64,000 bases of DNA, taken from the IMG/VR virus record IMGVR_UViG_3300018417_000005, positions 1 through 64,000 of that record; one strand, given 5' to 3'. The first letter of the stretch is position 1. Each line of letters opens with the position of its first letter. Position numbers and translations under genes: made by a program. Positions 1-64,000 of this stretch are shown here, in pieces. A model generated the notes under the pieces. It was not told where the DNA came from and searched no databases. It saw only the letters and a list, made by a program, of their open reading frames with translations. Source of the stretch: a virus.

Positions 1-1
1 A

Positions 2-373
2 CAAGCTGGCGAAGGAATCGCAGAAGCGATGTTTAATTTTTCAGGCCAAGGTAAGCTCGCACAAACTGAATTATATAGAAATCCTATGCTATCTCCAGAA
101 ACTATAGAGGCTGTACGTCAAAGACAAGCAAGTGCTCAAGTAGACACAAATGCAGCAAGTGCTCAAGTAGACACAAATGCGATGACTAAGCCATCGTCGA
201 TGACTAAGCCATCAAGTGTGCCAAGTACCGAACCAGGCACAACCGCAGTTAATATAGCTGGCAAAAGTTTAGAAGAACTAGTCGGCGAACTAATTGCGGC
301 ACAAAATTCAACAAACAAACTTCTTAAAACTGGTAATACCATAACCAAAGAAGTAAGTGATCGCTTAGAATAA
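2..373 (+). CDS. C-terminal end of an unidentified virion-type protein (5' cut by window edge)
   Basis: The reading frame is open to the left edge, so the first internal Met (position 29) is probably not the start. The visible 123 residues contain two 9-residue repeats (ASAQVDTNA) and two 6-residue repeats (MTKPSS), then a C-terminal segment rich in Leu, Asn and Lys that looks helical. Its place just before the portal gene suggests a structural protein. The tail resembles the end of tape-measure-like proteins only loosely, and I do not assign a function. Confidence 0.55.
   Translation, partial: QAGEGIAEAMFNFSGQGKLAQTELYRNPMLSPETIEAVRQRQASAQVDTNAASAQVDTNAMTKPSSMTKPSSVPSTEPGTTAVNIAGKSLEELVGELIAAQNSTNKLLKTGNTITKEVSDRLE
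128..216. repeat. Two tandem in-frame repeats
   Basis: Two 27-nt units (128-154, 155-181) differ only at the last base. Two 18-nt units follow directly (181-198, 199-216). Both periods are multiples of three and encode ASAQVDTNA and MTKPSS repeats, a linker that can change length by slippage. Confidence 0.85.
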
Positions 374-406
374 GCCATATTAACTGGTTAAAATTCCCCT
401 TTCCTC

Positions 407-414
407 GATAAATA
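407..414 (+). promoter_or_regulatory. T4-type late promoter box
   Basis: GATAAATA lies 23 nt before the portal ATG, in the short gap after the preceding gene. It matches the T4 late -10 octamer TATAAATA except for its first base. The same box precedes most structural units here. Confidence 0.75.
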
Positions 415-437
415 CAGTTTTAAAAGGAAACATATAT

Positions 438-2159
438 ATGAGCTGGCGCAAACATTTTACACCCTACGATAATTCAGGGTTACCGATTAACATCCAACCA
501 CAAACATCCGGAGAACATTACGGATTAAGTGCGTCTAGTCGGTATAGTAGTTGGCTACCTGAAGTATATGCAGGATCTCCTAATCGCTTAATGCGTTATA
601 TCCAGTACGATCAAATGGATAACGACTTAGAAGTAAACGCGGCATTAGACACTATTGCAGAATTTGGCACACAAGAAAACGATTTTAGCGGATTGCCATT
701 TGCTGTCGATTATAATGAGCAACCAAGTGATACAGAAAGTAAAATTATTGACAAGACACTTTATAACTGGTGTAGACTTAACGAATTCCACAAACGCGCC
801 TTTAGAATATTCCGCAATGTGTGTAAGTACGGTGACCAATTTTTTATTAGAGATCCGCAAACACATGAACTAATGTGGATAGACCCCGCTAACATAGAAA
901 AAGTAATTGTGAACGAAGGTGAAGGTAAGAAAATTGAAACTTACTTTGTTAAAAATCTAAATCCTATACTAGCAGAACAAGTAGCTACAGAAGTTGCGGC
1001 TATTCATACAAGGCCATACGGCAGTGGACAAGGCTTATCGGGTATAATGAGTCCTGTAGGAACATCTGCTGGCGGTAACTATTCAGGCGGAAGCGGCACA
1101 GGTACTGACCAAGGTGTTCCTGTTGATGCAAAACATGTAGTACACATTAGCTTTACAGAAGGTATGGATCAATCATGGCCTTTCGGTGTAAGCATACTAG
1201 AGCCTATTTTTAAAGTATTTAAACAAAAAGAATTGTTAGAAGACAGTATTATTATTTACAGGGTACACAGAGCACCGGAAAGACGTGTGTTTATGATTGA
1301 TGTAGGCAACATGCCTCCTCATAAAGCTAGACAGTACCTTGAGCAAGTGAAATACGAAGTACAGCAAAAACGTGTGCCTAATCAAGGCCCAGATGGATCA
1401 AGTGTTGCTGACTCTGCATACAATCCAATGAGTATGTTAGAAGACTATTTCTTTGCTACAACCGCTGACGGCCGTGGCAGCAAAGTAGATACCTTACCAG
1501 GCGGCGAGAACCTGGGGCAAATAGACGACTTGAGATATTTTAATAACAAATTATTACGCGGGTTACGCATCCCAAGTAGTTATTTGCCCACAGGACCAGA
1601 AGATGGTTCTGCGCAATACAACGACGGTAAAGTCGGTGTTGCGTATATACAAGAGTATAGATTTGCGAAATATGTAGAACGACTACAGAAGCAAATACAA
1701 GAAGACCTCGATAAAGAGTTTAAAATGTATCTAAAATACAGAGGCATCGATATCGATAGCAGTAAATTTAGAGTACAGTTTAACAAGCCTATGAACTTTA
1801 GTAGCTACAGAGAACTACAACTTAACACCGAACGTGCTTCTCTATTCGGACAAATATCTCAAATACCGTTTATAAGCAAGCAGTTTGCGCTTAAGAAATA
1901 CATGGGTCTTAGTGATGCAGAACTTAAAGAGAATGAAGCATTGTGGAGTCAAGAAAACGACTACGCTAAGTACGCAGAACAAAAAGATAATGACTTCGGA
2001 CTAAACAATATAGGTATTAGACCCGAACCTGACGAGTTTGTTGACCCAGACGCTGAGCCAGATTTATCAGGACTTGAAGAGCCTGATTTAGGCGCAGAAG
2101 GGATAAATAATGTTACAGGGACAGGCGGTTTACCTCCTGAAGGCGGGACTACTATATAA
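438..2159 (+). CDS. gp20: Portal vertex protein gp20
   Basis: A 573-aa homologue of the T4 gp20 portal protein, the dodecameric ring at the capsid vertex that nucleates head assembly and conducts DNA. The N-terminal region around residues 35-75 (RLMRYIQYDQMDND, then an alanine-rich segment leading to DTIAEF) and the central part with FKVFKQKELLEDSIIIYRVHRAPERR are typical of the family. The C-terminus is acidic and Gly/Pro-rich. An AAAGGAAAC ribosome site sits upstream of the ATG. It opens the head gene order 20-core-21-22-23, and its stop overlaps the next start (TAATG). Confidence 0.96.
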   Translation: MSWRKHFTPYDNSGLPINIQPQTSGEHYGLSASSRYSSWLPEVYAGSPNRLMRYIQYDQMDNDLEVNAALDTIAEFGTQENDFSGLPFAVDYNEQPSDTESKIIDKTLYNWCRLNEFHKRAFRIFRNVCKYGDQFFIRDPQTHELMWIDPANIEKVIVNEGEGKKIETYFVKNLNPILAEQVATEVAAIHTRPYGSGQGLSGIMSPVGTSAGGNYSGGSGTGTDQGVPVDAKHVVHISFTEGMDQSWPFGVSILEPIFKVFKQKELLEDSIIIYRVHRAPERRVFMIDVGNMPPHKARQYLEQVKYEVQQKRVPNQGPDGSSVADSAYNPMSMLEDYFFATTADGRGSKVDTLPGGENLGQIDDLRYFNNKLLRGLRIPSSYLPTGPEDGSAQYNDGKVGVAYIQEYRFAKYVERLQKQIQEDLDKEFKMYLKYRGIDIDSSKFRVQFNKPMNFSSYRELQLNTERASLFGQISQIPFISKQFALKKYMGLSDAELKENEALWSQENDYAKYAEQKDNDFGLNNIGIRPEPDEFVDPDAEPDLSGLEEPDLGAEGINNVTGTGGLPPEGGTTI

Positions 2160-2359
2160 TGAAGATCATGGAATTTTACGAGCCAGCAGAAGACCAAGGC
2201 ACTAAAATTAAACAAAACGATACGAGGAAGCACAGGTTCACATTAAAGGAACTAAACAAACTTCGTAAAGTGCGAGAAATTGCTAAAGCCGAAGATATAG
2301 AGCATGGCAAATTTGTAAAAATTATGTATGCTACCCCTGCAGACGATACAGGCTTATAA
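2159..2359 (+). CDS. Small conserved protein between portal and core genes
   Basis: 66 aa, basic in the middle (TLKELNKLRKVREIAK) and ending in KIMYATPADDTGL. Small proteins with a similar LKELNKLRK segment occupy this slot in marine T4-like phages. By position it is the counterpart of T4 gp67, a prohead core component, but I cannot show homology from sequence alone. It is translationally coupled to gp20 by the TAATG overlap. Confidence 0.7.
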   Translation: MKIMEFYEPAEDQGTKIKQNDTRKHRFTLKELNKLRKVREIAKAEDIEHGKFVKIMYATPADDTGL

Positions 2360-2467
2360 CTAAAATAAGCACACCCACAAGCCGAAAGTGACGTATGAGT
2401 TAATTTTGGGCTAAAATCACACCTTTTCAACACCTTTTTAACACAACTTTATAAGTAAACAGTAATC

Positions 2468-2475
2468 AATAAATA
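2468..2475 (+). promoter_or_regulatory. Late promoter box variant
   Basis: AATAAATA lies 41 nt before the ATG of the acidic core protein, in a 157-nt non-coding gap. A strong AGGAGG ribosome site lies between box and ATG. The rest of the gap shows only AT-rich sequence with short ACACCTTTT-like repeats. Confidence 0.6.
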
Positions 2476-2516
2476 CTGGCAAGTTATATTGAACTAAAAA
2501 TTATTAGGAGGCCACA

Positions 2517-3446
2517 ATGTCCCAGAAATTAAACCAAATTCTTGAACTTCTCCTTTCAGAAGACAACGATCGTGCCGAAGAAATGCTACACGAATATGTA
2601 GTATCTAAAGCACGTCAAGAATACGAAAGTATTTTAGATGAAGAAACTGAAATAGATGAAGACGAAGATGATGCAGAAGAAGTAGATGAAACAATCGATC
2701 GCACTGGCGAATTCGAAGACGACATTACTTCTAACTATGATGAAATTGATCAAGAAGAAACATACGAAGACGACATGGAACCAGAAATGGACGACATGGG
2801 CGACGACATGGAACCAGAAATGGACGACATGGGCGACGACATGGACGACATGGACGACATGGGCGGCGAAGGCGATCTAGAAGATAAAGTAGACGATCTA
2901 GAAGCAGAGCTTGAAGACCTTAAAGCTGAGTTTGAAGCACTTATGAGTGACGAAGGCGGCGACGAAGATGAAGGCGAAGATGACTTTGGCGGCGACGAAG
3001 ATGAAGGCGAAGACGACATGGATTTCGGAGACGACGACGAAGAAGAAGTTATGGATTCTGTAGAATACGATCTAGATGAGTCAGACGACGAAGACGAAGA
3101 CGAAGATAGCTTAGAAGAAGCTACTAAGTTCAGCGACAAAGTTAGCGAACAGCCTATGAAAGGCGGTAACCTAAAAGGTTCTGAAGCAGATAACAATCAA
3201 TCACCATTCACTAACGCACCTAAGCCAAGCAAAATTGGTTCAGGAAACGTTAAGCCTGTTAAGATAAACAATGGCGGAGAAGGAAACAAAGGCAATAACA
3301 GCCCTAAAAATTCTAACTCACCATCAAATATCAAAGCGGATCACAAGAAAGCTGGTACCCAGCATAACAGTGGCGCAAACGGTGCTAATACCAAAGATAG
3401 CGGTAGTGAAAACAAAAGCCCATTTACTAAAGTACCTAACAAGTAA
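2517..3446 (+). CDS. Acidic prohead core protein (gp67/gp68 position)
   Basis: 309 aa. The N-terminal ~45 residues (helical, with EDNDRAEEMLHEYVV) are followed by a very acidic region of Asp/Glu/Met/Gly repeats at about residues 85-120 and 140-205. After that comes a Gly/Asn/Lys/Ser-rich tail that carries SPFT twice. Marine T4-like phages have an acidic core protein with such a low-complexity tail between gp20 and gp21. The likely role is internal scaffold destroyed by gp21 during maturation. Start chosen by the AGGAGG site 6 nt upstream. Confidence 0.75.
   Translation: MSQKLNQILELLLSEDNDRAEEMLHEYVVSKARQEYESILDEETEIDEDEDDAEEVDETIDRTGEFEDDITSNYDEIDQEETYEDDMEPEMDDMGDDMEPEMDDMGDDMDDMDDMGGEGDLEDKVDDLEAELEDLKAEFEALMSDEGGDEDEGEDDFGGDEDEGEDDMDFGDDDEEEVMDSVEYDLDESDDEDEDEDSLEEATKFSDKVSEQPMKGGNLKGSEADNNQSPFTNAPKPSKIGSGNVKPVKINNGGEGNKGNNSPKNSNSPSNIKADHKKAGTQHNSGANGANTKDSGSENKSPFTKVPNK
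2772..2837. repeat. 33-nt tandem duplication in the acidic core gene
   Basis: Two identical 33-nt units (2772-2804, 2805-2837) encode DMEPEMDDMGD twice and are followed by shorter GACGACATG units. The period keeps the frame. Confidence 0.9.
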
Positions 3447-3469
3447 ATAAGGCGTAAAAGGAGTTATTA

Positions 3470-4093
3470 ATGGCTAGACAGTTATTCGAATATATAGATC
3501 CTACAACATCCGGTGTCCAGATTATGGAATCACAGGATGGTAAAGAGCTATTTATGGCAGGACTATTCATCCAAGGCGACGTAAAAAATCAAAATGGAAG
3601 AGTATATCCTGGAAGCGAAATACAGAAAGCCGTTGAAAGTGTTAGATCTCGTTTAGGTAAAGGCGAAACTGTAATGGGTGAGTTAGATCATCCAGAAGAA
3701 TTACAGATTAACTTAGACCGCGTTAGTCACATCATTACTGATATGCACTGTGATGAAGCTAACGGAATGGGAAAACTAAAAATCATAGACACACCTATGG
3801 GTAATATTGCGAAAGCATTGTTAAAAGCAGGTGCGAAACTGGGCGTTAGCAGTCGAGGCAGTGGTAATGTAAATGAAAGTGGCTTAGTAAGTGACTTTGA
3901 TATTATTACTGTAGACATTGTGGCCCAGCCCAGTGCACCAGACGCTTACCCTAAGACTATTTACGAAAGTCTATTTAATATGCAAGGTGGCGCTGTAATA
4001 CACAGCGTCGCACAAGCAGTTACACACGACAAAAGTGCAGAAAAACACCTGTTGAACGAGGTACATAAGTTCATCAGAGAACTTAAACTATAA
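3470..4093 (+). CDS. gp21: Prohead core protease gp21
   Basis: 207 aa, homologous to T4 gp21, a serine peptidase of family S77 that cleaves scaffold and capsid proteins during head maturation. The GELDHPE motif (catalytic His74) and GVSSRGSG (nucleophile Ser127 or 128) are both present, with the following D-I-I-T-V-D-I strand. Length is close to T4 gp21. It lies between the core protein and gp22 with an AAAGGAG ribosome site, in the canonical order. Confidence 0.96.
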   Translation: MARQLFEYIDPTTSGVQIMESQDGKELFMAGLFIQGDVKNQNGRVYPGSEIQKAVESVRSRLGKGETVMGELDHPEELQINLDRVSHIITDMHCDEANGMGKLKIIDTPMGNIAKALLKAGAKLGVSSRGSGNVNESGLVSDFDIITVDIVAQPSAPDAYPKTIYESLFNMQGGAVIHSVAQAVTHDKSAEKHLLNEVHKFIRELKL

Positions 4094-4111
4094 AGGAAGT
4101 AGGAGACTACT

Positions 4112-5218
4112 ATGGCAGCATTTAAAGACCTACTTGAAGGCGCAGGACTTACTGAAGAAGCAACGTCCGCACTCCAAGAAGCATGGGATTCTAAAATACT
4201 AGAAGCTAGAGAAGAGCTTACTGCTGAACTACGCGAAGAATTTGCACAGCGTTATGAACATGACAAAGGCAAAATCGTTGAGGCTGTTGACAGTTTCATT
4301 AGCGAAAAGGTTGAAGCAGAAATAGCAGAGCTAGCTGAAGAAAGAGAATCACTTGCACAGCAAAAGGTAAATTATCGCAAAGCCATTGGTGAACATGCTA
4401 AACTACTTGATAAATTTGTAACAGAAATGGTAGCAAAAGAAGTTAAAGAATTACGTGCCGATAGGGCACAAGTTGCAGAACACGTTAGTAAACTTGACGA
4501 ATTTGTAACTGAGTCTTTAGCGGCAGAAATTGCTGAATTCCACGAAGACAAGAAATCATTAGTAGAACAAAAAGTTAAAATGGTTCGACAAGGCAAGAAG
4601 AAACTTGCTGAAGCGAAAGCAGACTTTATCCGCAAAGCGGCTAACAAAGTTGAGAAAACAATCAACAATGTTATCAGCGAAGAGGTTAAAAGTTTCCGTA
4701 AAGACATCACCAATGCACGTGAAAACGATTTCGGTCGTAGAATATTTGAAGCATTTGCTAGCGAATTTGGTACTAGTTACTTAAACGAAAGCAAAGAAAT
4801 CAAAACATTACAACACAAACTAAGCCAGATGGAAACACAACTTAATGAGACAGCAACAAAAGTTACAGCCAACGCTGAAGCTAAGAAGCTTGTTGAAAGT
4901 AAATTGCGTATAGCAGAAGACAAGTACGCTCGTAAAGAGAAACTTAACAGCTTGCTTGCCCCACTAGGCAAGGACAAAAAAGAAATTATGTCAGATTTGC
5001 TCGAATCTGTCAAAACTGAAAAATTAGATGAGTCCTTTAACAAGTACTTGCCTGGCGTTTTAGATGGTGAAACCCCAAGAGTAAAGAAGACATTGTCAGA
5101 ATCAGTGAAGAAAGAACACACTGGGAATAAGGCATCTGCTAAAGCAGTAGAAGCCAATGACGAAACCGCAGATGTAGTCGAAATGGCAACACTGCGCAAA
5201 TTAGCCGGACTTTCATAA
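4112..5218 (+). CDS. gp22: Major prohead scaffold protein gp22
   Basis: 368 aa, almost wholly charged and helical with long Glu/Lys/Ala heptad-like stretches (predicted coiled coil about residues 25-290). This is the expected form of the T4 gp22 scaffold that is chopped by gp21 after head assembly. The C-terminus ends TLRKLAGLS, a short motif that recurs in other proteins of this phage. It sits directly between gp21 and gp23 and has an AAGGAAGTAGGAG-type ribosome site. Confidence 0.93.
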   Translation: MAAFKDLLEGAGLTEEATSALQEAWDSKILEAREELTAELREEFAQRYEHDKGKIVEAVDSFISEKVEAEIAELAEERESLAQQKVNYRKAIGEHAKLLDKFVTEMVAKEVKELRADRAQVAEHVSKLDEFVTESLAAEIAEFHEDKKSLVEQKVKMVRQGKKKLAEAKADFIRKAANKVEKTINNVISEEVKSFRKDITNARENDFGRRIFEAFASEFGTSYLNESKEIKTLQHKLSQMETQLNETATKVTANAEAKKLVESKLRIAEDKYARKEKLNSLLAPLGKDKKEIMSDLLESVKTEKLDESFNKYLPGVLDGETPRVKKTLSESVKKEHTGNKASAKAVEANDETADVVEMATLRKLAGLS

Positions 5219-5231
5219 AAGGAGTAAAGAA

Positions 5232-6371
5232 ATGGCAAACTTATTTGAAAGCAACTGGTCCGCAACCAAAGAAGCACTGTTAGAAGGCGTAACTGGCCAA
5301 CGTAAACAGACGCTGGATGTGGTCCTTGAGAATAGTAAACGCTATTTGTCAGAGGCAGCATCAGCAGGCTCAACGGGTGCAGGATCCGTAGCAACCTTAA
5401 ACAAAGTGATGTTACCACTTATCAGACGTGTAATGCCGTCTGTAATCGCTAACGAACTAGTAGGCGTACAGCCTATGACTGGTCCAGTAGGACAAATTCA
5501 TACTTTGCGTGTACGTTATGCGCAAACAGCCGCTGGCGTAACTGCTGGTACTGAAGCACTTAGCCCATTTGCACTAGCAAACGCTTATTCTGGTTCTCCA
5601 GATGCTACAGCTACCGCTGAAGGCACAGTAGGTAACAAAATGAGCATTCAGATCTTGAAAGAGACTGTTGAAGCGAAGACACGTCGTCTAAGCGCTCGTT
5701 GGACTTTCGAAGCCGCACAAGATGCAGAAGCTATGCATGGTGTTGACGTCGAAGCTGAAATTATGCAAGCTCTTGCACAAGAAATTGTTGTAGAAATTGA
5801 CCAAGAAATTATTGGTTCTCTACGTACTCTAGCTGGTGCTGGTACTACTCTTGACTTCGGTCTTGTTACTGGTACACAAACTTACATCGGTGACCGTCAT
5901 GCGGTTCTAGCGATTGAGATTAACCGAGCGGCAAACAGGATTGCGGCACGTACACGTCGTGGTGCTGGTAACTACATTGTAGTTTCTCCAGAAACATTGA
6001 CTATCCTACAGTCTGCAAGCACTTCAACTTTTGCACGTACTACTGAAGGTTCTTTCGAAGCTCCTACAAACACTAAGTTTGTTGGTACTTTAAACGGAAC
6101 AATCAAAGTATTCGTAGACAACTACGCGGCTGACGGTACTAAAGTACTTGTTGGTTACAAAGGTTCAAGCGAAACTGACGCTCCTGCGTTCTATTGCCCA
6201 TACATTCCATTGATGAGCACTGGTCCAGTAATGGATCCAAACACATTTGAGCCAGTTGTTAGCTTTATGACCAGATACGGTTACAAAGAACTTACTAACA
6301 CTGCTTCATCTCTTGGTAACGCGGCTGACTATGTAGATGCGATTTCACTTGTAAACGTAAGTTTCCAGTAA
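5232..6371 (+). CDS. gp23: Major capsid protein gp23
   Basis: 379 aa, recognisably T4 gp23 (MLPLIRRVMPSVIANELVGV, QPMTGPVGQI). It is much shorter than T4 gp23 (521 aa), as in the more distant marine T4-like phages, so surface insertion domains are probably missing. The N-terminus carries a plausible gp21 cleavage site, L39-S40-E41 before A42, fitting the (L/I)-x-E rule. The ribosome site is AAAGGAG. The gene ends the head operon and is followed by a terminator. Confidence 0.97.
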   Translation: MANLFESNWSATKEALLEGVTGQRKQTLDVVLENSKRYLSEAASAGSTGAGSVATLNKVMLPLIRRVMPSVIANELVGVQPMTGPVGQIHTLRVRYAQTAAGVTAGTEALSPFALANAYSGSPDATATAEGTVGNKMSIQILKETVEAKTRRLSARWTFEAAQDAEAMHGVDVEAEIMQALAQEIVVEIDQEIIGSLRTLAGAGTTLDFGLVTGTQTYIGDRHAVLAIEINRAANRIAARTRRGAGNYIVVSPETLTILQSASTSTFARTTEGSFEAPTNTKFVGTLNGTIKVFVDNYAADGTKVLVGYKGSSETDAPAFYCPYIPLMSTGPVMDPNTFEPVVSFMTRYGYKELTNTASSLGNAADYVDAISLVNVSFQ

Positions 6372-6397
6372 GATTACATCTTAGTACAAAGCACAAT

Positions 6398-6426
6398 AAA
6401 AAAAGTCCCGCAAGGGGCTTTTTTTT
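6398..6426 (+). terminator. Rho-independent terminator after gp23
   Basis: A-tract, stem AGTCCC with GGGGCT (one G-U pair), GCAA tetraloop, then eight Ts. The flanking A and T tracts extend the stem. It separates the head operon from the fibre operon. Confidence 0.9.
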
Positions 6427-6453
6427 GACTTAAATTTCATAATACAAAAGAAT

Positions 6454-6461
6454 GATAAATA
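6454..6461 (+). promoter_or_regulatory. Late promoter box
   Basis: GATAAATA, 29 nt before the ATG at 6491 and just after the gp23 terminator. It is the only visible promoter for the 11.6-kb run of the 1081-aa fibre and the nine lectin genes. Confidence 0.78.
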
Positions 6462-6490
6462 GTTGTATCAACAAACCTTAGGAAGATTAA

Positions 6491-9400
6491 ATGGCTAAGC
6501 GCACGGTTATAGCACCAGATGAAGAATTACTTATTAGTGGTAGGTTAACTATTACTGGTAACGTAACTCAAATAGAAACTACCCAAGTAATAAATAATTT
6601 CGAATCAAATACCGTAGTTATTAATAGTGACGGAGACGATGTTAATTCTCGGCTTGTTCTAAACAGCAACGACAACGAAGCTGTTATAAGCTTCGACAAT
6701 GATAACGACTACTTTCTCTTTAATAAAGACATCCAGGCAAACATAACAGGTAATGTTTCAGGTACAGTAACCACAGCAAATAGCCTAGTATCTCCAGTAA
6801 CAATTACAATAGATGGCGACGGATCAGCAACAGACACATTCCAGAACGGTGGCGACACTGCAACACTTAGCTTGGTGTTAGATACAGTAAATGCTACAAC
6901 AGGTTCCTTTGGTAATGCATCTTATATTCCTAACTTTACAGTTAATGGAAAAGGCTTAATAACTGCCGCTGGCGAAACAGCAGTAAATATCACTTCATCG
7001 CAAGTATCAAACTTTAACACTGCAATTAGCGCATATATTATAGGCGGAACTGCGTTAACAGAAAGCGGCGGAACAATTAGCTTAGACAATACAGCAGTTA
7101 CACCTGCGGCATACGGTTCAGCAAGTAGTGTAGGAACATTTACAGTAGATCAACAAGGTCGTTTAACCGCAGCCGCAACTACGGCAATTAATATTACTTC
7201 ATCGCAAGTAAGTAACTTTGTAACATCATCTAACTCTGCAATCGACGCAAGAGTTACAAAAACTTTTGTAGACGCATTAAACGTAGATGCTGATACGCTC
7301 GACTCTTTAAATTCCCTACAATTTGTTCGTGCAGATTTAGATCAAACATTATCGAATACATATACCTTTAGCGGCACGCTCGAGACTACTGGGGTATTAG
7401 ATGCAACTAGTGGACAAATAATAGCAGTAACCCAAGCAAACACCGATAACAGTTCCAATGTTGCTACAACTTCATATGTTAATACCCGTGTCGAAGACCT
7501 AATAGGCGGCGCACCGGACGCACTTGATACGTTAAGAGAAATTTCCGACTCGTTAGCAAACAATACGTCACTTGCTAACACTCTTATTGCACAAATTACT
7601 AGTGCAAATACAAACATTGATACTAACAACGTAGCAATACAGGCGTTAGAGGATATTACATTAACTGCCGGTAACGGTCTAGTAGGGACTGGTACATTAA
7701 CAGGAGATATAACATTTGATGTCGGAGACGGAGATGGTATATCAGTTTCAGCAGATAGCATTGCTGTAGACTCTACTGTAGTAAGGACAACTGGTACACA
7801 AAGCATAGCAGGCGCAAAAACATTTACAGGAACATTAATAGGTCCAACAGGAACGCCAACAACAGAAGGCGCTATTTACAGAGACGGCAGTGAATACTAT
7901 GCTTATGTTGGCGGAATAGAAAGACGGTTAACTGGTAGTGATGTAGGAGAAGTAGAAGACGTCGGTACTGGCGATATAGACATTTACGCAGGTTCTCGAA
8001 CTGCCGCTAATATTACATACCACGGTATTAAGTCTATAAGCGATTCAACTTATACTACTATAAGTGAAGCGTCAAACGTTATAACAATAGATGGTAATAT
8101 TTCTGCGATACGTACAGGATTTAGTGTAACAGATACAGGTGGGGACGGCTCATTAACTTATACTGCCTCAACAGGTGTATTTACATATACAGGCCCAAGC
8201 GCATCCGAAGTACGCGCACACTTAAGCGGAACAGGATTAATAGGATACGACAGTGGCACAGGCGTTATAAGCACAACTGCTGACAACTATGCTAACTGGA
8301 AATTTGTAACTCCGACAACTGGTAACGTAACAGTAGGCAGCGACGAACTAGTTAGCTTTGTGGCAGGAACAGGAATCACAATTAGTAACAGCGGCAGAGC
8401 TATTACAATTACTAACTCTAATACTGCTGACATTACAGACGTTACTGCTGGCGCTGGTTTAACAGGTGGCGGAACTTCAGGCTCGATTAACTTAGATGTA
8501 GGCGCAGGCGACGGTATCACTGTCGCAGCCGATACAGTCGCGGTTGATAGTACTGTAGCGAGAACAGATGTAGAGGAAGTATTTTTTGCAGACACTGGAT
8601 TAACTGTAACATACCAATGGCGCGGTGACCACTACGTTAACTTAGAAATGGAATCCGATGTAGACGCAAACACAGGTGGCCCGTACAACGGTGGTATAAC
8701 ACTAAGTGGTGGCAACGGTGATTTAGAATTACGAGCCAATTCAGTAATCGGTATGTCGATAGAACAAAGCACTCTTACTACCGCACTTATAGGAAACTTA
8801 ATTAAATTTGGTGGAGATAACACCACAGCACAAACTACGTTAAGAAGAAATAGCACACAAGGATCACTTGCACTAACGGGCGGGTCATCGTCTGCGCTAG
8901 GATCTGCATTATTCGTATACGGGCAAGCTCACGCTACATTAGCAAATGATTTTAGATTTACTGCAAGCGGAACAGAGGTGGTACATAGAGACCACTCTAT
9001 AGGTGCAATTCATTTTGCAGACAACATGATGGTTGGTGCAATGACCCCAGCCCCTGATGGTACACTCCACGTTCATACTGGTAGTTCAGGAAGCGTTACA
9101 CCCAACGCATCAGCCGATGACCTTGTCATCGAAAATTCTTCAAACGCAGGAATATCTATTTTAACTCCAAATGCAAATCTTGGGTATTTAATGTTCGGCA
9201 CGCCAGCAAACAACGCTGGGTTTATTATTGACTGGGATTATTCGAACCTAACTACACGAATAAGAACGAATGCCGCCGGTGCAAATATTAGCCTGCAATC
9301 AGGCAATGAAGCGGAGAATTTAGTACTCTCTGGTGAAATCGGCAGTGAACTTGCTGAGTTTATCGGCGATGTTACCATTGGCGGTGACATTACTGTAATA

Positions 9401-9736
9401 GGTGATACATTAACTAACGATGACGCAAGAGGTTCTGCTAACGTAACAACAACTGCAACTACTGAAGTATCGCTACATACTTTTGCCCACGCAACTTATA
9501 CAACAGGTGAGTATGTGATACAGGCTACTAGCGCAGGCGATAAACACATAACTAAATTGCTAGTAATGACAGATGGCAGTATTGCTAATTCAACAGAATT
9601 TGCAGAGTTGATTTCAAACGTGTCGCTATTCACTGCTAATGTAGATGTATCCGGCGCGGATTGTAGATTACGAATAACACCAGCAAGCGCAACGTCGACA
9701 ACATTTAAAACTTCTTATACATTGATAGAGGCGTAA
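6491..9736 (+). CDS. Large tail-fibre-like structural protein
   Basis: 1081 aa, low in charge and rich in Gly, Thr, Ser, Asn and Val. It has repeated beta-structured modules such as AGAGLTGGGTSGSINLDVG and GDGISVSADSIAVDSTV, typical of phage fibre shafts. The N-terminal part has an ITGNVTQIETTQVINN segment often seen in marine phage fibres. Near the C-terminus the protein changes to a more compact domain (residues about 980-1081). No enzymatic motif is seen. Role inferred: adhesin or fibre. AGGAAG lies upstream of the ATG. Confidence 0.75.
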   Translation: MAKRTVIAPDEELLISGRLTITGNVTQIETTQVINNFESNTVVINSDGDDVNSRLVLNSNDNEAVISFDNDNDYFLFNKDIQANITGNVSGTVTTANSLVSPVTITIDGDGSATDTFQNGGDTATLSLVLDTVNATTGSFGNASYIPNFTVNGKGLITAAGETAVNITSSQVSNFNTAISAYIIGGTALTESGGTISLDNTAVTPAAYGSASSVGTFTVDQQGRLTAAATTAINITSSQVSNFVTSSNSAIDARVTKTFVDALNVDADTLDSLNSLQFVRADLDQTLSNTYTFSGTLETTGVLDATSGQIIAVTQANTDNSSNVATTSYVNTRVEDLIGGAPDALDTLREISDSLANNTSLANTLIAQITSANTNIDTNNVAIQALEDITLTAGNGLVGTGTLTGDITFDVGDGDGISVSADSIAVDSTVVRTTGTQSIAGAKTFTGTLIGPTGTPTTEGAIYRDGSEYYAYVGGIERRLTGSDVGEVEDVGTGDIDIYAGSRTAANITYHGIKSISDSTYTTISEASNVITIDGNISAIRTGFSVTDTGGDGSLTYTASTGVFTYTGPSASEVRAHLSGTGLIGYDSGTGVISTTADNYANWKFVTPTTGNVTVGSDELVSFVAGTGITISNSGRAITITNSNTADITDVTAGAGLTGGGTSGSINLDVGAGDGITVAADTVAVDSTVARTDVEEVFFADTGLTVTYQWRGDHYVNLEMESDVDANTGGPYNGGITLSGGNGDLELRANSVIGMSIEQSTLTTALIGNLIKFGGDNTTAQTTLRRNSTQGSLALTGGSSSALGSALFVYGQAHATLANDFRFTASGTEVVHRDHSIGAIHFADNMMVGAMTPAPDGTLHVHTGSSGSVTPNASADDLVIENSSNAGISILTPNANLGYLMFGTPANNAGFIIDWDYSNLTTRIRTNAAGANISLQSGNEAENLVLSGEIGSELAEFIGDVTIGGDITVIGDTLTNDDARGSANVTTTATTEVSLHTFAHATYTTGEYVIQATSAGDKHITKLLVMTDGSIANSTEFAELISNVSLFTANVDVSGADCRLRITPASATSTTFKTSYTLIEA

Positions 9737-9737
9737 C

Positions 9738-10448
9738 ATGGGAACTACTTACGGCCCAAACCCAAACAGTAGCCAAGCTAATTTAGAACTATGTGTAGAT
9801 TTTAGTAATTCTAAAATGTATGCAGGTACTGGTACTACTATTACATCGCTAACAGGATCTGTGGGCAATGGAACATTAGTAGGCGCCCCCACATTTACTT
9901 CGGGCACACCGGGGTATATCACAACAACTGACACACAATATATAAGTTATCCTAATGTTTTTGAAAGCCAAAGTATTACTGTAATTTCATGGGTATACCC
10001 AACATCGCTAACTAGTACAGTAGCAGGAACAGCCGCAAGAATTGTAAGCAGGGATAGAAGCGACTATTGGATGCTAGGTTTAGAAAACGGAGGCGCAGTA
10101 GAGTGGTCAATATATAATAGTGGAGGCTTTAGCTACTGGTTAACACAGACTGCCGTATTTGAAATAAACACATGGCAACAAATTGTTGGCACTTATGACG
10201 GGTCAACAGGTGATCGGCTAGTGTATAAGAACGGTGAAGTAATTGCTGTTAATTCTACATCTACGGCGACTACAATAGGAAATGGTGCGTCACGCCCTAT
10301 TGCTATTAATACAAACGTTGAAGCAACACCGCTAGCGCAATTTGGTATGCCCGGACGACACGGCATGCATTTTGTTTATTCTAAAGCATTAACAGCAGAT
10401 GACGTATTACAAAATTTTGAAGCACATAAAGGACGGTTTGGATTATGA
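9738..10448 (+). CDS. LamG/ConA-like lectin-fold protein, array member 1 of 9
   Basis: 236 aa, short type. After an N-terminal segment (NLELCVDFSNSKMYAG) comes a LamG-like jellyroll core: SQSITVISWVYP, then INTWQQIVGTYDGS and LVYKNGEVIAVN. The C-terminus is the array signature ALTADDVLQNFEAHKGRFGL. The last 61 nt are identical to those of member 2 except for one base. The start lies 1 nt after the preceding stop, and its own stop overlaps the next start (ATGA). Likely a virion adhesin or decoration protein; the ligand is unknown. Confidence 0.8.
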   Translation: MGTTYGPNPNSSQANLELCVDFSNSKMYAGTGTTITSLTGSVGNGTLVGAPTFTSGTPGYITTTDTQYISYPNVFESQSITVISWVYPTSLTSTVAGTAARIVSRDRSDYWMLGLENGGAVEWSIYNSGGFSYWLTQTAVFEINTWQQIVGTYDGSTGDRLVYKNGEVIAVNSTSTATTIGNGASRPIAINTNVEATPLAQFGMPGRHGMHFVYSKALTADDVLQNFEAHKGRFGL

Positions 10449-11566
10449 GCGCAATAGGTGGCCCTAAAACAGTAACAAACGGATTGATATCCTCTGTTGA
10501 TTTTGGCAATCCAAAATCATTTAAAGGAGTTCCGACTAAAAATTATTGGACTACTGAGCGACCTAACTTCTCTAACTGGAACTCACAGGATGTAGTGACT
10601 GCAGATATATCCACAACTATTAGGCGTTTACACAGTACGTCTAATGTAGCATTTAGCGCAATACAATACACCGCCGCAAACTACAGTGCAGATGCTGATG
10701 CAAACATACAATTAAGTTATGCGCTCGATGTAAGAGGTCAAGGTTCTGCTGGTCTTACTATACATCAAGCTCAAACGTCGCCTAACCAGTCAGCAAATTT
10801 AGAATTAAGTTCGACTAAACTTGTGCTTAAGGAAAATGAATGGGTTAGATTACAGTTTGAGGGTTTTTATCACGCAAATACAACAACAGCACAAAACTGT
10901 CTTGTAACGCTAACAGCTGGCACAGGCAATTATGTAGAATGTAGAAACGCACAAGTAGAATTTAGTCCATACACTACACCTTATGTTTACGGTACCCGAT
11001 CTAATACACAGAGCTTATATGATCAAGTAACGAGCATACCTACTACAGTTAATTCAATAACAACATTGGCAGATAACAGAGTAGAATTTGACCAAACTAA
11101 TTATGTTTCGTTAGGAGACTTTTCTTCTATTACGTCAAAATTTAGCGCAGAATTTTGGTTAAACCCGTATTATCTAGATGTTGACGCAAACAACAACTAT
11201 CGTAGGGTTTTATTCAATACCGGCAATAGTAATTTTATTTTAATAGAACAAAGCGGTTCGATTAGTTTCCGTGTTCCTGGAATCGATGAGGTTAATTATA
11301 CGGCCGCAGGTGTAACTATAAACAACTGGTGGCATGTTGTGTGTGTTTATGATCAAGACAAGAGATATATTTATATTAACGGTGCGCTTAAAGGATCACA
11401 GACGATAGGTGCTGGTACAGTATCTTTAGCAACATTGCGATTGAACCAAACCGGAATACAAGGGTTTGAAGGCCAGATAGAGATCGCAAAAATATACAAT
11501 AGAGATTTAACAGCAGATGACGTATTACAAAATTTTGAAGCATATAAAGGACGGTTTGGATTATGA
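10445..11566 (+). CDS. LamG/ConA-like protein with extra beta domain, array member 2 of 9
   Basis: 373 aa, long type. The N-terminal VTNGLISSVDFGNPKSFKG signature is followed by an inserted domain of about 150 residues ending in VEFSPYTTPYVYGTRSNT, a pattern seen in carbohydrate-binding-like beta sandwiches of phage adhesins. A LamG-like core follows (FSAEFWLNPYYL, WWHVVCVYDQDKRYIYINGAL), then the C-terminal DLTADDVLQNFEAYKGRFGL tag. It overlaps both neighbours by 4 nt. Confidence 0.8.
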   Translation: MSAIGGPKTVTNGLISSVDFGNPKSFKGVPTKNYWTTERPNFSNWNSQDVVTADISTTIRRLHSTSNVAFSAIQYTAANYSADADANIQLSYALDVRGQGSAGLTIHQAQTSPNQSANLELSSTKLVLKENEWVRLQFEGFYHANTTTAQNCLVTLTAGTGNYVECRNAQVEFSPYTTPYVYGTRSNTQSLYDQVTSIPTTVNSITTLADNRVEFDQTNYVSLGDFSSITSKFSAEFWLNPYYLDVDANNNYRRVLFNTGNSNFILIEQSGSISFRVPGIDEVNYTAAGVTINNWWHVVCVYDQDKRYIYINGALKGSQTIGAGTVSLATLRLNQTGIQGFEGQIEIAKIYNRDLTADDVLQNFEAYKGRFGL

Positions 11567-12282
11567 GTTTAGGGCACGGAGCAACATCACTAATATACAA
11601 TTTATTATTCTGTGTAGATGCCGCAAATACAAAGAGTATATCCGCCAATACATTAGTTGATTTAGGATCAGTTAATACTGGAACAATGGGAGTTACTACA
11701 AATGTTGTGCGTAACATAGACAACGCAGGATATATTCAATTCTCAAACGAAGCGGCAGATAACGATAGCTTTTATCTTTCTAGAACAATTTCCGGATATC
11801 CGGAATTACATTTAGAAACAGATTTATCCATGGAAGCAGTATGGTATCAATCATCCACACTAGGTGACGACTTTTCTTTAATAGCAAGGTTTGGACAAAC
11901 AACTGATCAAATATATTCTCTGTTTGTTAGCCGCAGTGGTACAAATTTACAATGGAATGTGTTCACGGGCAGTTTTGTAGGGTATAACTCAAGCGCAGGC
12001 ACTAACGTATTAGATACATGGAATCACGCTATTGTTACTAGAAGCGGCACAACTTTATCGTTTTACCATAACGGTGAGTTTGACACGTCAACAACAGTGG
12101 CCATATCTACTGCTACCCCGGGGTCGCTAACTTTAGGAGCATCGTCTATAGATGGTGTAAACCAAGATTTAAATGGTGGTATCGCATTGTTTAAATTGTA
12201 TGATAAAGCATTAACAGCAGACGAGGTTAAACAAAATTATAACGCAGTTAAAGGAAGATTTGCTGGCATAGGTGGGGCTTAA
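11563..12282 (+). CDS. LamG/ConA-like protein, array member 3 of 9 (aberrant C-terminus)
   Basis: 239 aa, short type. The LamG-like core shows LDTWNHAIVTRSGTTLSFYHNGEF. The C-terminal tag is present but altered: ALTADEVKQNYNAVKGRF continues as AGIGGA instead of stopping after GL. It is the only member that does not overlap the next gene; a 20-nt gap with AAAGGAAAG follows. This break suggests the junction between members 3 and 4 was made separately. Confidence 0.78.
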   Translation: MSLGHGATSLIYNLLFCVDAANTKSISANTLVDLGSVNTGTMGVTTNVVRNIDNAGYIQFSNEAADNDSFYLSRTISGYPELHLETDLSMEAVWYQSSTLGDDFSLIARFGQTTDQIYSLFVSRSGTNLQWNVFTGSFVGYNSSAGTNVLDTWNHAIVTRSGTTLSFYHNGEFDTSTTVAISTATPGSLTLGASSIDGVNQDLNGGIALFKLYDKALTADEVKQNYNAVKGRFAGIGGA

Positions 12283-12302
12283 GATAATTTAAAGGAAAGT
12301 TT

Positions 12303-13064
12303 ATGAGTTTAAAACACGGGGGAAGCATAGTAAGAGATGGCTTATATCTTTATATAGATATGGCTAACCCTAAATCTATACCGGCAGACGAGATGGTTGA
12401 CAGCACACGGATTACAGATGCGGCTACTATAACTGACCTTGCTGGGAATTATAATTGTACAATGGGAACAGATGCTAATGGTATATGGGTCGCAGAGAAC
12501 AGCGGCATGTTTGATATAGATTATGTTTCGACTGCCAATGAAGTAAAACTACCATCGTCATTGGCAACAGACCACGCAGGGGATACTAATTTTACTCTAA
12601 GTTTTTGGGCTCAGCTAGATTCGGTTTCTGCGGACATTGATACTTTATACACAGGAAGCGGCGGAAACGCAAATCTATTTATTTACAGAACACCATCAAC
12701 AAGATGGGCATTTTTTCAATATGATGGCGCAGTAGAGCATATTTTTCTAAATAGTAGTCACGCGGAAACTGGTATTACTATCGGGGTACCATTTAACATA
12801 ACAGTCGTTGCTCCATATAACCCGCCAAATGAAGTAGGATTGTATGTAAACGGTAATTTTATATCTTCAACAACAGAAACAACGCCACAATTAGCCTTTA
12901 CTGCCGGACAGATGGGAATAGGGCAAGAGTATGATGGTGGTACTAAAGACGCTAATCAACGTTGGCATGGAAAGTTTGCTTCTCTAGCAATGTATAACCG
13001 TGCGTTATCAGCTACAGAAATAAAACAAAACTTCCTAGCAATGCGGGGAAGATTCGGATTATGA
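12303..13064 (+). CDS. LamG/ConA-like protein, array member 4 of 9
   Basis: 253 aa, short type. The first 38 nt match the start of member 5 with one mismatch (both encode MSLKHGGSIVRDG). The LamG-like core includes NFTLSFWAQLDSV, then VGLYVNGNFISS. The C-terminus is ALSATEIKQNFLAMRGRFGL. An AAAGGAAAG ribosome site precedes the ATG, and the stop overlaps member 5 by 4 nt. Confidence 0.8.
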   Translation: MSLKHGGSIVRDGLYLYIDMANPKSIPADEMVDSTRITDAATITDLAGNYNCTMGTDANGIWVAENSGMFDIDYVSTANEVKLPSSLATDHAGDTNFTLSFWAQLDSVSADIDTLYTGSGGNANLFIYRTPSTRWAFFQYDGAVEHIFLNSSHAETGITIGVPFNITVVAPYNPPNEVGLYVNGNFISSTTETTPQLAFTAGQMGIGQEYDGGTKDANQRWHGKFASLAMYNRALSATEIKQNFLAMRGRFGL

Positions 13065-14185
13065 GTTTAAAACACGGAGGAAGCATAGTAAGAGATGGGC
13101 TAATATTTGGATACGATTTAGATAATGTAAAATCGTTTAAAGGCGCACCTGTAACTAATTTATTAACTGGTGCAGGTACTACTAATTTAGCTAATGGGGC
13201 AATATTAAGCGGATCGGCAACAAGGACCGATTTAGGTAACGGTTTTGTTAAATTTGAAGTAACAGCGCAGATAACATATAGAATGTATTGTAACCTAGCG
13301 ACATTAACTAACGGGCAAACATACGGATGTAGCGTAAAGTATAAAGATAACACTTGTACAACATTAGCGATGGATTGGTGTGACACCTCAGTAACAGGCG
13401 GAGTAAATACTCCCTCGGGAGATAATGGAATAATTTACGGGTCCGGAACAAGAGGTACGTACGATAGCACTTATAGATTCCTAGACATCAATATCGGTAT
13501 AGGTAGCGTGACATTGTACGAAGCACAAGTAGATTCAGTTTCAGTCCCAACACCATACGTTAACGGTACACGTTCTAACACTGCTTCTGTACTAGACCAA
13601 TTCGGTGATAGTACTATTACAGTAAACAGCATAACACCCGAGGTTAATAATAAAGTTTCTTTTGACGGCACAGATTACATAACTGTACCAAGCGCAAATT
13701 TGAAACCAACAATTACAATAACACAAGAATGCTGGTTTCGAAGCACAACGACTGGCACTTCGCAGGTTATGATAGGATTACAATACGGAACGTCTACTAG
13801 TAACTCTTATGCGCTATGGTGGACAAACACACAATGGGCAACTGGTATTAATGTTGGTGGAACATTCTATCAACTTACTAATAACACGCATCCACGCGCA
13901 ACTAATACATGGTATCATTTTGCTAGTACGTATGACGGCGCAAATATAAAAATGTACGTGGACGGCGAAGAGATAGATTCCGTAGCACGATCAGGCTTAA
14001 TAGGGTATGACGCAAGTAATACCCTTGTTACATTAGGGGCAGATTTTAACGGTGCAGGGTACAATTCGGGTGTGACAACACATATACAAGGAGAACTACC
14101 AGTAGTAAAAATTTACAACCGTGCGTTAACAGCTACAGAAATAAAACAAAATTTTCAAGCACTACGAAGTAGATTCGGGTTATGA
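13061..14185 (+). CDS. LamG/ConA-like protein with extra beta domain, array member 5 of 9
   Basis: 374 aa, long type. The N-terminal DGLIFGYDLDNVKSFKGAP segment leads to an inserted beta domain ending in SVPTPYVNGTRSNTASVLDQ, the same joint as in member 2. The LamG-like core has ITITQECWFRSTT and NTWYHFASTYDGANIKMYVDG. The C-terminal tag is ALTATEIKQNFQALRSRFGL, with Ser in place of the usual Gly. It overlaps both neighbours by 4 nt. Confidence 0.8.
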   Translation: MSLKHGGSIVRDGLIFGYDLDNVKSFKGAPVTNLLTGAGTTNLANGAILSGSATRTDLGNGFVKFEVTAQITYRMYCNLATLTNGQTYGCSVKYKDNTCTTLAMDWCDTSVTGGVNTPSGDNGIIYGSGTRGTYDSTYRFLDINIGIGSVTLYEAQVDSVSVPTPYVNGTRSNTASVLDQFGDSTITVNSITPEVNNKVSFDGTDYITVPSANLKPTITITQECWFRSTTTGTSQVMIGLQYGTSTSNSYALWWTNTQWATGINVGGTFYQLTNNTHPRATNTWYHFASTYDGANIKMYVDGEEIDSVARSGLIGYDASNTLVTLGADFNGAGYNSGVTTHIQGELPVVKIYNRALTATEIKQNFQALRSRFGL

Positions 14186-14850
14186 GCACATCTTACGGGG
14201 CAGGTCTAGTCACTGACGGAATTGCATCATTAATTGACGCAAGTAATATTAAGAGTTATCCCGGAGCCGGCACATCCATAACAGACATGATCGGAACAGA
14301 AGATTATACTTTAACATCTGGGGCAGTGATTGCAACTGTTGACTCAGTGGAGTGTTTTGATGTTTCTGCTAGTGCTAGACGCTTAGTCGGGTCCAGTGCT
14401 GTAACTTTTGGAAGCGAGCACACGTTACAATGCTGGGCACGACCATTAAGCGATGCAACGGCGGTAACATGGCGAACACTATGGAGAACAGACCCAGAGG
14501 ACCACCCTATTCTCATACAAGACGGGACAAATGTAATTGGGTACTATGACAATAGCGCAAGTACTTTTCGAAGTTACGGATTAAACATCGGAACAATAGG
14601 TATGGAAAATAAATGGACAATGTTCACAGTGGTTGCTTCTGCTGGGACTAGCACATTATATATAAACGATAATCAATATTCCGGCTCTGTTGCGTACTCT
14701 GCTGACGGCGGGACGTTACTTACTATCGGTGGTTGGTCATCAAGCCAGCCATTCGGGTATATAGCAAATAACATTGCATATACAAGAGCATTATCAGTAG
14801 CCGAAATAAATCAAAACTTTCAAGCACTGCGAGGGAGATTCGGGTTATGA
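14182..14850 (+). CDS. LamG/ConA-like protein, array member 6 of 9
   Basis: 222 aa, the shortest member. The signature MSTSYGAGLVTDGIASLIDA is followed by a LamG-like core (SEHTLQCWARPLSDA, KWTMFTVVASAGTSTLYIND) and the tag ALSVAEINQNFQALRGRFGL. It overlaps both neighbours by 4 nt, so translation is probably coupled along the array. Confidence 0.8.
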   Translation: MSTSYGAGLVTDGIASLIDASNIKSYPGAGTSITDMIGTEDYTLTSGAVIATVDSVECFDVSASARRLVGSSAVTFGSEHTLQCWARPLSDATAVTWRTLWRTDPEDHPILIQDGTNVIGYYDNSASTFRSYGLNIGTIGMENKWTMFTVVASAGTSTLYINDNQYSGSVAYSADGGTLLTIGGWSSSQPFGYIANNIAYTRALSVAEINQNFQALRGRFGL

Positions 14851-15530
14851 GTATATCTTACGGTTCGACACCAATAAAAAACGGATTAGTGTTTTACGTA
14901 GACCCAGCAAACCCAAAAAGCTATATCGGTACTGGTACAGCTATCGATGATATATACGGAGGAACAGCAACAGGTGAAGTAGCAGGAGGAGCAACATTCA
15001 GTTCGGCAAATGCAGGGCACTTCCAATTTGTCACAGACGATTATTTGCGATTCCCTAATAACACTAATTTAGATACACAAACACTAACAATAGAAGTTTG
15101 GGTTAAACCGAACGTAGTAGGTTCGCATAACGGCTTTTACTTTGAGAAAGGTACAGTTAACACGCAGTATTCCATATTCCAAGGCGGCACTAGTTTAATA
15201 TTTCGAACGTTTTTAGGTGGCATTTCCGATTTAACGGTAACTACAGCAACTTATATGACAGCAGGCGAATGGTATCAAGTTGTAGGCACATACACCTCCG
15301 GTGATAAGCGGTTATATATTAACGGTACACAAGTTAATTCTAATGGTGTAACAGGAACAGTAAGCACGAACAGCGGTGGTATGTCCATGGGTGCATATGG
15401 TGGGTACAGTGGCTCTCGCAGTTATTATTTAAACGGTAATTTATCATTATGCCGAGTATATAACCGAGTACTTACACAAGAAGAAATACAGCATAATTTT
15501 ATAGTAAATAAAGGGAGATTTGGCTTATGA
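14847..15530 (+). CDS. LamG/ConA-like protein, array member 7 of 9
   Basis: 227 aa, short type and the clearest LamG match: QTLTIEVWVKPNVVGSHNGF, AGEWYQVVGTYTSGDKRLYI and NGTQV. The C-terminal tag is VLTQEEIQHNFIVNKGRFGL. It overlaps both neighbours by 4 nt. Confidence 0.82.
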   Translation: MSISYGSTPIKNGLVFYVDPANPKSYIGTGTAIDDIYGGTATGEVAGGATFSSANAGHFQFVTDDYLRFPNNTNLDTQTLTIEVWVKPNVVGSHNGFYFEKGTVNTQYSIFQGGTSLIFRTFLGGISDLTVTTATYMTAGEWYQVVGTYTSGDKRLYINGTQVNSNGVTGTVSTNSGGMSMGAYGGYSGSRSYYLNGNLSLCRVYNRVLTQEEIQHNFIVNKGRFGL

Positions 15531-16915
15531 CAGCTTCAGTCGGACCAAGAATAGAAAAGGATGGCCTAGTATTTGCGTACGATGTTAATAATCAAAAAAG
15601 CAATAAAGGTAAACCGACTACTAATCTTATACAGCCGGTAAATGACGGTAACAACACAACTCACCCGAGCTATAGACCTTATTCTGGCTCCCCCCATTTC
15701 GGAGGTGGAACTGTAACCACAACAGAAGTACCGCCACCTCATCCCGGACTGACTGTATATAAACATACTGACGACGGCGTAGATTCTCAGACAGGTAGAC
15801 TATCAATTAGATATCTAATAACTCAAGGCCTGCTGAGTTACGACACGACTTACTGCCATTCTTACTATGTATGGTTGCCTAGTGAATATGCGGCTAGGTG
15901 GGGAAACGGACAAAGGGGCGGACTTTACCAAAACACTGCTGGTGGCGATTGGCATAGTTGGCGCGGATACAATGCTACTTATTCTAATTATGGTGCTGGC
16001 GGCATACAAGGCACTAGTTTAGTGGGTGGTTCGCCATCAGGACCATGGGGACAGATGTACGACAAAACTAAACTAGATCAATGGCAGAGAGTTTACGCAG
16101 TGTTTACACCGCTAACGGATAACATAAATGTTCCGGGTGAAGGCGATCTAGATAACAATATAAACGCAACAGGTTGGTACCGATATTTAGTTAGTAACGG
16201 TGTAAGCGGAGGTGACCCATTTCACATTTACACTAGTGGCGGTATGCTTGAAGAAGGAGTAACATCTCCTGCGCCATGGGCATACACTGAAAGAACTGTC
16301 GACGATGCTGTTACAGATTTAACCGGCACAACAACGGTTGATACGAATGCTACTTATGATTCAACTGGAACTGAACTTGAATTTGTAGCAGGTAATATTA
16401 ATAGGATGGTTGTTAATGGTAGTGTAGATTCTCTGTGCGCAAACCCGGATACATATTCGCTAGAATGTGTTTTTATGAAAACAGGAAATACAGACATTTA
16501 CACGCAAGGCATTATTTTCGGATGGCAAGGATATAACAACGGTATTATAATATCAGATACCAACCAAGTGTACTGCGGTGCCTGGTACGCAAACTCACCG
16601 TGGTCAGTCAGGAATACCGCGCTTACTGCGGTAAGTGAAAATCAATGGTATCACGCAGTTATGACATTTAACGCTAATGGAAATATAACATTCTATATAA
16701 ACGGGGAGTTTAGAGACGCAATTGATATTACAGCAAATACCGCGTCAAGTGGCAATAATTGGTACGGCCGCACGGCTAATATCACAGTAGGTGGCGGCGT
16801 AAGTACTTACCGGTTTACGGGCAAAGTACCTATCGCTAAAGTATATGAAAAAGAATTAACAGCCGCAGAAGTTAAGAAAAATTATAGCGCATACAGAAGA
16901 AGGTTCGGATTATGA
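15527..16915 (+). CDS. LamG/ConA-like protein with large extra domain, array member 8 of 9
   Basis: 462 aa, the longest member. An inserted Trp/Tyr/Gly-rich domain (about residues 35-255), ending MLEEGVTSPAPWAYTERTVD, precedes the LamG-like core (PDTYSLECVFMKTG, NQWYHAVMTFNANGNITFYI). The C-terminal tag is ELTAAEVKKNYSAYRRRFGL. Its N-terminus (MTASVGPR, DGLVFAYD) is close to that of member 9, so these two look like the most recent pair at this end. Confidence 0.8.
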   Translation: MTASVGPRIEKDGLVFAYDVNNQKSNKGKPTTNLIQPVNDGNNTTHPSYRPYSGSPHFGGGTVTTTEVPPPHPGLTVYKHTDDGVDSQTGRLSIRYLITQGLLSYDTTYCHSYYVWLPSEYAARWGNGQRGGLYQNTAGGDWHSWRGYNATYSNYGAGGIQGTSLVGGSPSGPWGQMYDKTKLDQWQRVYAVFTPLTDNINVPGEGDLDNNINATGWYRYLVSNGVSGGDPFHIYTSGGMLEEGVTSPAPWAYTERTVDDAVTDLTGTTTVDTNATYDSTGTELEFVAGNINRMVVNGSVDSLCANPDTYSLECVFMKTGNTDIYTQGIIFGWQGYNNGIIISDTNQVYCGAWYANSPWSVRNTALTAVSENQWYHAVMTFNANGNITFYINGEFRDAIDITANTASSGNNWYGRTANITVGGGVSTYRFTGKVPIAKVYEKELTAAEVKKNYSAYRRRFGL

Positions 16916-18090
16916 CAGCATCAGTTGGCCCAAGAGCATTAAAAGACGGATTGATATTTGCTTACGATATAGCAAATACAGAAAAGTCATGGAAGGGAGC
17001 ACCTACTACTAACTATTTTACATCAGTGCCCCCAGCATACGACTTATGGAATAGTCCAGCTAACGCCACAGTAACAAATAGTGGTGTTGCAAGGGTACTA
17101 ACCGCCGGTGATGCTGGCACCACTTATATGCTAGAAGGCCTGGGTAATCCCGGCGGGTTATTAGATACAAATGTTGCCGTAAGCTATTCTGCTTATTTAC
17201 GGGGTTCCGGAACTGCTCGCATCCGAGCCGATCAATCAAACTCTACGCCCGGGCAAACCGCAAGCTCAAGAACAAGCGCACCGGTTACACTAGACCCAGT
17301 TATATGGCAACGCGCAAAAGTAGAAGGTTACTACCCACAATTAAATCCTACAGTACAAAATGTGCTTGTCTATATTACTTCCGGTAGTGAGTATGTAGAA
17401 GTAAAAGATGTACAATGGGAATACCAACCCTTTGCAACGCCAAGAACAGCATCATCTAGAACAACTACAAATAATGTAATTGATATGACAAACCGAAGTA
17501 CCGTAACTGTAGGTGCAAACTTTACTTATACTGCGGAAAATAAAATAAAATTTGAACCGGGAGAAACATCTGCCAATGGTTTATCGATACCGCTTGATAC
17601 TGCGTTTAATAAACAAGAAGGTACATTAGACATTTGGGCTAAAGCAGATACATTTAGCGGATCTAATGGGTTGTTTGTTAACAGGAACTCGGCTACTGCA
17701 AATGCATTAGATTGGCTATGGTTTGGATTTTGGAGTTCGGCTGGCTTCTTGTATCTTAGAATAGGCGATAGTGTAGCTTGTTGTGTACAGCAATTAGCAC
17801 CTAGTGCTCACGGCGTAGTCGCAGGGCAATATGCACACCTTGTTGCCACATGGAAGGCATCCGGTAACATGGTAATATATATTAATGGCGAACTGTTAGC
17901 TTCGCGTAGTACAGGAACAATCCCCGCAACAAACCCAGCGTCTACAGGATTAATTGGTATCGGACATGCTACCACTGGTTCCGGCGCATTTGATGGTGAA
18001 ATTGCCAAAGTAAATATTTACAATAGACAATTAACAGCCGCAGAAGTAAAGCAAAACTTTAAAGCGCATCGAGGAAGGTTCGGAATTTAG
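16912..18090 (+). CDS. LamG/ConA-like protein with extra beta domain, array member 9 of 9
   Basis: 392 aa, long type. The inserted domain ends VQWEYQPFATPRTASSRTTT and resembles the insert of member 2. The LamG-like core has KQEGTLDIWAKADTF and YAHLVATWKASGNMVIYING. The tag is QLTAAEVKQNFKAHRGRFGI, with Ile instead of Leu as last residue. The stop TAG supplies the first base of a late promoter box, so the array ends here. Confidence 0.8.
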   Translation: MTASVGPRALKDGLIFAYDIANTEKSWKGAPTTNYFTSVPPAYDLWNSPANATVTNSGVARVLTAGDAGTTYMLEGLGNPGGLLDTNVAVSYSAYLRGSGTARIRADQSNSTPGQTASSRTSAPVTLDPVIWQRAKVEGYYPQLNPTVQNVLVYITSGSEYVEVKDVQWEYQPFATPRTASSRTTTNNVIDMTNRSTVTVGANFTYTAENKIKFEPGETSANGLSIPLDTAFNKQEGTLDIWAKADTFSGSNGLFVNRNSATANALDWLWFGFWSSAGFLYLRIGDSVACCVQQLAPSAHGVVAGQYAHLVATWKASGNMVIYINGELLASRSTGTIPATNPASTGLIGIGHATTGSGAFDGEIAKVNIYNRQLTAAEVKQNFKAHRGRFGI

Positions 18091-18097
18091 ATAAATA
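18090..18097 (+). promoter_or_regulatory. Late promoter box
   Basis: GATAAATA starts at the last base of the preceding stop codon, 38 nt before the ATG of the 988-aa fibre gene. A GGCGGAG-type ribosome site lies between. Confidence 0.75.
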
Positions 18098-18135
18098 TAG
18101 TAAACTGGGGGACAGTGAACCCGGCGGAGATCTAG

Positions 18136-21102
18136 ATGGCCAACGATAAAAGATTCGTTACGAAAAACGGATTAACCACGCAAAATATTCAATTCGTCTC
18201 ACCGGACGGCGCAAACATAATTTTCGCAGAAATGCTTGATAGCGATACGCTATCATTTTACGGCAATGCTGGCCAACTCTTCAGCATAACAGACTCCTTA
18301 ACTGGTACAATATTCGGTATTAACGACATCTCGGGTTTTCCTAGTTTTGAAATTGAGGCTAATGGTAATATTAGCATGGCGGAATTTTCCGGCAATGTAA
18401 ACATAGGCAGTGATACTTTTATAACTGGCAACATTTTCATGAATGATGCCGCAGGCCCGGCTATTTTAAACGAAGCGGCAACTAGCACAAACCCAACGCT
18501 AGTTCCTAACAAAGCAGATGTTGATACTGGTATCGGATGGAATACAACTAACGTCTTGTCGTTTATTACGGCAGGCACAGAAAAATTTGTCGTGGGAAAT
18601 CATTTCTCAGCAAGCACTGCTAGTGGCCCACGAATGGTTGGAGGCGAAACTCCATCAAGCACAAATCCAACATTAGTACCGAATAAAACAGACGATAATA
18701 CTGGTATAGGCTGGCAAGCGGCAGATTCATTGTCAGTAATTGCTGGTGGCGTAGAAGGTATTAGAATAGGAACAACCGCTGTAACCTTACAACTTGATGC
18801 TACTGCTGGTCTTATTAATGGTAGCGATGCCGCCGGACCATCGTTCAGAGGTTCCGAATCCGCAAGTAGTACAAACCCAACACTAGTGCCCAACAAGGCA
18901 GATGTTGATACTGGTATAGGTTGGAATTCAACTGATCATCTTTCTTTGATAGGAGGTGGTGTAGAGAAACTTCGTCTTGGTGCAGTTATGACTGGTTTTG
19001 TACCATTGAACGGTACAAATGCGGCTGGCCCAGCTATTATGTTAAACGAAGCATCATCAACTACGAACCCAACGCTTGTTCCTAGCCGCGGCGACTTAAC
19101 AACAGGTATCGGTTCATCCGGGGCGCATTTATCGTTTATTGAAACTGCAACTGAGCGGGCATATATAGATTCGAGTGGTATAACAGTTACTGGGCAACTT
19201 AGAGCGGCTACAGCAAGTGGCCCAACAATGGTAAACGAAACGCCAACTAGCGCAAACCCAACACTAATCCCAAACAGAACAGACCTTGATACAGGTATTG
19301 GTTGGGAGACCGCAGACGCAGTAACAATTGTTGCTGGTGGCACAAGGGTAGGATCATTTACAGATAAAGGATTAGGTATTGATGTAGTGCCTAATACCAA
19401 TTGGGGGGCTGGTGCAAAAGTGGTTGAGTTTGGTAATACTGGTTCGGTGATGAATTATAGTGATCGATCAACACATCTCAATAATAATGCATATTTTGAT
19501 GGAGCTAATTGGCGATATGTGAACACTGCTGAAGCTACCAATATGTATCTTTTGAACCGTGATATTTATTTCCGCAATGCCGCATCTGGCACGGCAAATA
19601 CTACACTGACATGGTCAACATCAGCACTCTTAAGTGAAACTGGTTTTGCAGTTGGCAATAGTGCTGGATCACAGTTAATGAACGAAGCGGCTACTTCCAC
19701 AAACCCAACGCTAGTTCCTAACAAAGCAGAAACAGACACAGGTATAGGTTGGGCAACAGACGCATTACATTTTATTGGCGGGGGTGTTAGCTTAGGTGTA
19801 ATTAACGGCACAGGATTTACTTCAACTGGTACAGTCTTAGGCACTAACTTAAGTGGTACTAATACTGGTGATATTACATTAGCAGGCACACCGAACTATA
19901 TTACAATTTCGGGACAAACAATAACACGCAACCAAGTTGATTTGGCAGCTGACGTTACTGGCAACTTACCGATTGCAAATTTAAATACTGGCACCGGTGC
20001 TAGTGGATTAACGTTTTGGCGTGGTGATGGTACTTGGGCAGTCCCAGCAGGAGCAGGTGATGTAAGTAAAGTAGGTACACCAGTAAACAATCAAATTGGT
20101 GTGTGGACAGGTAACGGCACGATAGAAGGCGATGCTAATTTTACATGGAGCGGAACAGCATTAGGTGTAACAGGTAACGCAACTGTATCCGGATTTTTAA
20201 CAGTTAGTGGTTCAACATTAACATTTGACGGTGTTGGACTAACAGCAATACAAACAAGCGGTGAAGGCTTTGCTAATAACGACACGAGCATTATGACCAG
20301 TGCCGCTATTGAAGATAAAATATTATCATACAGTTATTCAACCACTGTAGGCACAGTAACTTCTGTTACAGCCGGTACTGGTATGACACAGACCGGCACA
20401 TCAACAATCAATCCGACATTAAATGTTATTGGTGGTGATGGCATCACAGCTAACGCAAATGACATTGCTGTAGACAGCACTGTAGCAAGAACAAACGTTA
20501 ACGAAACTTTCGACCAAGACGTAATTATTTCGGGCAATTTAACAGTTTCAGGAACAACTACAAGTGTTAATACAGAAACAATTGAGCTTGCTGATAATAT
20601 AATACTCTTCAACAGTAACGAAGCTGGCACACCGTCACAAGATGCAGGTATTGAAATAGAACGAGGCACTAGTGCTAACAAAACATTTTTATGGATAGAA
20701 GCAGGAGATTACTGGTCCATTGGAACAGAAGAATTACGTACAGGTAATGTGGATGTTACTGGTTTGTTAACCGCTACACAAAAATCATTTACTATAGATC
20801 ACCCAACTAAACCAAACATGAAATTGCGTTACGGGTCTTTAGAAGGACCGGAAAACGGAGTGTATGTAAGAGGTAAATTAAACGGAAGTGTAATAGAGCT
20901 ACCGGAGTATTGGACAGGACTAGTACACGAAGATACTATTACCGTTAGTTTAACCCCGATTGGTTCGCATCAAAACTTGTACGTTGAAAAAATTGAAAAC
21001 AATAAAGTATATGTTGGGTCGGACGGTGATATTAACTGCTTTTACACTGTTTACGGAGAACGTAAAGACGTAGACAAGCTAACAGTAGAATTTAGTGATT
21101 AA
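18136..21102 (+). CDS. Tail fibre protein with six internal repeats
   Basis: 988 aa. The N-terminus has IFGINDISGFPSFEIEANG, shared with the next gene. Residues about 105-540 hold six copies of a unit built around TNPTLVPNKADVDTGIGW. A module AIQTSGEGFANNDTSIMTSA follows at about residue 705. The C-terminal ~115 residues (HPTKPNMKLRYGSLEGPENG, IELPEYWTGLV, INCFYTVYGERKDVDKL) match a terminal domain I recall from virion proteins of T4-like cyanophages. Inferred to be a trimeric fibre. Confidence 0.82.
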   Translation: MANDKRFVTKNGLTTQNIQFVSPDGANIIFAEMLDSDTLSFYGNAGQLFSITDSLTGTIFGINDISGFPSFEIEANGNISMAEFSGNVNIGSDTFITGNIFMNDAAGPAILNEAATSTNPTLVPNKADVDTGIGWNTTNVLSFITAGTEKFVVGNHFSASTASGPRMVGGETPSSTNPTLVPNKTDDNTGIGWQAADSLSVIAGGVEGIRIGTTAVTLQLDATAGLINGSDAAGPSFRGSESASSTNPTLVPNKADVDTGIGWNSTDHLSLIGGGVEKLRLGAVMTGFVPLNGTNAAGPAIMLNEASSTTNPTLVPSRGDLTTGIGSSGAHLSFIETATERAYIDSSGITVTGQLRAATASGPTMVNETPTSANPTLIPNRTDLDTGIGWETADAVTIVAGGTRVGSFTDKGLGIDVVPNTNWGAGAKVVEFGNTGSVMNYSDRSTHLNNNAYFDGANWRYVNTAEATNMYLLNRDIYFRNAASGTANTTLTWSTSALLSETGFAVGNSAGSQLMNEAATSTNPTLVPNKAETDTGIGWATDALHFIGGGVSLGVINGTGFTSTGTVLGTNLSGTNTGDITLAGTPNYITISGQTITRNQVDLAADVTGNLPIANLNTGTGASGLTFWRGDGTWAVPAGAGDVSKVGTPVNNQIGVWTGNGTIEGDANFTWSGTALGVTGNATVSGFLTVSGSTLTFDGVGLTAIQTSGEGFANNDTSIMTSAAIEDKILSYSYSTTVGTVTSVTAGTGMTQTGTSTINPTLNVIGGDGITANANDIAVDSTVARTNVNETFDQDVIISGNLTVSGTTTSVNTETIELADNIILFNSNEAGTPSQDAGIEIERGTSANKTFLWIEAGDYWSIGTEELRTGNVDVTGLLTATQKSFTIDHPTKPNMKLRYGSLEGPENGVYVRGKLNGSVIELPEYWTGLVHEDTITVSLTPIGSHQNLYVEKIENNKVYVGSDGDINCFYTVYGERKDVDKLTVEFSD
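18448..19752. repeat. Six diverged in-frame repeats in the fibre gene
   Basis: Copies start near 18448, 18619, 18826, 19018, 19207 and 19666. Each encodes AGP-type residues, a variable Asn-Glu segment, then TNPTLVPNK or a close variant and DTGIGW. Spacing is uneven, with other sequence between copies, so this is a fibre repeat and not a CRISPR array. Confidence 0.85.
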
Positions 21103-21111
21103 TCGCATACA

Positions 21112-21119
21112 GATAAATA
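21112..21119 (+). promoter_or_regulatory. Late promoter box
   Basis: GATAAATA, 21 nt before the ATG at 21141, with an AGGAAT ribosome site between. It lies in the 38-nt gap after the 988-aa fibre gene. Confidence 0.75.
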
Positions 21120-21140
21120 CGTATATAATTAGGAATACAT

Positions 21141-23171
21141 ATGGCAGACGCAGATAAGAATATTTTAATAACACCTAATACAGGTGTTGCGAGCATTGAA
21201 CCGTCGATAGAATTTACTGGCGGGGATAATGTTACGATTACACTGAATATATTGGATGATGGTACACTTAGCTTTGAGGGCACATCAGGCCAGTTGTTTG
21301 CCATATCCGATGGCGCAGGAAATACAATTTTTTCAGTTAATGATATCTCGGGTGTTCCTAGCATAGAAGTTGACAATGATGGAACAATACGGTTTGCTGA
21401 GCTTTCCGGAAACGTACTTATAGGCACAGCAGTTGACAACGGCAATTTATTACAAGTAGACGGGAGCGTATCTACAGCAGGAAACCTTTTTGTAGACGGT
21501 ACAGTATTAAAATTTGATGGTGTTGGTCTAACGGCAATACAAACAAGCGCAGAAGGCTTTGGGAATAACGACACAAGCATAATGACCTCCGCGGCTGTTG
21601 AAGATAAAATATTATCATACAGCTATTCGACTACAACCGGTACGGTAACTTCTATAGATATTACTGCTGGCACACTTATTGATAAAACTGGCGGGCCTAT
21701 AACTAGTTCAGGTGCTATTACAGTAAACGTTGATTTAAGTGAAGCAACAGAAGCAGTTTATGCACCGGGCACTGATTACTTGCTCTTCTTGGATGGCGGA
21801 ACAGCCGGCACTGCCGCAAAAGAAAGTGGTATAGACTTTGCGGCTGCATTAGCAGGAACTGGCTTAACAGCATCAAGCGGTGTAATTAATAGAGATACGA
21901 TTGCGCTAACAACAGATACAAGCGGTAACTACGTAGCGACAATTACTGGTGGTACTGGTATTGATAGTACAGGAGCAACAACTGGTGAGGGTATTGCCCA
22001 TACACTTAGTTTTGACGGGTCCGAGTTAGCTGTAGGCGGCGCATTGATCGGCACAGACTATTTAGTAGGCGTTAATGGTGGGGTCTCTAATAGACAATTA
22101 ATTTCTTCTACACCACTAAGTATTTTTAGTAATGATGTGGGATGGACAACCAATACTGGTACTGTAACAAATGTCGCAACTACAGGAACTGTTAACGGAA
22201 TAACATTAACAGGTACAGTAAGCACAAGCGGCACATTAACATTAGGCGGAACACTAGGCAGTATAACAGTCTCGCAACTTGCCGCATCAGCAATACAAAC
22301 AAGCGGTGAAGGTTTTGTTGATAGTGATACAGTAGTAATGACAGCGGCCGCAGTAGACGATAGGATTTTATCTTATGGCTATTCAACCACAACTGGTACA
22401 GTGACGTCAGTAAGTGGTGGTGGCGGTATTACATCAACAGGCGGCACAACTCCTTCTCTTAGCGTTGACTTAACTGATACAACTAAATTTACAAGTACAA
22501 ATACAGCAAGCCGCGCAGTATATCGCGATGGCTCAGGCAACTTTAGCGCAGGTACAATCACAGCGTCACTTTCCGGTAATGCCACAAGTGCTACAACTGC
22601 AACGACAGCAACCACAGCAACCACAGTAGCTCTAGTAGCAACGAATACAACAAATGCAGTACATTACCCAACGTTCGTAGATGCCGCAACTGGTAATGAA
22701 AACGTAAGAACCGACACTGGATACACATATAATCCAAGTACTGGAGTATTAACAGCAACACAATTTGATGGTTTAGCAACATCGGCCCAGTACGCTGACC
22801 TTGCAGAACGATATGAAGCTGATTGCGAGTTAACACCCGGCGAGGTTGTTATATTTGGTGGTGTTAAAGAAATCACAAAAGCCACAGAATTCATGGATAC
22901 ACGAGTAGCTGGTGTTATATCAACTAGGCCCGGCTTTAAACTAAATGCTAAAGCAGGCACGAATAAAACCCATCCTTACTTAGCAGTAACAGGGCGCGTA
23001 CCGTGTCAAGTAACTGGTGTCGTACGAAAAGGTGACTTGCTAGTAACTTCATCGGAACACGGTTGCGCTGAATCAGCTAACAATGCTAAACCCGGAACAA
23101 TTATAGGCAAAGCATTAGAAGATTTTAACGGCGATTATGGAGTTATTGAAGTATTTGTTAACTTGATGTAA
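21141..23171 (+). CDS. Tail fibre protein with peptidase-G2-like C-terminal domain
   Basis: 676 aa. The N-terminus (IFSVNDISGVPSIEVDNDG) parallels the preceding fibre. Two copies of the AIQTSxEGF...ILSYxYSTT module lie at about residues 131-170 and 384-420. The C-terminal ~125 residues begin YADLAERYEADCELTPGEVV and contain VAGVISTRPGF, GRVPCQVTGVVRKGDLLVTS and GTIIGKALED. I recall this domain from cyanophage fibres, and it resembles the peptidase-G2/IMC type that cleaves itself after trimer formation; the catalytic residues are not verified. Its last 50 nt are duplicated downstream. Confidence 0.8.
   Translation: MADADKNILITPNTGVASIEPSIEFTGGDNVTITLNILDDGTLSFEGTSGQLFAISDGAGNTIFSVNDISGVPSIEVDNDGTIRFAELSGNVLIGTAVDNGNLLQVDGSVSTAGNLFVDGTVLKFDGVGLTAIQTSAEGFGNNDTSIMTSAAVEDKILSYSYSTTTGTVTSIDITAGTLIDKTGGPITSSGAITVNVDLSEATEAVYAPGTDYLLFLDGGTAGTAAKESGIDFAAALAGTGLTASSGVINRDTIALTTDTSGNYVATITGGTGIDSTGATTGEGIAHTLSFDGSELAVGGALIGTDYLVGVNGGVSNRQLISSTPLSIFSNDVGWTTNTGTVTNVATTGTVNGITLTGTVSTSGTLTLGGTLGSITVSQLAASAIQTSGEGFVDSDTVVMTAAAVDDRILSYGYSTTTGTVTSVSGGGGITSTGGTTPSLSVDLTDTTKFTSTNTASRAVYRDGSGNFSAGTITASLSGNATSATTATTATTATTVALVATNTTNAVHYPTFVDAATGNENVRTDTGYTYNPSTGVLTATQFDGLATSAQYADLAERYEADCELTPGEVVIFGGVKEITKATEFMDTRVAGVISTRPGFKLNAKAGTNKTHPYLAVTGRVPCQVTGVVRKGDLLVTSSEHGCAESANNAKPGTIIGKALEDFNGDYGVIEVFVNLM
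23122..23171. repeat. 50-bp perfect direct repeat, copy 1 (3' end of fibre gene)
   Basis: Encodes the last residues of the fibre (FNGDYGVIEVFVNLM and stop). It is identical at every base to 23871-23920. Confidence 0.97.
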
Positions 23172-23869
23172 TGATTAATTTAATCCACATTCCAAAAACT
23201 GGTGGCACTGCCATACGGCATTCGTTGAGGGGAAGTGGATGCAAAAACATCAAGTACCCAAATACTCATGCTTTCTCCCTATTTTCTAAAAATAATCAGA
23301 ATATCGGCTTCATAGTAAGAGATCCATGGGAGCGGTTTTGTAGTGGTTTTTGGGATTTTAAGACTACTTTGCAAAGAATACCCTTAGCTAAAAATGCTGA
23401 GAATTTGCCGTATGTAATACCGCATAAACCACAACAAATGACTGAAGAAGAAAACTTTATTTTAGCAAACATTGCTGACCCAAATTCTTTCGTAGAATGG
23501 TTAATTGAAAAAGACGGCAACGTTGATTTATATTCGAGAGAACTTAATTTACACAGTGATTTAGGCATGATGACTTGTAGTTTATATTACTGGTTAGGTG
23601 ATCTTGAAAAATACAAATCAGCTGAAAGTAACGTAAACGTTGCTATAGACATAACAGCGTTATCTTCATACATGTCTAACCACCATGAAGTAACTATGGT
23701 TTCTAATCCGTTCGGTGCAAGAAGCAGAAAACAGTTTAATATAGAACAGCCGTACACTGCGACTGAAAGTAATTTGAATTGGTTCAAAGAATGGCGAAAG
23801 GATGATTATTTATTAGTTGATTATATAAAAACAAAAGAGTATTATTACGAGGAGTCATATGCATTTTAA
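23171..23869 (+). CDS. Sulfotransferase-family protein in a repeat-flanked cassette
   Basis: 232 aa. It has both PAPS-binding motifs of the sulfotransferase fold: IPKTGGTAIRHSL at residues 7-19 (5'-phosphosulfate loop) and FIVRDPWERFCSGF at 47-60 (3'-phosphate site with Arg50 and Ser58). A PAPS-dependent sulfotransferase of the carbohydrate type is the best match; the acceptor is unknown. The ATG overlaps the fibre stop (TAATG). The gene lies between two perfect 50-bp copies of the fibre 3' end, so it looks inserted. No promoter of its own is seen. Confidence 0.8.
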   Translation: MINLIHIPKTGGTAIRHSLRGSGCKNIKYPNTHAFSLFSKNNQNIGFIVRDPWERFCSGFWDFKTTLQRIPLAKNAENLPYVIPHKPQQMTEEENFILANIADPNSFVEWLIEKDGNVDLYSRELNLHSDLGMMTCSLYYWLGDLEKYKSAESNVNVAIDITALSSYMSNHHEVTMVSNPFGARSRKQFNIEQPYTATESNLNWFKEWRKDDYLLVDYIKTKEYYYEESYAF

Positions 23870-23870
23870 A

Positions 23871-23920
23871 ATTTTAACGGCGATTATGGAGTTATTGAAG
23901 TATTTGTTAACTTGATGTAA
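23871..23920. repeat. 50-bp perfect direct repeat, copy 2 (orphan fibre 3' end)
   Basis: An exact copy of 23122-23171 placed 1 nt after the sulfotransferase stop, with no fibre gene body before it. Recombination between the two copies would remove 749 bp including the sulfotransferase and leave the fibre gene intact. Confidence 0.97.
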
Positions 23921-23938
23921 GCCAAAATCAGCTTTATA

Positions 23939-23946
23939 GATAAATA
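23939..23946 (+). promoter_or_regulatory. Late promoter box
   Basis: GATAAATA, 36 nt before the ATG at 23983, with CTAGGAG as ribosome site. It follows copy 2 of the 50-bp repeat, so it probably belonged to the original intergenic region after the fibre. Confidence 0.75.
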
Positions 23947-23982
23947 ACAGTAAAGCAATATTTAATCTAGGAGATTTAAACC

Positions 23983-26235
23983 ATGGCAATTAATGCTGCA
24001 GAATGGTCCGTCGGCGTAAACGGGGATATCCGTCACGTTACAGGTACTGAAACTTATACTGTGTTAGAATTACACAGATGGTTACAAGACTTGGCTGATA
24101 ACGAATCAACAACTTCGGATGACTTACTTGACATTACAAGTGATACCCCTTCCGAACGTTCAACGGACAACATTATAACACTAAATGCCCCATACAACAT
24201 CGATGATGATGCGGCACAATATTTATTTGCTGGATCCATTACGCAAAGTGGCGGAGACACAGTTTATTCAGGACTACAGGTGCTAGGCGCGGTAAACAAC
24301 GCGGCTACACAACTTATGGTAATCCAAAACAGTCAACTATATCCATTTACACCAGACCCAACTGCTCCGTTCTGGGGTGACCAATCGAACACTATTACAG
24401 GTGACTTTGGTTACAACGGCGCACAAGCATCTGGTGTACTTATGAGATGTATGATTAAAACAAGAGAATTTGGAGCCGATATTAACGGTAAGCGAATTAG
24501 GGTACAAGCACGTCATTGGGGTGATACATATGACTTCTTTAACGTGACACTGGGACAGGGTGAGTCGGTAGCGGCGATTGGTACTACACCGGACGCACAG
24601 AACGATACTCCTGTTGGAACAGTGACTACTTACACCCACGTTGTTAACTCCGGCGGAACAGCAAATGCTCCAACTGGCGGCTTTCAAGGTATCGACCTTA
24701 ACAACGGTGAAGGCTCATTTGACTACTACTCACAGTGGACATATGGTGCTGACACTTCCGGCGACGGACTTAAGGGTATTTGGGAATACATTAAAGAACT
24801 TTCAGGTCACGGTTCACCGTTAATTGATGCGCAAGACGAAACCTCGTATGACAATGCCGGTAACAACGGTACGTTTACAGCAGGAACTAACTATGCAATA
24901 TCCGACGTGTTAACAATGTCGGACGGTACACAAATAACAGTTGATGCTGTTAGTACAGGCGCTGTTACACAGTTTACTATCGACAGCAGTACTGGCGACG
25001 AATCACTCAAGCCTGGTGACGTATTGACTATGGCTTCTGTTTTACCTGACACTGGCGACGAAAGCGGCTTTACTTTAACAGTTGGATCAGCTAACTTAGT
25101 AGCACAAAAAACAATTGATAGCTTAGACGGACAATTGTTCTTAGGAGTAACGCATGGTGTTGAGACTGGTGTTCCATCTGGTGCATTTACTGAAAGAGAA
25201 ATTATGGCATGGGGAACGGAATTAACATATAACACTGGTACCGATATGAACCTCGTGGCTGCGGGTGACCGTATTGTATTCTCAGGCGGAGCAGGCGGCG
25301 AGATTACTTATACTTCACTTGGTGCCGCAACTGGTACACTATATGTACTAATGGATAGCGGCGAAGCTAACCCTGGCGCGGCAGAAACATTTACTGTTTA
25401 TGACGATGCAGGCGCAACTACTTCAGTTGGTACAGTAGCTACTATAGTTGGAGGCACAGCAGGACAAGGCGGTACTGGGTTATTATTAGCCGATGATACA
25501 GGAAATGATATCTTTTACTACCAGTTGTTAACAGGAACTGCGGCTGGCACAGGTGTGAAAATCATCGGAACAACCTCAGGGCAAACAGCAACAACCTCAG
25601 GTGCTTCAAGCGCGAAAACCATTCCGAAGATTTACTTAGGTTCATATACTGGTACACTTATTGGTGCTTATGGCATCGGTGTTTTACCAGCTAACCTAAC
25701 AGCTTCGGATACAATTGAGCCGTTAGTTGGTGTTACACAAACACCACCGAACAACGTAACATTTACTGTTACTGGCTTGATTAGTGGAGAAGATAGGGTG
25801 CTTGTTGGACCACGTGCGGCTGGTATTCTAGAGAAGGACCAATTCGCAGTAACCACTACACCACTAACAGCGACTTCAACCGCGTTGATTATTGATACTA
25901 CTATACCTACAGATACACCGTCTACTGGTAATGTACGTATTGAAAATAACAGTGGTGTGTACTTACGTACTCCGTATTCATCATACACAGGTAGCACATT
26001 TACTATTACTGCTTACGGCGATGCTGCCGCAGTAACTAACAATGTGTTTATTGCGTATATTGATGAAACAGCGGCTGCAACCTCGGCGTCATTTACATCG
26101 GTTTTCTTGTCAACAAGGGACTTGTTTGTACGTGTACGTGATGGTGGTGTAACACCTATTAAGACTTTTGAGGCACCGTCTCAGTTGACTTCCTCAGGTG
26201 GTACTATTGCGGCAATTAGGACATCGGATCTATAA
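23983..26235 (+). CDS. Large virion-type protein of unknown function
   Basis: 750 aa. The N-terminal ~250 residues form a compact domain (MAINAAEWSVGVNGDIRHVT, then ELHRWLQDLAD and RVQARHWGDTYDFFNVTLGQ). The rest is Gly/Thr/Asp-rich and beta-repeat-like, with several TGTVT-type segments. No enzyme motif is visible. Its own late promoter before it and a terminator after it make it a separate late unit. Likely a tail-associated adhesin. Confidence 0.65.
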   Translation: MAINAAEWSVGVNGDIRHVTGTETYTVLELHRWLQDLADNESTTSDDLLDITSDTPSERSTDNIITLNAPYNIDDDAAQYLFAGSITQSGGDTVYSGLQVLGAVNNAATQLMVIQNSQLYPFTPDPTAPFWGDQSNTITGDFGYNGAQASGVLMRCMIKTREFGADINGKRIRVQARHWGDTYDFFNVTLGQGESVAAIGTTPDAQNDTPVGTVTTYTHVVNSGGTANAPTGGFQGIDLNNGEGSFDYYSQWTYGADTSGDGLKGIWEYIKELSGHGSPLIDAQDETSYDNAGNNGTFTAGTNYAISDVLTMSDGTQITVDAVSTGAVTQFTIDSSTGDESLKPGDVLTMASVLPDTGDESGFTLTVGSANLVAQKTIDSLDGQLFLGVTHGVETGVPSGAFTEREIMAWGTELTYNTGTDMNLVAAGDRIVFSGGAGGEITYTSLGAATGTLYVLMDSGEANPGAAETFTVYDDAGATTSVGTVATIVGGTAGQGGTGLLLADDTGNDIFYYQLLTGTAAGTGVKIIGTTSGQTATTSGASSAKTIPKIYLGSYTGTLIGAYGIGVLPANLTASDTIEPLVGVTQTPPNNVTFTVTGLISGEDRVLVGPRAAGILEKDQFAVTTTPLTATSTALIIDTTIPTDTPSTGNVRIENNSGVYLRTPYSSYTGSTFTITAYGDAAAVTNNVFIAYIDETAAATSASFTSVFLSTRDLFVRVRDGGVTPIKTFEAPSQLTSSGGTIAAIRTSDL

Positions 26236-26257
26236 CAGAGAAGATATAAGCACGTTC

Positions 26258-26283
26258 AAGAAAGGGCCTACGGGCCCTTTCTT
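26258..26283 (+). terminator. Rho-independent terminator
   Basis: An 11-bp perfect stem AAGAAAGGGCC / GGCCCTTTCTT with loop TACG, 22 nt after the stop of the 750-aa gene. The T-tract is short and interrupted. The AAGAAAGGGC arm is the same as in the terminator after gp18. Confidence 0.88.
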
Positions 26284-26287
26284 TATG

Positions 26288-26295
26288 AATAAATA
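26288..26295 (+). promoter_or_regulatory. Late promoter box variant next to ATG
   Basis: AATAAATA ends 6 nt before the ATG at 26302 and directly follows the terminator. The position predicts a transcript that starts at or within 1-2 nt of the ATG. Confidence 0.55.
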
Positions 26296-26301
26296 CAACA
26301 C

Positions 26302-26841
26302 ATGGACACAAACTTACAATACCTATTAGCAAATTTAGACCAAACAATATTCGTAACAACATATCGTGTCGGTTCACATTCATTCAATAAATTCTTCGAT
26401 GATAAGACAACAAATCGCGGAGCATATTCAACTGCGGATGCAATATTAGAATTTAAAAAAGCAAAAGACGTAATTGTAATATTAAGAGACCCAATTGATA
26501 GATATGAATCGGGTATAAAAATATTAAATAGAATCAATCGTCTACCTACTGAAAATTTATTAGACAACGTGCATATTATAACGCACACTTATCCCTATCT
26601 AAGCCCAATAGAAAAATATATTACCAAATATATTGCTTGGGTAGATATGCCTATATTTTTCCCGAGAGCAGGTCACGCAACTGTATTATACGACGAAATG
26701 CCGGAAATACACAACCCATATACAAATAACGAATTAGAGAACGAATTAGAAGCATGTAATCGCATTATACAACATACATCATGTCTAACGCTTGAGGAAT
26801 TTGATGAAATACTCGACAATTTTAAAGTGATAAATACTTAA
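26302..26841 (+). CDS. Sulfotransferase-like protein, diverged (tandem copy A)
   Basis: 179 aa. Diverged versions of the two sulfotransferase motifs are visible: FVTTYRVGSHSFNKFF at residues 17-32 and VILRDPIDRYESGI at 59-72. The C-terminus NNELENELEACNRIIQHT, then LTLEEFDEIL, is parallel to that of the next gene. The usual Lys of the first loop is absent, so activity is uncertain. No ribosome site is visible; the late box abuts the ATG. Acceptor unknown. Confidence 0.6.
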   Translation: MDTNLQYLLANLDQTIFVTTYRVGSHSFNKFFDDKTTNRGAYSTADAILEFKKAKDVIVILRDPIDRYESGIKILNRINRLPTENLLDNVHIITHTYPYLSPIEKYITKYIAWVDMPIFFPRAGHATVLYDEMPEIHNPYTNNELENELEACNRIIQHTSCLTLEEFDEILDNFKVINT

Positions 26842-26842
26842 T

Positions 26843-27334
26843 ATGAAATACACAATAGCACAACATAATGGCGCGTTACTTATAACTGTACCACAAGCCG
26901 GTAATAATTCCCTTAGAGATTTTTGTAGCAAACATCGAATTGCTTGTAGCGGGTACCAATACGAAACTGCTATTTCAACTATAGACAGCTATCAAAGTTT
27001 AGTAGTTATTCTTAGAAACCCGCAAGCCCGATACGAATCTGGCATGAGATTTTTATATGACGGAAACAATGTAACAGGACCATATGTCGAGCAACACACA
27101 GCGCCTTACTTAGACCATTTTGCGCATAAAGCAGTTCGATATATATTATTCGAAAATCTATATAAATATTTTGAGTATGAAGAAGAAGAATCGAAAGGTG
27201 AGGACAAATGGGCTGATGTGTACACCAACGGTGAGCTAGAAAAAGAATTAGAAACATATAATTATATAATTGACAACAACGATGAATTAACAGTTGAAGA
27301 ATTTAATCAACTTTTTAATGGAGAAAGTAAATAA
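26843..27334 (+). CDS. Sulfotransferase-like protein, diverged (tandem copy B)
   Basis: 163 aa, a paralogue of the preceding gene: LLITVPQAGNNSLRDFC (residues 12-28) and VVILRNPQARYESGMRFL (54-71) align with its motifs. NGELEKELETYNYIIDNN then LTVEEFNQLF aligns with its C-terminus. Asp of the RDP motif is replaced by Asn (RNP). It starts 1 nt after the previous stop and overlaps the next ATG (TAATG). Function as an enzyme is doubtful; family membership is an inference. Confidence 0.55.
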   Translation: MKYTIAQHNGALLITVPQAGNNSLRDFCSKHRIACSGYQYETAISTIDSYQSLVVILRNPQARYESGMRFLYDGNNVTGPYVEQHTAPYLDHFAHKAVRYILFENLYKYFEYEEEESKGEDKWADVYTNGELEKELETYNYIIDNNDELTVEEFNQLFNGESK

Positions 27335-27750
27335 TGATTGTAACTGTATTATGTGCCGACTCATACGAAGATGAGAACTATTTTGATTATGCGTTATCTC
27401 ATTTTAAGTCGGACAAAGTATATGTAATGAGTGGGTATAAATGCGATGCTAGTAAAAAATTAAAAGATGCACCGCATATAGCTGATATGTCCGAAGTAAC
27501 AGAAGACTTTCCGATATATGTATTTGCTCCGAAAAATGCGCGAAATTTTACACCTGATTTACAATTACAAGATTTTAACGCGCCAGAGGATTGTATCCTT
27601 GTATTCGGCCCAAACAATACACACTTAATGAAAGACCATTTAGGAGATAAGACACCAGCTAATATTGTAGAGATACCAACCGACGAGGATACAACAATGT
27701 ATTCTTATTCTGCTTATTTAGTGGCAATGTGGCATATAAGAAATGGCTAA
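27334..27750 (+). CDS. Unknown protein, possibly SPOUT/SpoU-like
   Basis: 138 aa. The C-terminal third has the order ILVFGPNNTHLMKDHLG, then NIVEIPTDEDTTMYSYSAYL. This resembles the FGxExxGL and IPT...SLN motifs of SpoU/TrmJ-type RNA methyltransferases that form the SAM knot, but several key residues differ. It is coupled to the diverged sulfotransferase pair (TAATG overlap) and overlaps the next gene by 8 nt. Otherwise unrecognised. Confidence 0.5.
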   Translation: MIVTVLCADSYEDENYFDYALSHFKSDKVYVMSGYKCDASKKLKDAPHIADMSEVTEDFPIYVFAPKNARNFTPDLQLQDFNAPEDCILVFGPNNTHLMKDHLGDKTPANIVEIPTDEDTTMYSYSAYLVAMWHIRNG

Positions 27751-29605
27751 CCAAATAACTGACAATAGAACCCAACTAGCCGATGCTGAGAATCTCACGG
27801 ACGGTATTACAGGCACTTGGGTAGGGTCAACTTCGCCAGCACAAGCGATAGAAGTGTTTATTGAGGGTGCGGCCTCCATTGCTGACCAGCTAAACAACTC
27901 TGTGCGTACTATTCTGTGGAATGCAGGTACTACTATTGACCTCTCCGATACGCATATTTATATATGGGTTAACTGTGGTATTGTGGGACTACTTGAAACG
28001 CAAGCATTAGGCGGGATGGCTGTTAGATTTTGCGGCCCAGCCCAAGGTGACTTTTTTGAAGTATATGTTGGCGGCAATGATAACTGGCCCACAGCGATTA
28101 ATGGTGGTTGGGTGCAATTTGCCGTTGACGTGGTGGCAGCGCAAGCCTCACCGAGCAACACAGGCGGAACACCACCAGCAATTACAGCAATCCAACATAT
28201 TGGTATTGCTGGCGTAACAGTTCCAATGACAAAAGTTGGCGATAACTGTTGGGTTGATGCTATCTATTCACTAGCTGATGGCGTTCCTGGTATTATTGTT
28301 GAAGGTCGCAACGGTGGTACCACGCCGTGGGATAGTTCGGATATTTTCACTCAGCTAGGGACTAGCGCAGGCACATTTAGACCAGGTCCTGGAGGAGCAT
28401 GGGTTATTAGTACTCCGATACAATTCGGCATCAACGACACGACTACTCATGAATTCTTGGACACTAACTTTATTTGGTTGTGGGATAACCAGGAATTTGT
28501 GGCGGCAGATTTGTATAAGATTTCTGCTTTAGGCGGAAGTGGCGGGACTACTAATGTTACGTTCGGGATTAAATCTGGGACTGGCGCAGATGCTACAGGT
28601 TCTCAAGGTGGTATTGTGTCGGCGGCAACAGCTGGTGTGCGATATGATGTTGATATGGATGATGCGAATTTAGACCTTGTTGGTTTTTATGGCGGCTCGT
28701 TTATTCACGGTGGGGATTTCCAATTAGATAGTTCAGTAGTTGAAGTTGTTAGTACTAACTATATTGACTGTACTTCGGCATTTACTGAGGGTTCACGGCA
28801 AACACGAATAGGTGTTGTTGCGGCAAATACTGCTGACGATGTGCCGTTCATGACATTAAGTAATATTAGCGGTGTAACAAATTCAACGTTTGAATTCTCG
28901 GATGGTCACGCTATTGAAATTGTCGGCCCGGGTGAACCTTCATCGCAATTTTTAACTGAAGTTTCTTTTGTGGGTTATGGTGCTGATGCATCTACAGATG
29001 CCGCTATAGAAAATTCAACAGGCAATACAATAACAATAAACGTAACTGGTACTTCACCTACGGTTTTAGACACCTCAGGCACAACAATATTAGTAGTTGC
29101 TCCAGTAACAACCACTGTTACAGTACGAGACAATAATGGCTCGCTTTTACAAAATGCTAGGGTATATCTAGAAGCGGCAGATGGAACTGGTGCGCTACCG
29201 TTTGAAGATTCTGTGTCTGTTTCAGTAACAGCAACAACCGCAACAGTTACGCATACGGCGCACGGTATGACAACTGGCGATCAAGTAAAGATAACAGGAC
29301 TTAATCAGTCTGGTTACAATGGTGCCAAAACGATTACAGTAACCGGCGTAAACACTTACACTTACACAGTAGTTAACGATGGCACAGCAACAGGAACACC
29401 GATTGCTACAGGCATATTAATTAACGAGTTAACAACCGCAGGCGGTATCGCAGACGACACACGTTCAATTAGTGTAGCACAACCTGTTACAGGCTGGGTT
29501 CGCAAATCGTCCTCAGCACCATTCTTTAAAACATTCCCAATTACAGGCACTGTGAGTACTACTAATGGGCTATCTATAAACGTCCAAATGGTTCTAGACC
29601 AATAA
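27743..29605 (+). CDS. Large virion-type protein with Ig-like C-terminal module
   Basis: 620 aa. The N-terminal half is a Trp/Gly-rich beta protein with IWVNCGIVGLLETQALGG. Residues about 440-560 hold an adhesin-like module (TVTHTAHGMTTGDQVKITGL, NGAKTITVTGVNTYTYTV), common in phage tail fibres. The start overlaps the previous gene by 8 nt and no late box precedes it, so it is probably co-transcribed from 26288. Likely tail or fibre component. Confidence 0.65.
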   Translation: MANQITDNRTQLADAENLTDGITGTWVGSTSPAQAIEVFIEGAASIADQLNNSVRTILWNAGTTIDLSDTHIYIWVNCGIVGLLETQALGGMAVRFCGPAQGDFFEVYVGGNDNWPTAINGGWVQFAVDVVAAQASPSNTGGTPPAITAIQHIGIAGVTVPMTKVGDNCWVDAIYSLADGVPGIIVEGRNGGTTPWDSSDIFTQLGTSAGTFRPGPGGAWVISTPIQFGINDTTTHEFLDTNFIWLWDNQEFVAADLYKISALGGSGGTTNVTFGIKSGTGADATGSQGGIVSAATAGVRYDVDMDDANLDLVGFYGGSFIHGGDFQLDSSVVEVVSTNYIDCTSAFTEGSRQTRIGVVAANTADDVPFMTLSNISGVTNSTFEFSDGHAIEIVGPGEPSSQFLTEVSFVGYGADASTDAAIENSTGNTITINVTGTSPTVLDTSGTTILVVAPVTTTVTVRDNNGSLLQNARVYLEAADGTGALPFEDSVSVSVTATTATVTHTAHGMTTGDQVKITGLNQSGYNGAKTITVTGVNTYTYTVVNDGTATGTPIATGILINELTTAGGIADDTRSISVAQPVTGWVRKSSSAPFFKTFPITGTVSTTNGLSINVQMVLDQ

Positions 29606-29639
29606 CAATCCAATCCTAAAATAACATTCTTATCTTTCT

Positions 29640-29647
29640 GATAAATA
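29640..29647 (+). promoter_or_regulatory. Late promoter box
   Basis: GATAAATA, 32 nt before the ATG at 29680, with GAGGAAG as ribosome site, in the 74-nt gap between genes. Confidence 0.75.
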
Positions 29648-29679
29648 GTAATAACAACCTTACTCGAGGAAGACTGAGA

Positions 29680-30132
29680 ATGGAAGAAAATAACACTAAT
29701 ATCATCGACGCAAATGTTATAGAAATCGATGAAACTACAGAAAACGAGACCCAGGAAATTAGTCTTGAAGAGGCTAAGGGTGTAATAGAATATAACTATC
29801 GTGCTCCACTTATCAGCGTAGAAGATGAATTTAAAAATCTCCCACAAAAAGAACAATCACGGTATATGCACAAACTAGCAAGTGCCATGAATCATGCGGC
29901 TAAACTGCTACAAGATGAACGTAATGAATTGCTAGTAAAAGTAGACAATTTAAAAGAAGATGTAAAGAACGCTGATGCGCAAGCTACTGTTCAAAAAAAT
30001 ATTAATCATCAATTAATGACAAAGATGAATGAAATAATACAAGAGAACGCAGTAGTATTACAAACAGAACAAAAAAGAGTTAAACAGTTAGAAACTGTCG
30101 TTAAGGCAGCGGGTCTATCATTAGAGCAATAA
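29680..30132 (+). CDS. Coiled-coil protein of unknown function
   Basis: 150 aa. An acidic N-terminus (residues 1-35) is followed by a helical segment with heptad character from about residue 60 to the end (QDERNELLVKVDNLKEDVKN, TEQKRVKQLETVVKAAGL). No known motif. Lying between virion-type genes under its own late box, it may be a chaperone or core component of fibre assembly; this is inference only. Confidence 0.6.
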   Translation: MEENNTNIIDANVIEIDETTENETQEISLEEAKGVIEYNYRAPLISVEDEFKNLPQKEQSRYMHKLASAMNHAAKLLQDERNELLVKVDNLKEDVKNADAQATVQKNINHQLMTKMNEIIQENAVVLQTEQKRVKQLETVVKAAGLSLEQ

Positions 30133-30143
30133 TAGGAAAATAA

Positions 30144-30857
30144 ATGTCAATTACATTAAGATCAGTTAAAGGCACAGCACTTACCCACGCAGAGTTAGAT
30201 CAAAACTTTATCGATCTACGTGATTTGCCGACAGGAACAGTGTACCCGAGTGCGTCTAACGTGGGTATTAAAGTAGACACGGCTAGCCCGGATTGGGCGT
30301 GGGAAGACCTTGTTGGTACGTTATTTGTAGACGAATCTGACCTAGCTAATGCGGCAGTATTTACTAATTTTATAGGTAATATTAAAGCAAGGCAATTTAT
30401 TAATGAACAGACTGATGTTGCGTATGTAGATTTCCATATACCGCACAATTATGTTGAAGGAACAGAACTGTATATACACGTACATTGGAGTCATTCTAAC
30501 ACAAATGTTACAGGCGGTTCAGTTACATGGGGCATAGATGCAACTTATGCAAAAGGACACCAGCAGTCAGCATTCCAAGCACCCATAACAGTAGCAATAT
30601 CACAAAATGCTAATACTACACAATATACACATATGATTGCAGAAGGCCCATTAACTACACCGGGCGGTGCTGCGGGTCAATTTGACACTGCTATTATTGA
30701 AACAGATGGTGTAATTAACTGTCGTGTATTTTTAGATAGTAATGACTTAACTGTTTCCTCAGGCGTTAAGCCCGACCCCTTTGTACATTTTGTCGATATA
30801 CACTATCAAAGCAGAGGCTTCGGAACAAAGAATAAATCACCGGACTTCTTCACGTAA
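30144..30857 (+). CDS. Virion-type protein with fibre N-terminal motif
   Basis: 237 aa. The N-terminus ITLRSVKGTALTHAELDQNF is a motif frequently found at the start of phage tail fibre and appendage proteins. The rest is a beta-rich domain (YVDFHIPHNYVEGTELYIHV, FVHFVDIHYQSRGFGTKNKS). It follows the coiled-coil gene by 11 nt with an AGGAAAAT ribosome site. Probable structural role. Confidence 0.65.
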   Translation: MSITLRSVKGTALTHAELDQNFIDLRDLPTGTVYPSASNVGIKVDTASPDWAWEDLVGTLFVDESDLANAAVFTNFIGNIKARQFINEQTDVAYVDFHIPHNYVEGTELYIHVHWSHSNTNVTGGSVTWGIDATYAKGHQQSAFQAPITVAISQNANTTQYTHMIAEGPLTTPGGAAGQFDTAIIETDGVINCRVFLDSNDLTVSSGVKPDPFVHFVDIHYQSRGFGTKNKSPDFFT

Positions 30858-30866
30858 AGGTAATCC

Positions 30867-33089
30867 ATGGCATCTAGAATATTATATGTAGATGACGGGT
30901 ACGCAGTTGGTGATAATTTTGTACAAACTGGTATAACTGTCGATTGGAAGAACAAAATTATTTTTGTTCCAAAAATCGCTATGACTTTAGTACAATCAAC
31001 CCCATCTGTAATTTATCAATTAGACCTAAACGTTTTCCGCTTAACACTTAAAGAGCTTGAGGCAGAGGTTATCGACTCCGGTGCAGGTGGCATGTCGTTT
31101 GAAGATACGCACCAACATAACCCGCCCGTAACAGTAGGAGGTGTAACACTTGCTCGAGTTGTGGAGATTATTAACGATTACAGTGTTACTTTTGAAGACG
31201 ATCAATATGCTGTTAACTTAGTAGGTGCTAACAGTAACGTAGGTGACCGTGTTAATGTTAACCAAGTTTCGGTACGTTCAGCTAACTCTGCTGGACTTGT
31301 AACTTCACAAGCTATTGAGTTTGGTGAGTACGGCGGTGGTGTTTATGTTAAACCATCCACAAATACCTCAGGAACAACCTACCCAGCCGGAACATTGCGC
31401 GAACCAGTTAACAACTTAGCAGACGCAAAACTTATTGCAACTGCGCGTGGTTTTAATAAGCTCTTTATTTTAGAGAGTATGACTTTACAAGATGAGGATT
31501 TTAGCGAATTTAAAATAGTAGGCGAAGGACCTACTGTTACAACAATTACAATAGCTAGTACTGTTCAATTAGAAAACTGCCAATTATCTAGCGCATTTTA
31601 TCAAGGTGTGTTAGATGGCGGATCATTAATATTTGATGCGCATATAGGTAACATAACATTCTTTAACGGTGAGATTAATAATTGCCTATTAGAAGGTACA
31701 ATAGAATTAGGCGGTACCACAGAAGCTATTCTGCGAGATTGTGCTTCGGGCGTTCCCGGACCGGGAACGCCTACTATTGATTGCAACGGTGACAGCCCTC
31801 CCTTAGCAATGCGTAACTATAACGGTGGTATAAGATTAATAAACAAAACAGGAAACACGTACCCTGCTATTGATGTAGACCTTAATAGCGGGCAGGTTAT
31901 CGTAGATTCATCAATAACAGAGGGTGAGATTACTGTGCGCGGTATTGGTAAACTTACAGATAATACCGACCCAAATAGCAATGTTGTTATATATAATGAG
32001 ATGCTAAATCCAGTTACACTAAACAAGGCATTGTTCAATGATGCAGTCGATATTGATATAATAGGCGGTACGGCTGGTTTAAAATACCCAACGGGCACAC
32101 CAATTCAACCATCAAATACTATAACCGATGCACGAATAATTGCAGATACTAACAATCTTAAAAAATACAATATTGTAGGCACAACTTCCCTCGACGCTAC
32201 ATATTATGAATGGACCTTTGCAGGGGTTTCTTCAAACGCAACCGATATTGATTTTAATAATCAAGACGTAGGCGAAAGTATTTTTACCCTAAGCACTGTT
32301 CGCGGAACAATGAACAGCACTGATCCAGTTGAACTTAGAAACTGTGTAGCAGTGGGATTACAAAACTTCCAAGGAACGGCTATCGAAACCGCACTTGTAG
32401 GAACATGGACAATTGAGCCCGGTACTACTGCTAGATTTGTCCGTTGTAACCAAGGAGGCACAAAGCCAGTATTTGATTTAACTGGCACCGGAAATGTAAA
32501 CTTCTCGCAGTATAACGGAAACATCACACTGTCAAATTTAGACGTATCGGCATCAACTATTGCCCTCGACTTTGCGTCGGGCGAAGTTGAAATATCCGAC
32601 AACTGCTCAGCAGGTAATATTATTTTGCGTGGTGTAGGAACATGGACTAACAAATCTACATACGCGGGTAATGCTACTGTGATCGATGCTATGATTAGCA
32701 CAACGAATATTTGGTCCGAGGATGTATCGACGTACCCAATCGGTACTGCGGGTTACTTGCAAGTACAAGCGGGTGATATATCAAATGCAAACATACAGAT
32801 TAGTGGTTTAACAAGCGACCAAGCAAATACGTTGAATCAAATTGATGCCACCACATTAAGTTCTAATGTTACGATTACAAACATAGATAACCAACTTTCC
32901 AATGTTGTTCTTAACGGTGCGTTAAGCACTGACCAAGCAACTATGTTAATGGAGATTTACGCATTGTACGGATTAGATCCTACTAAGCCACTTATTGTTA
33001 GTGATACTGCTAGAACAGCAGGCGCTAATATTACACAAACTGTCGATTGTAATGTTACTACGAGCACCACTACTGTAACGAGGGTGTAA
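30867..33089 (+). CDS. Large virion protein with duplicated beta-helix-like domain
   Basis: 740 aa. The N-terminal ~130 residues (ILYVDDGYAVGDNFVQTGIT) act as a head domain. Two similar halves follow: YPAGTLREPVNNLADAKLIA near residue 173 and YPTGTPIQPSNTITDARIIA near 408. Each leads to a run of short strands with regular polar turns (VQLENCQLSSAF / VELRNCVAVGLQ), as in right-handed beta helices. The C-terminus (about 640-740) holds a helical ANTLNQIDATTLSSNV segment. It looks like an internally duplicated appendage protein. Confidence 0.7.
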   Translation: MASRILYVDDGYAVGDNFVQTGITVDWKNKIIFVPKIAMTLVQSTPSVIYQLDLNVFRLTLKELEAEVIDSGAGGMSFEDTHQHNPPVTVGGVTLARVVEIINDYSVTFEDDQYAVNLVGANSNVGDRVNVNQVSVRSANSAGLVTSQAIEFGEYGGGVYVKPSTNTSGTTYPAGTLREPVNNLADAKLIATARGFNKLFILESMTLQDEDFSEFKIVGEGPTVTTITIASTVQLENCQLSSAFYQGVLDGGSLIFDAHIGNITFFNGEINNCLLEGTIELGGTTEAILRDCASGVPGPGTPTIDCNGDSPPLAMRNYNGGIRLINKTGNTYPAIDVDLNSGQVIVDSSITEGEITVRGIGKLTDNTDPNSNVVIYNEMLNPVTLNKALFNDAVDIDIIGGTAGLKYPTGTPIQPSNTITDARIIADTNNLKKYNIVGTTSLDATYYEWTFAGVSSNATDIDFNNQDVGESIFTLSTVRGTMNSTDPVELRNCVAVGLQNFQGTAIETALVGTWTIEPGTTARFVRCNQGGTKPVFDLTGTGNVNFSQYNGNITLSNLDVSASTIALDFASGEVEISDNCSAGNIILRGVGTWTNKSTYAGNATVIDAMISTTNIWSEDVSTYPIGTAGYLQVQAGDISNANIQISGLTSDQANTLNQIDATTLSSNVTITNIDNQLSNVVLNGALSTDQATMLMEIYALYGLDPTKPLIVSDTARTAGANITQTVDCNVTTSTTTVTRV

Positions 33090-33090
33090 C

Positions 33091-33471
33091 ATGGCCTCCG
33101 GCACTAACAAGCCCTTTCACTATAACATAGCAACAGAAGGTGTTAACGCATGTAACCCTAAAATACTTGCTGTCTTAGGCTTCCTTAAAATAATAGATAT
33201 TACTATTGAGGAACTGCCCGGAAAAGGCGGCCCGGTCGGCTCCACGGAAGGTCGCCTACCTCGATACAAAATCCATGTACGTGTAGCTTTAAAAGATATG
33301 TGGTGGGAAAGAGAATATATAGTAGATAAAAGTAAGAAAGTGAACGTAGTAGTTAAGTTCTTAAACAGCATAGCACACGCAATTACAGCAAGAGCTTACG
33401 CATTTTTGAAGAAAGTAAGACAACCTAACGTGAGTGTGAAGGCAGAAATTATTGATAAAACAGATAAATAA
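33091..33471 (+). CDS. Small protein of unknown function
   Basis: 126 aa, basic, with a mixed alpha/beta character. A Gly/Pro loop (ELPGKGGPVGS) lies at residues 41-51. It starts 1 nt after the preceding stop. Its own stop (GAT AAA TAA) is part of the next late promoter box. No family recognised. Confidence 0.6.
   Translation: MASGTNKPFHYNIATEGVNACNPKILAVLGFLKIIDITIEELPGKGGPVGSTEGRLPRYKIHVRVALKDMWWEREYIVDKSKKVNVVVKFLNSIAHAITARAYAFLKKVRQPNVSVKAEIIDKTDK
33463..33470 (+). promoter_or_regulatory. Late promoter box overlapping a stop codon
   Basis: GATAAATA, sharing bases with the stop of the 126-aa gene, 31 nt before the ATG at 33502. Confidence 0.7.
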
Positions 33472-33501
33472 TAGTAACAAATATCTGTATATGGATGAAA
33501 A

Positions 33502-34188
33502 ATGGCAATAACCAGTCTAAACTTAAATCAACAAAACGACCTGGAGTTTTCAGTAGCAGTTTCGGGTGCAAACAGCAACAATGCGAAAACACGATTCTGC
33601 ATTGTAACCGAGGATAAAGAGATCGGCTTTACTGGTCTATTAGAGAACGGTTCTGTTAAGTTTTGTATCCCTAAATTAGAGAGTTTACTAGAAGCTGGCA
33701 CATATGAGTGTAAGCTAGAAATTATGGTAGACGAGTATTACTTCATGCCTATTAGTGAAACCATAGAATTTAAAATGCCAGTATCAGTCAGCGAAGCTAA
33801 AGTAGTTGACAGTGTAGAACCAAAAGAAAAACCATCTGTATCTATTAACAAAATGAAAGTAAGCGAATCTGCGCCGGTAGAACAATCTGTAACAACGGCT
33901 GAACACCCAGCTACAGTTACAACTACGCAAACTGTAAAACAAACTGTAAAAGCTAAACCGATTGATAGTGCGAAACAATACAAGATCGCAAAGCTGGTAG
34001 CAGAATCGCTAAAATATAAAACTAAGCCTACCCAAACACCTACTGACATTATTAACGAATCTCTAACTAACAGTCCTAATAAACTGTCACGAAAACAAGC
34101 TAGCCTGCTTAACAACATGTTAAAAGCAGCCAGTCAAGCTAGCATTGATTTTGATAAGAACCTGTTAGGTAAGATTAAAATCTTATAA
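33502..34188 (+). CDS. Unknown protein with Ig-like N-terminal part
   Basis: 228 aa. The N-terminal ~100 residues look like a beta sandwich (LEFSVAVSGANSNNAKTRFC, TYECKLEIMVDEYYFMPISE). A Thr/Val/Lys-rich linker (about 105-155) follows, then a helical C-terminus ending LLGKIKIL. A similar three-part protein occurs among structural genes of marine T4-like phages as far as I recall; function unknown. It converges on the minus-strand gene at 34183 with a 6-bp overlap. Confidence 0.62.
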   Translation: MAITSLNLNQQNDLEFSVAVSGANSNNAKTRFCIVTEDKEIGFTGLLENGSVKFCIPKLESLLEAGTYECKLEIMVDEYYFMPISETIEFKMPVSVSEAKVVDSVEPKEKPSVSINKMKVSESAPVEQSVTTAEHPATVTTTQTVKQTVKAKPIDSAKQYKIAKLVAESLKYKTKPTQTPTDIINESLTNSPNKLSRKQASLLNNMLKAASQASIDFDKNLLGKIKIL

Positions 34189-34812
34189 TATAATTTTACT
34201 TCTGTCAAACTTCCTAAACGCTGTATAATACGTTTCGAAATCATCTACTGTTTGACGAGCGTGAAACAGTTCTAGTGGTACTTTCTTAGAAAAAGTAACG
34301 ATAGGAATATGATAGGTTTTTATGATATATTCTAGTCGCGAAATATCCTTCCTCAACGCATCAAGAATAATTGTTTTATAATTTATATCCGAGACAACTT
34401 CTATCAACCAATGATGATATTCATTCTCTGGATTATAGTTTTTAGCAACTTCTCGCAATTCGTAATACAAAGCTCTTACTGGGTTTATAGCTGATCTATA
34501 TTTCTTGCTTATGCTAGAAAAAATAAAACTACTATGTGTCGTAGACAAATTATCCATTACATCTTTATACTCTCTAGTAAGAGTTCCCCTTAGCATCTTG
34601 ACAGTACGGTCAACTACACGGTCAAAATTATCTTTTAAATTATCGGCTATATCCTTATGTCTCGGAGACAGCTCGCTATGTAGTCTCAGGATGTCGTCTA
34701 AGGTATACATACGATGTAATAAAAGTTTTGGGAGAGTGTTTGTCTTTTGGTATTTGTCTAGTGCGCTTTGTATCTGAAGTACATCGAAGTTTATCACTTC
34801 ACCTTTCTTCAT
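34183..34812 (-). CDS. Unknown helical protein
   Basis: 209 aa, predicted mostly helical and basic, rich in Lys, Arg, Leu and Tyr. No motif recognised. It is the last gene of the minus-strand block. A late box (AATAAATA) ends exactly 5 nt before its ATG and no ribosome site is visible, so it may be read from a leaderless transcript as well as by read-through from the NUDIX gene. Confidence 0.6.
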   Translation of the reverse strand: MKKGEVINFDVLQIQSALDKYQKTNTLPKLLLHRMYTLDDILRLHSELSPRHKDIADNLKDNFDRVVDRTVKMLRGTLTREYKDVMDNLSTTHSSFIFSSISKKYRSAINPVRALYYELREVAKNYNPENEYHHWLIEVVSDINYKTIILDALRKDISRLEYIIKTYHIPIVTFSKKVPLELFHARQTVDDFETYYTAFRKFDRSKIIL

Positions 34813-34817
34813 ACATA

Positions 34818-34825
34818 TATTTATT
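34818..34825 (-). promoter_or_regulatory. Late promoter box 5 nt from ATG
   Basis: On the minus strand the sequence is AATAAATA followed by TATGT and the ATG at 34812. It overlaps the NUDIX stop codon. Confidence 0.6.
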
Positions 34826-35246
34826 AAGAATTAATAGCAAGTATAGTATGTAGTTTTTCTGTACCTTTGTTTTGCTTAAGAGTAGTTTTTGCGCCAGCGT
34901 GTAAAGGCTGTGGCCAAACGCCAATGTCAACCCACGCATAGCCTGCGCTTTCTTCATTTAGAATAGGAGTAAATTCTTCGTCTACTACATACACAAAACT
35001 GTAATAGTAAAACTTTTGATCTCTACTTTGATATATGTCTATAGGATTGAGTTTAGTAAGTTCAGGAACAAATCCTATTTCCTCACCTAGCTCACGCTTA
35101 ATAGCATCATAGGGTGTTTCGTTTGCTTCTAATGTGCCGCCCCAGAATCCCCAAGTATGCTTGAAACGTTTTTCAGATTTTCTTAATTGTAGTAAACAGC
35201 GTCCTGTGTCTTTAGCTAAAAAGACAACGCCTGCGGCTATAGTCAT
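34824..35246 (-). CDS. NUDIX hydrolase
   Basis: 140 aa with a complete Nudix box at residues 37-59: G37, E43, R51-E52-L53, E55-E56, G58-F59. Such enzymes hydrolyse nucleoside diphosphates linked to another group X, and the fold is near complete (beta strand FLAKDTGRCLLQLR before the box). It lies on the minus strand between gp15 and an unknown gene. Possible roles are nucleotide-pool cleaning or removal of nucleotide-linked signals; the substrate cannot be read from sequence. Confidence 0.93.
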   Translation of the reverse strand: MTIAAGVVFLAKDTGRCLLQLRKSEKRFKHTWGFWGGTLEANETPYDAIKRELGEEIGFVPELTKLNPIDIYQSRDQKFYYYSFVYVVDEEFTPILNEESAGYAWVDIGVWPQPLHAGAKTTLKQNKGTEKLHTILAINS

Positions 35247-35263
35247 AATAGTATTTAACTATA

Positions 35264-37129
35264 TTAGAGAACTAAAACCCAGTAACCTGGATTATAAGTG
35301 CCTTCATAACTGTTAATCCACTGCGAGCCTGTCCACTTGTATTGTGTAGAACTAGCAGTACTTGTTACGTAATTTTCGGTTGACACATTACTAGAATCGT
35401 AAGACACTATCCAGCTGTTACTGTCAGCGTCGAATTCGATAATATCATTTTCTCTAGCTAAGATATCCCACGCTAATGTAAAATTAGCTTGGCCCGCCAC
35501 TAATTCTAAATTTGATGTCTCGGGTATCTCTGGCGATCCTGGATCTGCTATGCCGGTATTAAACCCTGTAAATGAATAAGTGTATGAATTATTAGCAAAG
35601 TCTAAACCATCGTATCGTACTAATTCAACAATAGTTTTCAAGTCGTTTTCAAATGTAATACTAATAGAGGTCGGCAAATTATCAACACCAGGGGCAACGG
35701 TAATGTCTACGCGCCCGATTTCAACCTCCGGGAAAAACCCTACAGCAAAAATCCCATCATTAGGGAAAGAATCGATATACGTAGTAAACGGATTCCCGTC
35801 GTATAATACATCAGTGTTGGCCGCAATTAAGCCGGGCTCACCCAAATAAACATTGCTTGTATCGTACCAACCTATCTCAGCAATCTCGAAACTAGATTTG
35901 TCCGGACCCTGTAAATCGTTAATTATAATAGTCCAATTGCTTGAGCTTTCCACGTTACCTAATGTAGGCGGAACTGCCGGTACTGCCGGAGTAATAACGG
36001 TTTCATAAACTGCAGGACTTATATCCTCAGTAAGAAGGTAACGTTGTCCTGCAGATGCAGGGTCAAGCCCGTCACCGGGATAAACAGCCCTAGGGTCTAT
36101 AATGCTATCAACACTAGATACGGTGTTAGTAGGCAACGTGTCAGAATCTAACGTAAACGTCATCGTATTATTTGACAGGCTTATACCTCCTACAATAACA
36201 TCTGTATCGTTCTCAGGATCGTTAGTAGTGTTTAATTTAAGCAAGCTAGTAGTAGATACAGTGCCATACATCTCAATGACATTGTTCCACGATTGCTCTA
36301 TGCCAGCGGAATTAAGTAACACAGCAGAACTGCCGCTAATTTGTAAGTAATAATCTCCTGGAGTAACAATAACCTGCGCAGTATTTTCTATACTGCTAAA
36401 GAAGTCATAGTAATCATTATCGAATCCTAAGTCTGCTATACTATCTACAGTGTGAATATCTGCAATAATTTTTTGTATAATAGATTGCGCCTTAACCTTA
36501 GCTGGAGGAGAAATCCAAATAGGCACCTCAAATGTAAGCGTAGCAATATCTAAACTTTCATCAACGCCGGCTGGCACACTTCTGCTAGTCCACGAAGTAT
36601 TAGTTAATGTTATATTAAATACGTTAGACCAATCTAGCGGATTGCTATTGCTTTGTAACTCTAGACTAGGATTAAACAACACAAAAATTTGTTCTAATAA
36701 TTGTAATTTAGTATCAGTGTTTGTAGTCCAAATATCAACTTGTAATGTAAGATCATACGGAACAGGCATATATTTTTGTACAGTGTACAAGTTGCCCTGC
36801 TCAGAAGAGTATGTGCCAGTGTCGGGATCATATAAACGTTCAGCTACTTGTTTAGTGTCTACGTTCATTGGATCTTGTGCGCGTTCTCTCGATAGCTGTA
36901 ACTCATTAATGCTTAGTGCTATAAACGGCGCAGAGTTTACGACGTTCTCTGAGTTGTTCCTCAAAATACTCGATACCATTCTGCTAGCATCACCATAACG
37001 AACAGGCACTCGATTGTAACTGGTGCCGGTGCTTGACACTTCCTTTACTTGAAAGTGAGAAAACACACGAATAAGCTGAAGCAAGTATCGCTTAATTTGT
37101 TCGTCATAAAAGTAGTCAAGATTTGCCAT
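35264..37129 (-). CDS. gp15: Tail completion and sheath stabiliser protein gp15
   Basis: 621 aa. The N-terminal ~230 residues match T4 gp15: YFYDEQIKRYLLQLIRVFSH and RVPVRYGD parallel T4 YFYNSSFRRYATLMGDLFSN and RVPITYAS, and TLTFEVPIWISPPAKVKA parallels the T4 strand ending near WMYPP. T4 gp15 (272 aa) caps the tail tube and sheath and joins tail to head. The extra ~390 residues are Asp/Ser/Thr-rich beta modules absent in T4, possibly exposed at the neck. It is in a minus-strand block. Confidence 0.87.
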   Translation of the reverse strand: MANLDYFYDEQIKRYLLQLIRVFSHFQVKEVSSTGTSYNRVPVRYGDASRMVSSILRNNSENVVNSAPFIALSINELQLSRERAQDPMNVDTKQVAERLYDPDTGTYSSEQGNLYTVQKYMPVPYDLTLQVDIWTTNTDTKLQLLEQIFVLFNPSLELQSNSNPLDWSNVFNITLTNTSWTSRSVPAGVDESLDIATLTFEVPIWISPPAKVKAQSIIQKIIADIHTVDSIADLGFDNDYYDFFSSIENTAQVIVTPGDYYLQISGSSAVLLNSAGIEQSWNNVIEMYGTVSTTSLLKLNTTNDPENDTDVIVGGISLSNNTMTFTLDSDTLPTNTVSSVDSIIDPRAVYPGDGLDPASAGQRYLLTEDISPAVYETVITPAVPAVPPTLGNVESSSNWTIIINDLQGPDKSSFEIAEIGWYDTSNVYLGEPGLIAANTDVLYDGNPFTTYIDSFPNDGIFAVGFFPEVEIGRVDITVAPGVDNLPTSISITFENDLKTIVELVRYDGLDFANNSYTYSFTGFNTGIADPGSPEIPETSNLELVAGQANFTLAWDILARENDIIEFDADSNSWIVSYDSSNVSTENYVTSTASSTQYKWTGSQWINSYEGTYNPGYWVLVL

Positions 37130-37131
37130 TA

Positions 37132-37605
37132 TTAATCCTCAAACTCTGTTACAAGTTCGTACCGTGTCTTTTTACCGTCTTTAAATGCGATAAGTTTCGT
37201 GCCTCTATTATTGCTACGTTTAACAGAAGCATGAACCCATCCACTATTTTCGCCTTCGGCTGGGTTATAAAATTCTAAAATAACTTGATCGAACTTGCAG
37301 TTATTAACAATCCAATCAGCAAGCTCTTTATTTGATACGCCTGCTATTTCCATATCAACAGCTTCGCCCTTACAATGTTGCGATGTGCGCGAGCCTCCTA
37401 TTGCTTTATTTAAGTCAGGTGATCTATAACCGGATGTTACTCTAACAGGTTTACCGAAATGGTCTCTTACTGGCTGACAAATAGTCTCTACTAAATAAAG
37501 CAGATTGTCAAAATGCTCCCTGCTCGGTTCGTTGTTTATACCTTTGCGTTTTGCAGTCTCGGAGCGTGTGAACTCGCTTAAACTAAAATTCTTACTTAAT
37601 TTCAT
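37132..37605 (-). CDS. M15-family D-Ala-D-Ala peptidase (endolysin candidate)
   Basis: 157 aa. It has the M15 zinc motif SGYRSPDLNKAIGGSRTSQH with His77, Asp84 in EAVDME, and His125 in GWVHAS. These peptidases cut peptidoglycan cross-links or stem peptides. No signal peptide or cell-wall-binding domain is seen. I choose the ATG at 37605 preceded by AGAGGAAAC; a TTG at 37617 would add four residues. Position between gp15 and a virion-type gene fits either a lysis enzyme or a virion-associated enzyme. Confidence 0.9.
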   Translation of the reverse strand: MKLSKNFSLSEFTRSETAKRKGINNEPSREHFDNLLYLVETICQPVRDHFGKPVRVTSGYRSPDLNKAIGGSRTSQHCKGEAVDMEIAGVSNKELADWIVNNCKFDQVILEFYNPAEGENSGWVHASVKRSNNRGTKLIAFKDGKKTRYELVTEFED

Positions 37606-37613
37606 GTTTCCTC

Positions 37614-38675
37614 TCAATTATCTGTTTTAGGTAATACAACTTTGCTGAGATTAGTTTTCTCAGGAGCAGTAGTACCGTCTGTGTTTGTTGTTGTATTGTC
37701 GTTGTTGACAAATGTTGTAAGTAGTTTATTAGCAGATGCCCAAACGTCACGTGTATCAGTTTCAACATAAATCCAACGTGTACCGGATTTTCTAAATAAT
37801 CTGTCTGGCTCAAAATCTGTACGTAAAAAGTAATCGCCATCTACGACACCGCTTGTTGGGAAAGTAGTACCTGTGCCTACAACAGCAGTACCATTCGGAG
37901 GATTACCGTCTCCAGAGAAAAAATCTACTACAGGCTTATCTGGAACTTCTGGATCGTAAAATAAATGTGCAGTTTCTCTATATTGCGGATCGTATGGAAC
38001 TTCGAGTTCTGCCGCGGCTAAGATAGCATCATTGATAGCAATGTCGTCTGCGTAAGTACTAATAAGATTACGTAAATCTTCCTCGTTCTCACCAGTGCCA
38101 AGAATATCTCTGTATTCCTGGCTGTCTGTAATAGGACCTAACTTAACTCTCCAAAGATGTGGCCACCAGCGTGGATCATAACCTTCGGCTGGCCTAGCGC
38201 CATCTGTAATTACATAAAATCCGTTTATGGCTTCGTCACTACCTAACAAAATATCGTCACGTAGATGAGGAAGTTCAATAACATCACCAGGCATAAGTTT
38301 TCTGCCTAATGATTCGAACATACTTTCTATATGGAAATTCATAAACAGCGTACCGTTTGCTAAAAATAAACCAAACTGTGTTAAATCGTACGCATCATTA
38401 TCTTGTATATTGTACTGCCCGCGCATTTCGTATACAGTAGTATCATACTTGCGGTCTCTGTTTTCTAAGAATAGTAAATCTTGTATAAATGTAGGATCGT
38501 CTGTGCCTGCGGTTGCTGGCCTAGTTGGATCATTTACGTCAGGTTGGTCATTAGCACCCAAATACTTATGTACAAGCACACCAGTGCCGCCAGCATACAA
38601 ATGTTCACCAACAATTCTGTCTATAAAGCTAAAATCGTTCGTTTTTATTGGGTTCCAGAGACTTAAACGTGGCAT
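37614..38675 (-). CDS. Conserved virion-type protein, first gene of minus-strand block
   Basis: 353 aa. Segments such as QDLLFLENRDRKYD, YDLTQFGLFLANGTLFMNFH, MPGDVIELPHLRDD and WWPHLWRVKLGPITDSQEY are, as I recall, conserved in a structural protein of T4-like cyanophages. I cannot assign a T4 gene number. The C-terminus (about 215-353) is acidic and variable. It has a GAGGAAAA ribosome site and a late box 27 nt upstream. Association with gp15 suggests a neck or tail-completion role. Confidence 0.7.
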   Translation of the reverse strand: MPRLSLWNPIKTNDFSFIDRIVGEHLYAGGTGVLVHKYLGANDQPDVNDPTRPATAGTDDPTFIQDLLFLENRDRKYDTTVYEMRGQYNIQDNDAYDLTQFGLFLANGTLFMNFHIESMFESLGRKLMPGDVIELPHLRDDILLGSDEAINGFYVITDGARPAEGYDPRWWPHLWRVKLGPITDSQEYRDILGTGENEEDLRNLISTYADDIAINDAILAAAELEVPYDPQYRETAHLFYDPEVPDKPVVDFFSGDGNPPNGTAVVGTGTTFPTSGVVDGDYFLRTDFEPDRLFRKSGTRWIYVETDTRDVWASANKLLTTFVNNDNTTTNTDGTTAPEKTNLSKVVLPKTDN

Positions 38676-38702
38676 TAATTTTCCTCAAATGTTATATAAC
38701 AC

Positions 38703-38710
38703 TATTTATC
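38703..38710 (-). promoter_or_regulatory. Late promoter box for the minus-strand block
   Basis: GATAAATA on the minus strand, 27 nt before the ATG at 38675. It would drive the 353-aa gene, the M15 peptidase, gp15 and the NUDIX gene. Confidence 0.75.
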
Positions 38711-38755
38711 AATAACTTGCAAGGGTAGAAAATCCAAAAAAGGTTGCTAAATAAC

Positions 38756-38783
38756 TTGACATACTCTTATTTGAGTGTATAAT
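38756..38783 (+). promoter_or_regulatory. Sigma70-like early promoter
   Basis: TTGACA (38756-38761), a 16-bp spacer, TATAAT (38778-38783). Both hexamers match the bacterial consensus. It points to the genes at 38815 and 39033 and is back to back with the late box of the minus block. Confidence 0.88.
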
Positions 38784-38814
38784 AGTAGAACTTAAACAAT
38801 AATGGGTAGAAAAA

Positions 38815-39033
38815 ATGGAAGATTATATGTGGGTATTTTTGGGTGTAATTGCTCTCAACAGTTACTTTTCGTTTAAGGCGGGAGAGTCCAGCGGAAAATG
38901 GGTTGCTGTTCTCGGCACTATTAGATTTTTAAGCAAGTCTAACGCACTTAAGTCGTCATCTAATATTGACGATTTTAATGAGTGGCCACAAGAACTCCGC
39001 GAAGCATACAATAACAAAGAGGTGTTAAAATAA
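38815..39033 (+). CDS. Small membrane protein
   Basis: 72 aa. One probable transmembrane helix near the N-terminus (YMWVFLGVIALNSYFSF), then a Gly/Ser stretch and a charged helical tail. It is the first gene after an early promoter. Its last base is the first base of the next ATG (TAATG). No family recognised; small membrane proteins of this type are common in marine T4-like phages. Confidence 0.6.
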   Translation: MEDYMWVFLGVIALNSYFSFKAGESSGKWVAVLGTIRFLSKSNALKSSSNIDDFNEWPQELREAYNNKEVLK

Positions 39034-40178
39034 TGGCTGTACGTAAAAAGAAGAATGTGTATTTAACACCCGAACCTGTATGGGCTAATCTCAAGAAAGC
39101 GGCTACCGGTACAGAAGACGAACGCTACAAAGCTCACCAACATGCTGAATTCTTTGTCCACTACGAAATTGATAACAAGGCAAAGATTAAAGCAACTAAA
39201 GACTTTCTAAAAACATACAAATTAACTAAAGAACAGCGTAAGCAATTAAATCTATTGCCGGATTACACGTTTGTTCATGTCGGCAAATATATCTGGATTA
39301 CAAATAAACTTGGCTTCTCATACGAAGCCTTAGACGCAGGTATAGCAGAATACGTAGTAGAGTGGATTGAACTTAGCAAAGACTTGAAAGAATTAAAACT
39401 TGAAGAAGAAGCCGCCAAACCTGAAAAGAAAGTAGTTACTATTCAGCAACGTATGCGCGAACAGGTAGTTGGATTAACTAGTGAATGGGAAGGCTACATC
39501 GACGACTTAGTTGATGGCAACTTTACTCTAGCAAAATTTGAGCCTTATAACGATATGCTAGCATTTGATGGCGGATTGATAAAAGCTAATCACGCTAAAA
39601 TCATTAAAGACGTATTTGAGCCTGCTTATACTGAAATAGTAGAAGTAATCGAAGGCGACGATGCGGAATTAACACAGGCATACGATCATTTGAGTGCTAA
39701 AAAGAAGAAGGAATTCTTAGCATTCTTTGACAAAATTAACGCGGCTTGCGACACATACATTAAAACTAGCAAAGCAACACGCAAGACACGCAAACCTAAA
39801 TCAGTTAGTAAAGAAAAACTTGTAGCTAAACTAAAATATCAAATAAACGATAGTAAGTTAGGTATTGCTAGCATTAATCCAGCTGATATTATAGATGCTA
39901 GAGAGCTTTGGGTGTATAATACCAAATACAGAAAGATTGGTGTTTATAAGGCTGACGATATAGGTCCAAGTCTAAGCGTAAAAGGCGCGTCGATTATAAA
40001 CTTTATGGAAAACCTAAGTTTTCAGAAAACGCTACGTAAGCCCGAAGAGCAACTTAAACTGTTCAAAGGCAACGCAAAGACTAAGTACGGAAAAGCATTC
40101 GATAGCATCAAAGCTACGGATACTAAGTTAAACGGCAGACTAGGACCTAACATAGTGATTCTAAAAGCATTTAGTTGA
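39033..40178 (+). CDS. Conserved protein of unknown function
   Basis: 381 aa, basic and mostly helical. The C-terminal part (LGIASINPADIIDARELWVY, NTKYRKIGVYKADD, then KLNGRLGPNIVILKAF) is, as I recall, a conserved domain in T4-like cyanophages and pelagiphages without known function. Early promoter upstream and coupling to a small membrane protein suggest an early or middle role. Its TGA stop is part of the next late box. Confidence 0.7.
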   Translation: MAVRKKKNVYLTPEPVWANLKKAATGTEDERYKAHQHAEFFVHYEIDNKAKIKATKDFLKTYKLTKEQRKQLNLLPDYTFVHVGKYIWITNKLGFSYEALDAGIAEYVVEWIELSKDLKELKLEEEAAKPEKKVVTIQQRMREQVVGLTSEWEGYIDDLVDGNFTLAKFEPYNDMLAFDGGLIKANHAKIIKDVFEPAYTEIVEVIEGDDAELTQAYDHLSAKKKKEFLAFFDKINAACDTYIKTSKATRKTRKPKSVSKEKLVAKLKYQINDSKLGIASINPADIIDARELWVYNTKYRKIGVYKADDIGPSLSVKGASIINFMENLSFQKTLRKPEEQLKLFKGNAKTKYGKAFDSIKATDTKLNGRLGPNIVILKAFS

Positions 40179-40184
40179 TAAATA
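40177..40184 (+). promoter_or_regulatory. Late promoter box overlapping a stop codon
   Basis: GATAAATA shares its first two bases with the TGA stop at 40176-40178 and lies 24 nt before the gp13 ATG. Confidence 0.72.
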
Positions 40185-40208
40185 CTGTAAAGTATTTGGA
40201 GAAACTAC

Positions 40209-40970
40209 ATGCCTATTAATCAGATCGGCTACTTAAGCCGAGAAGAACTTATTAAAGAATTACGATTGCGGTTAGCCGACGATATGGTAGACGTTGAACT
40301 GGACCGACAACATTACGATGTTGCTATTGATAAAGCATTAGCAGTCTACAGGCAAACCAGTAGCGGTAGCACTGAGGAAAGTGTAGTATTTTTTAGCACT
40401 ATTGCAGGTGTAACAGAATACACCTTTCCGGATGAGGTTATGGAAGTACAGCGTCTTTACAGACGAGGCATCGGCACTAACAGTGGCGGCGGTACAAACT
40501 TCGATCCATTTGATGTAGCATTTAACAATATGTACATGCTTCAGGCAGGCCAGATTGGTGGTCTTGCGGTATTTGACGCATTTGCGCAGTACAAAGAAAC
40601 AATTAGTAGAATATTCGGTAGCGAATACGACTTTAACTGGAATAGAAATACTAAGAAGTTAAAAATACTTAGAAATATAAGACATACAGAAGAAGTGTTA
40701 GCAGTAGTAAACAATTTCATCCCTGAGAGTGTTTTGTTGAGAGATGTTTATGCTAATCCTTGGTTAGCTAATTACTCATTGGCAATGTCTAAGTATATGC
40801 TCGGCGAAGCACGTAGCAAGTACCAAAGCGGATTACCCGGCGCAGGCGGAAATATCCAACTTAATGGTGAAGCTCTAAAAGCAGAAGCCGTTGCAGAACT
40901 GGAAGCACTTAAGGAACAAGTACACAACATGGAAGAGGGCAATTTCCCACTCGGCTTCATTATCGGGTAG
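40209..40970 (+). CDS. gp13: Neck protein gp13
   Basis: 253 aa. The N-terminus (NQIGYLSREELIKELRLRLA, DMVDVELDRQHYDVAIDKAL) and the FDPFDVAFNNMYMLQAGQ segment are characteristic of gp13 of marine T4-like phages. In T4 gp13 (309 aa) joins the head portal to the tail with gp14. TTGGAGAAAC is the ribosome site. Its 3' end overlaps the minus-strand homing endonuclease by 11 bp. gp14 is not recognised nearby. Confidence 0.8.
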   Translation: MPINQIGYLSREELIKELRLRLADDMVDVELDRQHYDVAIDKALAVYRQTSSGSTEESVVFFSTIAGVTEYTFPDEVMEVQRLYRRGIGTNSGGGTNFDPFDVAFNNMYMLQAGQIGGLAVFDAFAQYKETISRIFGSEYDFNWNRNTKKLKILRNIRHTEEVLAVVNNFIPESVLLRDVYANPWLANYSLAMSKYMLGEARSKYQSGLPGAGGNIQLNGEALKAEAVAELEALKEQVHNMEEGNFPLGFIIG

Positions 40971-41781
40971 CACTAGTCCTAGCTACGCTAACGGCCCGTC
41001 TTTGCCCTTCTGATTTATTGTGCTTTATGATTTTTTCTCTGTGATTTTCAGATAACAACCGTCCTTTCGATAACACTTTTCGTCTTTTATCGTCTGGCGT
41101 TAGCCGATAATTTTTAGCCCCGTCATTATACCAAGACCTGCCTACTGCGTCTTGGCTATTAGAAATCTTCATTCTTTCTTTAGTAGTATCTGATACTTTC
41201 TTTCCCTTACAACTTCTTGACATGTTTTCTTTATATTCTTGTGTCCGTGGAGGCCGGTTCTTCGCCGAAGCAGTTACTTTATTTTTAAACGCTTGTGTAT
41301 AGCCCGAATCTAGCAATTTTGCTTTTGGGTCATTCGGAAACAATAGAAAATTGCTACTTCCGTTATTAAATCCTCTCCGTCCGGTTATTTGCTTTCTTCT
41401 AAGTATTTTTTGTTCTTCGGTTACTTTGTTGCCAGTATTTGGTCCAGACTGGTTATAAAACGCAGGATAAGCATTATTATTAGCCCAATCGTTTTTTCTG
41501 TATACTCTTGTTATTATTTTGTTCTCATACAAGATAGCATCATCTTTGTGGTCAAACGTCCAGCATAATCTGTACTCGAATCGTTCGGGGTGATATTTAA
41601 ATTCTTCCTTGAACTTGCCGGAGGTATGGTATTTTATACCAAAATCGCTAAGTGGACTTACTTTATTTGCCCAACGAACACCATAATATTTGGTATTAGA
41701 CAGTATGTGTTTAATGTAATATGTGTACGGTAATACGTCGGTAAATCTTTTATGTTTTTTGATAGAGTTATAAATACTCAT
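40960..41781 (-). CDS. Free-standing GIY-YIG-type homing endonuclease
   Basis: 273 aa, basic. Near the N-terminus YTYYIKHILSNTKYYGVRWA resembles the GIY-YIG core of phage homing endonucleases (Y-x2-G-V/W-R spacing). The C-terminal half has three NUMOD3-like DNA-binding segments: VTEEQKILRRKQI, SDTTKERMKISNSQ and SENHREKIIKHNKS. It is inserted on the opposite strand between gp13 and dNMP kinase, a typical place for a mobile intergenic endonuclease. GAAAGGAG precedes the ATG. Confidence 0.75.
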   Translation of the reverse strand: MSIYNSIKKHKRFTDVLPYTYYIKHILSNTKYYGVRWANKVSPLSDFGIKYHTSGKFKEEFKYHPERFEYRLCWTFDHKDDAILYENKIITRVYRKNDWANNNAYPAFYNQSGPNTGNKVTEEQKILRRKQITGRRGFNNGSSNFLLFPNDPKAKLLDSGYTQAFKNKVTASAKNRPPRTQEYKENMSRSCKGKKVSDTTKERMKISNSQDAVGRSWYNDGAKNYRLTPDDKRRKVLSKGRLLSENHREKIIKHNKSEGQRRAVSVARTSATR

Positions 41782-41806
41782 GCTGATACTCCTTTCTAGT
41801 ATTAGA

Positions 41807-41834
41807 GTAGATGGTGCTCCAACACGCGATCTAC
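41807..41834 (-). promoter_or_regulatory. Hairpin in the leader of the homing endonuclease
   Basis: Arms GTAGAT (41807-41812) and ATCTAC (41829-41834) are perfectly complementary, with an inner GTG/CAC pair block around a 6-nt loop. It lies between the late box at 41840 and the ribosome site. T4 homing endonuclease genes often have leader hairpins that block early translation; the same role is inferred here. Confidence 0.45.
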
Positions 41835-41839
41835 ACTTT

Positions 41840-41847
41840 TATTTATC
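41840..41847 (-). promoter_or_regulatory. Late promoter box (minus strand)
   Basis: GATAAATA on the minus strand, 58 nt before the homing endonuclease ATG. This unusually long leader contains the hairpin at 41807-41834. Confidence 0.65.
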
Positions 41848-41854
41848 ATAATAC

Positions 41855-41882
41855 TTGACAATACATAAATAAGTGTTATAAT
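41855..41882 (+). promoter_or_regulatory. Sigma70-like early promoter for dNMP kinase
   Basis: TTGACA (41855-41860), a 16-bp spacer, TATAAT (41877-41882). The spacer contains CATAAATA, a possible late box. The kinase start lies 28 nt downstream. Confidence 0.88.
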
Positions 41883-41910
41883 TTAAAATAAATGCTCGGA
41901 GGATAGTCTC

Positions 41911-42561
41911 ATTATAATAGGACTCGTTGGATTAATAGGAAGTGGAAAAGGTACAGTAGCAGGAATGTTCGAGGAAGCTGGCTGTGCAACAGATAGTTTT
42001 GCGGCGCCACTCAAGGATGTGTGTTCGGCAATATTCGGTTGGCCACGAGACTTATTAGAAGGCGACACTGTTGAAAGCAGAGAATTCCGAGAAACCCCAG
42101 ACTTGTTTTGGTCAAAAAAATTAGATATTCCAAATTTTACTCCCCGCCTTGCATTACAGCTACTTGGCACTGATGTCCTACGTAAGCATTGGCACGAAGA
42201 CTTATGGATGGATAGTTTGGAATATCGCATTCGTAAAAGTCACAAAGATCAAACAGTAGTAATAAGTGATGCACGTTTCCAAAACGAACTAAAACTAATT
42301 AACCGCATGGGCGGCAAAGTTATTTGGGTTAGACGCAACGAACTACCTGAATGGTGGGACACTGCTAAAGACGCAAACGATAGCGCAGTCGCACATAAGA
42401 TTATGAAAACTAAGTACAAAGATGTACACGAATCTGAATGGAACTGGGTAGGTAGTCCGGTAGACTACGTTATTCACAATGACGGCTCCATCGAAGATTT
42501 AGAAGAAAAAGTTAAGAATATTCAAAAATCACTTCTTATCCCTTCCCTTAAATTAGTATAA
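41911..42561 (+). CDS. gp1: Deoxynucleoside monophosphate kinase (T4 gp1-like), ATT start
   Basis: 216 aa from ATT at 41911. The P-loop GLIGSGKGT comes at residues 7-15, and QLLGTDVLRKHWHEDLWMDS plus VISDARFQNE match T4 gp1, which phosphorylates dNMPs. The first ATG in frame (41965) falls after the P-loop, so it cannot be the start of a working kinase. The frame is open back to a stop at 41884, and CGGAGGA lies 7 nt before ATT. No ATG, GTG or TTG exists between. Slightly shorter than T4 gp1 (241 aa). Confidence 0.87.
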   Translation: MIIGLVGLIGSGKGTVAGMFEEAGCATDSFAAPLKDVCSAIFGWPRDLLEGDTVESREFRETPDLFWSKKLDIPNFTPRLALQLLGTDVLRKHWHEDLWMDSLEYRIRKSHKDQTVVISDARFQNELKLINRMGGKVIWVRRNELPEWWDTAKDANDSAVAHKIMKTKYKDVHESEWNWVGSPVDYVIHNDGSIEDLEEKVKNIQKSLLIPSLKLV

Positions 42562-42622
42562 TACCACCTAATATCTCCTAAATTGGGCTAATAGCCTAAA
42601 TCGCCTTATATTTGGACGATTT

Positions 42623-42630
42623 GATAAATA
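42623..42630 (+). promoter_or_regulatory. Late promoter box
   Basis: GATAAATA, 36 nt before the sheath ATG; TAGGAGAAGA is the ribosome site. Upstream in the gap is a weak hairpin (42583-42599) without a T-tract. Confidence 0.78.
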
Positions 42631-42666
42631 TAGTTACAACGCACTCTAAACTTAGGAGAAGAGATT

Positions 42667-45450
42667 ATGGCAACATTAGTATCGCCAGGCGTAAGTATTA
42701 GCGTAACTGATGAAAGTTTTTATGCACCTGCTGGTGCAGGAACAGTGCCTCTTATTGTAATAGCAACAGCACAAGATAAGACAGCACCAGACGGAACTTC
42801 CACAGCCGCATATACTACAGCCGCAAACGCGAACAACTTATATTTAATCACTAGTCAACGTGAGTTACTACAGAATTTTGGTAACCCATCGTTTAAGACT
42901 TCAGGTGGATCACCTATACACGGTGACGAAACAAACGAATACGGCTTAGTAGCCGCATACAGCTTTTTAGGAATTTCTAACAGAGCTTATGTATTACGTG
43001 CTGATATAGACTTATCAGAATTAGAATCTAGCGCAACAGCACCAAGTGCCGCGCCTGCCGACGGCACAGTGTGGCTTGATACTGCATCTAGTACATATGG
43101 CCTTAAAGAATGGGACGGAACTGCCTGGGTACCGGCAACTGTTACTGTAGCGACTTCTACAAACTTATATGCTAATGCAACACCAAAAGCGGCATACGGC
43201 ATCGATGGACAGTATACTGTAGTTTCAACAGATAGCGCAGGCGACTCAACTAACAGCTTGACTTTTTATGAAAAAACCTCAGGCACCTGGGATGCCATCG
43301 GCAGCGGATCCTGGACATCAGCTACATCAAGTGATTTTCAGTTTGCTACGCATACAACACTGCCTCAATCCGCTAATGGAAGATCCAATGGTGATCCATT
43401 ATCTGCTGGAGATTTAATGCTTCAGACAACAACTCCAAATAACGGCATAGATCTGGCAGTATATGAATACAGCACATCATCTGCCCAATTTGTCGAAACT
43501 TCGGTGCCAGCTTATGAAACCCCAGCAATAGCATACGACGCATTTGAAGCGGCAGGGACATTAGTTCCTGGCGTATCATACGCAGATCGTAGCAGTTTCA
43601 TCGCTAAGTGTGACTTCAAGGAGTGGAATGGCGAGTCTACTGTTACTGTAGCTAGCTCATCGGCATTAACAGACACAGATCTTTCGAACAGCTTAGTCGA
43701 TGCGTCTAACGTAGCATTTAACATTTATGTTAATAACTCAACTACAGCTATTCCAGTTTATATTATAACAGATAGCGACAGTGACGGAAATATTTCAGTA
43801 GATGATGTTGTTACTGATATACAAACTGCTTTGTCTGCGGCAAACGTAACAACTACGTTTTCTGATCAACTTAGTGCAAGTAATGTTGCTGGAAAAGTTA
43901 CATTAATTAACACTGACGGCAGAGATATTACTCTTGCTGAAGGTGATATTGCTAACGTTACATTCCGTTTAGCGAATATTAACTTAACGGCTGGAACAAC
44001 CAGTAACTTTACTACCTTAGTAATAGATCCCTCAGCAACAGAACCAGTCGGTGATACAGCAGACGGACAGCTATGGTATGATGCAGATATTAGCACAACT
44101 AATGTTGATCTTCTGGAGCACGACGGTAGTACTTGGGTTACATTTACAGGCGACTTCCAAACTTCAGCAACTGAACCTACTTTACAAAGTGATGGCATTA
44201 GCGCACTTGCTAGTGGCGATGTTTGGATAAACAGTGCTGATACTGAAAACATAAAACTTTACAAATATGATGGCGCTAGCTTTAACCTAGTAGACCAAAC
44301 TGACCAGAGTAGTCCGGACGGCATTCTCTTTGCTGACTTTAGAACTACTACTGCAAGCCTGGACGCAGATGCGCCGAGTGCGGCACTTTATCCAACAGGC
44401 ATGCTTGCTTGGAACTATCGAGCAAGTGGTGGTAATGTCAAACAGTGGAACGACACTGACAGCCTGTGGGAAAATTACAGCGGCAACAACGCAGACGGCT
44501 CTGGCATATTGCTAAGAAAAGCACAGCGTAAAGCAGTAGTTCGCGCAATGCAATCGGCAGTATCCTCAAATGAAGATATTCGTAACGAAACAAACCGTTT
44601 CAACATAGTAGCAGTTCCGGGTTATCCTGAACTAACAGACGAAATGCTTACTTTGAGCGTTGACAGAAAAGACACTGTGTTTGCTCTTATTGACCCTCCA
44701 TTTAGACTAAGCAGTTCAGATACTGATATCCAAGCATGGGCTACTAACAGTAACAACGCAATAGAAAACGGCGAAGATGGACTTGTTAGCGCAAGCAGTC
44801 AAGCGGCAGTTTACTATCCAAGTGGTTTAACAACTAACCTAGATGGAACAAACATCATGGTACCGGCATCTCATATGGCATTACGTACAATTGCGTACAA
44901 TGACCAAGTTGCTTTCCCGTGGTTTGCTCCAGCAGGGTATCAACGTGGTGTAGTTAACAACGTAACTAGTGTAGGTTATTTAGATGCGGCAGAAAGTGAA
45001 TATGTGGCGGCTAGCTTAAACAACGGCCAACGCGACACATTGTATTTAAATAAAGTTAACCCGATTGCAACATTCCCAGGACGTGGAATTAGCGTATTCG
45101 GACAAAAGACTTTAAATCCTACATCCAGCGCACTTGATCGTATCAACGTTTCTCGTTTGGTAATTTACCTTCGTGAACAACTTGACGACGCAGTACGTCC
45201 GTTCTTGTTTGAACCAAACGATGCGATTACACGCACTAATGCTAAGACTGTCGTTGACAGAATCTTAAGTGAGTTGATTACACAGCGCGGATTGTTTGAT
45301 TATGTTACAGTATGTGATGAGTCTAACAATACACCTGCGCGTATTAATCGCAACGAGCTACATATTGATATAGCTATACAACCTGTTAAGGCAGTAGAGT
45401 TTATCTACATACCTATTAGAATCCAGAGCACTCTGGGCTCAACAGGCTAA
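42667..45450 (+). CDS. gp18: Tail sheath protein gp18 with large repeat insertion
   Basis: 927 aa against 659 in T4. The ends are sheath-like: VSPGVSISVTDESFYAPAGA at the start, and near the C-terminus NIMVPASHMALRTIAYND, PWFAPAGYQRGVV, NPIATFPGRGISVFGQKTL and SRLVIYLREQLDDAVRPFLF. Between about residues 120 and 620 lie about five weak repeats of a short beta unit with a DGxxW or GxxW core (for example YGLKEWDGTAWVPAT, VDLLEHDGSTWVTFT, IKLYKYDGASFNLVD). These probably project from the contracted or extended sheath. Confidence 0.94.
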   Translation: MATLVSPGVSISVTDESFYAPAGAGTVPLIVIATAQDKTAPDGTSTAAYTTAANANNLYLITSQRELLQNFGNPSFKTSGGSPIHGDETNEYGLVAAYSFLGISNRAYVLRADIDLSELESSATAPSAAPADGTVWLDTASSTYGLKEWDGTAWVPATVTVATSTNLYANATPKAAYGIDGQYTVVSTDSAGDSTNSLTFYEKTSGTWDAIGSGSWTSATSSDFQFATHTTLPQSANGRSNGDPLSAGDLMLQTTTPNNGIDLAVYEYSTSSAQFVETSVPAYETPAIAYDAFEAAGTLVPGVSYADRSSFIAKCDFKEWNGESTVTVASSSALTDTDLSNSLVDASNVAFNIYVNNSTTAIPVYIITDSDSDGNISVDDVVTDIQTALSAANVTTTFSDQLSASNVAGKVTLINTDGRDITLAEGDIANVTFRLANINLTAGTTSNFTTLVIDPSATEPVGDTADGQLWYDADISTTNVDLLEHDGSTWVTFTGDFQTSATEPTLQSDGISALASGDVWINSADTENIKLYKYDGASFNLVDQTDQSSPDGILFADFRTTTASLDADAPSAALYPTGMLAWNYRASGGNVKQWNDTDSLWENYSGNNADGSGILLRKAQRKAVVRAMQSAVSSNEDIRNETNRFNIVAVPGYPELTDEMLTLSVDRKDTVFALIDPPFRLSSSDTDIQAWATNSNNAIENGEDGLVSASSQAAVYYPSGLTTNLDGTNIMVPASHMALRTIAYNDQVAFPWFAPAGYQRGVVNNVTSVGYLDAAESEYVAASLNNGQRDTLYLNKVNPIATFPGRGISVFGQKTLNPTSSALDRINVSRLVIYLREQLDDAVRPFLFEPNDAITRTNAKTVVDRILSELITQRGLFDYVTVCDESNNTPARINRNELHIDIAIQPVKAVEFIYIPIRIQSTLGSTG

Positions 45451-45498
45451 CAGATCCACTACCTTAGGATCGAACTAGTGTAAAAACTAGGGGGAAAC

Positions 45499-45529
45499 AA
45501 GAAAGGGCTGGCAACAGCCCTTTCTTTTT
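45499..45529 (+). terminator. Rho-independent terminator after gp18
   Basis: An 11-bp perfect stem AAGAAAGGGCT / AGCCCTTTCTT with a 6-nt loop, followed by more Ts. The first ten bases of the arm equal those of the terminator at 26258. Confidence 0.92.
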
Positions 45530-45570
45530 GGCTGAATTAAAACATGAGTTTATCTTTTTTGGCTAATAAT

Positions 45571-45578
45571 GATAAATA
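45571..45578 (+). promoter_or_regulatory. Late promoter box
   Basis: GATAAATA, 36 nt before the gp19 ATG; TAGGAGAAC is the ribosome site. Confidence 0.78.
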
Positions 45579-45614
45579 TCTGTATAGTAAACAAGTTCGT
45601 AGGAGAACATAAAA

Positions 45615-46247
45615 ATGGCAGAGAACATTATAACTAAATCAAAATTCGGTGTACCGTTAGCAGATGGTAGTGCCGGCATACTAATGCCAAAATTAAAGTA
45701 TCGCTTTAGGGTGAACTTTATTGGCATAGGTGGAGAGGCCCGACCTCTTGCGCTAACACAGAATATCCAGAGTGTAGGACGTCCGAATTACACAGGTGAT
45801 GAGGTTGTAGTTGATAGCTATAACAGCAGAATTTATATGCAAGGGAAACATACTTGGGAAGCGATTCAGGTTACACTTCGTGATGATATTTCAAACAATG
45901 TTGCAAAACAGGTAGGCGCACAATTACAGCGTCAAGTAAACCACTTCCAGCAGACTACACCGGCTGCGGCAAACGACTATAAGTTTGAAATGGAAATCGA
46001 AGTACTAGATGGCGCAAGCACAGAACCTACTGAAGTATGGTTCTTGGAAGGCTGCTTCTTAAACAATGTACAGTATGGTGAAGGTGATTACAGCACTAAC
46101 GAATCGCAAATTATTACTTTGTCAATTCGTTACGATAACGCTACTCATTACAGCGGTACTAACGATGGCAATGGCAGAAGCACAGCTATTAATCCGTTCA
46201 GCGACTTTGACTCAACTCTAGGCGGTGGCGGCTCAACAGCAGGTTAA
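45615..46247 (+). CDS. gp19: Tail tube protein gp19
   Basis: 210 aa, slightly longer than T4 gp19 (163 aa). The beta-rich core has MPKLKYRFRVNFIGIG, ALTQNIQSVGRPNYTGDEVV and GKHTWEAIQVTLRDD, the pattern of tube subunits that stack as hexamers inside the sheath. The C-terminus is Gly/Ser/Thr-rich. It directly follows gp18, as in T4. Confidence 0.87.
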   Translation: MAENIITKSKFGVPLADGSAGILMPKLKYRFRVNFIGIGGEARPLALTQNIQSVGRPNYTGDEVVVDSYNSRIYMQGKHTWEAIQVTLRDDISNNVAKQVGAQLQRQVNHFQQTTPAAANDYKFEMEIEVLDGASTEPTEVWFLEGCFLNNVQYGEGDYSTNESQIITLSIRYDNATHYSGTNDGNGRSTAINPFSDFDSTLGGGGSTAG

Positions 46248-46261
46248 GCTAGGAGAAAATA

Positions 46262-47200
46262 ATGGCTAGATCGGATTTATTCCCAAGTCTTTATTTTCGT
46301 GACTGGCAAAATGCGAATAGGCTAAAACCAAATTATACACCGCCTCGACAAAACTTTAACGGTTTTGTCGAGTTCGTGTTTAATCCTGACATCGAACCTC
46401 TAATAAGTGACGGAGTCGCATTCCGCACACAAATTAGTAGTTTAGTACAGAACGCAAAACTCCCGGAAGTACGATTTAATACAGCAGTTAAAAATCAGTA
46501 CAACATGAAACGAGTTGTGCAAACCGGCGTAGAATATTCCCCAGTAGATATTGAAGTATTAGATACAGTTAACAACGAATGGTTAATTGTGTTTATGCGT
46601 TACTTCTCATATTTCTATATGAATCCGAGAAATAAAACTACAGACGGGCAAGGGAATAAACGTGACCAAGATCCAAAGCATTATCCAGATCTAGATTATG
46701 AGATGTTCGATAGTAATGTAGCAGGATTTAACTTAAACAAGCGAGCAAATTTCATAGACAAAATTAAATTAGTTACCTACGCAGGCGGAAGGGGAGTTGA
46801 ATACATTTTATTTAAACCTACAATAACTGCGTTTAGCCCCGGACAAATTGATTACAGTAGTAGCGAAGTTAGAAAATTTGGTATGAGTTTTGAATACGAA
46901 AATTTCACTGTTAATCAAACTGTAAACTTTACACTAGACGATTTAGACAGGGCAAGATTCGAAAGTTATAATACATTATTTACTAGCGATGTACTAGATG
47001 CGCTAAACAAATACAAGCCCGGATTTAATAGAAGAGACTTAGACTTTATGGGAGACTCTTCGAGTACAGGCAAACTAAATAGATCATCTCAGCCAGTTGT
47101 TCATCCTGCTCCAGATACAGCAGTAAATGACACTGACGGAACATTTAGCGGTCCGGCATTTGGCATTGACGGTACTACTCCAGGAGAATTCCTAAGCTAA
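46262..47200 (+). CDS. Second tail-tube-fold protein
   Basis: 312 aa. Segments FVEFVFNPDIEPLISDGVAF, SLVQNAKLPEVRFNTAVKNQ, GVEYSPVDIEVLDTVNNEWL and FGMSFEYENFTVNQTV follow the order of strands expected for a tube-type fold. It may be a gp19 paralogue or a tube-initiator or baseplate protein such as gp54 (320 aa in T4). Placement right after gp19 with a TAGGAG site supports a tail role; the exact identity is open. Confidence 0.65.
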   Translation: MARSDLFPSLYFRDWQNANRLKPNYTPPRQNFNGFVEFVFNPDIEPLISDGVAFRTQISSLVQNAKLPEVRFNTAVKNQYNMKRVVQTGVEYSPVDIEVLDTVNNEWLIVFMRYFSYFYMNPRNKTTDGQGNKRDQDPKHYPDLDYEMFDSNVAGFNLNKRANFIDKIKLVTYAGGRGVEYILFKPTITAFSPGQIDYSSSEVRKFGMSFEYENFTVNQTVNFTLDDLDRARFESYNTLFTSDVLDALNKYKPGFNRRDLDFMGDSSSTGKLNRSSQPVVHPAPDTAVNDTDGTFSGPAFGIDGTTPGEFLS

Positions 47201-47634
47201 TGAGCTCCTCTATATACGATACATTTGGTAACGAAAAATCCTATAAGCTAACAGGCGATACTCTCGTTGCTTATTTAAAAGATGCTACTATAAAATTTCC
47301 TCTTCCGGAAGCATCCTCAGAAATACTTGGTCAACTTGCACAGCCGCAAGGCAAATCCTACGACCCTGCTAAGGTAGCAATGATAAACAGTAAATTAGTT
47401 AAAGCAGGCTACAGTAAGCCAAATGCAGATGCTATGACAAGTGTGTTAATGGAAGTAGCTTATACACAGGGCATAGACCCTCTGGAGTATTTCGACGTAA
47501 CTGGTAACACATTAAATCTTACTGTAGATGCTTACACCGCTATGAACAATTTACGTCCGGCAGGAAGCAGAGTAGGATTAATATCTCCTATTGTAAATAG
47601 CAACACAAGAGCCTCTGCTTTAATAAAACCATGA
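47200..47634 (+). CDS. Unknown protein between tail and head-completion genes
   Basis: 144 aa. No motif recognised. The N-terminal half may be beta-rich and the C-terminal half has a helical DAMTSVLMEVAYTQ segment. It is coupled to both neighbours: its ATG overlaps the previous stop (TAATG) and its TGA overlaps the gp4 ATG (ATGA). Probably a virion or assembly protein by position. Confidence 0.6.
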   Translation: MSSSIYDTFGNEKSYKLTGDTLVAYLKDATIKFPLPEASSEILGQLAQPQGKSYDPAKVAMINSKLVKAGYSKPNADAMTSVLMEVAYTQGIDPLEYFDVTGNTLNLTVDAYTAMNNLRPAGSRVGLISPIVNSNTRASALIKP

Positions 47635-48101
47635 GCCGTTTCTCGCAAGCTATATACGAGGTCGCGAACTCGGACAAGTATATAGGCACAAAAGCACCTT
47701 ACTACAGAAGCTCATGGGAACGCAAGTTTATGGAATTCTGCGATAGCCATCCTAGTATAATTAAGTGGGCAAGTGAAAACGTAAAAATTCCCTACAGAAA
47801 TCCGGTAACAGGCAAGTACGCAAATTATGTTCCTGACTTTATGATACAGTATGTAGATAAAACTGGCACTGAGCATGTAGAACTAATAGAAATCAAACCA
47901 GCAAATCAAACTACATTAGAGAACGCAAAAGGAAAACATCAAGCACTAAGCGTAGCAGTAAATGCCGCAAAGTGGCAGTCTGCTCAAGAATGGTGTCAGC
48001 GTAAAGGAATACGATTTAAGGTAATAAATGAGGACCAAATTTTCTCTAAACCTAAAGCTCGTAATCCCAAGCCCCGCATCCCAAAAAAGCGTAGAAAATA
48101 A
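47631..48101 (+). CDS. gp4: Head completion protein gp4
   Basis: 156 aa, matching T4 gp4 (150 aa), which is needed to finish DNA-filled heads and has a TnsA/endonuclease-like fold. The signature is YRSSWERKFMEFCDSHPSII, then WASENVKIPY and YVPDFMIQY, with ELIEIKP as the second nuclease-type strand. The C-terminus is very basic (PKPRIPKKRRK). ATGA overlap with the previous gene. Confidence 0.88.
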   Translation: MSRFSQAIYEVANSDKYIGTKAPYYRSSWERKFMEFCDSHPSIIKWASENVKIPYRNPVTGKYANYVPDFMIQYVDKTGTEHVELIEIKPANQTTLENAKGKHQALSVAVNAAKWQSAQEWCQRKGIRFKVINEDQIFSKPKARNPKPRIPKKRRK

Positions 48102-48109
48102 GATAAATA
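48102..48109 (+). promoter_or_regulatory. Late promoter box 5 nt from ATG
   Basis: GATAAATA begins 1 nt after the gp4 stop and ends 5 nt before the ATG at 48115. No ribosome site fits between. Confidence 0.7.
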
Positions 48110-48114
48110 AAATT

Positions 48115-48468
48115 ATGAGCATAGATAAAATTGGAATCATATTCGGAATACTTTCAGGATTAGCAACTGGCGGATATTTCTTATACGACAATGTAGCTAC
48201 AAGTAACGATGTAGAAGCACTGGCATCGGTTATAGAACAAGCAATTGCTGATTCCGAAAAACGAGACACCGAAGCCCAAATTGAATCTGAAAAACGTGAT
48301 ATTGATTTACAAATTATTATCTATAACAACGAATTACGAGAATACACTGAGGAAGGATTAGCTAACCTCAGCGACACAGAACGTCAAAATTATGACGACA
48401 TGATAAAAATAAGAGACGGCCTTCAGGCACGTAGAATGTTATTGATAGGTCTACCAGGAACACAATGA
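48115..48468 (+). CDS. Membrane-anchored coiled-coil protein
   Basis: 117 aa. I choose the ATG at 48115 after the late box, not the longer frame from 48028 that overlaps gp4. One N-terminal transmembrane helix (IGIIFGILSGLATGGYFLY) is followed by a charged helical domain with heptad character. It overlaps the next gene, which encodes a signal-peptide protein, by 4 nt. The pair has the outline of a spanin pair, but no lipobox is present in the partner, so this is only a suggestion. Confidence 0.62.
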   Translation: MSIDKIGIIFGILSGLATGGYFLYDNVATSNDVEALASVIEQAIADSEKRDTEAQIESEKRDIDLQIIIYNNELREYTEEGLANLSDTERQNYDDMIKIRDGLQARRMLLIGLPGTQ

Positions 48469-48725
48469 AAACACTACTTAAATCTTTAATTATAGGCACT
48501 TTGTTTGTAGCTATGCTCGGCTATTCCCAACCACAGCCAGCTAGGTACCCAGACGGTACATATATACCAGGCATGGTAGTAATTTATAATCCTCAACCAC
48601 GTTGGGTTAACTGTGAGATAGTATACGTAGATCAGTACGGCAGCCGCCCGCTGTATTTTGCCATACCGCCGCAGTCTTATAGTAGCCCTATCTACAACAA
48701 TTACCGTAGTTGGTATTGCGGATAA
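48465..48725 (+). CDS. Small exported protein
   Basis: 86 aa. A clear signal peptide (KTLLKSLIIGTLFVAMLGYS) is followed by a Pro/Tyr-rich mature part with two cysteines (one in WVNCEIV, one next to the last residue). There is no lipobox Cys. Overlaps the membrane protein before it (ATGA). Unrecognised; it may act in the periplasm or outer membrane at lysis. Confidence 0.6.
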   Translation: MKTLLKSLIIGTLFVAMLGYSQPQPARYPDGTYIPGMVVIYNPQPRWVNCEIVYVDQYGSRPLYFAIPPQSYSSPIYNNYRSWYCG

Positions 48726-48750
48726 ATCCATTATCTAGGTAGTAAATTCT

Positions 48751-48758
48751 GATAAATA
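48751..48758 (+). promoter_or_regulatory. Late promoter box 5 nt from ATG
   Basis: GATAAATA, then CTGTT, then the ATG at 48764. No ribosome site is visible. Confidence 0.7.
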
Positions 48759-48763
48759 CTGTT

Positions 48764-48967
48764 ATGATGAAACAGTATAAATACACCACCAGTTGTTCAA
48801 TTACTCCTGACGGAGAAATTCTCAATACAGAGAAAACCCACGGCGAGGCGACACCACCGGAAGATTGCTATATCTCTCCATCAGACCCAGAATATGATAG
48901 GGTCATGTCCGCAAGCGACGACACTTATAACATTGAGGTAACTTACCTTGATGTGGGGGATACTTAA
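48764..48967 (+). CDS. Small acidic protein
   Basis: 67 aa, acidic, no motif recognised. It begins ATGATG right after a late box, so it is predicted to be read from a leaderless mRNA. Its stop is directly followed in the same frame by ATT, the probable start of gp16, so the two genes touch. Confidence 0.55.
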   Translation: MMKQYKYTTSCSITPDGEILNTEKTHGEATPPEDCYISPSDPEYDRVMSASDDTYNIEVTYLDVGDT

Positions 48968-49453
48968 ATTACTAAGAAATTAGAAGAAACTTTCGGACTT
49001 CCTCCGATTGAAGATGTAACTGAGGATTTCGAAGAAGAAACTGTAGAAGAAACTAGACAAGAAATTGAGCTTGTTAGTAACGCACTTACAATTTCAGAAA
49101 AAATCAACGATGCCTTTAAAGATGTCAAAGGACTAGACGACCACGAATCAGAAATGGACGATGTTGCGTTAAAAGCACTTGACAGCTATCAACAGCTAAT
49201 GGATTTAGGCATGAATACTACTGATATGGCCGCAGGCAAGATATTTGCTGAGGCTAGTAACATGCTTAAGATTGCGTTAGAAGCCAAAGACACTAAAACT
49301 AAAAGAAAGTTAGATCAAATCGACTTAATGCTTAAGAAAGCTAGACTAGATAAAGTGCGAAACGATAGTGGAAACGGTGACGAAGACTCTGTTAAGGGTC
49401 ATGTTTTCGATAGGAACGAATTATTGAAGTTGATGAAAGACAGCTCAAAGTGA
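48968..49453 (+). CDS. gp16: Terminase small subunit gp16, ATT start
   Basis: 161 aa from ATT at 48968. The C-terminal ~100 residues (NTTDMAAGKIFAEASNMLKI, AKDTKTKRKLDQIDLMLKKA, DRNELLKLMKDSS) match gp16 of marine T4-like phages. The first ATG (49154) would remove 62 in-frame, Glu-rich residues that begin TKKLEETFGLPPIE, a typical N-terminus of this family. GGGGGA lies 7 nt before ATT. gp16 recognises DNA for packaging with gp17. T4 gp16 is 164 aa, almost the same length. Confidence 0.8.
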   Translation: MTKKLEETFGLPPIEDVTEDFEEETVEETRQEIELVSNALTISEKINDAFKDVKGLDDHESEMDDVALKALDSYQQLMDLGMNTTDMAAGKIFAEASNMLKIALEAKDTKTKRKLDQIDLMLKKARLDKVRNDSGNGDEDSVKGHVFDRNELLKLMKDSSK

Positions 49454-49460
49454 TAAATTA

Positions 49461-50054
49461 ATGCCGTGTCATGTTTTGATAGCCAATTTTCGAAGCGGAA
49501 GTACTTGGCGTTGTAAAGGTATAGCATCCGAGAATAACGCTAAAAATCTCGGAGAATATTTCTATATGCGCCCTTCTTACGGATTGCACTTGCTAGGACC
49601 TGGTATATATTATAAGAGAAGATACAAAGAATTGTTAAATTATGAAAATTGCGTAATTAAACTAACACCATCTAATACTCTTATAGAAAGAAATTTAGAT
49701 AGAATGTTAGAAATAGTCGACAGTGCAGATACAATAGAATACTTATACCGAAAAGATTTTAAAAAGCAGGTTCTTAGTTGGATAGCCGCAACTACATCTT
49801 CGGGAGGCTACGGAGAACATTCTAGAGGAGTCAGTGTTTGTGTTCCCGAAATTAATGCAGACATAGTCCAGAATGCAAGTAATTTCCTACAACAAAATTA
49901 CGAATTAATGGGTGAATTATATAAGCAACGACCAAGCAGAGTTAATTGTTTAGAAGATATTGGCTCTACGCCATATCACCGTGAATACTTTTGGCCAGAC
50001 CGTATACCAGACATACCGAGCATAGATGTCTCTGCCTATTTTCCCACAAAATGA
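49461..50054 (+). CDS. Sulfotransferase-like protein (fourth in window)
   Basis: 197 aa. The N-terminus HVLIANFRSGSTWRCKGIAS has the RSGSTW form of the sulfotransferase 5' loop, and TIEYLYRKDFKKQVLSWIAA (about residues 92-111) is in the place of the 3'-phosphate motif with Arg and Ser. It is not closely similar to the three copies in the fibre island. It lies between gp16 and a head-associated gene. Substrate unknown. Confidence 0.58.
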   Translation: MPCHVLIANFRSGSTWRCKGIASENNAKNLGEYFYMRPSYGLHLLGPGIYYKRRYKELLNYENCVIKLTPSNTLIERNLDRMLEIVDSADTIEYLYRKDFKKQVLSWIAATTSSGGYGEHSRGVSVCVPEINADIVQNASNFLQQNYELMGELYKQRPSRVNCLEDIGSTPYHREYFWPDRIPDIPSIDVSAYFPTK

Positions 50055-50060
50055 TAAATA
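50053..50060 (+). promoter_or_regulatory. Late promoter box overlapping a stop codon
   Basis: GATAAATA shares two bases with the TGA stop at 50052-50054 and lies 28 nt before the ATG at 50089; TTGGAG serves as ribosome site. Confidence 0.72.
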
Positions 50061-50088
50061 AGTGTAACGGCATTGGAGCGGAACAAAC

Positions 50089-50781
50089 ATGAAACTTAAA
50101 GATTACTTATCCGAATCATTTAATAAAGAATACGGTTATCGCGTAAAAATCGCAGCCGATTGTGGCACGGATCAAATGAGCAAGCTAGAATCTTGCCTAC
50201 AAAAATACAACCTTGTTAGCGCAACTGCGTGGAAGCGTACTCCTATCGAGGAAAACCCATCAGAATTTGTACGTGCTAAAGGCTGTCACTTTACTAGTGA
50301 AGTATGTGCCTCAGATATAATACTAAAATACCCAGTAAACGAAAGAATTTTAGAAGTATGGTTATCCGTACACATGGGATTAGACCATGAGCGAGTTTTA
50401 GTTTACGGCGTTAAAGAGCCTAGACGAATGGAAGCTGATATGGCCGCAGAGCGCGTTAAAAATGACGAAGGTCGTAGCGTAACAGAAGAAGATGCGGTAC
50501 TAGGTAGCGAAGACCAAGAACATTACACCGCGCAAAACGAAGACGTAAATGCTAAAGGACTGTTTGGTGAAGAATATAATCAAGCGTTTCTTGCTAGCTT
50601 GGCAAAAATAAAAGAAGAGAAAGGCGCAGACTATTTCCGTTGTTACCCAACTAAAGATCAACTTATGGGCGACGACATGAGAGCATTATGGGATAACATT
50701 ACTGGCATGCCTAACATGGGACGCGGCAACGAAGCAACTAAAGAAGTTGACATCATTTCACAAAGTTCTAGGAGAAACTAA
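50089..50781 (+). CDS. Conserved protein, possible internal head protein
   Basis: 230 aa. The N-terminus MKLKDYLSESF resembles the capsid-targeting sequence of T4 internal proteins (short basic-hydrophobic stretch ending in an L-x-E cleavage site). The next ~110 residues (YGYRVKIAADCGTDQMSKLE, ASDIILKYPVNERILEVWLS) form an alpha/beta domain that I recall as conserved in marine T4-like phages. The rest is charged. Coupled to the next gene (TAATG). Confidence 0.6.
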   Translation: MKLKDYLSESFNKEYGYRVKIAADCGTDQMSKLESCLQKYNLVSATAWKRTPIEENPSEFVRAKGCHFTSEVCASDIILKYPVNERILEVWLSVHMGLDHERVLVYGVKEPRRMEADMAAERVKNDEGRSVTEEDAVLGSEDQEHYTAQNEDVNAKGLFGEEYNQAFLASLAKIKEEKGADYFRCYPTKDQLMGDDMRALWDNITGMPNMGRGNEATKEVDIISQSSRRN

Positions 50782-51176
50782 TGAACGATATGCGTAAATT
50801 AATGGAAAGTGTTTCTTCACTGTATCAAGAAGAACCTATTGTTGAAAATAATAACAGCGATGCCGGCGAACGTGCCGACGAGCTTGAAGCAATCCAAGAG
50901 CAAATCATGGAACTAACCGAACAAGCATTAAGTTTGTTAGACGGTATTGATCAAACAAGAGCAAGGTCATACTGGTACGGACATATTATGTCAGCCGTAG
51001 GCAGTGATAGCTATTTTAGTGGAAGTGCTACATCTATGAGAGATTCAATAGATGCCCTACGCGAAGAACAAGAAGAAGCAGACATGTACGGTCCACAACA
51101 CGGGTTAGATGATGAAGACGACGAAGATCCTATTGCGGCTCGAAATGCAGACGAACGTTATGGGTCGATTAAATAA
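50781..51176 (+). CDS. Small acidic protein, possible internal head protein
   Basis: 131 aa. The N-terminus MNDMRKLMESVSSLY also looks like a targeting peptide with an L-M-E site. A helical middle (ELEAIQEQIMELTEQALSLL) and a very acidic C-terminus follow. No family recognised. TAATG overlap with the previous gene. Confidence 0.58.
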   Translation: MNDMRKLMESVSSLYQEEPIVENNNSDAGERADELEAIQEQIMELTEQALSLLDGIDQTRARSYWYGHIMSAVGSDSYFSGSATSMRDSIDALREEQEEADMYGPQHGLDDEDDEDPIAARNADERYGSIK

Positions 51177-51187
51177 GGTAACTAAAT

Positions 51188-51940
51188 ATGGAAATGCGCA
51201 ACTTATTAAAATTAATGGAAGACAGTGGTTACGAGGATATGTCTCAAGAGCCAGGTCAAGAAGTAACTGACGAAGTAGATACTGTAACAGTTGATATTCC
51301 TCTATTAATTCGTATGTTAGAATACGCAAGAGAAGATGCGCAGACTGATATGGACTTACACGATGTAACTGAAAAAATGATCGAGCTTGCAAAATCCGGT
51401 ACACTTACAATGGATAACTATGATAGCATTGTAAACAGAGGAGAGGCAGTAGAAGAAGGCCCAGTAGCATTTAATCAAGCAGACGGCGACGAAGACGAAT
51501 TAGAAGCAGAGTTAGCAGATCAAGAAGACGAGCGCGACGGCCGTTACGGCGAAGACGGTACAGACTTTAGTGACAACCCATTCCGCAATCTACCAGACGA
51601 TGAAGAAATTAACGAAAATTTCGGCTACGGTGTAACAACCGGAACAGATTCGGACGAACATATAAATTATACGCAGACCAAAAATGTCGGAAACGGTACA
51701 GTAACTATTTCCGCAAATGCAACGAATATGAGCGAATTACACGATATGTTAAAACTTGCTGGTATTAGTGTAGACGGGTCTCCTGCGGCACCAACTAGCG
51801 AACCCGAAGTAGTAGTTGAGCCGGAACAGCCAGCGCCACTTTGTGGATGCGGCAGTGATGACGCCGATGTAAGTTACAGTACAGACAAACAAGAAATTGC
51901 GGATAAGCTAAGATCAGCTTTACAAGCAAGGTTAGGATAA
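51188..51940 (+). CDS. Acidic protein, possible internal head protein
   Basis: 250 aa. The N-terminus MEMRNLLKLMEDSGY again has a basic/hydrophobic start and an L-M-E site. Then come a helical domain, a long acidic region (about residues 95-145), a MSELHDMLKLAGIS motif similar to the RKLAGL segments in gp22 and the 806-aa protein, and a CGCG pair near residue 221. No family recognised. It ends 1 nt before the gp17 ATG. Confidence 0.6.
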   Translation: MEMRNLLKLMEDSGYEDMSQEPGQEVTDEVDTVTVDIPLLIRMLEYAREDAQTDMDLHDVTEKMIELAKSGTLTMDNYDSIVNRGEAVEEGPVAFNQADGDEDELEAELADQEDERDGRYGEDGTDFSDNPFRNLPDDEEINENFGYGVTTGTDSDEHINYTQTKNVGNGTVTISANATNMSELHDMLKLAGISVDGSPAAPTSEPEVVVEPEQPAPLCGCGSDDADVSYSTDKQEIADKLRSALQARLG

Positions 51941-53527
51941 ATGGCTAGAGGAACAGCAGATACAAGCCTGATTAAATCAGGCTATGCTAAAGTTACCTAC
52001 GACGAACGCACATTAAAAGATTTTAAAAATTGTTGCGACCCAGATAAGGGTGCATTGTATTTTATGGTTAACCATATGCAAATACAGCATCCTACTAGAG
52101 GTGGCATTCCTTTCGAACCTTACGACTATCAACTAGACCTAGTTGAGAATTACAACAATAATAGATTTAGCATAAACATGTGCGGAAGGCAGTTAGGTAA
52201 AACTACTGTAGCCGCAGGATACCTTTTGTGGTACGCAATGTTTAAGCCAGACTCTACTATTCTTGTAGCGGCACATAAACAAAGTGGTGCTAATGAAATC
52301 ATGCAACGTATTAGATATGCGTATGAAAGCGCACCAGACCATATACGAGCAGGTGTAACAGAATATAACAAAGGCAGTATTTCCTTTGACAACGGTTCCC
52401 GTATAGTAAGTACTACAACAACAGAAAACACTGGTCGTGGTATGTCACTTACGTTAGTGTACTTAGACGAGTTTGCGTTCGTGCCTAGCAGAATAGCTAA
52501 AGAGTTTTGGACTTCGTTGTCTCCTACATTGTCAACAGGTGGTAAGTGTATTGTAACTTCTACACCTAACAGTGACGATGATACGTTTGCTGTTATTTGG
52601 CACGAAGCTAATAAGAAAATAGACGCATACGGAAATCCGAGTGCGCTTGGTCGTAACCAATTTAGTCCTCTTTTAATTAAGTGGGATGAACATCCTGATA
52701 GAGACGACGAGTGGGCTGAAGCAGAGCGTAGTAGAATCGGCGAAGAAAGATTTAGACGTGAACATGAATGCGAATTTGTTATCTACGACGAGACACTTAT
52801 TAGCGCATTGACTTTATTAGAGATGCGAGGCATCGAACCTAAAAACAAAACTCATACACAAATTAGATGGTATGATACTCCTAAAGCAGATAATATATAC
52901 AGCGTTAGCTTAGACCCAGCATCTGGTACAGGCGGCGATAATGCGGCCTTACAGGTAATGGAAGTTAATACTATGCGTCAAGTAGGCGAGTGGTGTAATA
53001 ACACAACCCCTATAGAAGGACAGATAAAAGTAATGATGGAAATCCTAGTCTACTTAAGAGACTGCGGTTGCCACGAGCTTTACTGGAGTGTAGAAAATAA
53101 CACTATAGGCGAAGCCGCTTTAGTTGTTATTCGCGACACAGGAGAAGAATCATTCCCAGGTGAATTTTTACATGAACCTAAAAAAGTTGCAGGGAAGCGC
53201 GGACGTAAAGGCTTTGCTACTACGCATAGGTCTAAAATGGAAGCCTGCTTAAACTTTAAACGTTTAGTTGAACACCAGAAAATTCAGTTAAATAGCAAGC
53301 CTCTAATAAGTGAACTTAAAAACTTCATAGCAAGAAACTCAAGTTTTTCAGCTAAGCCAGGAGAAATGGACGACTTAGTAATGAGCATGATCTTAAATAT
53401 ACGTATGATTACATTCATCGGAACTTTCGAAGACCATATCTACGACACTGTAAACAGTAGTTTAGGATTAGACATATACGGCGACGACGATGACTGGGAT
53501 GGACCACTACCTATCGGAATTCTGTAG
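51941..53527 (+). CDS. gp17: Terminase large subunit gp17
   Basis: 528 aa (T4 gp17 is 610). The packaging ATPase has Walker A GRQLGKTT at residues 82-89 and Walker B LVYLDEFAF with Asp176/Glu177. The RNase H-like nuclease begins VSLDPASGTGGD (Asp325), with later acidic sites around SVENNTIGE and PGEMDDLVMS. It cuts concatemers and pumps DNA through gp20. gp16 lies 2.5 kb upstream, separated by possible internal-protein genes. Confidence 0.96.
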   Translation: MARGTADTSLIKSGYAKVTYDERTLKDFKNCCDPDKGALYFMVNHMQIQHPTRGGIPFEPYDYQLDLVENYNNNRFSINMCGRQLGKTTVAAGYLLWYAMFKPDSTILVAAHKQSGANEIMQRIRYAYESAPDHIRAGVTEYNKGSISFDNGSRIVSTTTTENTGRGMSLTLVYLDEFAFVPSRIAKEFWTSLSPTLSTGGKCIVTSTPNSDDDTFAVIWHEANKKIDAYGNPSALGRNQFSPLLIKWDEHPDRDDEWAEAERSRIGEERFRREHECEFVIYDETLISALTLLEMRGIEPKNKTHTQIRWYDTPKADNIYSVSLDPASGTGGDNAALQVMEVNTMRQVGEWCNNTTPIEGQIKVMMEILVYLRDCGCHELYWSVENNTIGEAALVVIRDTGEESFPGEFLHEPKKVAGKRGRKGFATTHRSKMEACLNFKRLVEHQKIQLNSKPLISELKNFIARNSSFSAKPGEMDDLVMSMILNIRMITFIGTFEDHIYDTVNSSLGLDIYGDDDDWDGPLPIGIL

Positions 53528-53532
53528 TATTT

Positions 53533-53540
53533 GATAAATA
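53533..53540 (+). promoter_or_regulatory. Late promoter box 5 nt from ATG
   Basis: GATAAATA, then CAATT, then the ATG at 53546. It begins 6 nt after the gp17 stop. Confidence 0.7.
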
Positions 53541-53545
53541 CAATT

Positions 53546-55966
53546 ATGAGTATTAATATCGAATCAGTCGCAGAGAAAATTTTTAACATCTTAAAGGGAT
53601 TTGGATATCCAGTCAATAGCTACGGTGATGATGGCAAGATAGCCGTTGATCCGTCACAAGCAACAAGATTTGTAGTAAACAAGCCCAACCTTCTTGTTAG
53701 GATTGACAGAGAAACTGACACTATAAGCCTAAGCACTAGCGAAAAGCAAAGTGACACTAAGCTACATAAAATGTTAAAAAACTTAAGTCAAGAATATTTA
53801 ATGAACTTTGACTTTAGAATCTTCGGAAAAACACTAAAGCCTAAAGGCGAGACTGTTGATATAGCTAAAAAACAGGACCCAGATATGATGGAAGACATTA
53901 ACAGAATACGAAAACTAGCAGGCCTAGCTGAAAGCTGGGACGACTACGAAGATTTAGAAACTGATCCAATGGATCCACCAGTTAACATGTGCCCAGACTG
54001 TGAAGGCACCGGTACTGATACAGCAGGCGAGACTTGCCAATCATGTGGCGGGGAAGGCGCCATACACGAAGGTACACTAAACACTATCGGACGCAAGATG
54101 GGCATTTCTTCTACTAAAGGAAAACCAGATCCGAGGAAAGCCCCGACGTGGGCAACTGCTATAGGCCAAGTGCCGAGCGGCGCCTGGCACTGGCTTGAAA
54201 AAGAAGGTCCAGTAGAAACAGACGATTCTAACGAGTACTTTCCTCTAAGTGGCAAAACTGAATTTACAGGATTCATAAGTCCATTTGAAGGCGATCCCGA
54301 AACACTATCTGATTTTGCCCGAGCAGATTATAACTCAGAGGAAAGCCAAATGAATGAATTCAGAGACGATTCCGACGACGATGATTTTGAAAGAGGACAA
54401 CAACTCGAACAAATTATACAAAAAGTATTCAGAGCGGCAAAGAAAACTATACCGCTAAGATCAGTAAAAGGGAAAAGAACAGGCTCAGCAGTAACAGAAA
54501 AGATTTTTAAAATGCTACGTCAGGCTATAGACGCAGACATGGCTCGCTGGGTATTAGAAAAACATCCAGACATGGGCACTGATCTATCAGGAAACGTTGA
54601 CACTGAATCTGCCCCGGAAGACTTAGTGGCAGATGAGCTGTCAGATTTCATATATCAAATGTTAAGAAAAGATCACGGATTACCAAATGGGCTTGAGGAA
54701 AATCAAATAGACGAAGAAACTTTAAACGAGATCGCTGGCACTTTGGCCGGACTGGGCGCAGGAGCAATTGCAGCCGCCCTTAAGAAATACGGTAAATCAA
54801 AAAGATCAGCCGCGCAACGTACAGTTGATACTTATTATTCGAATAAAAACCGTGACGAGGAAGGCGCCGAGATAGCTGATAAATTTGCTAGGAATAATCG
54901 CGGTAACTACCAAGCTAGCAAGAGAGCAGTTAACAAAGTTAAACGTCCAGAAACTAAAAAGAGACACCAGGACGTTATTGATCAGCAGAACCGTGCTTAT
55001 AAATATTACGACGACAATCAAAAGAAATCTTATATCAAACAATTATCTCCATCAGAAAGCCTAGGAGAAGGATTCGGTAGCATGACCGGAAGTAGTAAAA
55101 CAAGCTACCAACCACTTGACAATGTAAAAATTGTTGTTAAACATAAGAAGCCGGTAGCTGAAGATGTACGTGGAGCGCGTAGCAGAAACATCCATAGTAT
55201 CTTTATCCAACGTGGCGAAGAAAGATTTAAAATGGCAGAGAATAGCTTGCCAGCGGCACGAGCAGTTGCACGTCATATTAGTAAAGGTGGCGAGATGCAC
55301 GACGAAATAAGCGAGCAAATTATAAACATGGCAAGCGACTATGAGAAGCTACGCGAATTTGTACGCTATGTAAAATCGAGTAATTTAGTAAACGAATCCA
55401 ACGAAGATTACGTACAGCTAGCAGTCGAAAACATTAAGAATATTCGAGAAACATTTAAGAAACTTAGTGGTGCTAAATCCTACGAGAAAACAGTAGAAAG
55501 TTTGGTACAAACCGCCAGCGCAGAATTGCTCGAAGATGACGTAGACTTAGAAAGCAAGTTTACTGAAACACATTTTGATAGCAAAGTAGAAAACGTACTA
55601 GGCACACTTAAAACGTTAAGTTACAAAAAGAAGGCATACGAAGCGGCAATTACTAAAGCTGTTAAAACTGAAACATTCGAAAATCTAAAAGATATGCTAC
55701 ATGAAGCTGATGTTTTAGATTTCCAAACCCCACAAGCTAGGTTAGGTTACCAAATTAACCAACTAGGTCATAGCGCAACTAACCCTGAACTAGGACAGTT
55801 CTTACAGGGATTAAGCAAAAGGGTAACTGAAGGCGGATCTTTAAACCAATTTGAGTACGGAACTGTAAAAAGTTGCTTATTGAGCGCAAACACAGTACCA
55901 CAAGCACCAGCTACTGGAGATGACATATCCGAAAGCTATGTTAGCTTTTTTAACCAGTTTGACTAG
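53546..55966 (+). CDS. Large conserved virion-type protein with DnaJ-like zinc motif
   Basis: 806 aa from the ATG at 53546 (a TTG at 53531 would overlap the promoter). Two CxxCxGxG motifs, CPDCEGTG and CQSCGGEG (Cys149, 152, 164, 167), resemble one zinc site of the DnaJ Cys-rich domain. INRIRKLAGLAES precedes them. The segment RGARSRNIHSIFIQRGEERF, ARAVARHISKGG and EKLREFVRYVKSS (about residues 535-620) is, as I recall, conserved in a structural protein of T4-like cyanophages. Probably a late head protein; function unknown. Confidence 0.68.
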   Translation: MSINIESVAEKIFNILKGFGYPVNSYGDDGKIAVDPSQATRFVVNKPNLLVRIDRETDTISLSTSEKQSDTKLHKMLKNLSQEYLMNFDFRIFGKTLKPKGETVDIAKKQDPDMMEDINRIRKLAGLAESWDDYEDLETDPMDPPVNMCPDCEGTGTDTAGETCQSCGGEGAIHEGTLNTIGRKMGISSTKGKPDPRKAPTWATAIGQVPSGAWHWLEKEGPVETDDSNEYFPLSGKTEFTGFISPFEGDPETLSDFARADYNSEESQMNEFRDDSDDDDFERGQQLEQIIQKVFRAAKKTIPLRSVKGKRTGSAVTEKIFKMLRQAIDADMARWVLEKHPDMGTDLSGNVDTESAPEDLVADELSDFIYQMLRKDHGLPNGLEENQIDEETLNEIAGTLAGLGAGAIAAALKKYGKSKRSAAQRTVDTYYSNKNRDEEGAEIADKFARNNRGNYQASKRAVNKVKRPETKKRHQDVIDQQNRAYKYYDDNQKKSYIKQLSPSESLGEGFGSMTGSSKTSYQPLDNVKIVVKHKKPVAEDVRGARSRNIHSIFIQRGEERFKMAENSLPAARAVARHISKGGEMHDEISEQIINMASDYEKLREFVRYVKSSNLVNESNEDYVQLAVENIKNIRETFKKLSGAKSYEKTVESLVQTASAELLEDDVDLESKFTETHFDSKVENVLGTLKTLSYKKKAYEAAITKAVKTETFENLKDMLHEADVLDFQTPQARLGYQINQLGHSATNPELGQFLQGLSKRVTEGGSLNQFEYGTVKSCLLSANTVPQAPATGDDISESYVSFFNQFD

Positions 55967-55983
55967 TAAAAACGCAGTAAAAA

Positions 55984-55991
55984 GATAAATA
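55984..55991 (+). promoter_or_regulatory. Late promoter box upstream of gp32
   Basis: GATAAATA, 149 nt before the gp32 ATG and upstream of its early promoter. It may allow late expression of gp32 and uvsX. Confidence 0.55.
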
Positions 55992-56010
55992 AAATTGTTA
56001 GAAATGTTAG

Positions 56011-56034
56011 CTGTTAATTAATTTAAATTAGCAG
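56011..56034. promoter_or_regulatory. Inverted repeat touching the -35 box of gp32
   Basis: Arms CTGTTAATT (56011-56019) and AATTAGCAG (56026-56034) pair over nine positions with one G-U. The right arm runs into TTGACA. The same right arm precedes the uvsW promoter, so it could be an operator or activator site. Confidence 0.4.
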
Positions 56035-56062
56035 TTGACAAATCTATCTTAGGCACTATAAT
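56035..56062 (+). promoter_or_regulatory. Sigma70-like early promoter of gp32
   Basis: TTGACA (56035-56040), a 16-bp spacer, TATAAT (56057-56062), about 78 nt before the ATG. It is likely to drive gp32, uvsX, the 77-aa gene and uvsY. Confidence 0.9.
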
Positions 56063-56140
56063 AAGGCACAGTAAGAATTGTTTTATAAAACAAAGGCTTA
56101 CAAACAAGGCACATATGGCATAATAATAAGGAGAATCATC

Positions 56141-57169
56141 ATGGCCCAATCACAATTAGAAGCAATGCGAGCAAAGCTCAAAGCAATGGAATCAAAAGGT
56201 TCCGACTCTAGCAGTAACACCCCATCCGATAACGCAATTTACCCATTCTGGAACATTGACGAAGGTACATCAGCTACCATGCGTTTCTTACCAGACGGTG
56301 ATGAAAACAACACATTTTTCTGGGTAGAACGAAATATGATTCGTTTGACCTTCCCCGGCGTAAAAGGCGGAGAACAGAATAAAATGGTAACTGTACAAGT
56401 ACCTTGCATGGAAATGTGGGGAGAAACTTGCCCAGTACTAACAGAAGTACGCCCTTGGTTTAAAGACCCTAGCTTAGAAGATATGGGTCGCAAATACTGG
56501 AAGAAACGTTCTTATATTTTCCAAGGATTTGTAACTGAAAACCCTCTGAGCGAAACTGCTCCAGAAAATCCAATTAGACGTTTTGTTATAGGTCCACAGA
56601 TCTTTAACATTATTAAAGGTGCGCTAATGGATGCAGATATGGAAAATCTCCCAACTGATTATCTAAACGGTTGCGACTTTAAACTAGTGAAAACTACTAA
56701 AGGCCAGTACGCAGATTACAGCACAAGCAAATGGGCACGTAAAGAGAGTAGCATTAACGAAGAACAGTTACAGGCAATTGATACCTTTGGGTTAAACAAT
56801 CTTAACGACTACTTACCAGCAAAACCAACAGCAGAAGGCCTACAAGCTATCTCTGAAATGTTTGCGGCTAGTGTAGACGGCGAGTTGTATGATCCAGCTA
56901 AATGGGGTCAGTTTTATAAGCCTTACGGTGTTGATGTTCCTAAAACTCAAACCCAAACTACTGCGCCAGCGCAGAGTGAAACTGCTCAAGCACCTGCTAC
57001 CCCAACGCCAACCCCGACTGCTGATGCTAGTACAGCCGCGCCAGCACCGACAACTGTAGCTGAAACTACTACAAGCGATGAACCGTTTGAAGCAGATCCA
57101 GCACCAGCAGGAGAGCAGAAGTCAGCCGCTGACATCCTGAGCATGATTCGCAATCGCGAAAACGGTTAA
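56141..57169 (+). CDS. gp32: Single-stranded DNA-binding protein gp32
   Basis: 342 aa, start at the ATG after AAGGAGAATCATC. The core (YPFWNIDEGTSATMRFLPDG, FFWVERNMIRLTFPGV, VQVPCMEMWGETCPVL) is that of gp32 of T4-like phages, which coats ssDNA in replication and recombination. A Pro/Thr/Ala-rich linker (about residues 275-310) leads to a tail ending SAADILSMIRNRENG. The acidic tail is weaker than in T4 (301 aa). It begins the replication-recombination cluster. Confidence 0.93.
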   Translation: MAQSQLEAMRAKLKAMESKGSDSSSNTPSDNAIYPFWNIDEGTSATMRFLPDGDENNTFFWVERNMIRLTFPGVKGGEQNKMVTVQVPCMEMWGETCPVLTEVRPWFKDPSLEDMGRKYWKKRSYIFQGFVTENPLSETAPENPIRRFVIGPQIFNIIKGALMDADMENLPTDYLNGCDFKLVKTTKGQYADYSTSKWARKESSINEEQLQAIDTFGLNNLNDYLPAKPTAEGLQAISEMFAASVDGELYDPAKWGQFYKPYGVDVPKTQTQTTAPAQSETAQAPATPTPTPTADASTAAPAPTTVAETTTSDEPFEADPAPAGEQKSAADILSMIRNRENG

Positions 57170-57179
57170 GGAGTAAGTA

Positions 57180-58325
57180 ATGCAGAAACCATTTGACTTA
57201 TCGAAATTCCGTAATGGGATTACAAAAAGTATTACAGGCATAAGTGCAGGCTTCCATGATCCGAAAGACTGGGTTAGCACAGGAAACTATACACTCAATT
57301 ATCGTATTAGCGGGGATTTCACAAAAGGAATTCCTCTTGGTAAGGTAAGTGTTTTTGCAGGCGAGTCCGGTTCAGGTAAATCTTTTATCTGTTCCGGCAA
57401 CATCGTTAAGAACGCACAAGACATCGGGTGTCAAGTTGTACTGTTTGACAGTGAAAACGCACTAGACGAAGATTGGCTTAAGGCACTCGACGTTGACACA
57501 AATCCTGACAAGTTGTTAAAGATTAGTGTTAGCATGATTGACGACGTTGCGAAAACAATGAGCGACTTCATGAAGGATTATAAAACAAACTACGGCGATT
57601 TAGATTACGAAGACATGCCAAAAATGTTATTTGTAATTGATAGCTTAGGTATGCTTTTAACTCCCACTGATGTTGCACAGTTTGAAAAAGGTGATATGAA
57701 GGGCGATATGGGTCGTAAACCTAAAGCACTAACATCACTAGTTCGTAACATGGTAAATCAATTAGCACCTTACCCTGTTGGCATCGTAGCAACAAACCAC
57801 ACTTACGCATCACAAGACATGTTTGACCCCGATGATAAAATCAGTGGCGGACAAGGCTTTATATATGCGTCAAGTATTGTTGTAGCAATGCGAAAACTTA
57901 AGCTAAAACTAGACGCTGACGGCAACAAAACAACAACTGTACAAGGTATTAGGGCGGCATGTAAAGTGATGAAAACACGTTACAGCAAACCTTTTGAATC
58001 TGTGCAAGTTGAGATTCCGTATGAATCTGGAATGAGCCCTTACAGTGGATTGCTAGATATGTTTGAAGCTATCGGCGCTATTACTAAGACTGGTAACAAG
58101 TTAGAATACGTTAGCCCAGTTACAGGCGAAATCATCAAAGAGTTCCGAAAGGCCTGGACAGATGAAAAGCTACAAGTAGTAATCGACGAATGGGATCAAA
58201 ATCCTATTGCTCACCCAGAGTTGCAGGATGTCGACGCTGAAGATATTAGCGAAGTTGAAGTTGACGATATTGATGTAGATGATGTTGTTGATCAGATGAT
58301 GGAGGCTGAGACTAATGAATCTTGA
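57180..58325 (+). CDS. uvsX: Recombinase UvsX (RecA family)
   Basis: 381 aa, close to T4 UvsX (391). Walker A GESGSGKS is at residues 61-68, and Walker B is in MLFVIDSLGML. The loop region KGDMGRKPKALTSLVRNM and GIVATNHTY follow in the expected order. The C-terminus is very acidic. It catalyses strand exchange in recombination-dependent replication with gp32 and UvsY. It lies 10 nt after gp32, preceded by AAGGAG. Confidence 0.97.
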   Translation: MQKPFDLSKFRNGITKSITGISAGFHDPKDWVSTGNYTLNYRISGDFTKGIPLGKVSVFAGESGSGKSFICSGNIVKNAQDIGCQVVLFDSENALDEDWLKALDVDTNPDKLLKISVSMIDDVAKTMSDFMKDYKTNYGDLDYEDMPKMLFVIDSLGMLLTPTDVAQFEKGDMKGDMGRKPKALTSLVRNMVNQLAPYPVGIVATNHTYASQDMFDPDDKISGGQGFIYASSIVVAMRKLKLKLDADGNKTTTVQGIRAACKVMKTRYSKPFESVQVEIPYESGMSPYSGLLDMFEAIGAITKTGNKLEYVSPVTGEIIKEFRKAWTDEKLQVVIDEWDQNPIAHPELQDVDAEDISEVEVDDIDVDDVVDQMMEAETNES

Positions 58326-58548
58326 TGAATCTTTTTTACATGATTTATGGGATAGTCTAAAGCCGTTTGTATCGAAAAAAGAACGCATCGCTGCCGCGGA
58401 AGCGGTAGTGAGAGCGTTTGACGACTATGCAGACTTAAGTGCCATAGAAGATCATATCGACGAATTCGATAGCGTTATGAAAGCGGCGCTATACAGCCAC
58501 TTTGAAATTGTTCCCGAAGAAGAAGAAGAGGAAGATGACTGGCCATGA
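58315..58548 (+). CDS. Small acidic conserved protein after uvsX
   Basis: 77 aa with a helical core (KKERIAAAEAVVRAFDDYAD) and a run of Glu/Asp near the C-terminus. Proteins of this type follow uvsX in marine T4-like phages as I recall; function unknown. Overlaps uvsX by 11 nt and uvsY by 4 nt (ATGA). Confidence 0.75.
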   Translation: MNLDESFLHDLWDSLKPFVSKKERIAAAEAVVRAFDDYADLSAIEDHIDEFDSVMKAALYSHFEIVPEEEEEEDDWP

Positions 58549-59006
58549 GTACTTGGTATAATACAGTAGTTAGCGATTTAGGTAGGATAGCTGATGCTAT
58601 TCCTTATTTCGAGAACGAACTAAAAGATGCGAAGTTTGAATGTTCCATAAAAGGAAGCCTAGAGAAATCTAGTGCTTCCTTACCTGGAGTAACCGAGCAC
58701 AGATACAACCAACTTCAGGAAGTCGAAGCAATTTTAGAACATATCGAGATTATGTTACGGCAAGAACGTAGCAAGGTGTTTAGAAAATATCTAGAACACT
58801 ATAATCGCCAGCTCTCTAGCAGAGATGCAGAAAAGTATGTAGACGGTGAACAATCAGTAATCGACCTTACACATTTATTAAATCAATTTGCTCTACTTAG
58901 AAATAAGTTTCTAGGTATCTTAAAAGGCTTAGAAGTCAAGCAATGGCAAATCGGCCATATTGTGCGTTTACGTACAGCCGGTATGGAAGATATTGTAATC
59001 GATTAA
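58545..59006 (+). CDS. uvsY: Recombination mediator UvsY
   Basis: 153 aa (T4 UvsY is 137). The mostly helical protein contains KYLEHYNRQLSSRDAEKYVD and NKFLGILKGLEVKQWQIGHI, which I recognise from UvsY of marine T4-like phages. UvsY loads UvsX on gp32-coated DNA. Placement between uvsX and uvsW in one unit agrees. Overlaps the preceding gene by 4 nt. Confidence 0.82.
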   Translation: MSTWYNTVVSDLGRIADAIPYFENELKDAKFECSIKGSLEKSSASLPGVTEHRYNQLQEVEAILEHIEIMLRQERSKVFRKYLEHYNRQLSSRDAEKYVDGEQSVIDLTHLLNQFALLRNKFLGILKGLEVKQWQIGHIVRLRTAGMEDIVID

Positions 59007-59021
59007 TTGCGCCCGCAATTA
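59004..59021. promoter_or_regulatory. Inverted repeat before the uvsW promoter
   Basis: TAATTGC (59004-59010) and GCAATTA (59015-59021) are perfect arms around GCCC. The right arm continues into GCAGTTGAC. The same AATTAGCAGTTGAC stands before gp32, here at 59017-59030. It has no T-tract, so a simple terminator for uvsY is less likely. Confidence 0.4.
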
Positions 59022-59025
59022 GCAG

Positions 59026-59053
59026 TTGACTTATACACTAACCTGTGTATAAT
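59026..59053 (+). promoter_or_regulatory. Sigma70-like early promoter of uvsW
   Basis: TTGACT (59026-59031), a 16-bp spacer, TATAAT (59048-59053), 27 nt before the ATG. Confidence 0.87.
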
Positions 59054-59080
59054 TACATATAATAATAATAAGAATAACCT

Positions 59081-60538
59081 ATGCGAAAGACTACCTTAGA
59101 AATCCGCGACGAAGTAAATGTTAAATTCGTTGGCCTGGATGTAACTACAAGAAGAAAAATATCCGACGCGGCAAAATACTTTTTGCCATACGCATATCAT
59201 ATGCCCGCGTACAAATTAGGCAGATGGGATGGCTGTGTAAGATTTTGCGATATAGGCGGCAGAACCTATATCAATTTATTAGAAAAACTTTTGCCTGTTG
59301 TAGCCGATGCTGGTTATGAAATCGAAATACAGGATAAGAGGCAGAACTGGAATTTTGAATTCCCTCTAATAACCGAAGAAGAATTTAAAGATATCGCCTG
59401 GCCAAAAGGACATACAGCAGAAGGCGAGCCAATCATATTAAGAGATTATCAAGTAGAGATAATCAACCGCTTTTTAGACAATCCTCAATGTTTACAAGAA
59501 ATAGCAACGGGCGCGGGCAAAACACTTATTACAGCCGCACTTAGTAAAATGGCTGAAAGGTACGGACGCACGATTGTTATTGTTCCCAATAAAGACTTAG
59601 TTGTACAAACAGAAAAAGACTACATAAACTTAGGTTTAGACGTAGGTGTTTTGTTTGGTGACAGAAAAGAATACACAAAGACGCACACGATTTGTACTTG
59701 GCAGAGCTTAAGTGTTTTAGAAAAGAAAACTAAAGCAGGAGATGCTCCTATTGATGTAAATGAATTTTTAGAAGACGTAGTTTGTGTAATGGTAGACGAG
59801 GTACACAAGGCTAAAGCAGATGTATTGCGCGACTTATTAGCAGGTGTCTTTGCTAACGTACCTATACGTTGGGGATTAACAGGTACAATTCCGAAAGACG
59901 AGCACGAAGCAGTTGCTTGTACATGTTGTATTGGACCTGTTATAGGAAATCTAAGCAGTAAAGAATTACAAGATATGGGAGTGCTAGCTGATTTGGATAT
60001 CGAAATGATACAGCTACAAGACGGTCCGATGGGATTTACTGGATACGCACAAGAACTAAAATGGTTGGTAACAGATCCTAAACGAGTAGAAGAAATTGGC
60101 AAAATGATTAACGGATTAAATGTAAACGGCAATACGCTAGTTCTAGTAGATAGACTTGCTACAGGCGAACTGTTAATTGAAAATAATCCAGACTGGGTGT
60201 TTGTTAGCGGAAGCATGAAGCAAACTTCTAGACAAAAAGAATACGATGATATTAGCGAAATGAACAATAAAACAATTGTTGCTACATATGGTGTTGCGGC
60301 AGTTGGATTGAACATTCCGAGAATTTTTAACCTGGTATTATTAGAGCCAGGCAAAAGTTTTGTTCGTGTAATACAAAGCATCGGGCGAGGTGTGCGTAAA
60401 GCATCGGACAAAGATTACTTGCGCGTAATTGACCTTACTAGTAACTTAAAATACAGTAAGAAACACGCAACAGTAAGAAAGAAATATTATACGGAACAGC
60501 AGTTTAGATATAATATAACAAAAGTGGAGTATAAATGA
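59081..60538 (+). CDS. uvsW: Helicase UvsW
   Basis: 485 aa (T4 UvsW is 587 or 503 depending on the start used). An N-terminal DNA-binding region (AYKLGRWDGCVRF) is followed by superfamily 2 helicase motifs: Q/I region RDYQVEIINRFL, Walker A ATGAGKTL, DEVH in MVDEVHKAKAD, GLTGTIP, and motif VI QSIGRGVRKA. It unwinds branched intermediates and R-loops, which shifts the phage to recombination-dependent replication. Own early promoter; ATGA overlap with the next gene. Confidence 0.95.
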   Translation: MRKTTLEIRDEVNVKFVGLDVTTRRKISDAAKYFLPYAYHMPAYKLGRWDGCVRFCDIGGRTYINLLEKLLPVVADAGYEIEIQDKRQNWNFEFPLITEEEFKDIAWPKGHTAEGEPIILRDYQVEIINRFLDNPQCLQEIATGAGKTLITAALSKMAERYGRTIVIVPNKDLVVQTEKDYINLGLDVGVLFGDRKEYTKTHTICTWQSLSVLEKKTKAGDAPIDVNEFLEDVVCVMVDEVHKAKADVLRDLLAGVFANVPIRWGLTGTIPKDEHEAVACTCCIGPVIGNLSSKELQDMGVLADLDIEMIQLQDGPMGFTGYAQELKWLVTDPKRVEEIGKMINGLNVNGNTLVLVDRLATGELLIENNPDWVFVSGSMKQTSRQKEYDDISEMNNKTIVATYGVAAVGLNIPRIFNLVLLEPGKSFVRVIQSIGRGVRKASDKDYLRVIDLTSNLKYSKKHATVRKKYYTEQQFRYNITKVEYK

Positions 60539-61032
60539 AAATTTTAACAGTAGAAAACGAAGTATACGATCTAGATTCAGTTCCGGACGAAATTGATGAT
60601 ATTAGATATTGTGTGTTTGATGCTAGCGACCCCGATTATATGGACTATTACTTTCTTCCTTTAATATTTTTAGAAAGTTTTTACGCGCCAGCTATATGCT
60701 TAACAATCGGAAATTACGATATAAAAATGCCAATGGACTGGAGCATTGTTATTACAGACGAAGACATGGGTGGCATAGAACTAATTCCGTTAGCAAGTCT
60801 AAATAACAGAGGTTTTGTAGCGCCAGTGTTTAACCCATTAAGAAATTCAATTCCTGTAGCGGCAGAGATACACATTACAAATATTTACAAAGATGTAAAG
60901 TGGTATTTTCCTAAATTAAAAAACGGGCATGTATTAACCATACCATTAGAAGACGGACCTGAACCTAAATGCGCTTTATTTGTAAAAGAAGCGAACAAAG
61001 TAAAAACTATAGAGTTTGGCGATTTGTTATGA
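60535..61032 (+). CDS. Conserved protein of unknown function after uvsW
   Basis: 165 aa. Segments DYYFLPLIFLESFYAPAICL, NRGFVAPVFNPLRNSIPVAA and VKWYFPKLKNGHVLTIPLED are, as I recall, conserved in marine T4-like phages in the replication region. The protein looks beta-rich. Overlaps both neighbours by 4 nt. No function assigned. Confidence 0.7.
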   Translation: MKILTVENEVYDLDSVPDEIDDIRYCVFDASDPDYMDYYFLPLIFLESFYAPAICLTIGNYDIKMPMDWSIVITDEDMGGIELIPLASLNNRGFVAPVFNPLRNSIPVAAEIHITNIYKDVKWYFPKLKNGHVLTIPLEDGPEPKCALFVKEANKVKTIEFGDLL

Positions 61033-61493
61033 CAACAATTCTAGTTTGCGGCCTTCCTGGCTCCGGTAAAACAACTTTATCAGAAGAATTACTATACGTA
61101 TTAGGTAATGCGGCTGACTGGTATAATGCTGATAAAATAAGAGAACAATTTAACGATTGGGATTTTAGCGATACCGGACGTAAACGGCAAATGGAAAGAA
61201 TGAAATCGCTATGTCAAAATAGTATACAACGAGACAGGATTGCCATAGCCGACTTCGTGTGCCCAACAAAAGAATTACGAGACGAGTTTAACGCAGATTT
61301 TGTAATATGGATGGACACAATCGATGAAGGCAGGTTTGAAGATACAAACAAGATTTTTGAAAGTCTTGACGTAACAGATTACAATGCTATAATAACAGAG
61401 CATGAATGGTGGACTGAATTATACACTAAGCAATGGGCACAAGAAATTGTGAGGAGGTTACGTGGCGAAGAAAGCACCCGCAATTCCGCTTAA
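61029..61493 (+). CDS. Adenylylsulfate-kinase-like P-loop kinase
   Basis: 154 aa from the ATG that overlaps the previous stop. The P-loop CGLPGSGKTT is at residues 7-16. NADKIREQFNDWDFSDTGRK then RQMERM resembles the D-x2-R...FS...R...R pattern of APS kinase (CysC), and IADFVCPTKELRDEF is in the place of the substrate region. APS kinase makes PAPS, the sulfate donor of sulfotransferases. A polynucleotide or other small-molecule kinase is the alternative. It overlaps the next gene by 32 nt. Confidence 0.7.
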   Translation: MTTILVCGLPGSGKTTLSEELLYVLGNAADWYNADKIREQFNDWDFSDTGRKRQMERMKSLCQNSIQRDRIAIADFVCPTKELRDEFNADFVIWMDTIDEGRFEDTNKIFESLDVTDYNAIITEHEWWTELYTKQWAQEIVRRLRGEESTRNSA

Positions 61494-61929
61494 AGAAGTA
61501 ATGGCCGCGATAGACAAGAAAGACAGAGGTTTCTACAATCGCTTAACCGACGAGCAAAAGAAGGCATTTAGTGCCTGGATGATGATGCGCTATACTAGTA
61601 GCGTACAGGGTAAAAATTCAGCTTACTACATTTATATGACTAATGAATTAGTAAACAGAGATTTTAGTGATATAAGCAAACATCCAGAACTACAGTGGCT
61701 TTTATTAAGTGCTTGTGGGTCAGGCAAAGTAGAATACCATCCGTATTTAAAACCACCTAATGCGCGTAAAAAGAAAGATAAAGTTTCAGAATTCTTATCA
61801 AACATTTATCCGCTATTAAAGGATGACGAAATAGCATTGATTATAAAATTGAACACAACAGACGAACTCAAAGAATTCGCTAAAACCCACGGTTACGAAG
61901 ATAAAGAAATAAAAGAGATCTTTAAATGA
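61462..61929 (+). CDS. gp62: Probable clamp-loader small subunit gp62 (marine type)
   Basis: 155 aa, GTG start after GAGGAGG. The sequence IPLKEVMAAIDKKDRGFYNR, LTDEQKKAFSAWMMMRY, TNELVNRDF and KHPELQWLLLSACGSGK matches what I recall as gp62 of marine T4-like phages, which is only weakly like T4 gp62. With gp44 it loads the sliding clamp gp45. gp44 and gp45 are not in the window. The start lies inside the preceding kinase gene by 32 nt. Confidence 0.58.
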   Translation: MAKKAPAIPLKEVMAAIDKKDRGFYNRLTDEQKKAFSAWMMMRYTSSVQGKNSAYYIYMTNELVNRDFSDISKHPELQWLLLSACGSGKVEYHPYLKPPNARKKKDKVSEFLSNIYPLLKDDEIALIIKLNTTDELKEFAKTHGYEDKEIKEIFK

Positions 61930-62044
61930 AAGACCAATATGGAAATATAATAAGTGCGTATGTTCCTAGAAAGATAAAACCGGCCAAACAGCGCAAGCCA
62001 CGAAATCCTAAAAGTAATCCATACGACGCGAGCGGCAGACGATG
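61926..62044 (+). CDS. Very small basic protein
   Basis: 39 aa. It starts at the ATGA overlap with the gp62-like gene and ends in an ATGA overlap with the next gene, which argues that it is translated. It is very basic (PRKIKPAKQRKPRNPKSNPY), likely to bind nucleic acid or to be a short linker peptide for coupling. No family recognised. Confidence 0.55.
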
Positions 62045-62725
62045 AGCGAAGAAGCTAACAAGTGTAAATGGTGCGATAAAAGTTTTAAAAACGAAAGCAC
62101 CTTGTCTGTTCATATGTGCGTTAAGAAACGTAGATACGCCGATAAAGACATGACGCATGTACGTCTGGGATACCGTGTATTTCAAATGTTTTACGAATTG
62201 AACACTGCCGCAACTAAGCCTAAAACATTTGAAGACTTTATACAGAGTTCGTATTATGAGGGCTTTGTAAAATTCGGACGTAGTTGTGTACGCAATGAAT
62301 ACCTTGCCCCAGAGAAATATGCTGAGTGGCTAATTAAGAATGGCAAGAAATTAAAAGACTGGTGCAAGGATGCCTTGTACGATGATTATTTGTTAGAGTA
62401 TGTTAAAAAAGAAAGTGGCATCCGTGCATTAGAACGTAATATTATGTATCTCGCAACATGGGGAGAAGAAAATGAATGTGCTTGGCAAAGTTATTTTACA
62501 AATGTTTCTCCATCACGTGCCGCGTACGATATACGCTCAGCAAAAATATCCCCTTGGTTACTGTACTTAAGTAATACAGGCGACGAGTTACTAGTGAGAT
62601 TTAGCGACGAACAAGTAAAGATGATAGAGCATATAATTGATTCTAACTTTTGGATGAAACTGTTCTCACAAAATAAAGAAGAAGTTAAAGAAGTTAAAGA
62701 AACATGCCAGATAGCAGGCATCTAA
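62042..62725 (+). CDS. Zinc-finger-like conserved protein
   Basis: 227 aa. An N-terminal finger with Cys8, Cys11, His24 and Cys26 (KCKWCDKSF...LSVHMC) is followed by a helical domain with FIQSSYYEGFVKFGRSCVRN and SPWLLYLSNTGDELLVRFSD. This type of protein recurs in the replication region of marine T4-like phages as I recall. DNA or RNA binding is inferred. ATGA overlap with the 39-aa gene. Confidence 0.7.
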   Translation: MSEEANKCKWCDKSFKNESTLSVHMCVKKRRYADKDMTHVRLGYRVFQMFYELNTAATKPKTFEDFIQSSYYEGFVKFGRSCVRNEYLAPEKYAEWLIKNGKKLKDWCKDALYDDYLLEYVKKESGIRALERNIMYLATWGEENECAWQSYFTNVSPSRAAYDIRSAKISPWLLYLSNTGDELLVRFSDEQVKMIEHIIDSNFWMKLFSQNKEEVKEVKETCQIAGI

Positions 62726-62733
62726 GGAGTAGT

Positions 62734-63402
62734 ATGAAAGTTAAATTAATTAGTTACAGCCAAACCCCCGCAGAAATAGAAGACGAATCCTTGTTAGATT
62801 TAATTGCGTATTGCGCAAGAGTAAGTAATCCTAGCAACCAAGATAACAAAGAAACAAACGAAAAACTTGTAAGTTATCTAGTAAAGCATAAGCACTGGTC
62901 ACCGTTAGAGATGGTTAGCGCATGTTTAGAGATTGAAACAACACGTGACATTGCTAGACAAATTTTACGTCATAGGAGTTTTAGTTTCCAGGAGTTTAGT
63001 CAACGTTACGCAGACCCAACAAAAGACTTAGATTTTGTATTGCGCGAAGCAAGGTTACAAGACGAATCAAACAGACAAAATTCGATTGATATTGAGAATG
63101 TTAATGATGAGCGTCACACTGAGTGGAGAGTTAGACAGTTACAAGTACTCGACTTAGTCAAAAAGAATTACAAATGGGCAATTGAAAATGATATTGCTAA
63201 AGAACAAGCAAGAGCTATATTGCCAGAAGGTAACACTGTTAGCAGAATGTATATGAATGGCACATTGCGAAGCTGGATTCACTATATTGAACTGCGTAGT
63301 GCAAACGGTACTCAAAAAGAACATATGGATATTGCTGTCGAGTGCGCAAAAGAAATTGCAAAAGTATTTCCAATGGCGTTCGAGTATGCAACTGCCAAAT
63401 AA
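62734..63402 (+). CDS. thyX: Flavin-dependent thymidylate synthase ThyX
   Basis: 222 aa. The ThyX motif RHRSFSFQEFSQR at residues 79-91 fits RHRx2Sx4SxR, and PEGNTVSRMYMNGTLRSWIH fits the dUMP/FAD-binding part. It methylates dUMP to dTMP using methylene-THF and FADH2. I choose the ATG at 62734 after AAGGAG. The host may lack or also use ThyX; the phage copy secures dTTP supply. Confidence 0.96.
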   Translation: MKVKLISYSQTPAEIEDESLLDLIAYCARVSNPSNQDNKETNEKLVSYLVKHKHWSPLEMVSACLEIETTRDIARQILRHRSFSFQEFSQRYADPTKDLDFVLREARLQDESNRQNSIDIENVNDERHTEWRVRQLQVLDLVKKNYKWAIENDIAKEQARAILPEGNTVSRMYMNGTLRSWIHYIELRSANGTQKEHMDIAVECAKEIAKVFPMAFEYATAK

Positions 63403-63610
63403 GATAAAGCAGGCTGAAAATAAGCTAGCAGGAAAGTGCCAATTTTGTGGCACTGATGATAGGCACACCGACGGCTGTCCCAATCAAGACCTAGAGCAAG
63501 AACTTCGGATACTAATGGCAGAAGCAATAAAAGAAGAGATTGACACAGCAATATTAGATAGTATACTAGAAGCAACAAAAGAAATTGCAGATAAGTTGTA
63601 TAAGAAATGA
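63386..63610 (+). CDS. Small Cys-rich protein
   Basis: 74 aa from the ATG at 63386, which overlaps the thyX end by 17 nt. CQFCGTDDRHTDGCP (Cys18, Cys21, His27, Cys31) may form a small zinc site, and the rest is an acidic helix. A longer frame upstream lies wholly inside thyX and is not accepted. ATGA overlap with the next gene. Function unknown. Confidence 0.58.
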   Translation: MQLPNKIKQAENKLAGKCQFCGTDDRHTDGCPNQDLEQELRILMAEAIKEEIDTAILDSILEATKEIADKLYKK

Positions 63611-64000
63611 AACCTAAAAGAATAATACTAGTAAGACACGGTGAATCCACTGGCAATGCTGACCCTATGGAATATCTGCATACACCCGATTATAAATTAC
63701 CCCTAACAGAACACGGGGTTGACCAAGCAGTAAACGCCGGTGTCGGCATTAAACACTTGATTAAAAACGAGACCTTACATGTTTACAAATCGCCTTGGTA
63801 CAGAGCTAGACAAACGTGGGACGGGTTAGCTGTTAATCTAGCTGATAACGCAATAAAAGTTGTCGAAGATCCGAGAATACGCGAGCAGGACTGGGGGCAT
63901 TTAAGGCACCCCGATGATGCTAAAGCAATGCGTGACATACGAAACGAATACGGTCCATTCTTTTACAGGATGGAAGACGGCGAATCCCCTGCAGATGTTT
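63607..64000 (+). CDS. Histidine phosphatase superfamily protein (3' cut by window edge)
   Basis: 131 residues are visible before the window ends. The catalytic ILVRHGES motif is at residues 7-14, followed by the typical LTEHGVDQA helix start and YKSPWYRARQT (the second conserved Arg region), then RIREQDWGHL. Phosphoglycerate-mutase-like phosphatases act on many small phosphoesters; the substrate is not known. ATGA overlap with the preceding gene. Confidence 0.9.
   Translation, partial: MKPKRIILVRHGESTGNADPMEYLHTPDYKLPLTEHGVDQAVNAGVGIKHLIKNETLHVYKSPWYRARQTWDGLAVNLADNAIKVVEDPRIREQDWGHLRHPDDAKAMRDIRNEYGPFFYRMEDGESPADV

Follow-up and report, generated by a model that had tools for sequence, protein, structure and literature searches.

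A tandem array of nine LamG-type genes in a phage genome, a probable binding repertoire, and the exchange of gene cores in related phages

Several phages encode more than one receptor-binding protein at one place. The Kuttervirus tailspikes TSP1-4 are encoded as a multi-receptor-binding-protein cluster (PMC8432352), for which a conserved motif has been proposed to permit recombination between binding modules, and phages of the phiK64-1 group have up to 11 receptor-binding proteins (PMC6872550). In both, the proteins are depolymerase tailspikes or fibres of large size, and their receptors have been proven. Laminin G3 domains are known from jumbo phages, where they are tied to tail fibres and other virion parts (PMC7824862), and the LamG structural proteins of cyanophages and Flavobacterium phages are encoded by two or three neighbouring genes or joined in a single protein. 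The type of array described here resembles the Kuttervirus and phiK64-1 clusters in that several putative adhesins with a conserved anchor and an exchanged binding part are encoded together. Unlike in those clusters, the units of this type of array are LamG domains of ~230 aa that are conserved at both ends and occur in up to 14 ATGA-coupled copies. The proteins S-PM2p090-091, immuto 219-221, and phrog_8510 have the same domain and the same C-terminal tag and are annotated as structural, but the cyanophage and Flavobacterium phage clusters are shorter (two or three genes) and no core exchange is described in the accessible parts of these sources. The jumbo-phage domains belong to the same domain family; the accessible part of that report mentions one or more domains but neither tandem gene arrays nor core exchange. 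The open-licence literature searched contained no paper on tandem arrays of LamG genes in phages, nor on the exchange of their cores. LamG domains in phages were known before; the new result is the mode in which the array changes, and it is drawn from related phages.

The window analysed is a stretch of 64,000 nucleotides, positions 1 to 64,000 of the IMG/VR record IMGVR_UViG_3300018417_000005. The whole record is 89,367 bp long and its Laminin_G_3 genes are exactly the nine of the array at 9738-18090, consecutive + strand ORFs with almost no spacing, named LG1 to LG9. The features referred to below are as follows.

6491..9736, + strand: upstream fibre-type gene, 1081 aa (PHROG tail-fibre families and Pfam BppL_N)
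9738..10448, + strand: LG1, LamG protein of 236 aa (PF13385, 54.1 bits)
10382..10449, + strand: reference copy of the 68-nt joint repeat (repeat search, nine copies, 60-100% identity)
10445..11566, + strand: LG2, 373 aa, LamG with inserted domain (PF13385, 66.2 bits)
11563..12282, + strand: LG3, LamG protein of 239 aa with decayed tag (PF13385, 62.6 bits)
12303..13064, + strand: LG4, LamG protein of 253 aa with its own Shine-Dalgarno-like AAAGGAAAG 5' of the gene (PF13385, 59.2 bits)
13061..14185, + strand: LG5, 374 aa, LamG with inserted domain (PF13385, 82.9 bits)
14182..14850, + strand: LG6, LamG protein of 222 aa (PF13385, 29.7 bits)
14847..15530, + strand: LG7, LamG protein of 227 aa (PF13385, 96.7 bits; AlphaFold2 model, pLDDT 91.8)
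15527..16915, + strand: LG8, 462 aa, LamG with inserted domain (PF13385, 47.2 bits)
16912..18090, + strand: LG9, 392 aa, LamG with inserted domain, last gene, without ATGA overlap (PF13385, 71.8 bits; model pLDDT 64)
11500, 12204, 12998, 14119, 14784, 15464, 16849, and 18024: starts of the other copies of the 68-nt joint repeat
18136..21102, + strand: downstream fibre-type gene, 988 aa (phrog_17490/28536)
57180..58325, + strand: RecA/UvsX-like recombinase gene, a candidate for joint recombination (PF00154, E-value 4.8e-15)

All nine proteins passed the gathering score of 27.6 for PF13385 (Laminin_G_3), with 29.7-96.7 bits, and BLASTP recognised all of them as paralogues. The original prediction of nine paralogous LamG genes was therefore confirmed, far beyond chance, as were the 4-nt ATGA overlaps at seven of the eight junctions (the exception, LG3 to LG4, has a 20-nt gap) and the strong divergence of the cores, which share 16-30% identity among the nine. 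The proposed sequence signatures stood in part. A common N-terminal head motif is present, but its GL and KS are absent from LG1 and its GL from LG3, and the core signature W..TYDG..YING is loose, with only 13 invariant alignment columns. The common C-terminal tag is shared by the array, except that in LG3 it is altered to KGRFAGIGGA. The long members do contain an extra domain, which is not appended but inserted after the first strand, between the head and the LamG body. The inserts had no match among Pfam families, and in the LG9 model the inserted domain is of low confidence (pLDDT 64).

Some local features were also seen. At 12240-12310 of the window the LG3 tag is broken and a partial tag-like AAAGGAAAGTTT with a ribosome-site-like run lies before the LG4 start, and a 25-nt imperfect palindrome is located in the LG3 coding sequence at 11777-11818. 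In two other loci (L084:2775-4028 and L154:767-2038), LamG members carry a different insert after the head, which is conserved between the two.

For LG7, a structure prediction based on an alignment of 63 family members reached a mean pLDDT of 91.8. The model consists of many beta strands, from a first strand at residues 14-18 to a last one at 197-205, followed by a helix at 211-225 that corresponds to the 'tag' of the original prediction (pLDDT blocks 94-98). It has the concanavalin-type jelly-roll fold, with TM scores of about 0.7 against ConA-like domains and 0.8 against phage LamG proteins (for this one short member only), and together with the Pfam matches for all nine it bears out the predicted LamG/ConA-type fold. 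The members are LamG jelly rolls, and no beta-helix tailspike domain of the Kuttervirus or phiK64-1 type was found in them. By profile, the closest solved relatives are lectin-like or binding domains of an S-layer protein, a sialidase, an arabinanase, neurexin, and pentraxins. No glycoside hydrolase or lyase Pfam family was found in any of the nine at E <= 0.1, and a polyguluronate lyase structure gave only a weak profile match. Kinship to clostridial neurotoxin binding domains or trypanosomal sialidases was considered and rejected, as the fold matches reflect only the shared jelly-roll superfamily at 10-19% identity.

The tag had been taken for a dedicated docking peptide. The Pfam LamG_3 match, however, spans its LTxxEV and stops 12-16 residues before the C-terminus, so only ~QNFxAxxGRFGL is extra beyond the domain. 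The docking reading was not upheld: most of the tag is the strand and helix that close the LamG fold, and the DNA encoding it has a second role for the gene that follows. Matches to the fused cyanophage-type family phrog_8510 end at an internal position (903) as well as at its C-terminus (1348 of 1348). The N-terminal head marks the gene slot at least as strongly as the tag does.

At the DNA level, a 68-nt direct repeat was found nine times, one copy per gene 3' end, and these joint repeats are direct coding repeats. In LG1 and LG2 the last 60 nt are 98% identical and the cores ~21%. Ahead of the overlapping start codon, the tag codons for [KR]GR make up a run that resembles a Shine-Dalgarno sequence and would serve the next gene as a ribosome site. 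The Shine-Dalgarno match was 4.57 at coupled tags and 3.91 at uncoupled ones, a difference in the expected direction, for part of which the pattern of the first scan described below selects. Within the window, neighbouring genes are more alike in their heads (P 0.008) and tags (P 0.016), but not in their cores (P 0.98). As the adjacency effect for tags was not significant in other arrays, this test is not used as general evidence.

To assess how common such arrays are, a scan of the collection with the nine-gene alignment was attempted, but the alignment was too divergent, and LG9 alone found no relative there. The scans were therefore made with the DNA pattern of the tag and ATGA joint, as [KR]GRFGL with an overlapping ATGA in IMG/VR (pattern 1) or without the ATGA (pattern 2); clean tags are consequently over-represented. 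Pattern 1 gave 96 stretches in IMG/VR, most with LamG genes and often in tandem. The collected set comprises at least 180 loci with at least 419 LamG-tag ORFs. Among the matches listed, 110 of the 165 pattern-derived loci had at least two LamG genes, and up to 14 LamG modules were present per record (contig 3300032293_001310), followed by 12 and 10. Nine copies had been thought exceptional, a view that does not hold given up to 14 modules in one contig elsewhere and LamG tandems in more than 100 loci. Isolates have small clusters, with three tandem genes in the immuto phages and two adjacent ones in S-PM2. When the strict tag pattern was run against 84,980 bacterial and archaeal genomes, a single contig matched, of a Flavobacteriaceae MAG, so the feature looks essentially viral. 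In locus L107 (G011:C1:85795-89619), an ORF of 1613 aa consists of about seven fused LamG modules, and separate LamG genes lie on the same contig.

In related phages the gene order is kept. Each gene is also conserved over its first ~90 nt, at 97% identity, and over its last ~30-60 nt, but the cores that lie between these ends are unrelated. Six loci (L088, L094, L095, L098, L162, and L176) with LamG genes in the same three slots were compared. The median head identity was 95% in slot A and 100% in slot C, and the median core identity 25% and 32%, respectively, with a family background of 24%. The nucleotide identity was ~97% over the first 60-90 nt. In slots A and C it had dropped to chance by 120-180 nt, and over the last 30 nt it was back to 80-93%. 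Short members from different loci with heads at least 86% identical were also paired, giving 82 pairs among the matches listed. These pairs are not independent of each other and were formed by 78 genes that belong to a limited set of groups. Core identity was below 0.4 in 73 of these pairs and above 0.8 in nine, with none between. The gap between 0.4 and 0.8 would be filled if divergence were gradual.

The sister phages G021 and L137, with ~90-96% identical flanking DNA and a common slot order, have unrelated cores (25-37%) in seven of nine matched slots and the same core (91-92%) in the other two. G021 exceeds L137 by three genes at the start and by two in the middle; at its second place, L137 has a 34-codon stub with an intact LamG head (reverse complement 3980-4084) where G021 has two full LamG genes. 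A core-less ORF of 48 aa with head and tag only, an 'empty cassette', was present in L321, L330, and L358 (the copy at L381:2919-3065 on the - strand is the same place as that of L330). Related cores were also seen behind different heads, with a core identity of 61% and a head identity of 46% between slot C of L088 and immuto 219. On comparison of these sequences, whole cores have been swapped and whole genes gained or lost in related phages, where adjacent genes with a conserved anchor and an exchanged putative binding part are found.

Another explanation is that the nine genes are old tandem duplicates that have merely diverged, with heads and tags kept by selection on fold and translation and without exchange. 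The cores of seven of the nine genes, which have no close match anywhere, would fit this, as would a tag that belongs to the fold and whose codons overlap the ribosome-site-like run, enough alone to conserve the DNA. It does not explain why the cores of relatives leap from above 80% to below 40% identity behind near-identical heads with nothing between, why nucleotide identity in related phages drops abruptly ~90-120 nt into the gene, or why whole genes are gained or lost. For the relatives the duplication scenario is already contradicted at the level of sequence comparison, and overall we consider it very unlikely.

For the array of the window itself, neither the major-head-protein relatives nor the fibre relatives yielded a slot-sharing relative, and the only relative with part of LG1, L002, is identical over 6697 nt. 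The LG6 core is closest to that of L093 of another phage (45%, against 21% to its own neighbours) and the LG7 core to that of L090, also of another phage (47%, against 26%). The best core match anywhere for the other seven genes was weak, at 31% or less. Since the searches recovered no close relative that shares this array, we infer from the related phages that the same core exchange takes place here. The 98% identity of LG1 and LG2 over their last 60 nt, the dependence of head and tag similarity, but not core similarity, on adjacency, and the closest matches of the LG6 and LG7 cores in other phages are consistent with this.

Core exchange by homologous recombination at the joints, within a LamG binding repertoire, is the explanation that we find probable as a whole. 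The array would encode small LamG jelly-roll proteins for binding, which are probably displayed on the virion close to a fibre or the neck. In each protein a variable core lies between a conserved head, of ~30 residues with the first strand among them, and a last strand and helix that are likewise conserved; head and tag probably make up a shared base, with the core providing the binding surface. The genes would be translated as a coupled operon, and the similar joint DNA, i.e., the last ~30-60 nt of one gene and the first ~90 nt of the next, would provide homology for phage recombination. Such recombination would replace, insert, or delete whole cores with frame, fold base, and coupling kept, and swapped cores would alter the surface molecules that the phage can hold. 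More tentatively, with slightly less than even confidence, we suggest that the joint has three jobs, encoding the lectin base, giving the gene that follows its ribosome site and its coupled start, and supplying homology for core swap, gain, and loss, in a widespread phage system of adhesin diversification.

A dedicated device, such as a reverse-transcriptase retroelement, an invertase shufflon, or integrase cassettes, could instead rearrange the array, and short repeated joints with exchangeable units do look cassette-like. Yet the 89-kb record, which may be incomplete, had no match to a reverse transcriptase (PF00078), resolvase (PF00239), or tyrosine integrase (PF00589), the joints are direct coding repeats with one short palindrome that lies inside LG3, and the cores change wholesale. 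We hold such a device to be extremely unlikely. Given the RecA/UvsX-like gene and the lack of these matches, exchange probably proceeds by homologous recombination at the joints.

If this is right, an open rack with as many as 14 exchangeable lectins is present in many uncultivated phages, which would go some way to explaining how the attachment repertoire can change fast without disturbing the rest of the particle. Metagenomes could be searched for such arrays by the DNA signature of the tag and ATGA joint, and natural LamG binding domains drawn from them. A further question that becomes testable is whether phages build their adhesin repertoires by homologous exchange at built-in joints, or by mutation or a dedicated recombinase.

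The phage is assigned by sequence to the T4 superfamily, and its gp23-type major head protein is ~70% identical to that of PA5oct. The portal, prohead protease, and gp23-type major head protein genes lie before the array and the tail sheath and terminase genes after it, a structural-gene setting that supports the original interpretation. The upstream fibre-type gene stops 1 nt short of LG1 and the downstream one begins 45 nt past the array. In other phages the array neighbours are the major head protein, neck adaptor, sheath, and fibres. Among the matches listed, a fibre ended directly 5' of the LamG genes in 27 of the 108 loci with a visible flank, compared with none of 33 loci anchored on the major head protein. 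The C-terminal domain of these 27 fibres is that of the downstream fibre of the window, which thus also occurs in fibres immediately 5' of LamG genes in other phages. The relatives are annotated by their depositors as (virion) structural proteins in S-PM2 and the immuto phages. Domain type, genomic setting, these annotations, and the swap pattern together suggest that the LamG proteins are likely virion adhesins, which is the weaker half of the argument.

The LamG proteins might also give the virion a general stickiness for algal exudate, particles, or biofilm matrix, in the manner of Hoc-type Ig domains that bind mucus, and not serve host-cell selection. The arrays adjoin head and neck genes in several phages, the fold is a generic carbohydrate- and matrix-binding one, and the copies are many and divergent, all of which would suit such a role. 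The allele-like wholesale replacement of cores at fixed slots, however, resembles receptor-binding modules more, and direct linkage to a fibre gene is frequent; general stickiness is therefore judged unlikely. The reading of the array as a receptor-binding repertoire is strengthened by the swapped cores in related phages.

The flanking genes have some features of their own. The tail sheath gene at 42667-45450 (+) is very long (927 aa), and a minus-strand gene at 35264-37129 (-) likewise matches tail sheath and sheath-stabiliser families. For the C-terminal domain (phrog_17490/28536) of the downstream fibre (18136-21102) there is neither a Pfam name nor a solved relative, and the fibre contains many internal repeats of the form NPTLVPNKxDxDTGIGW.
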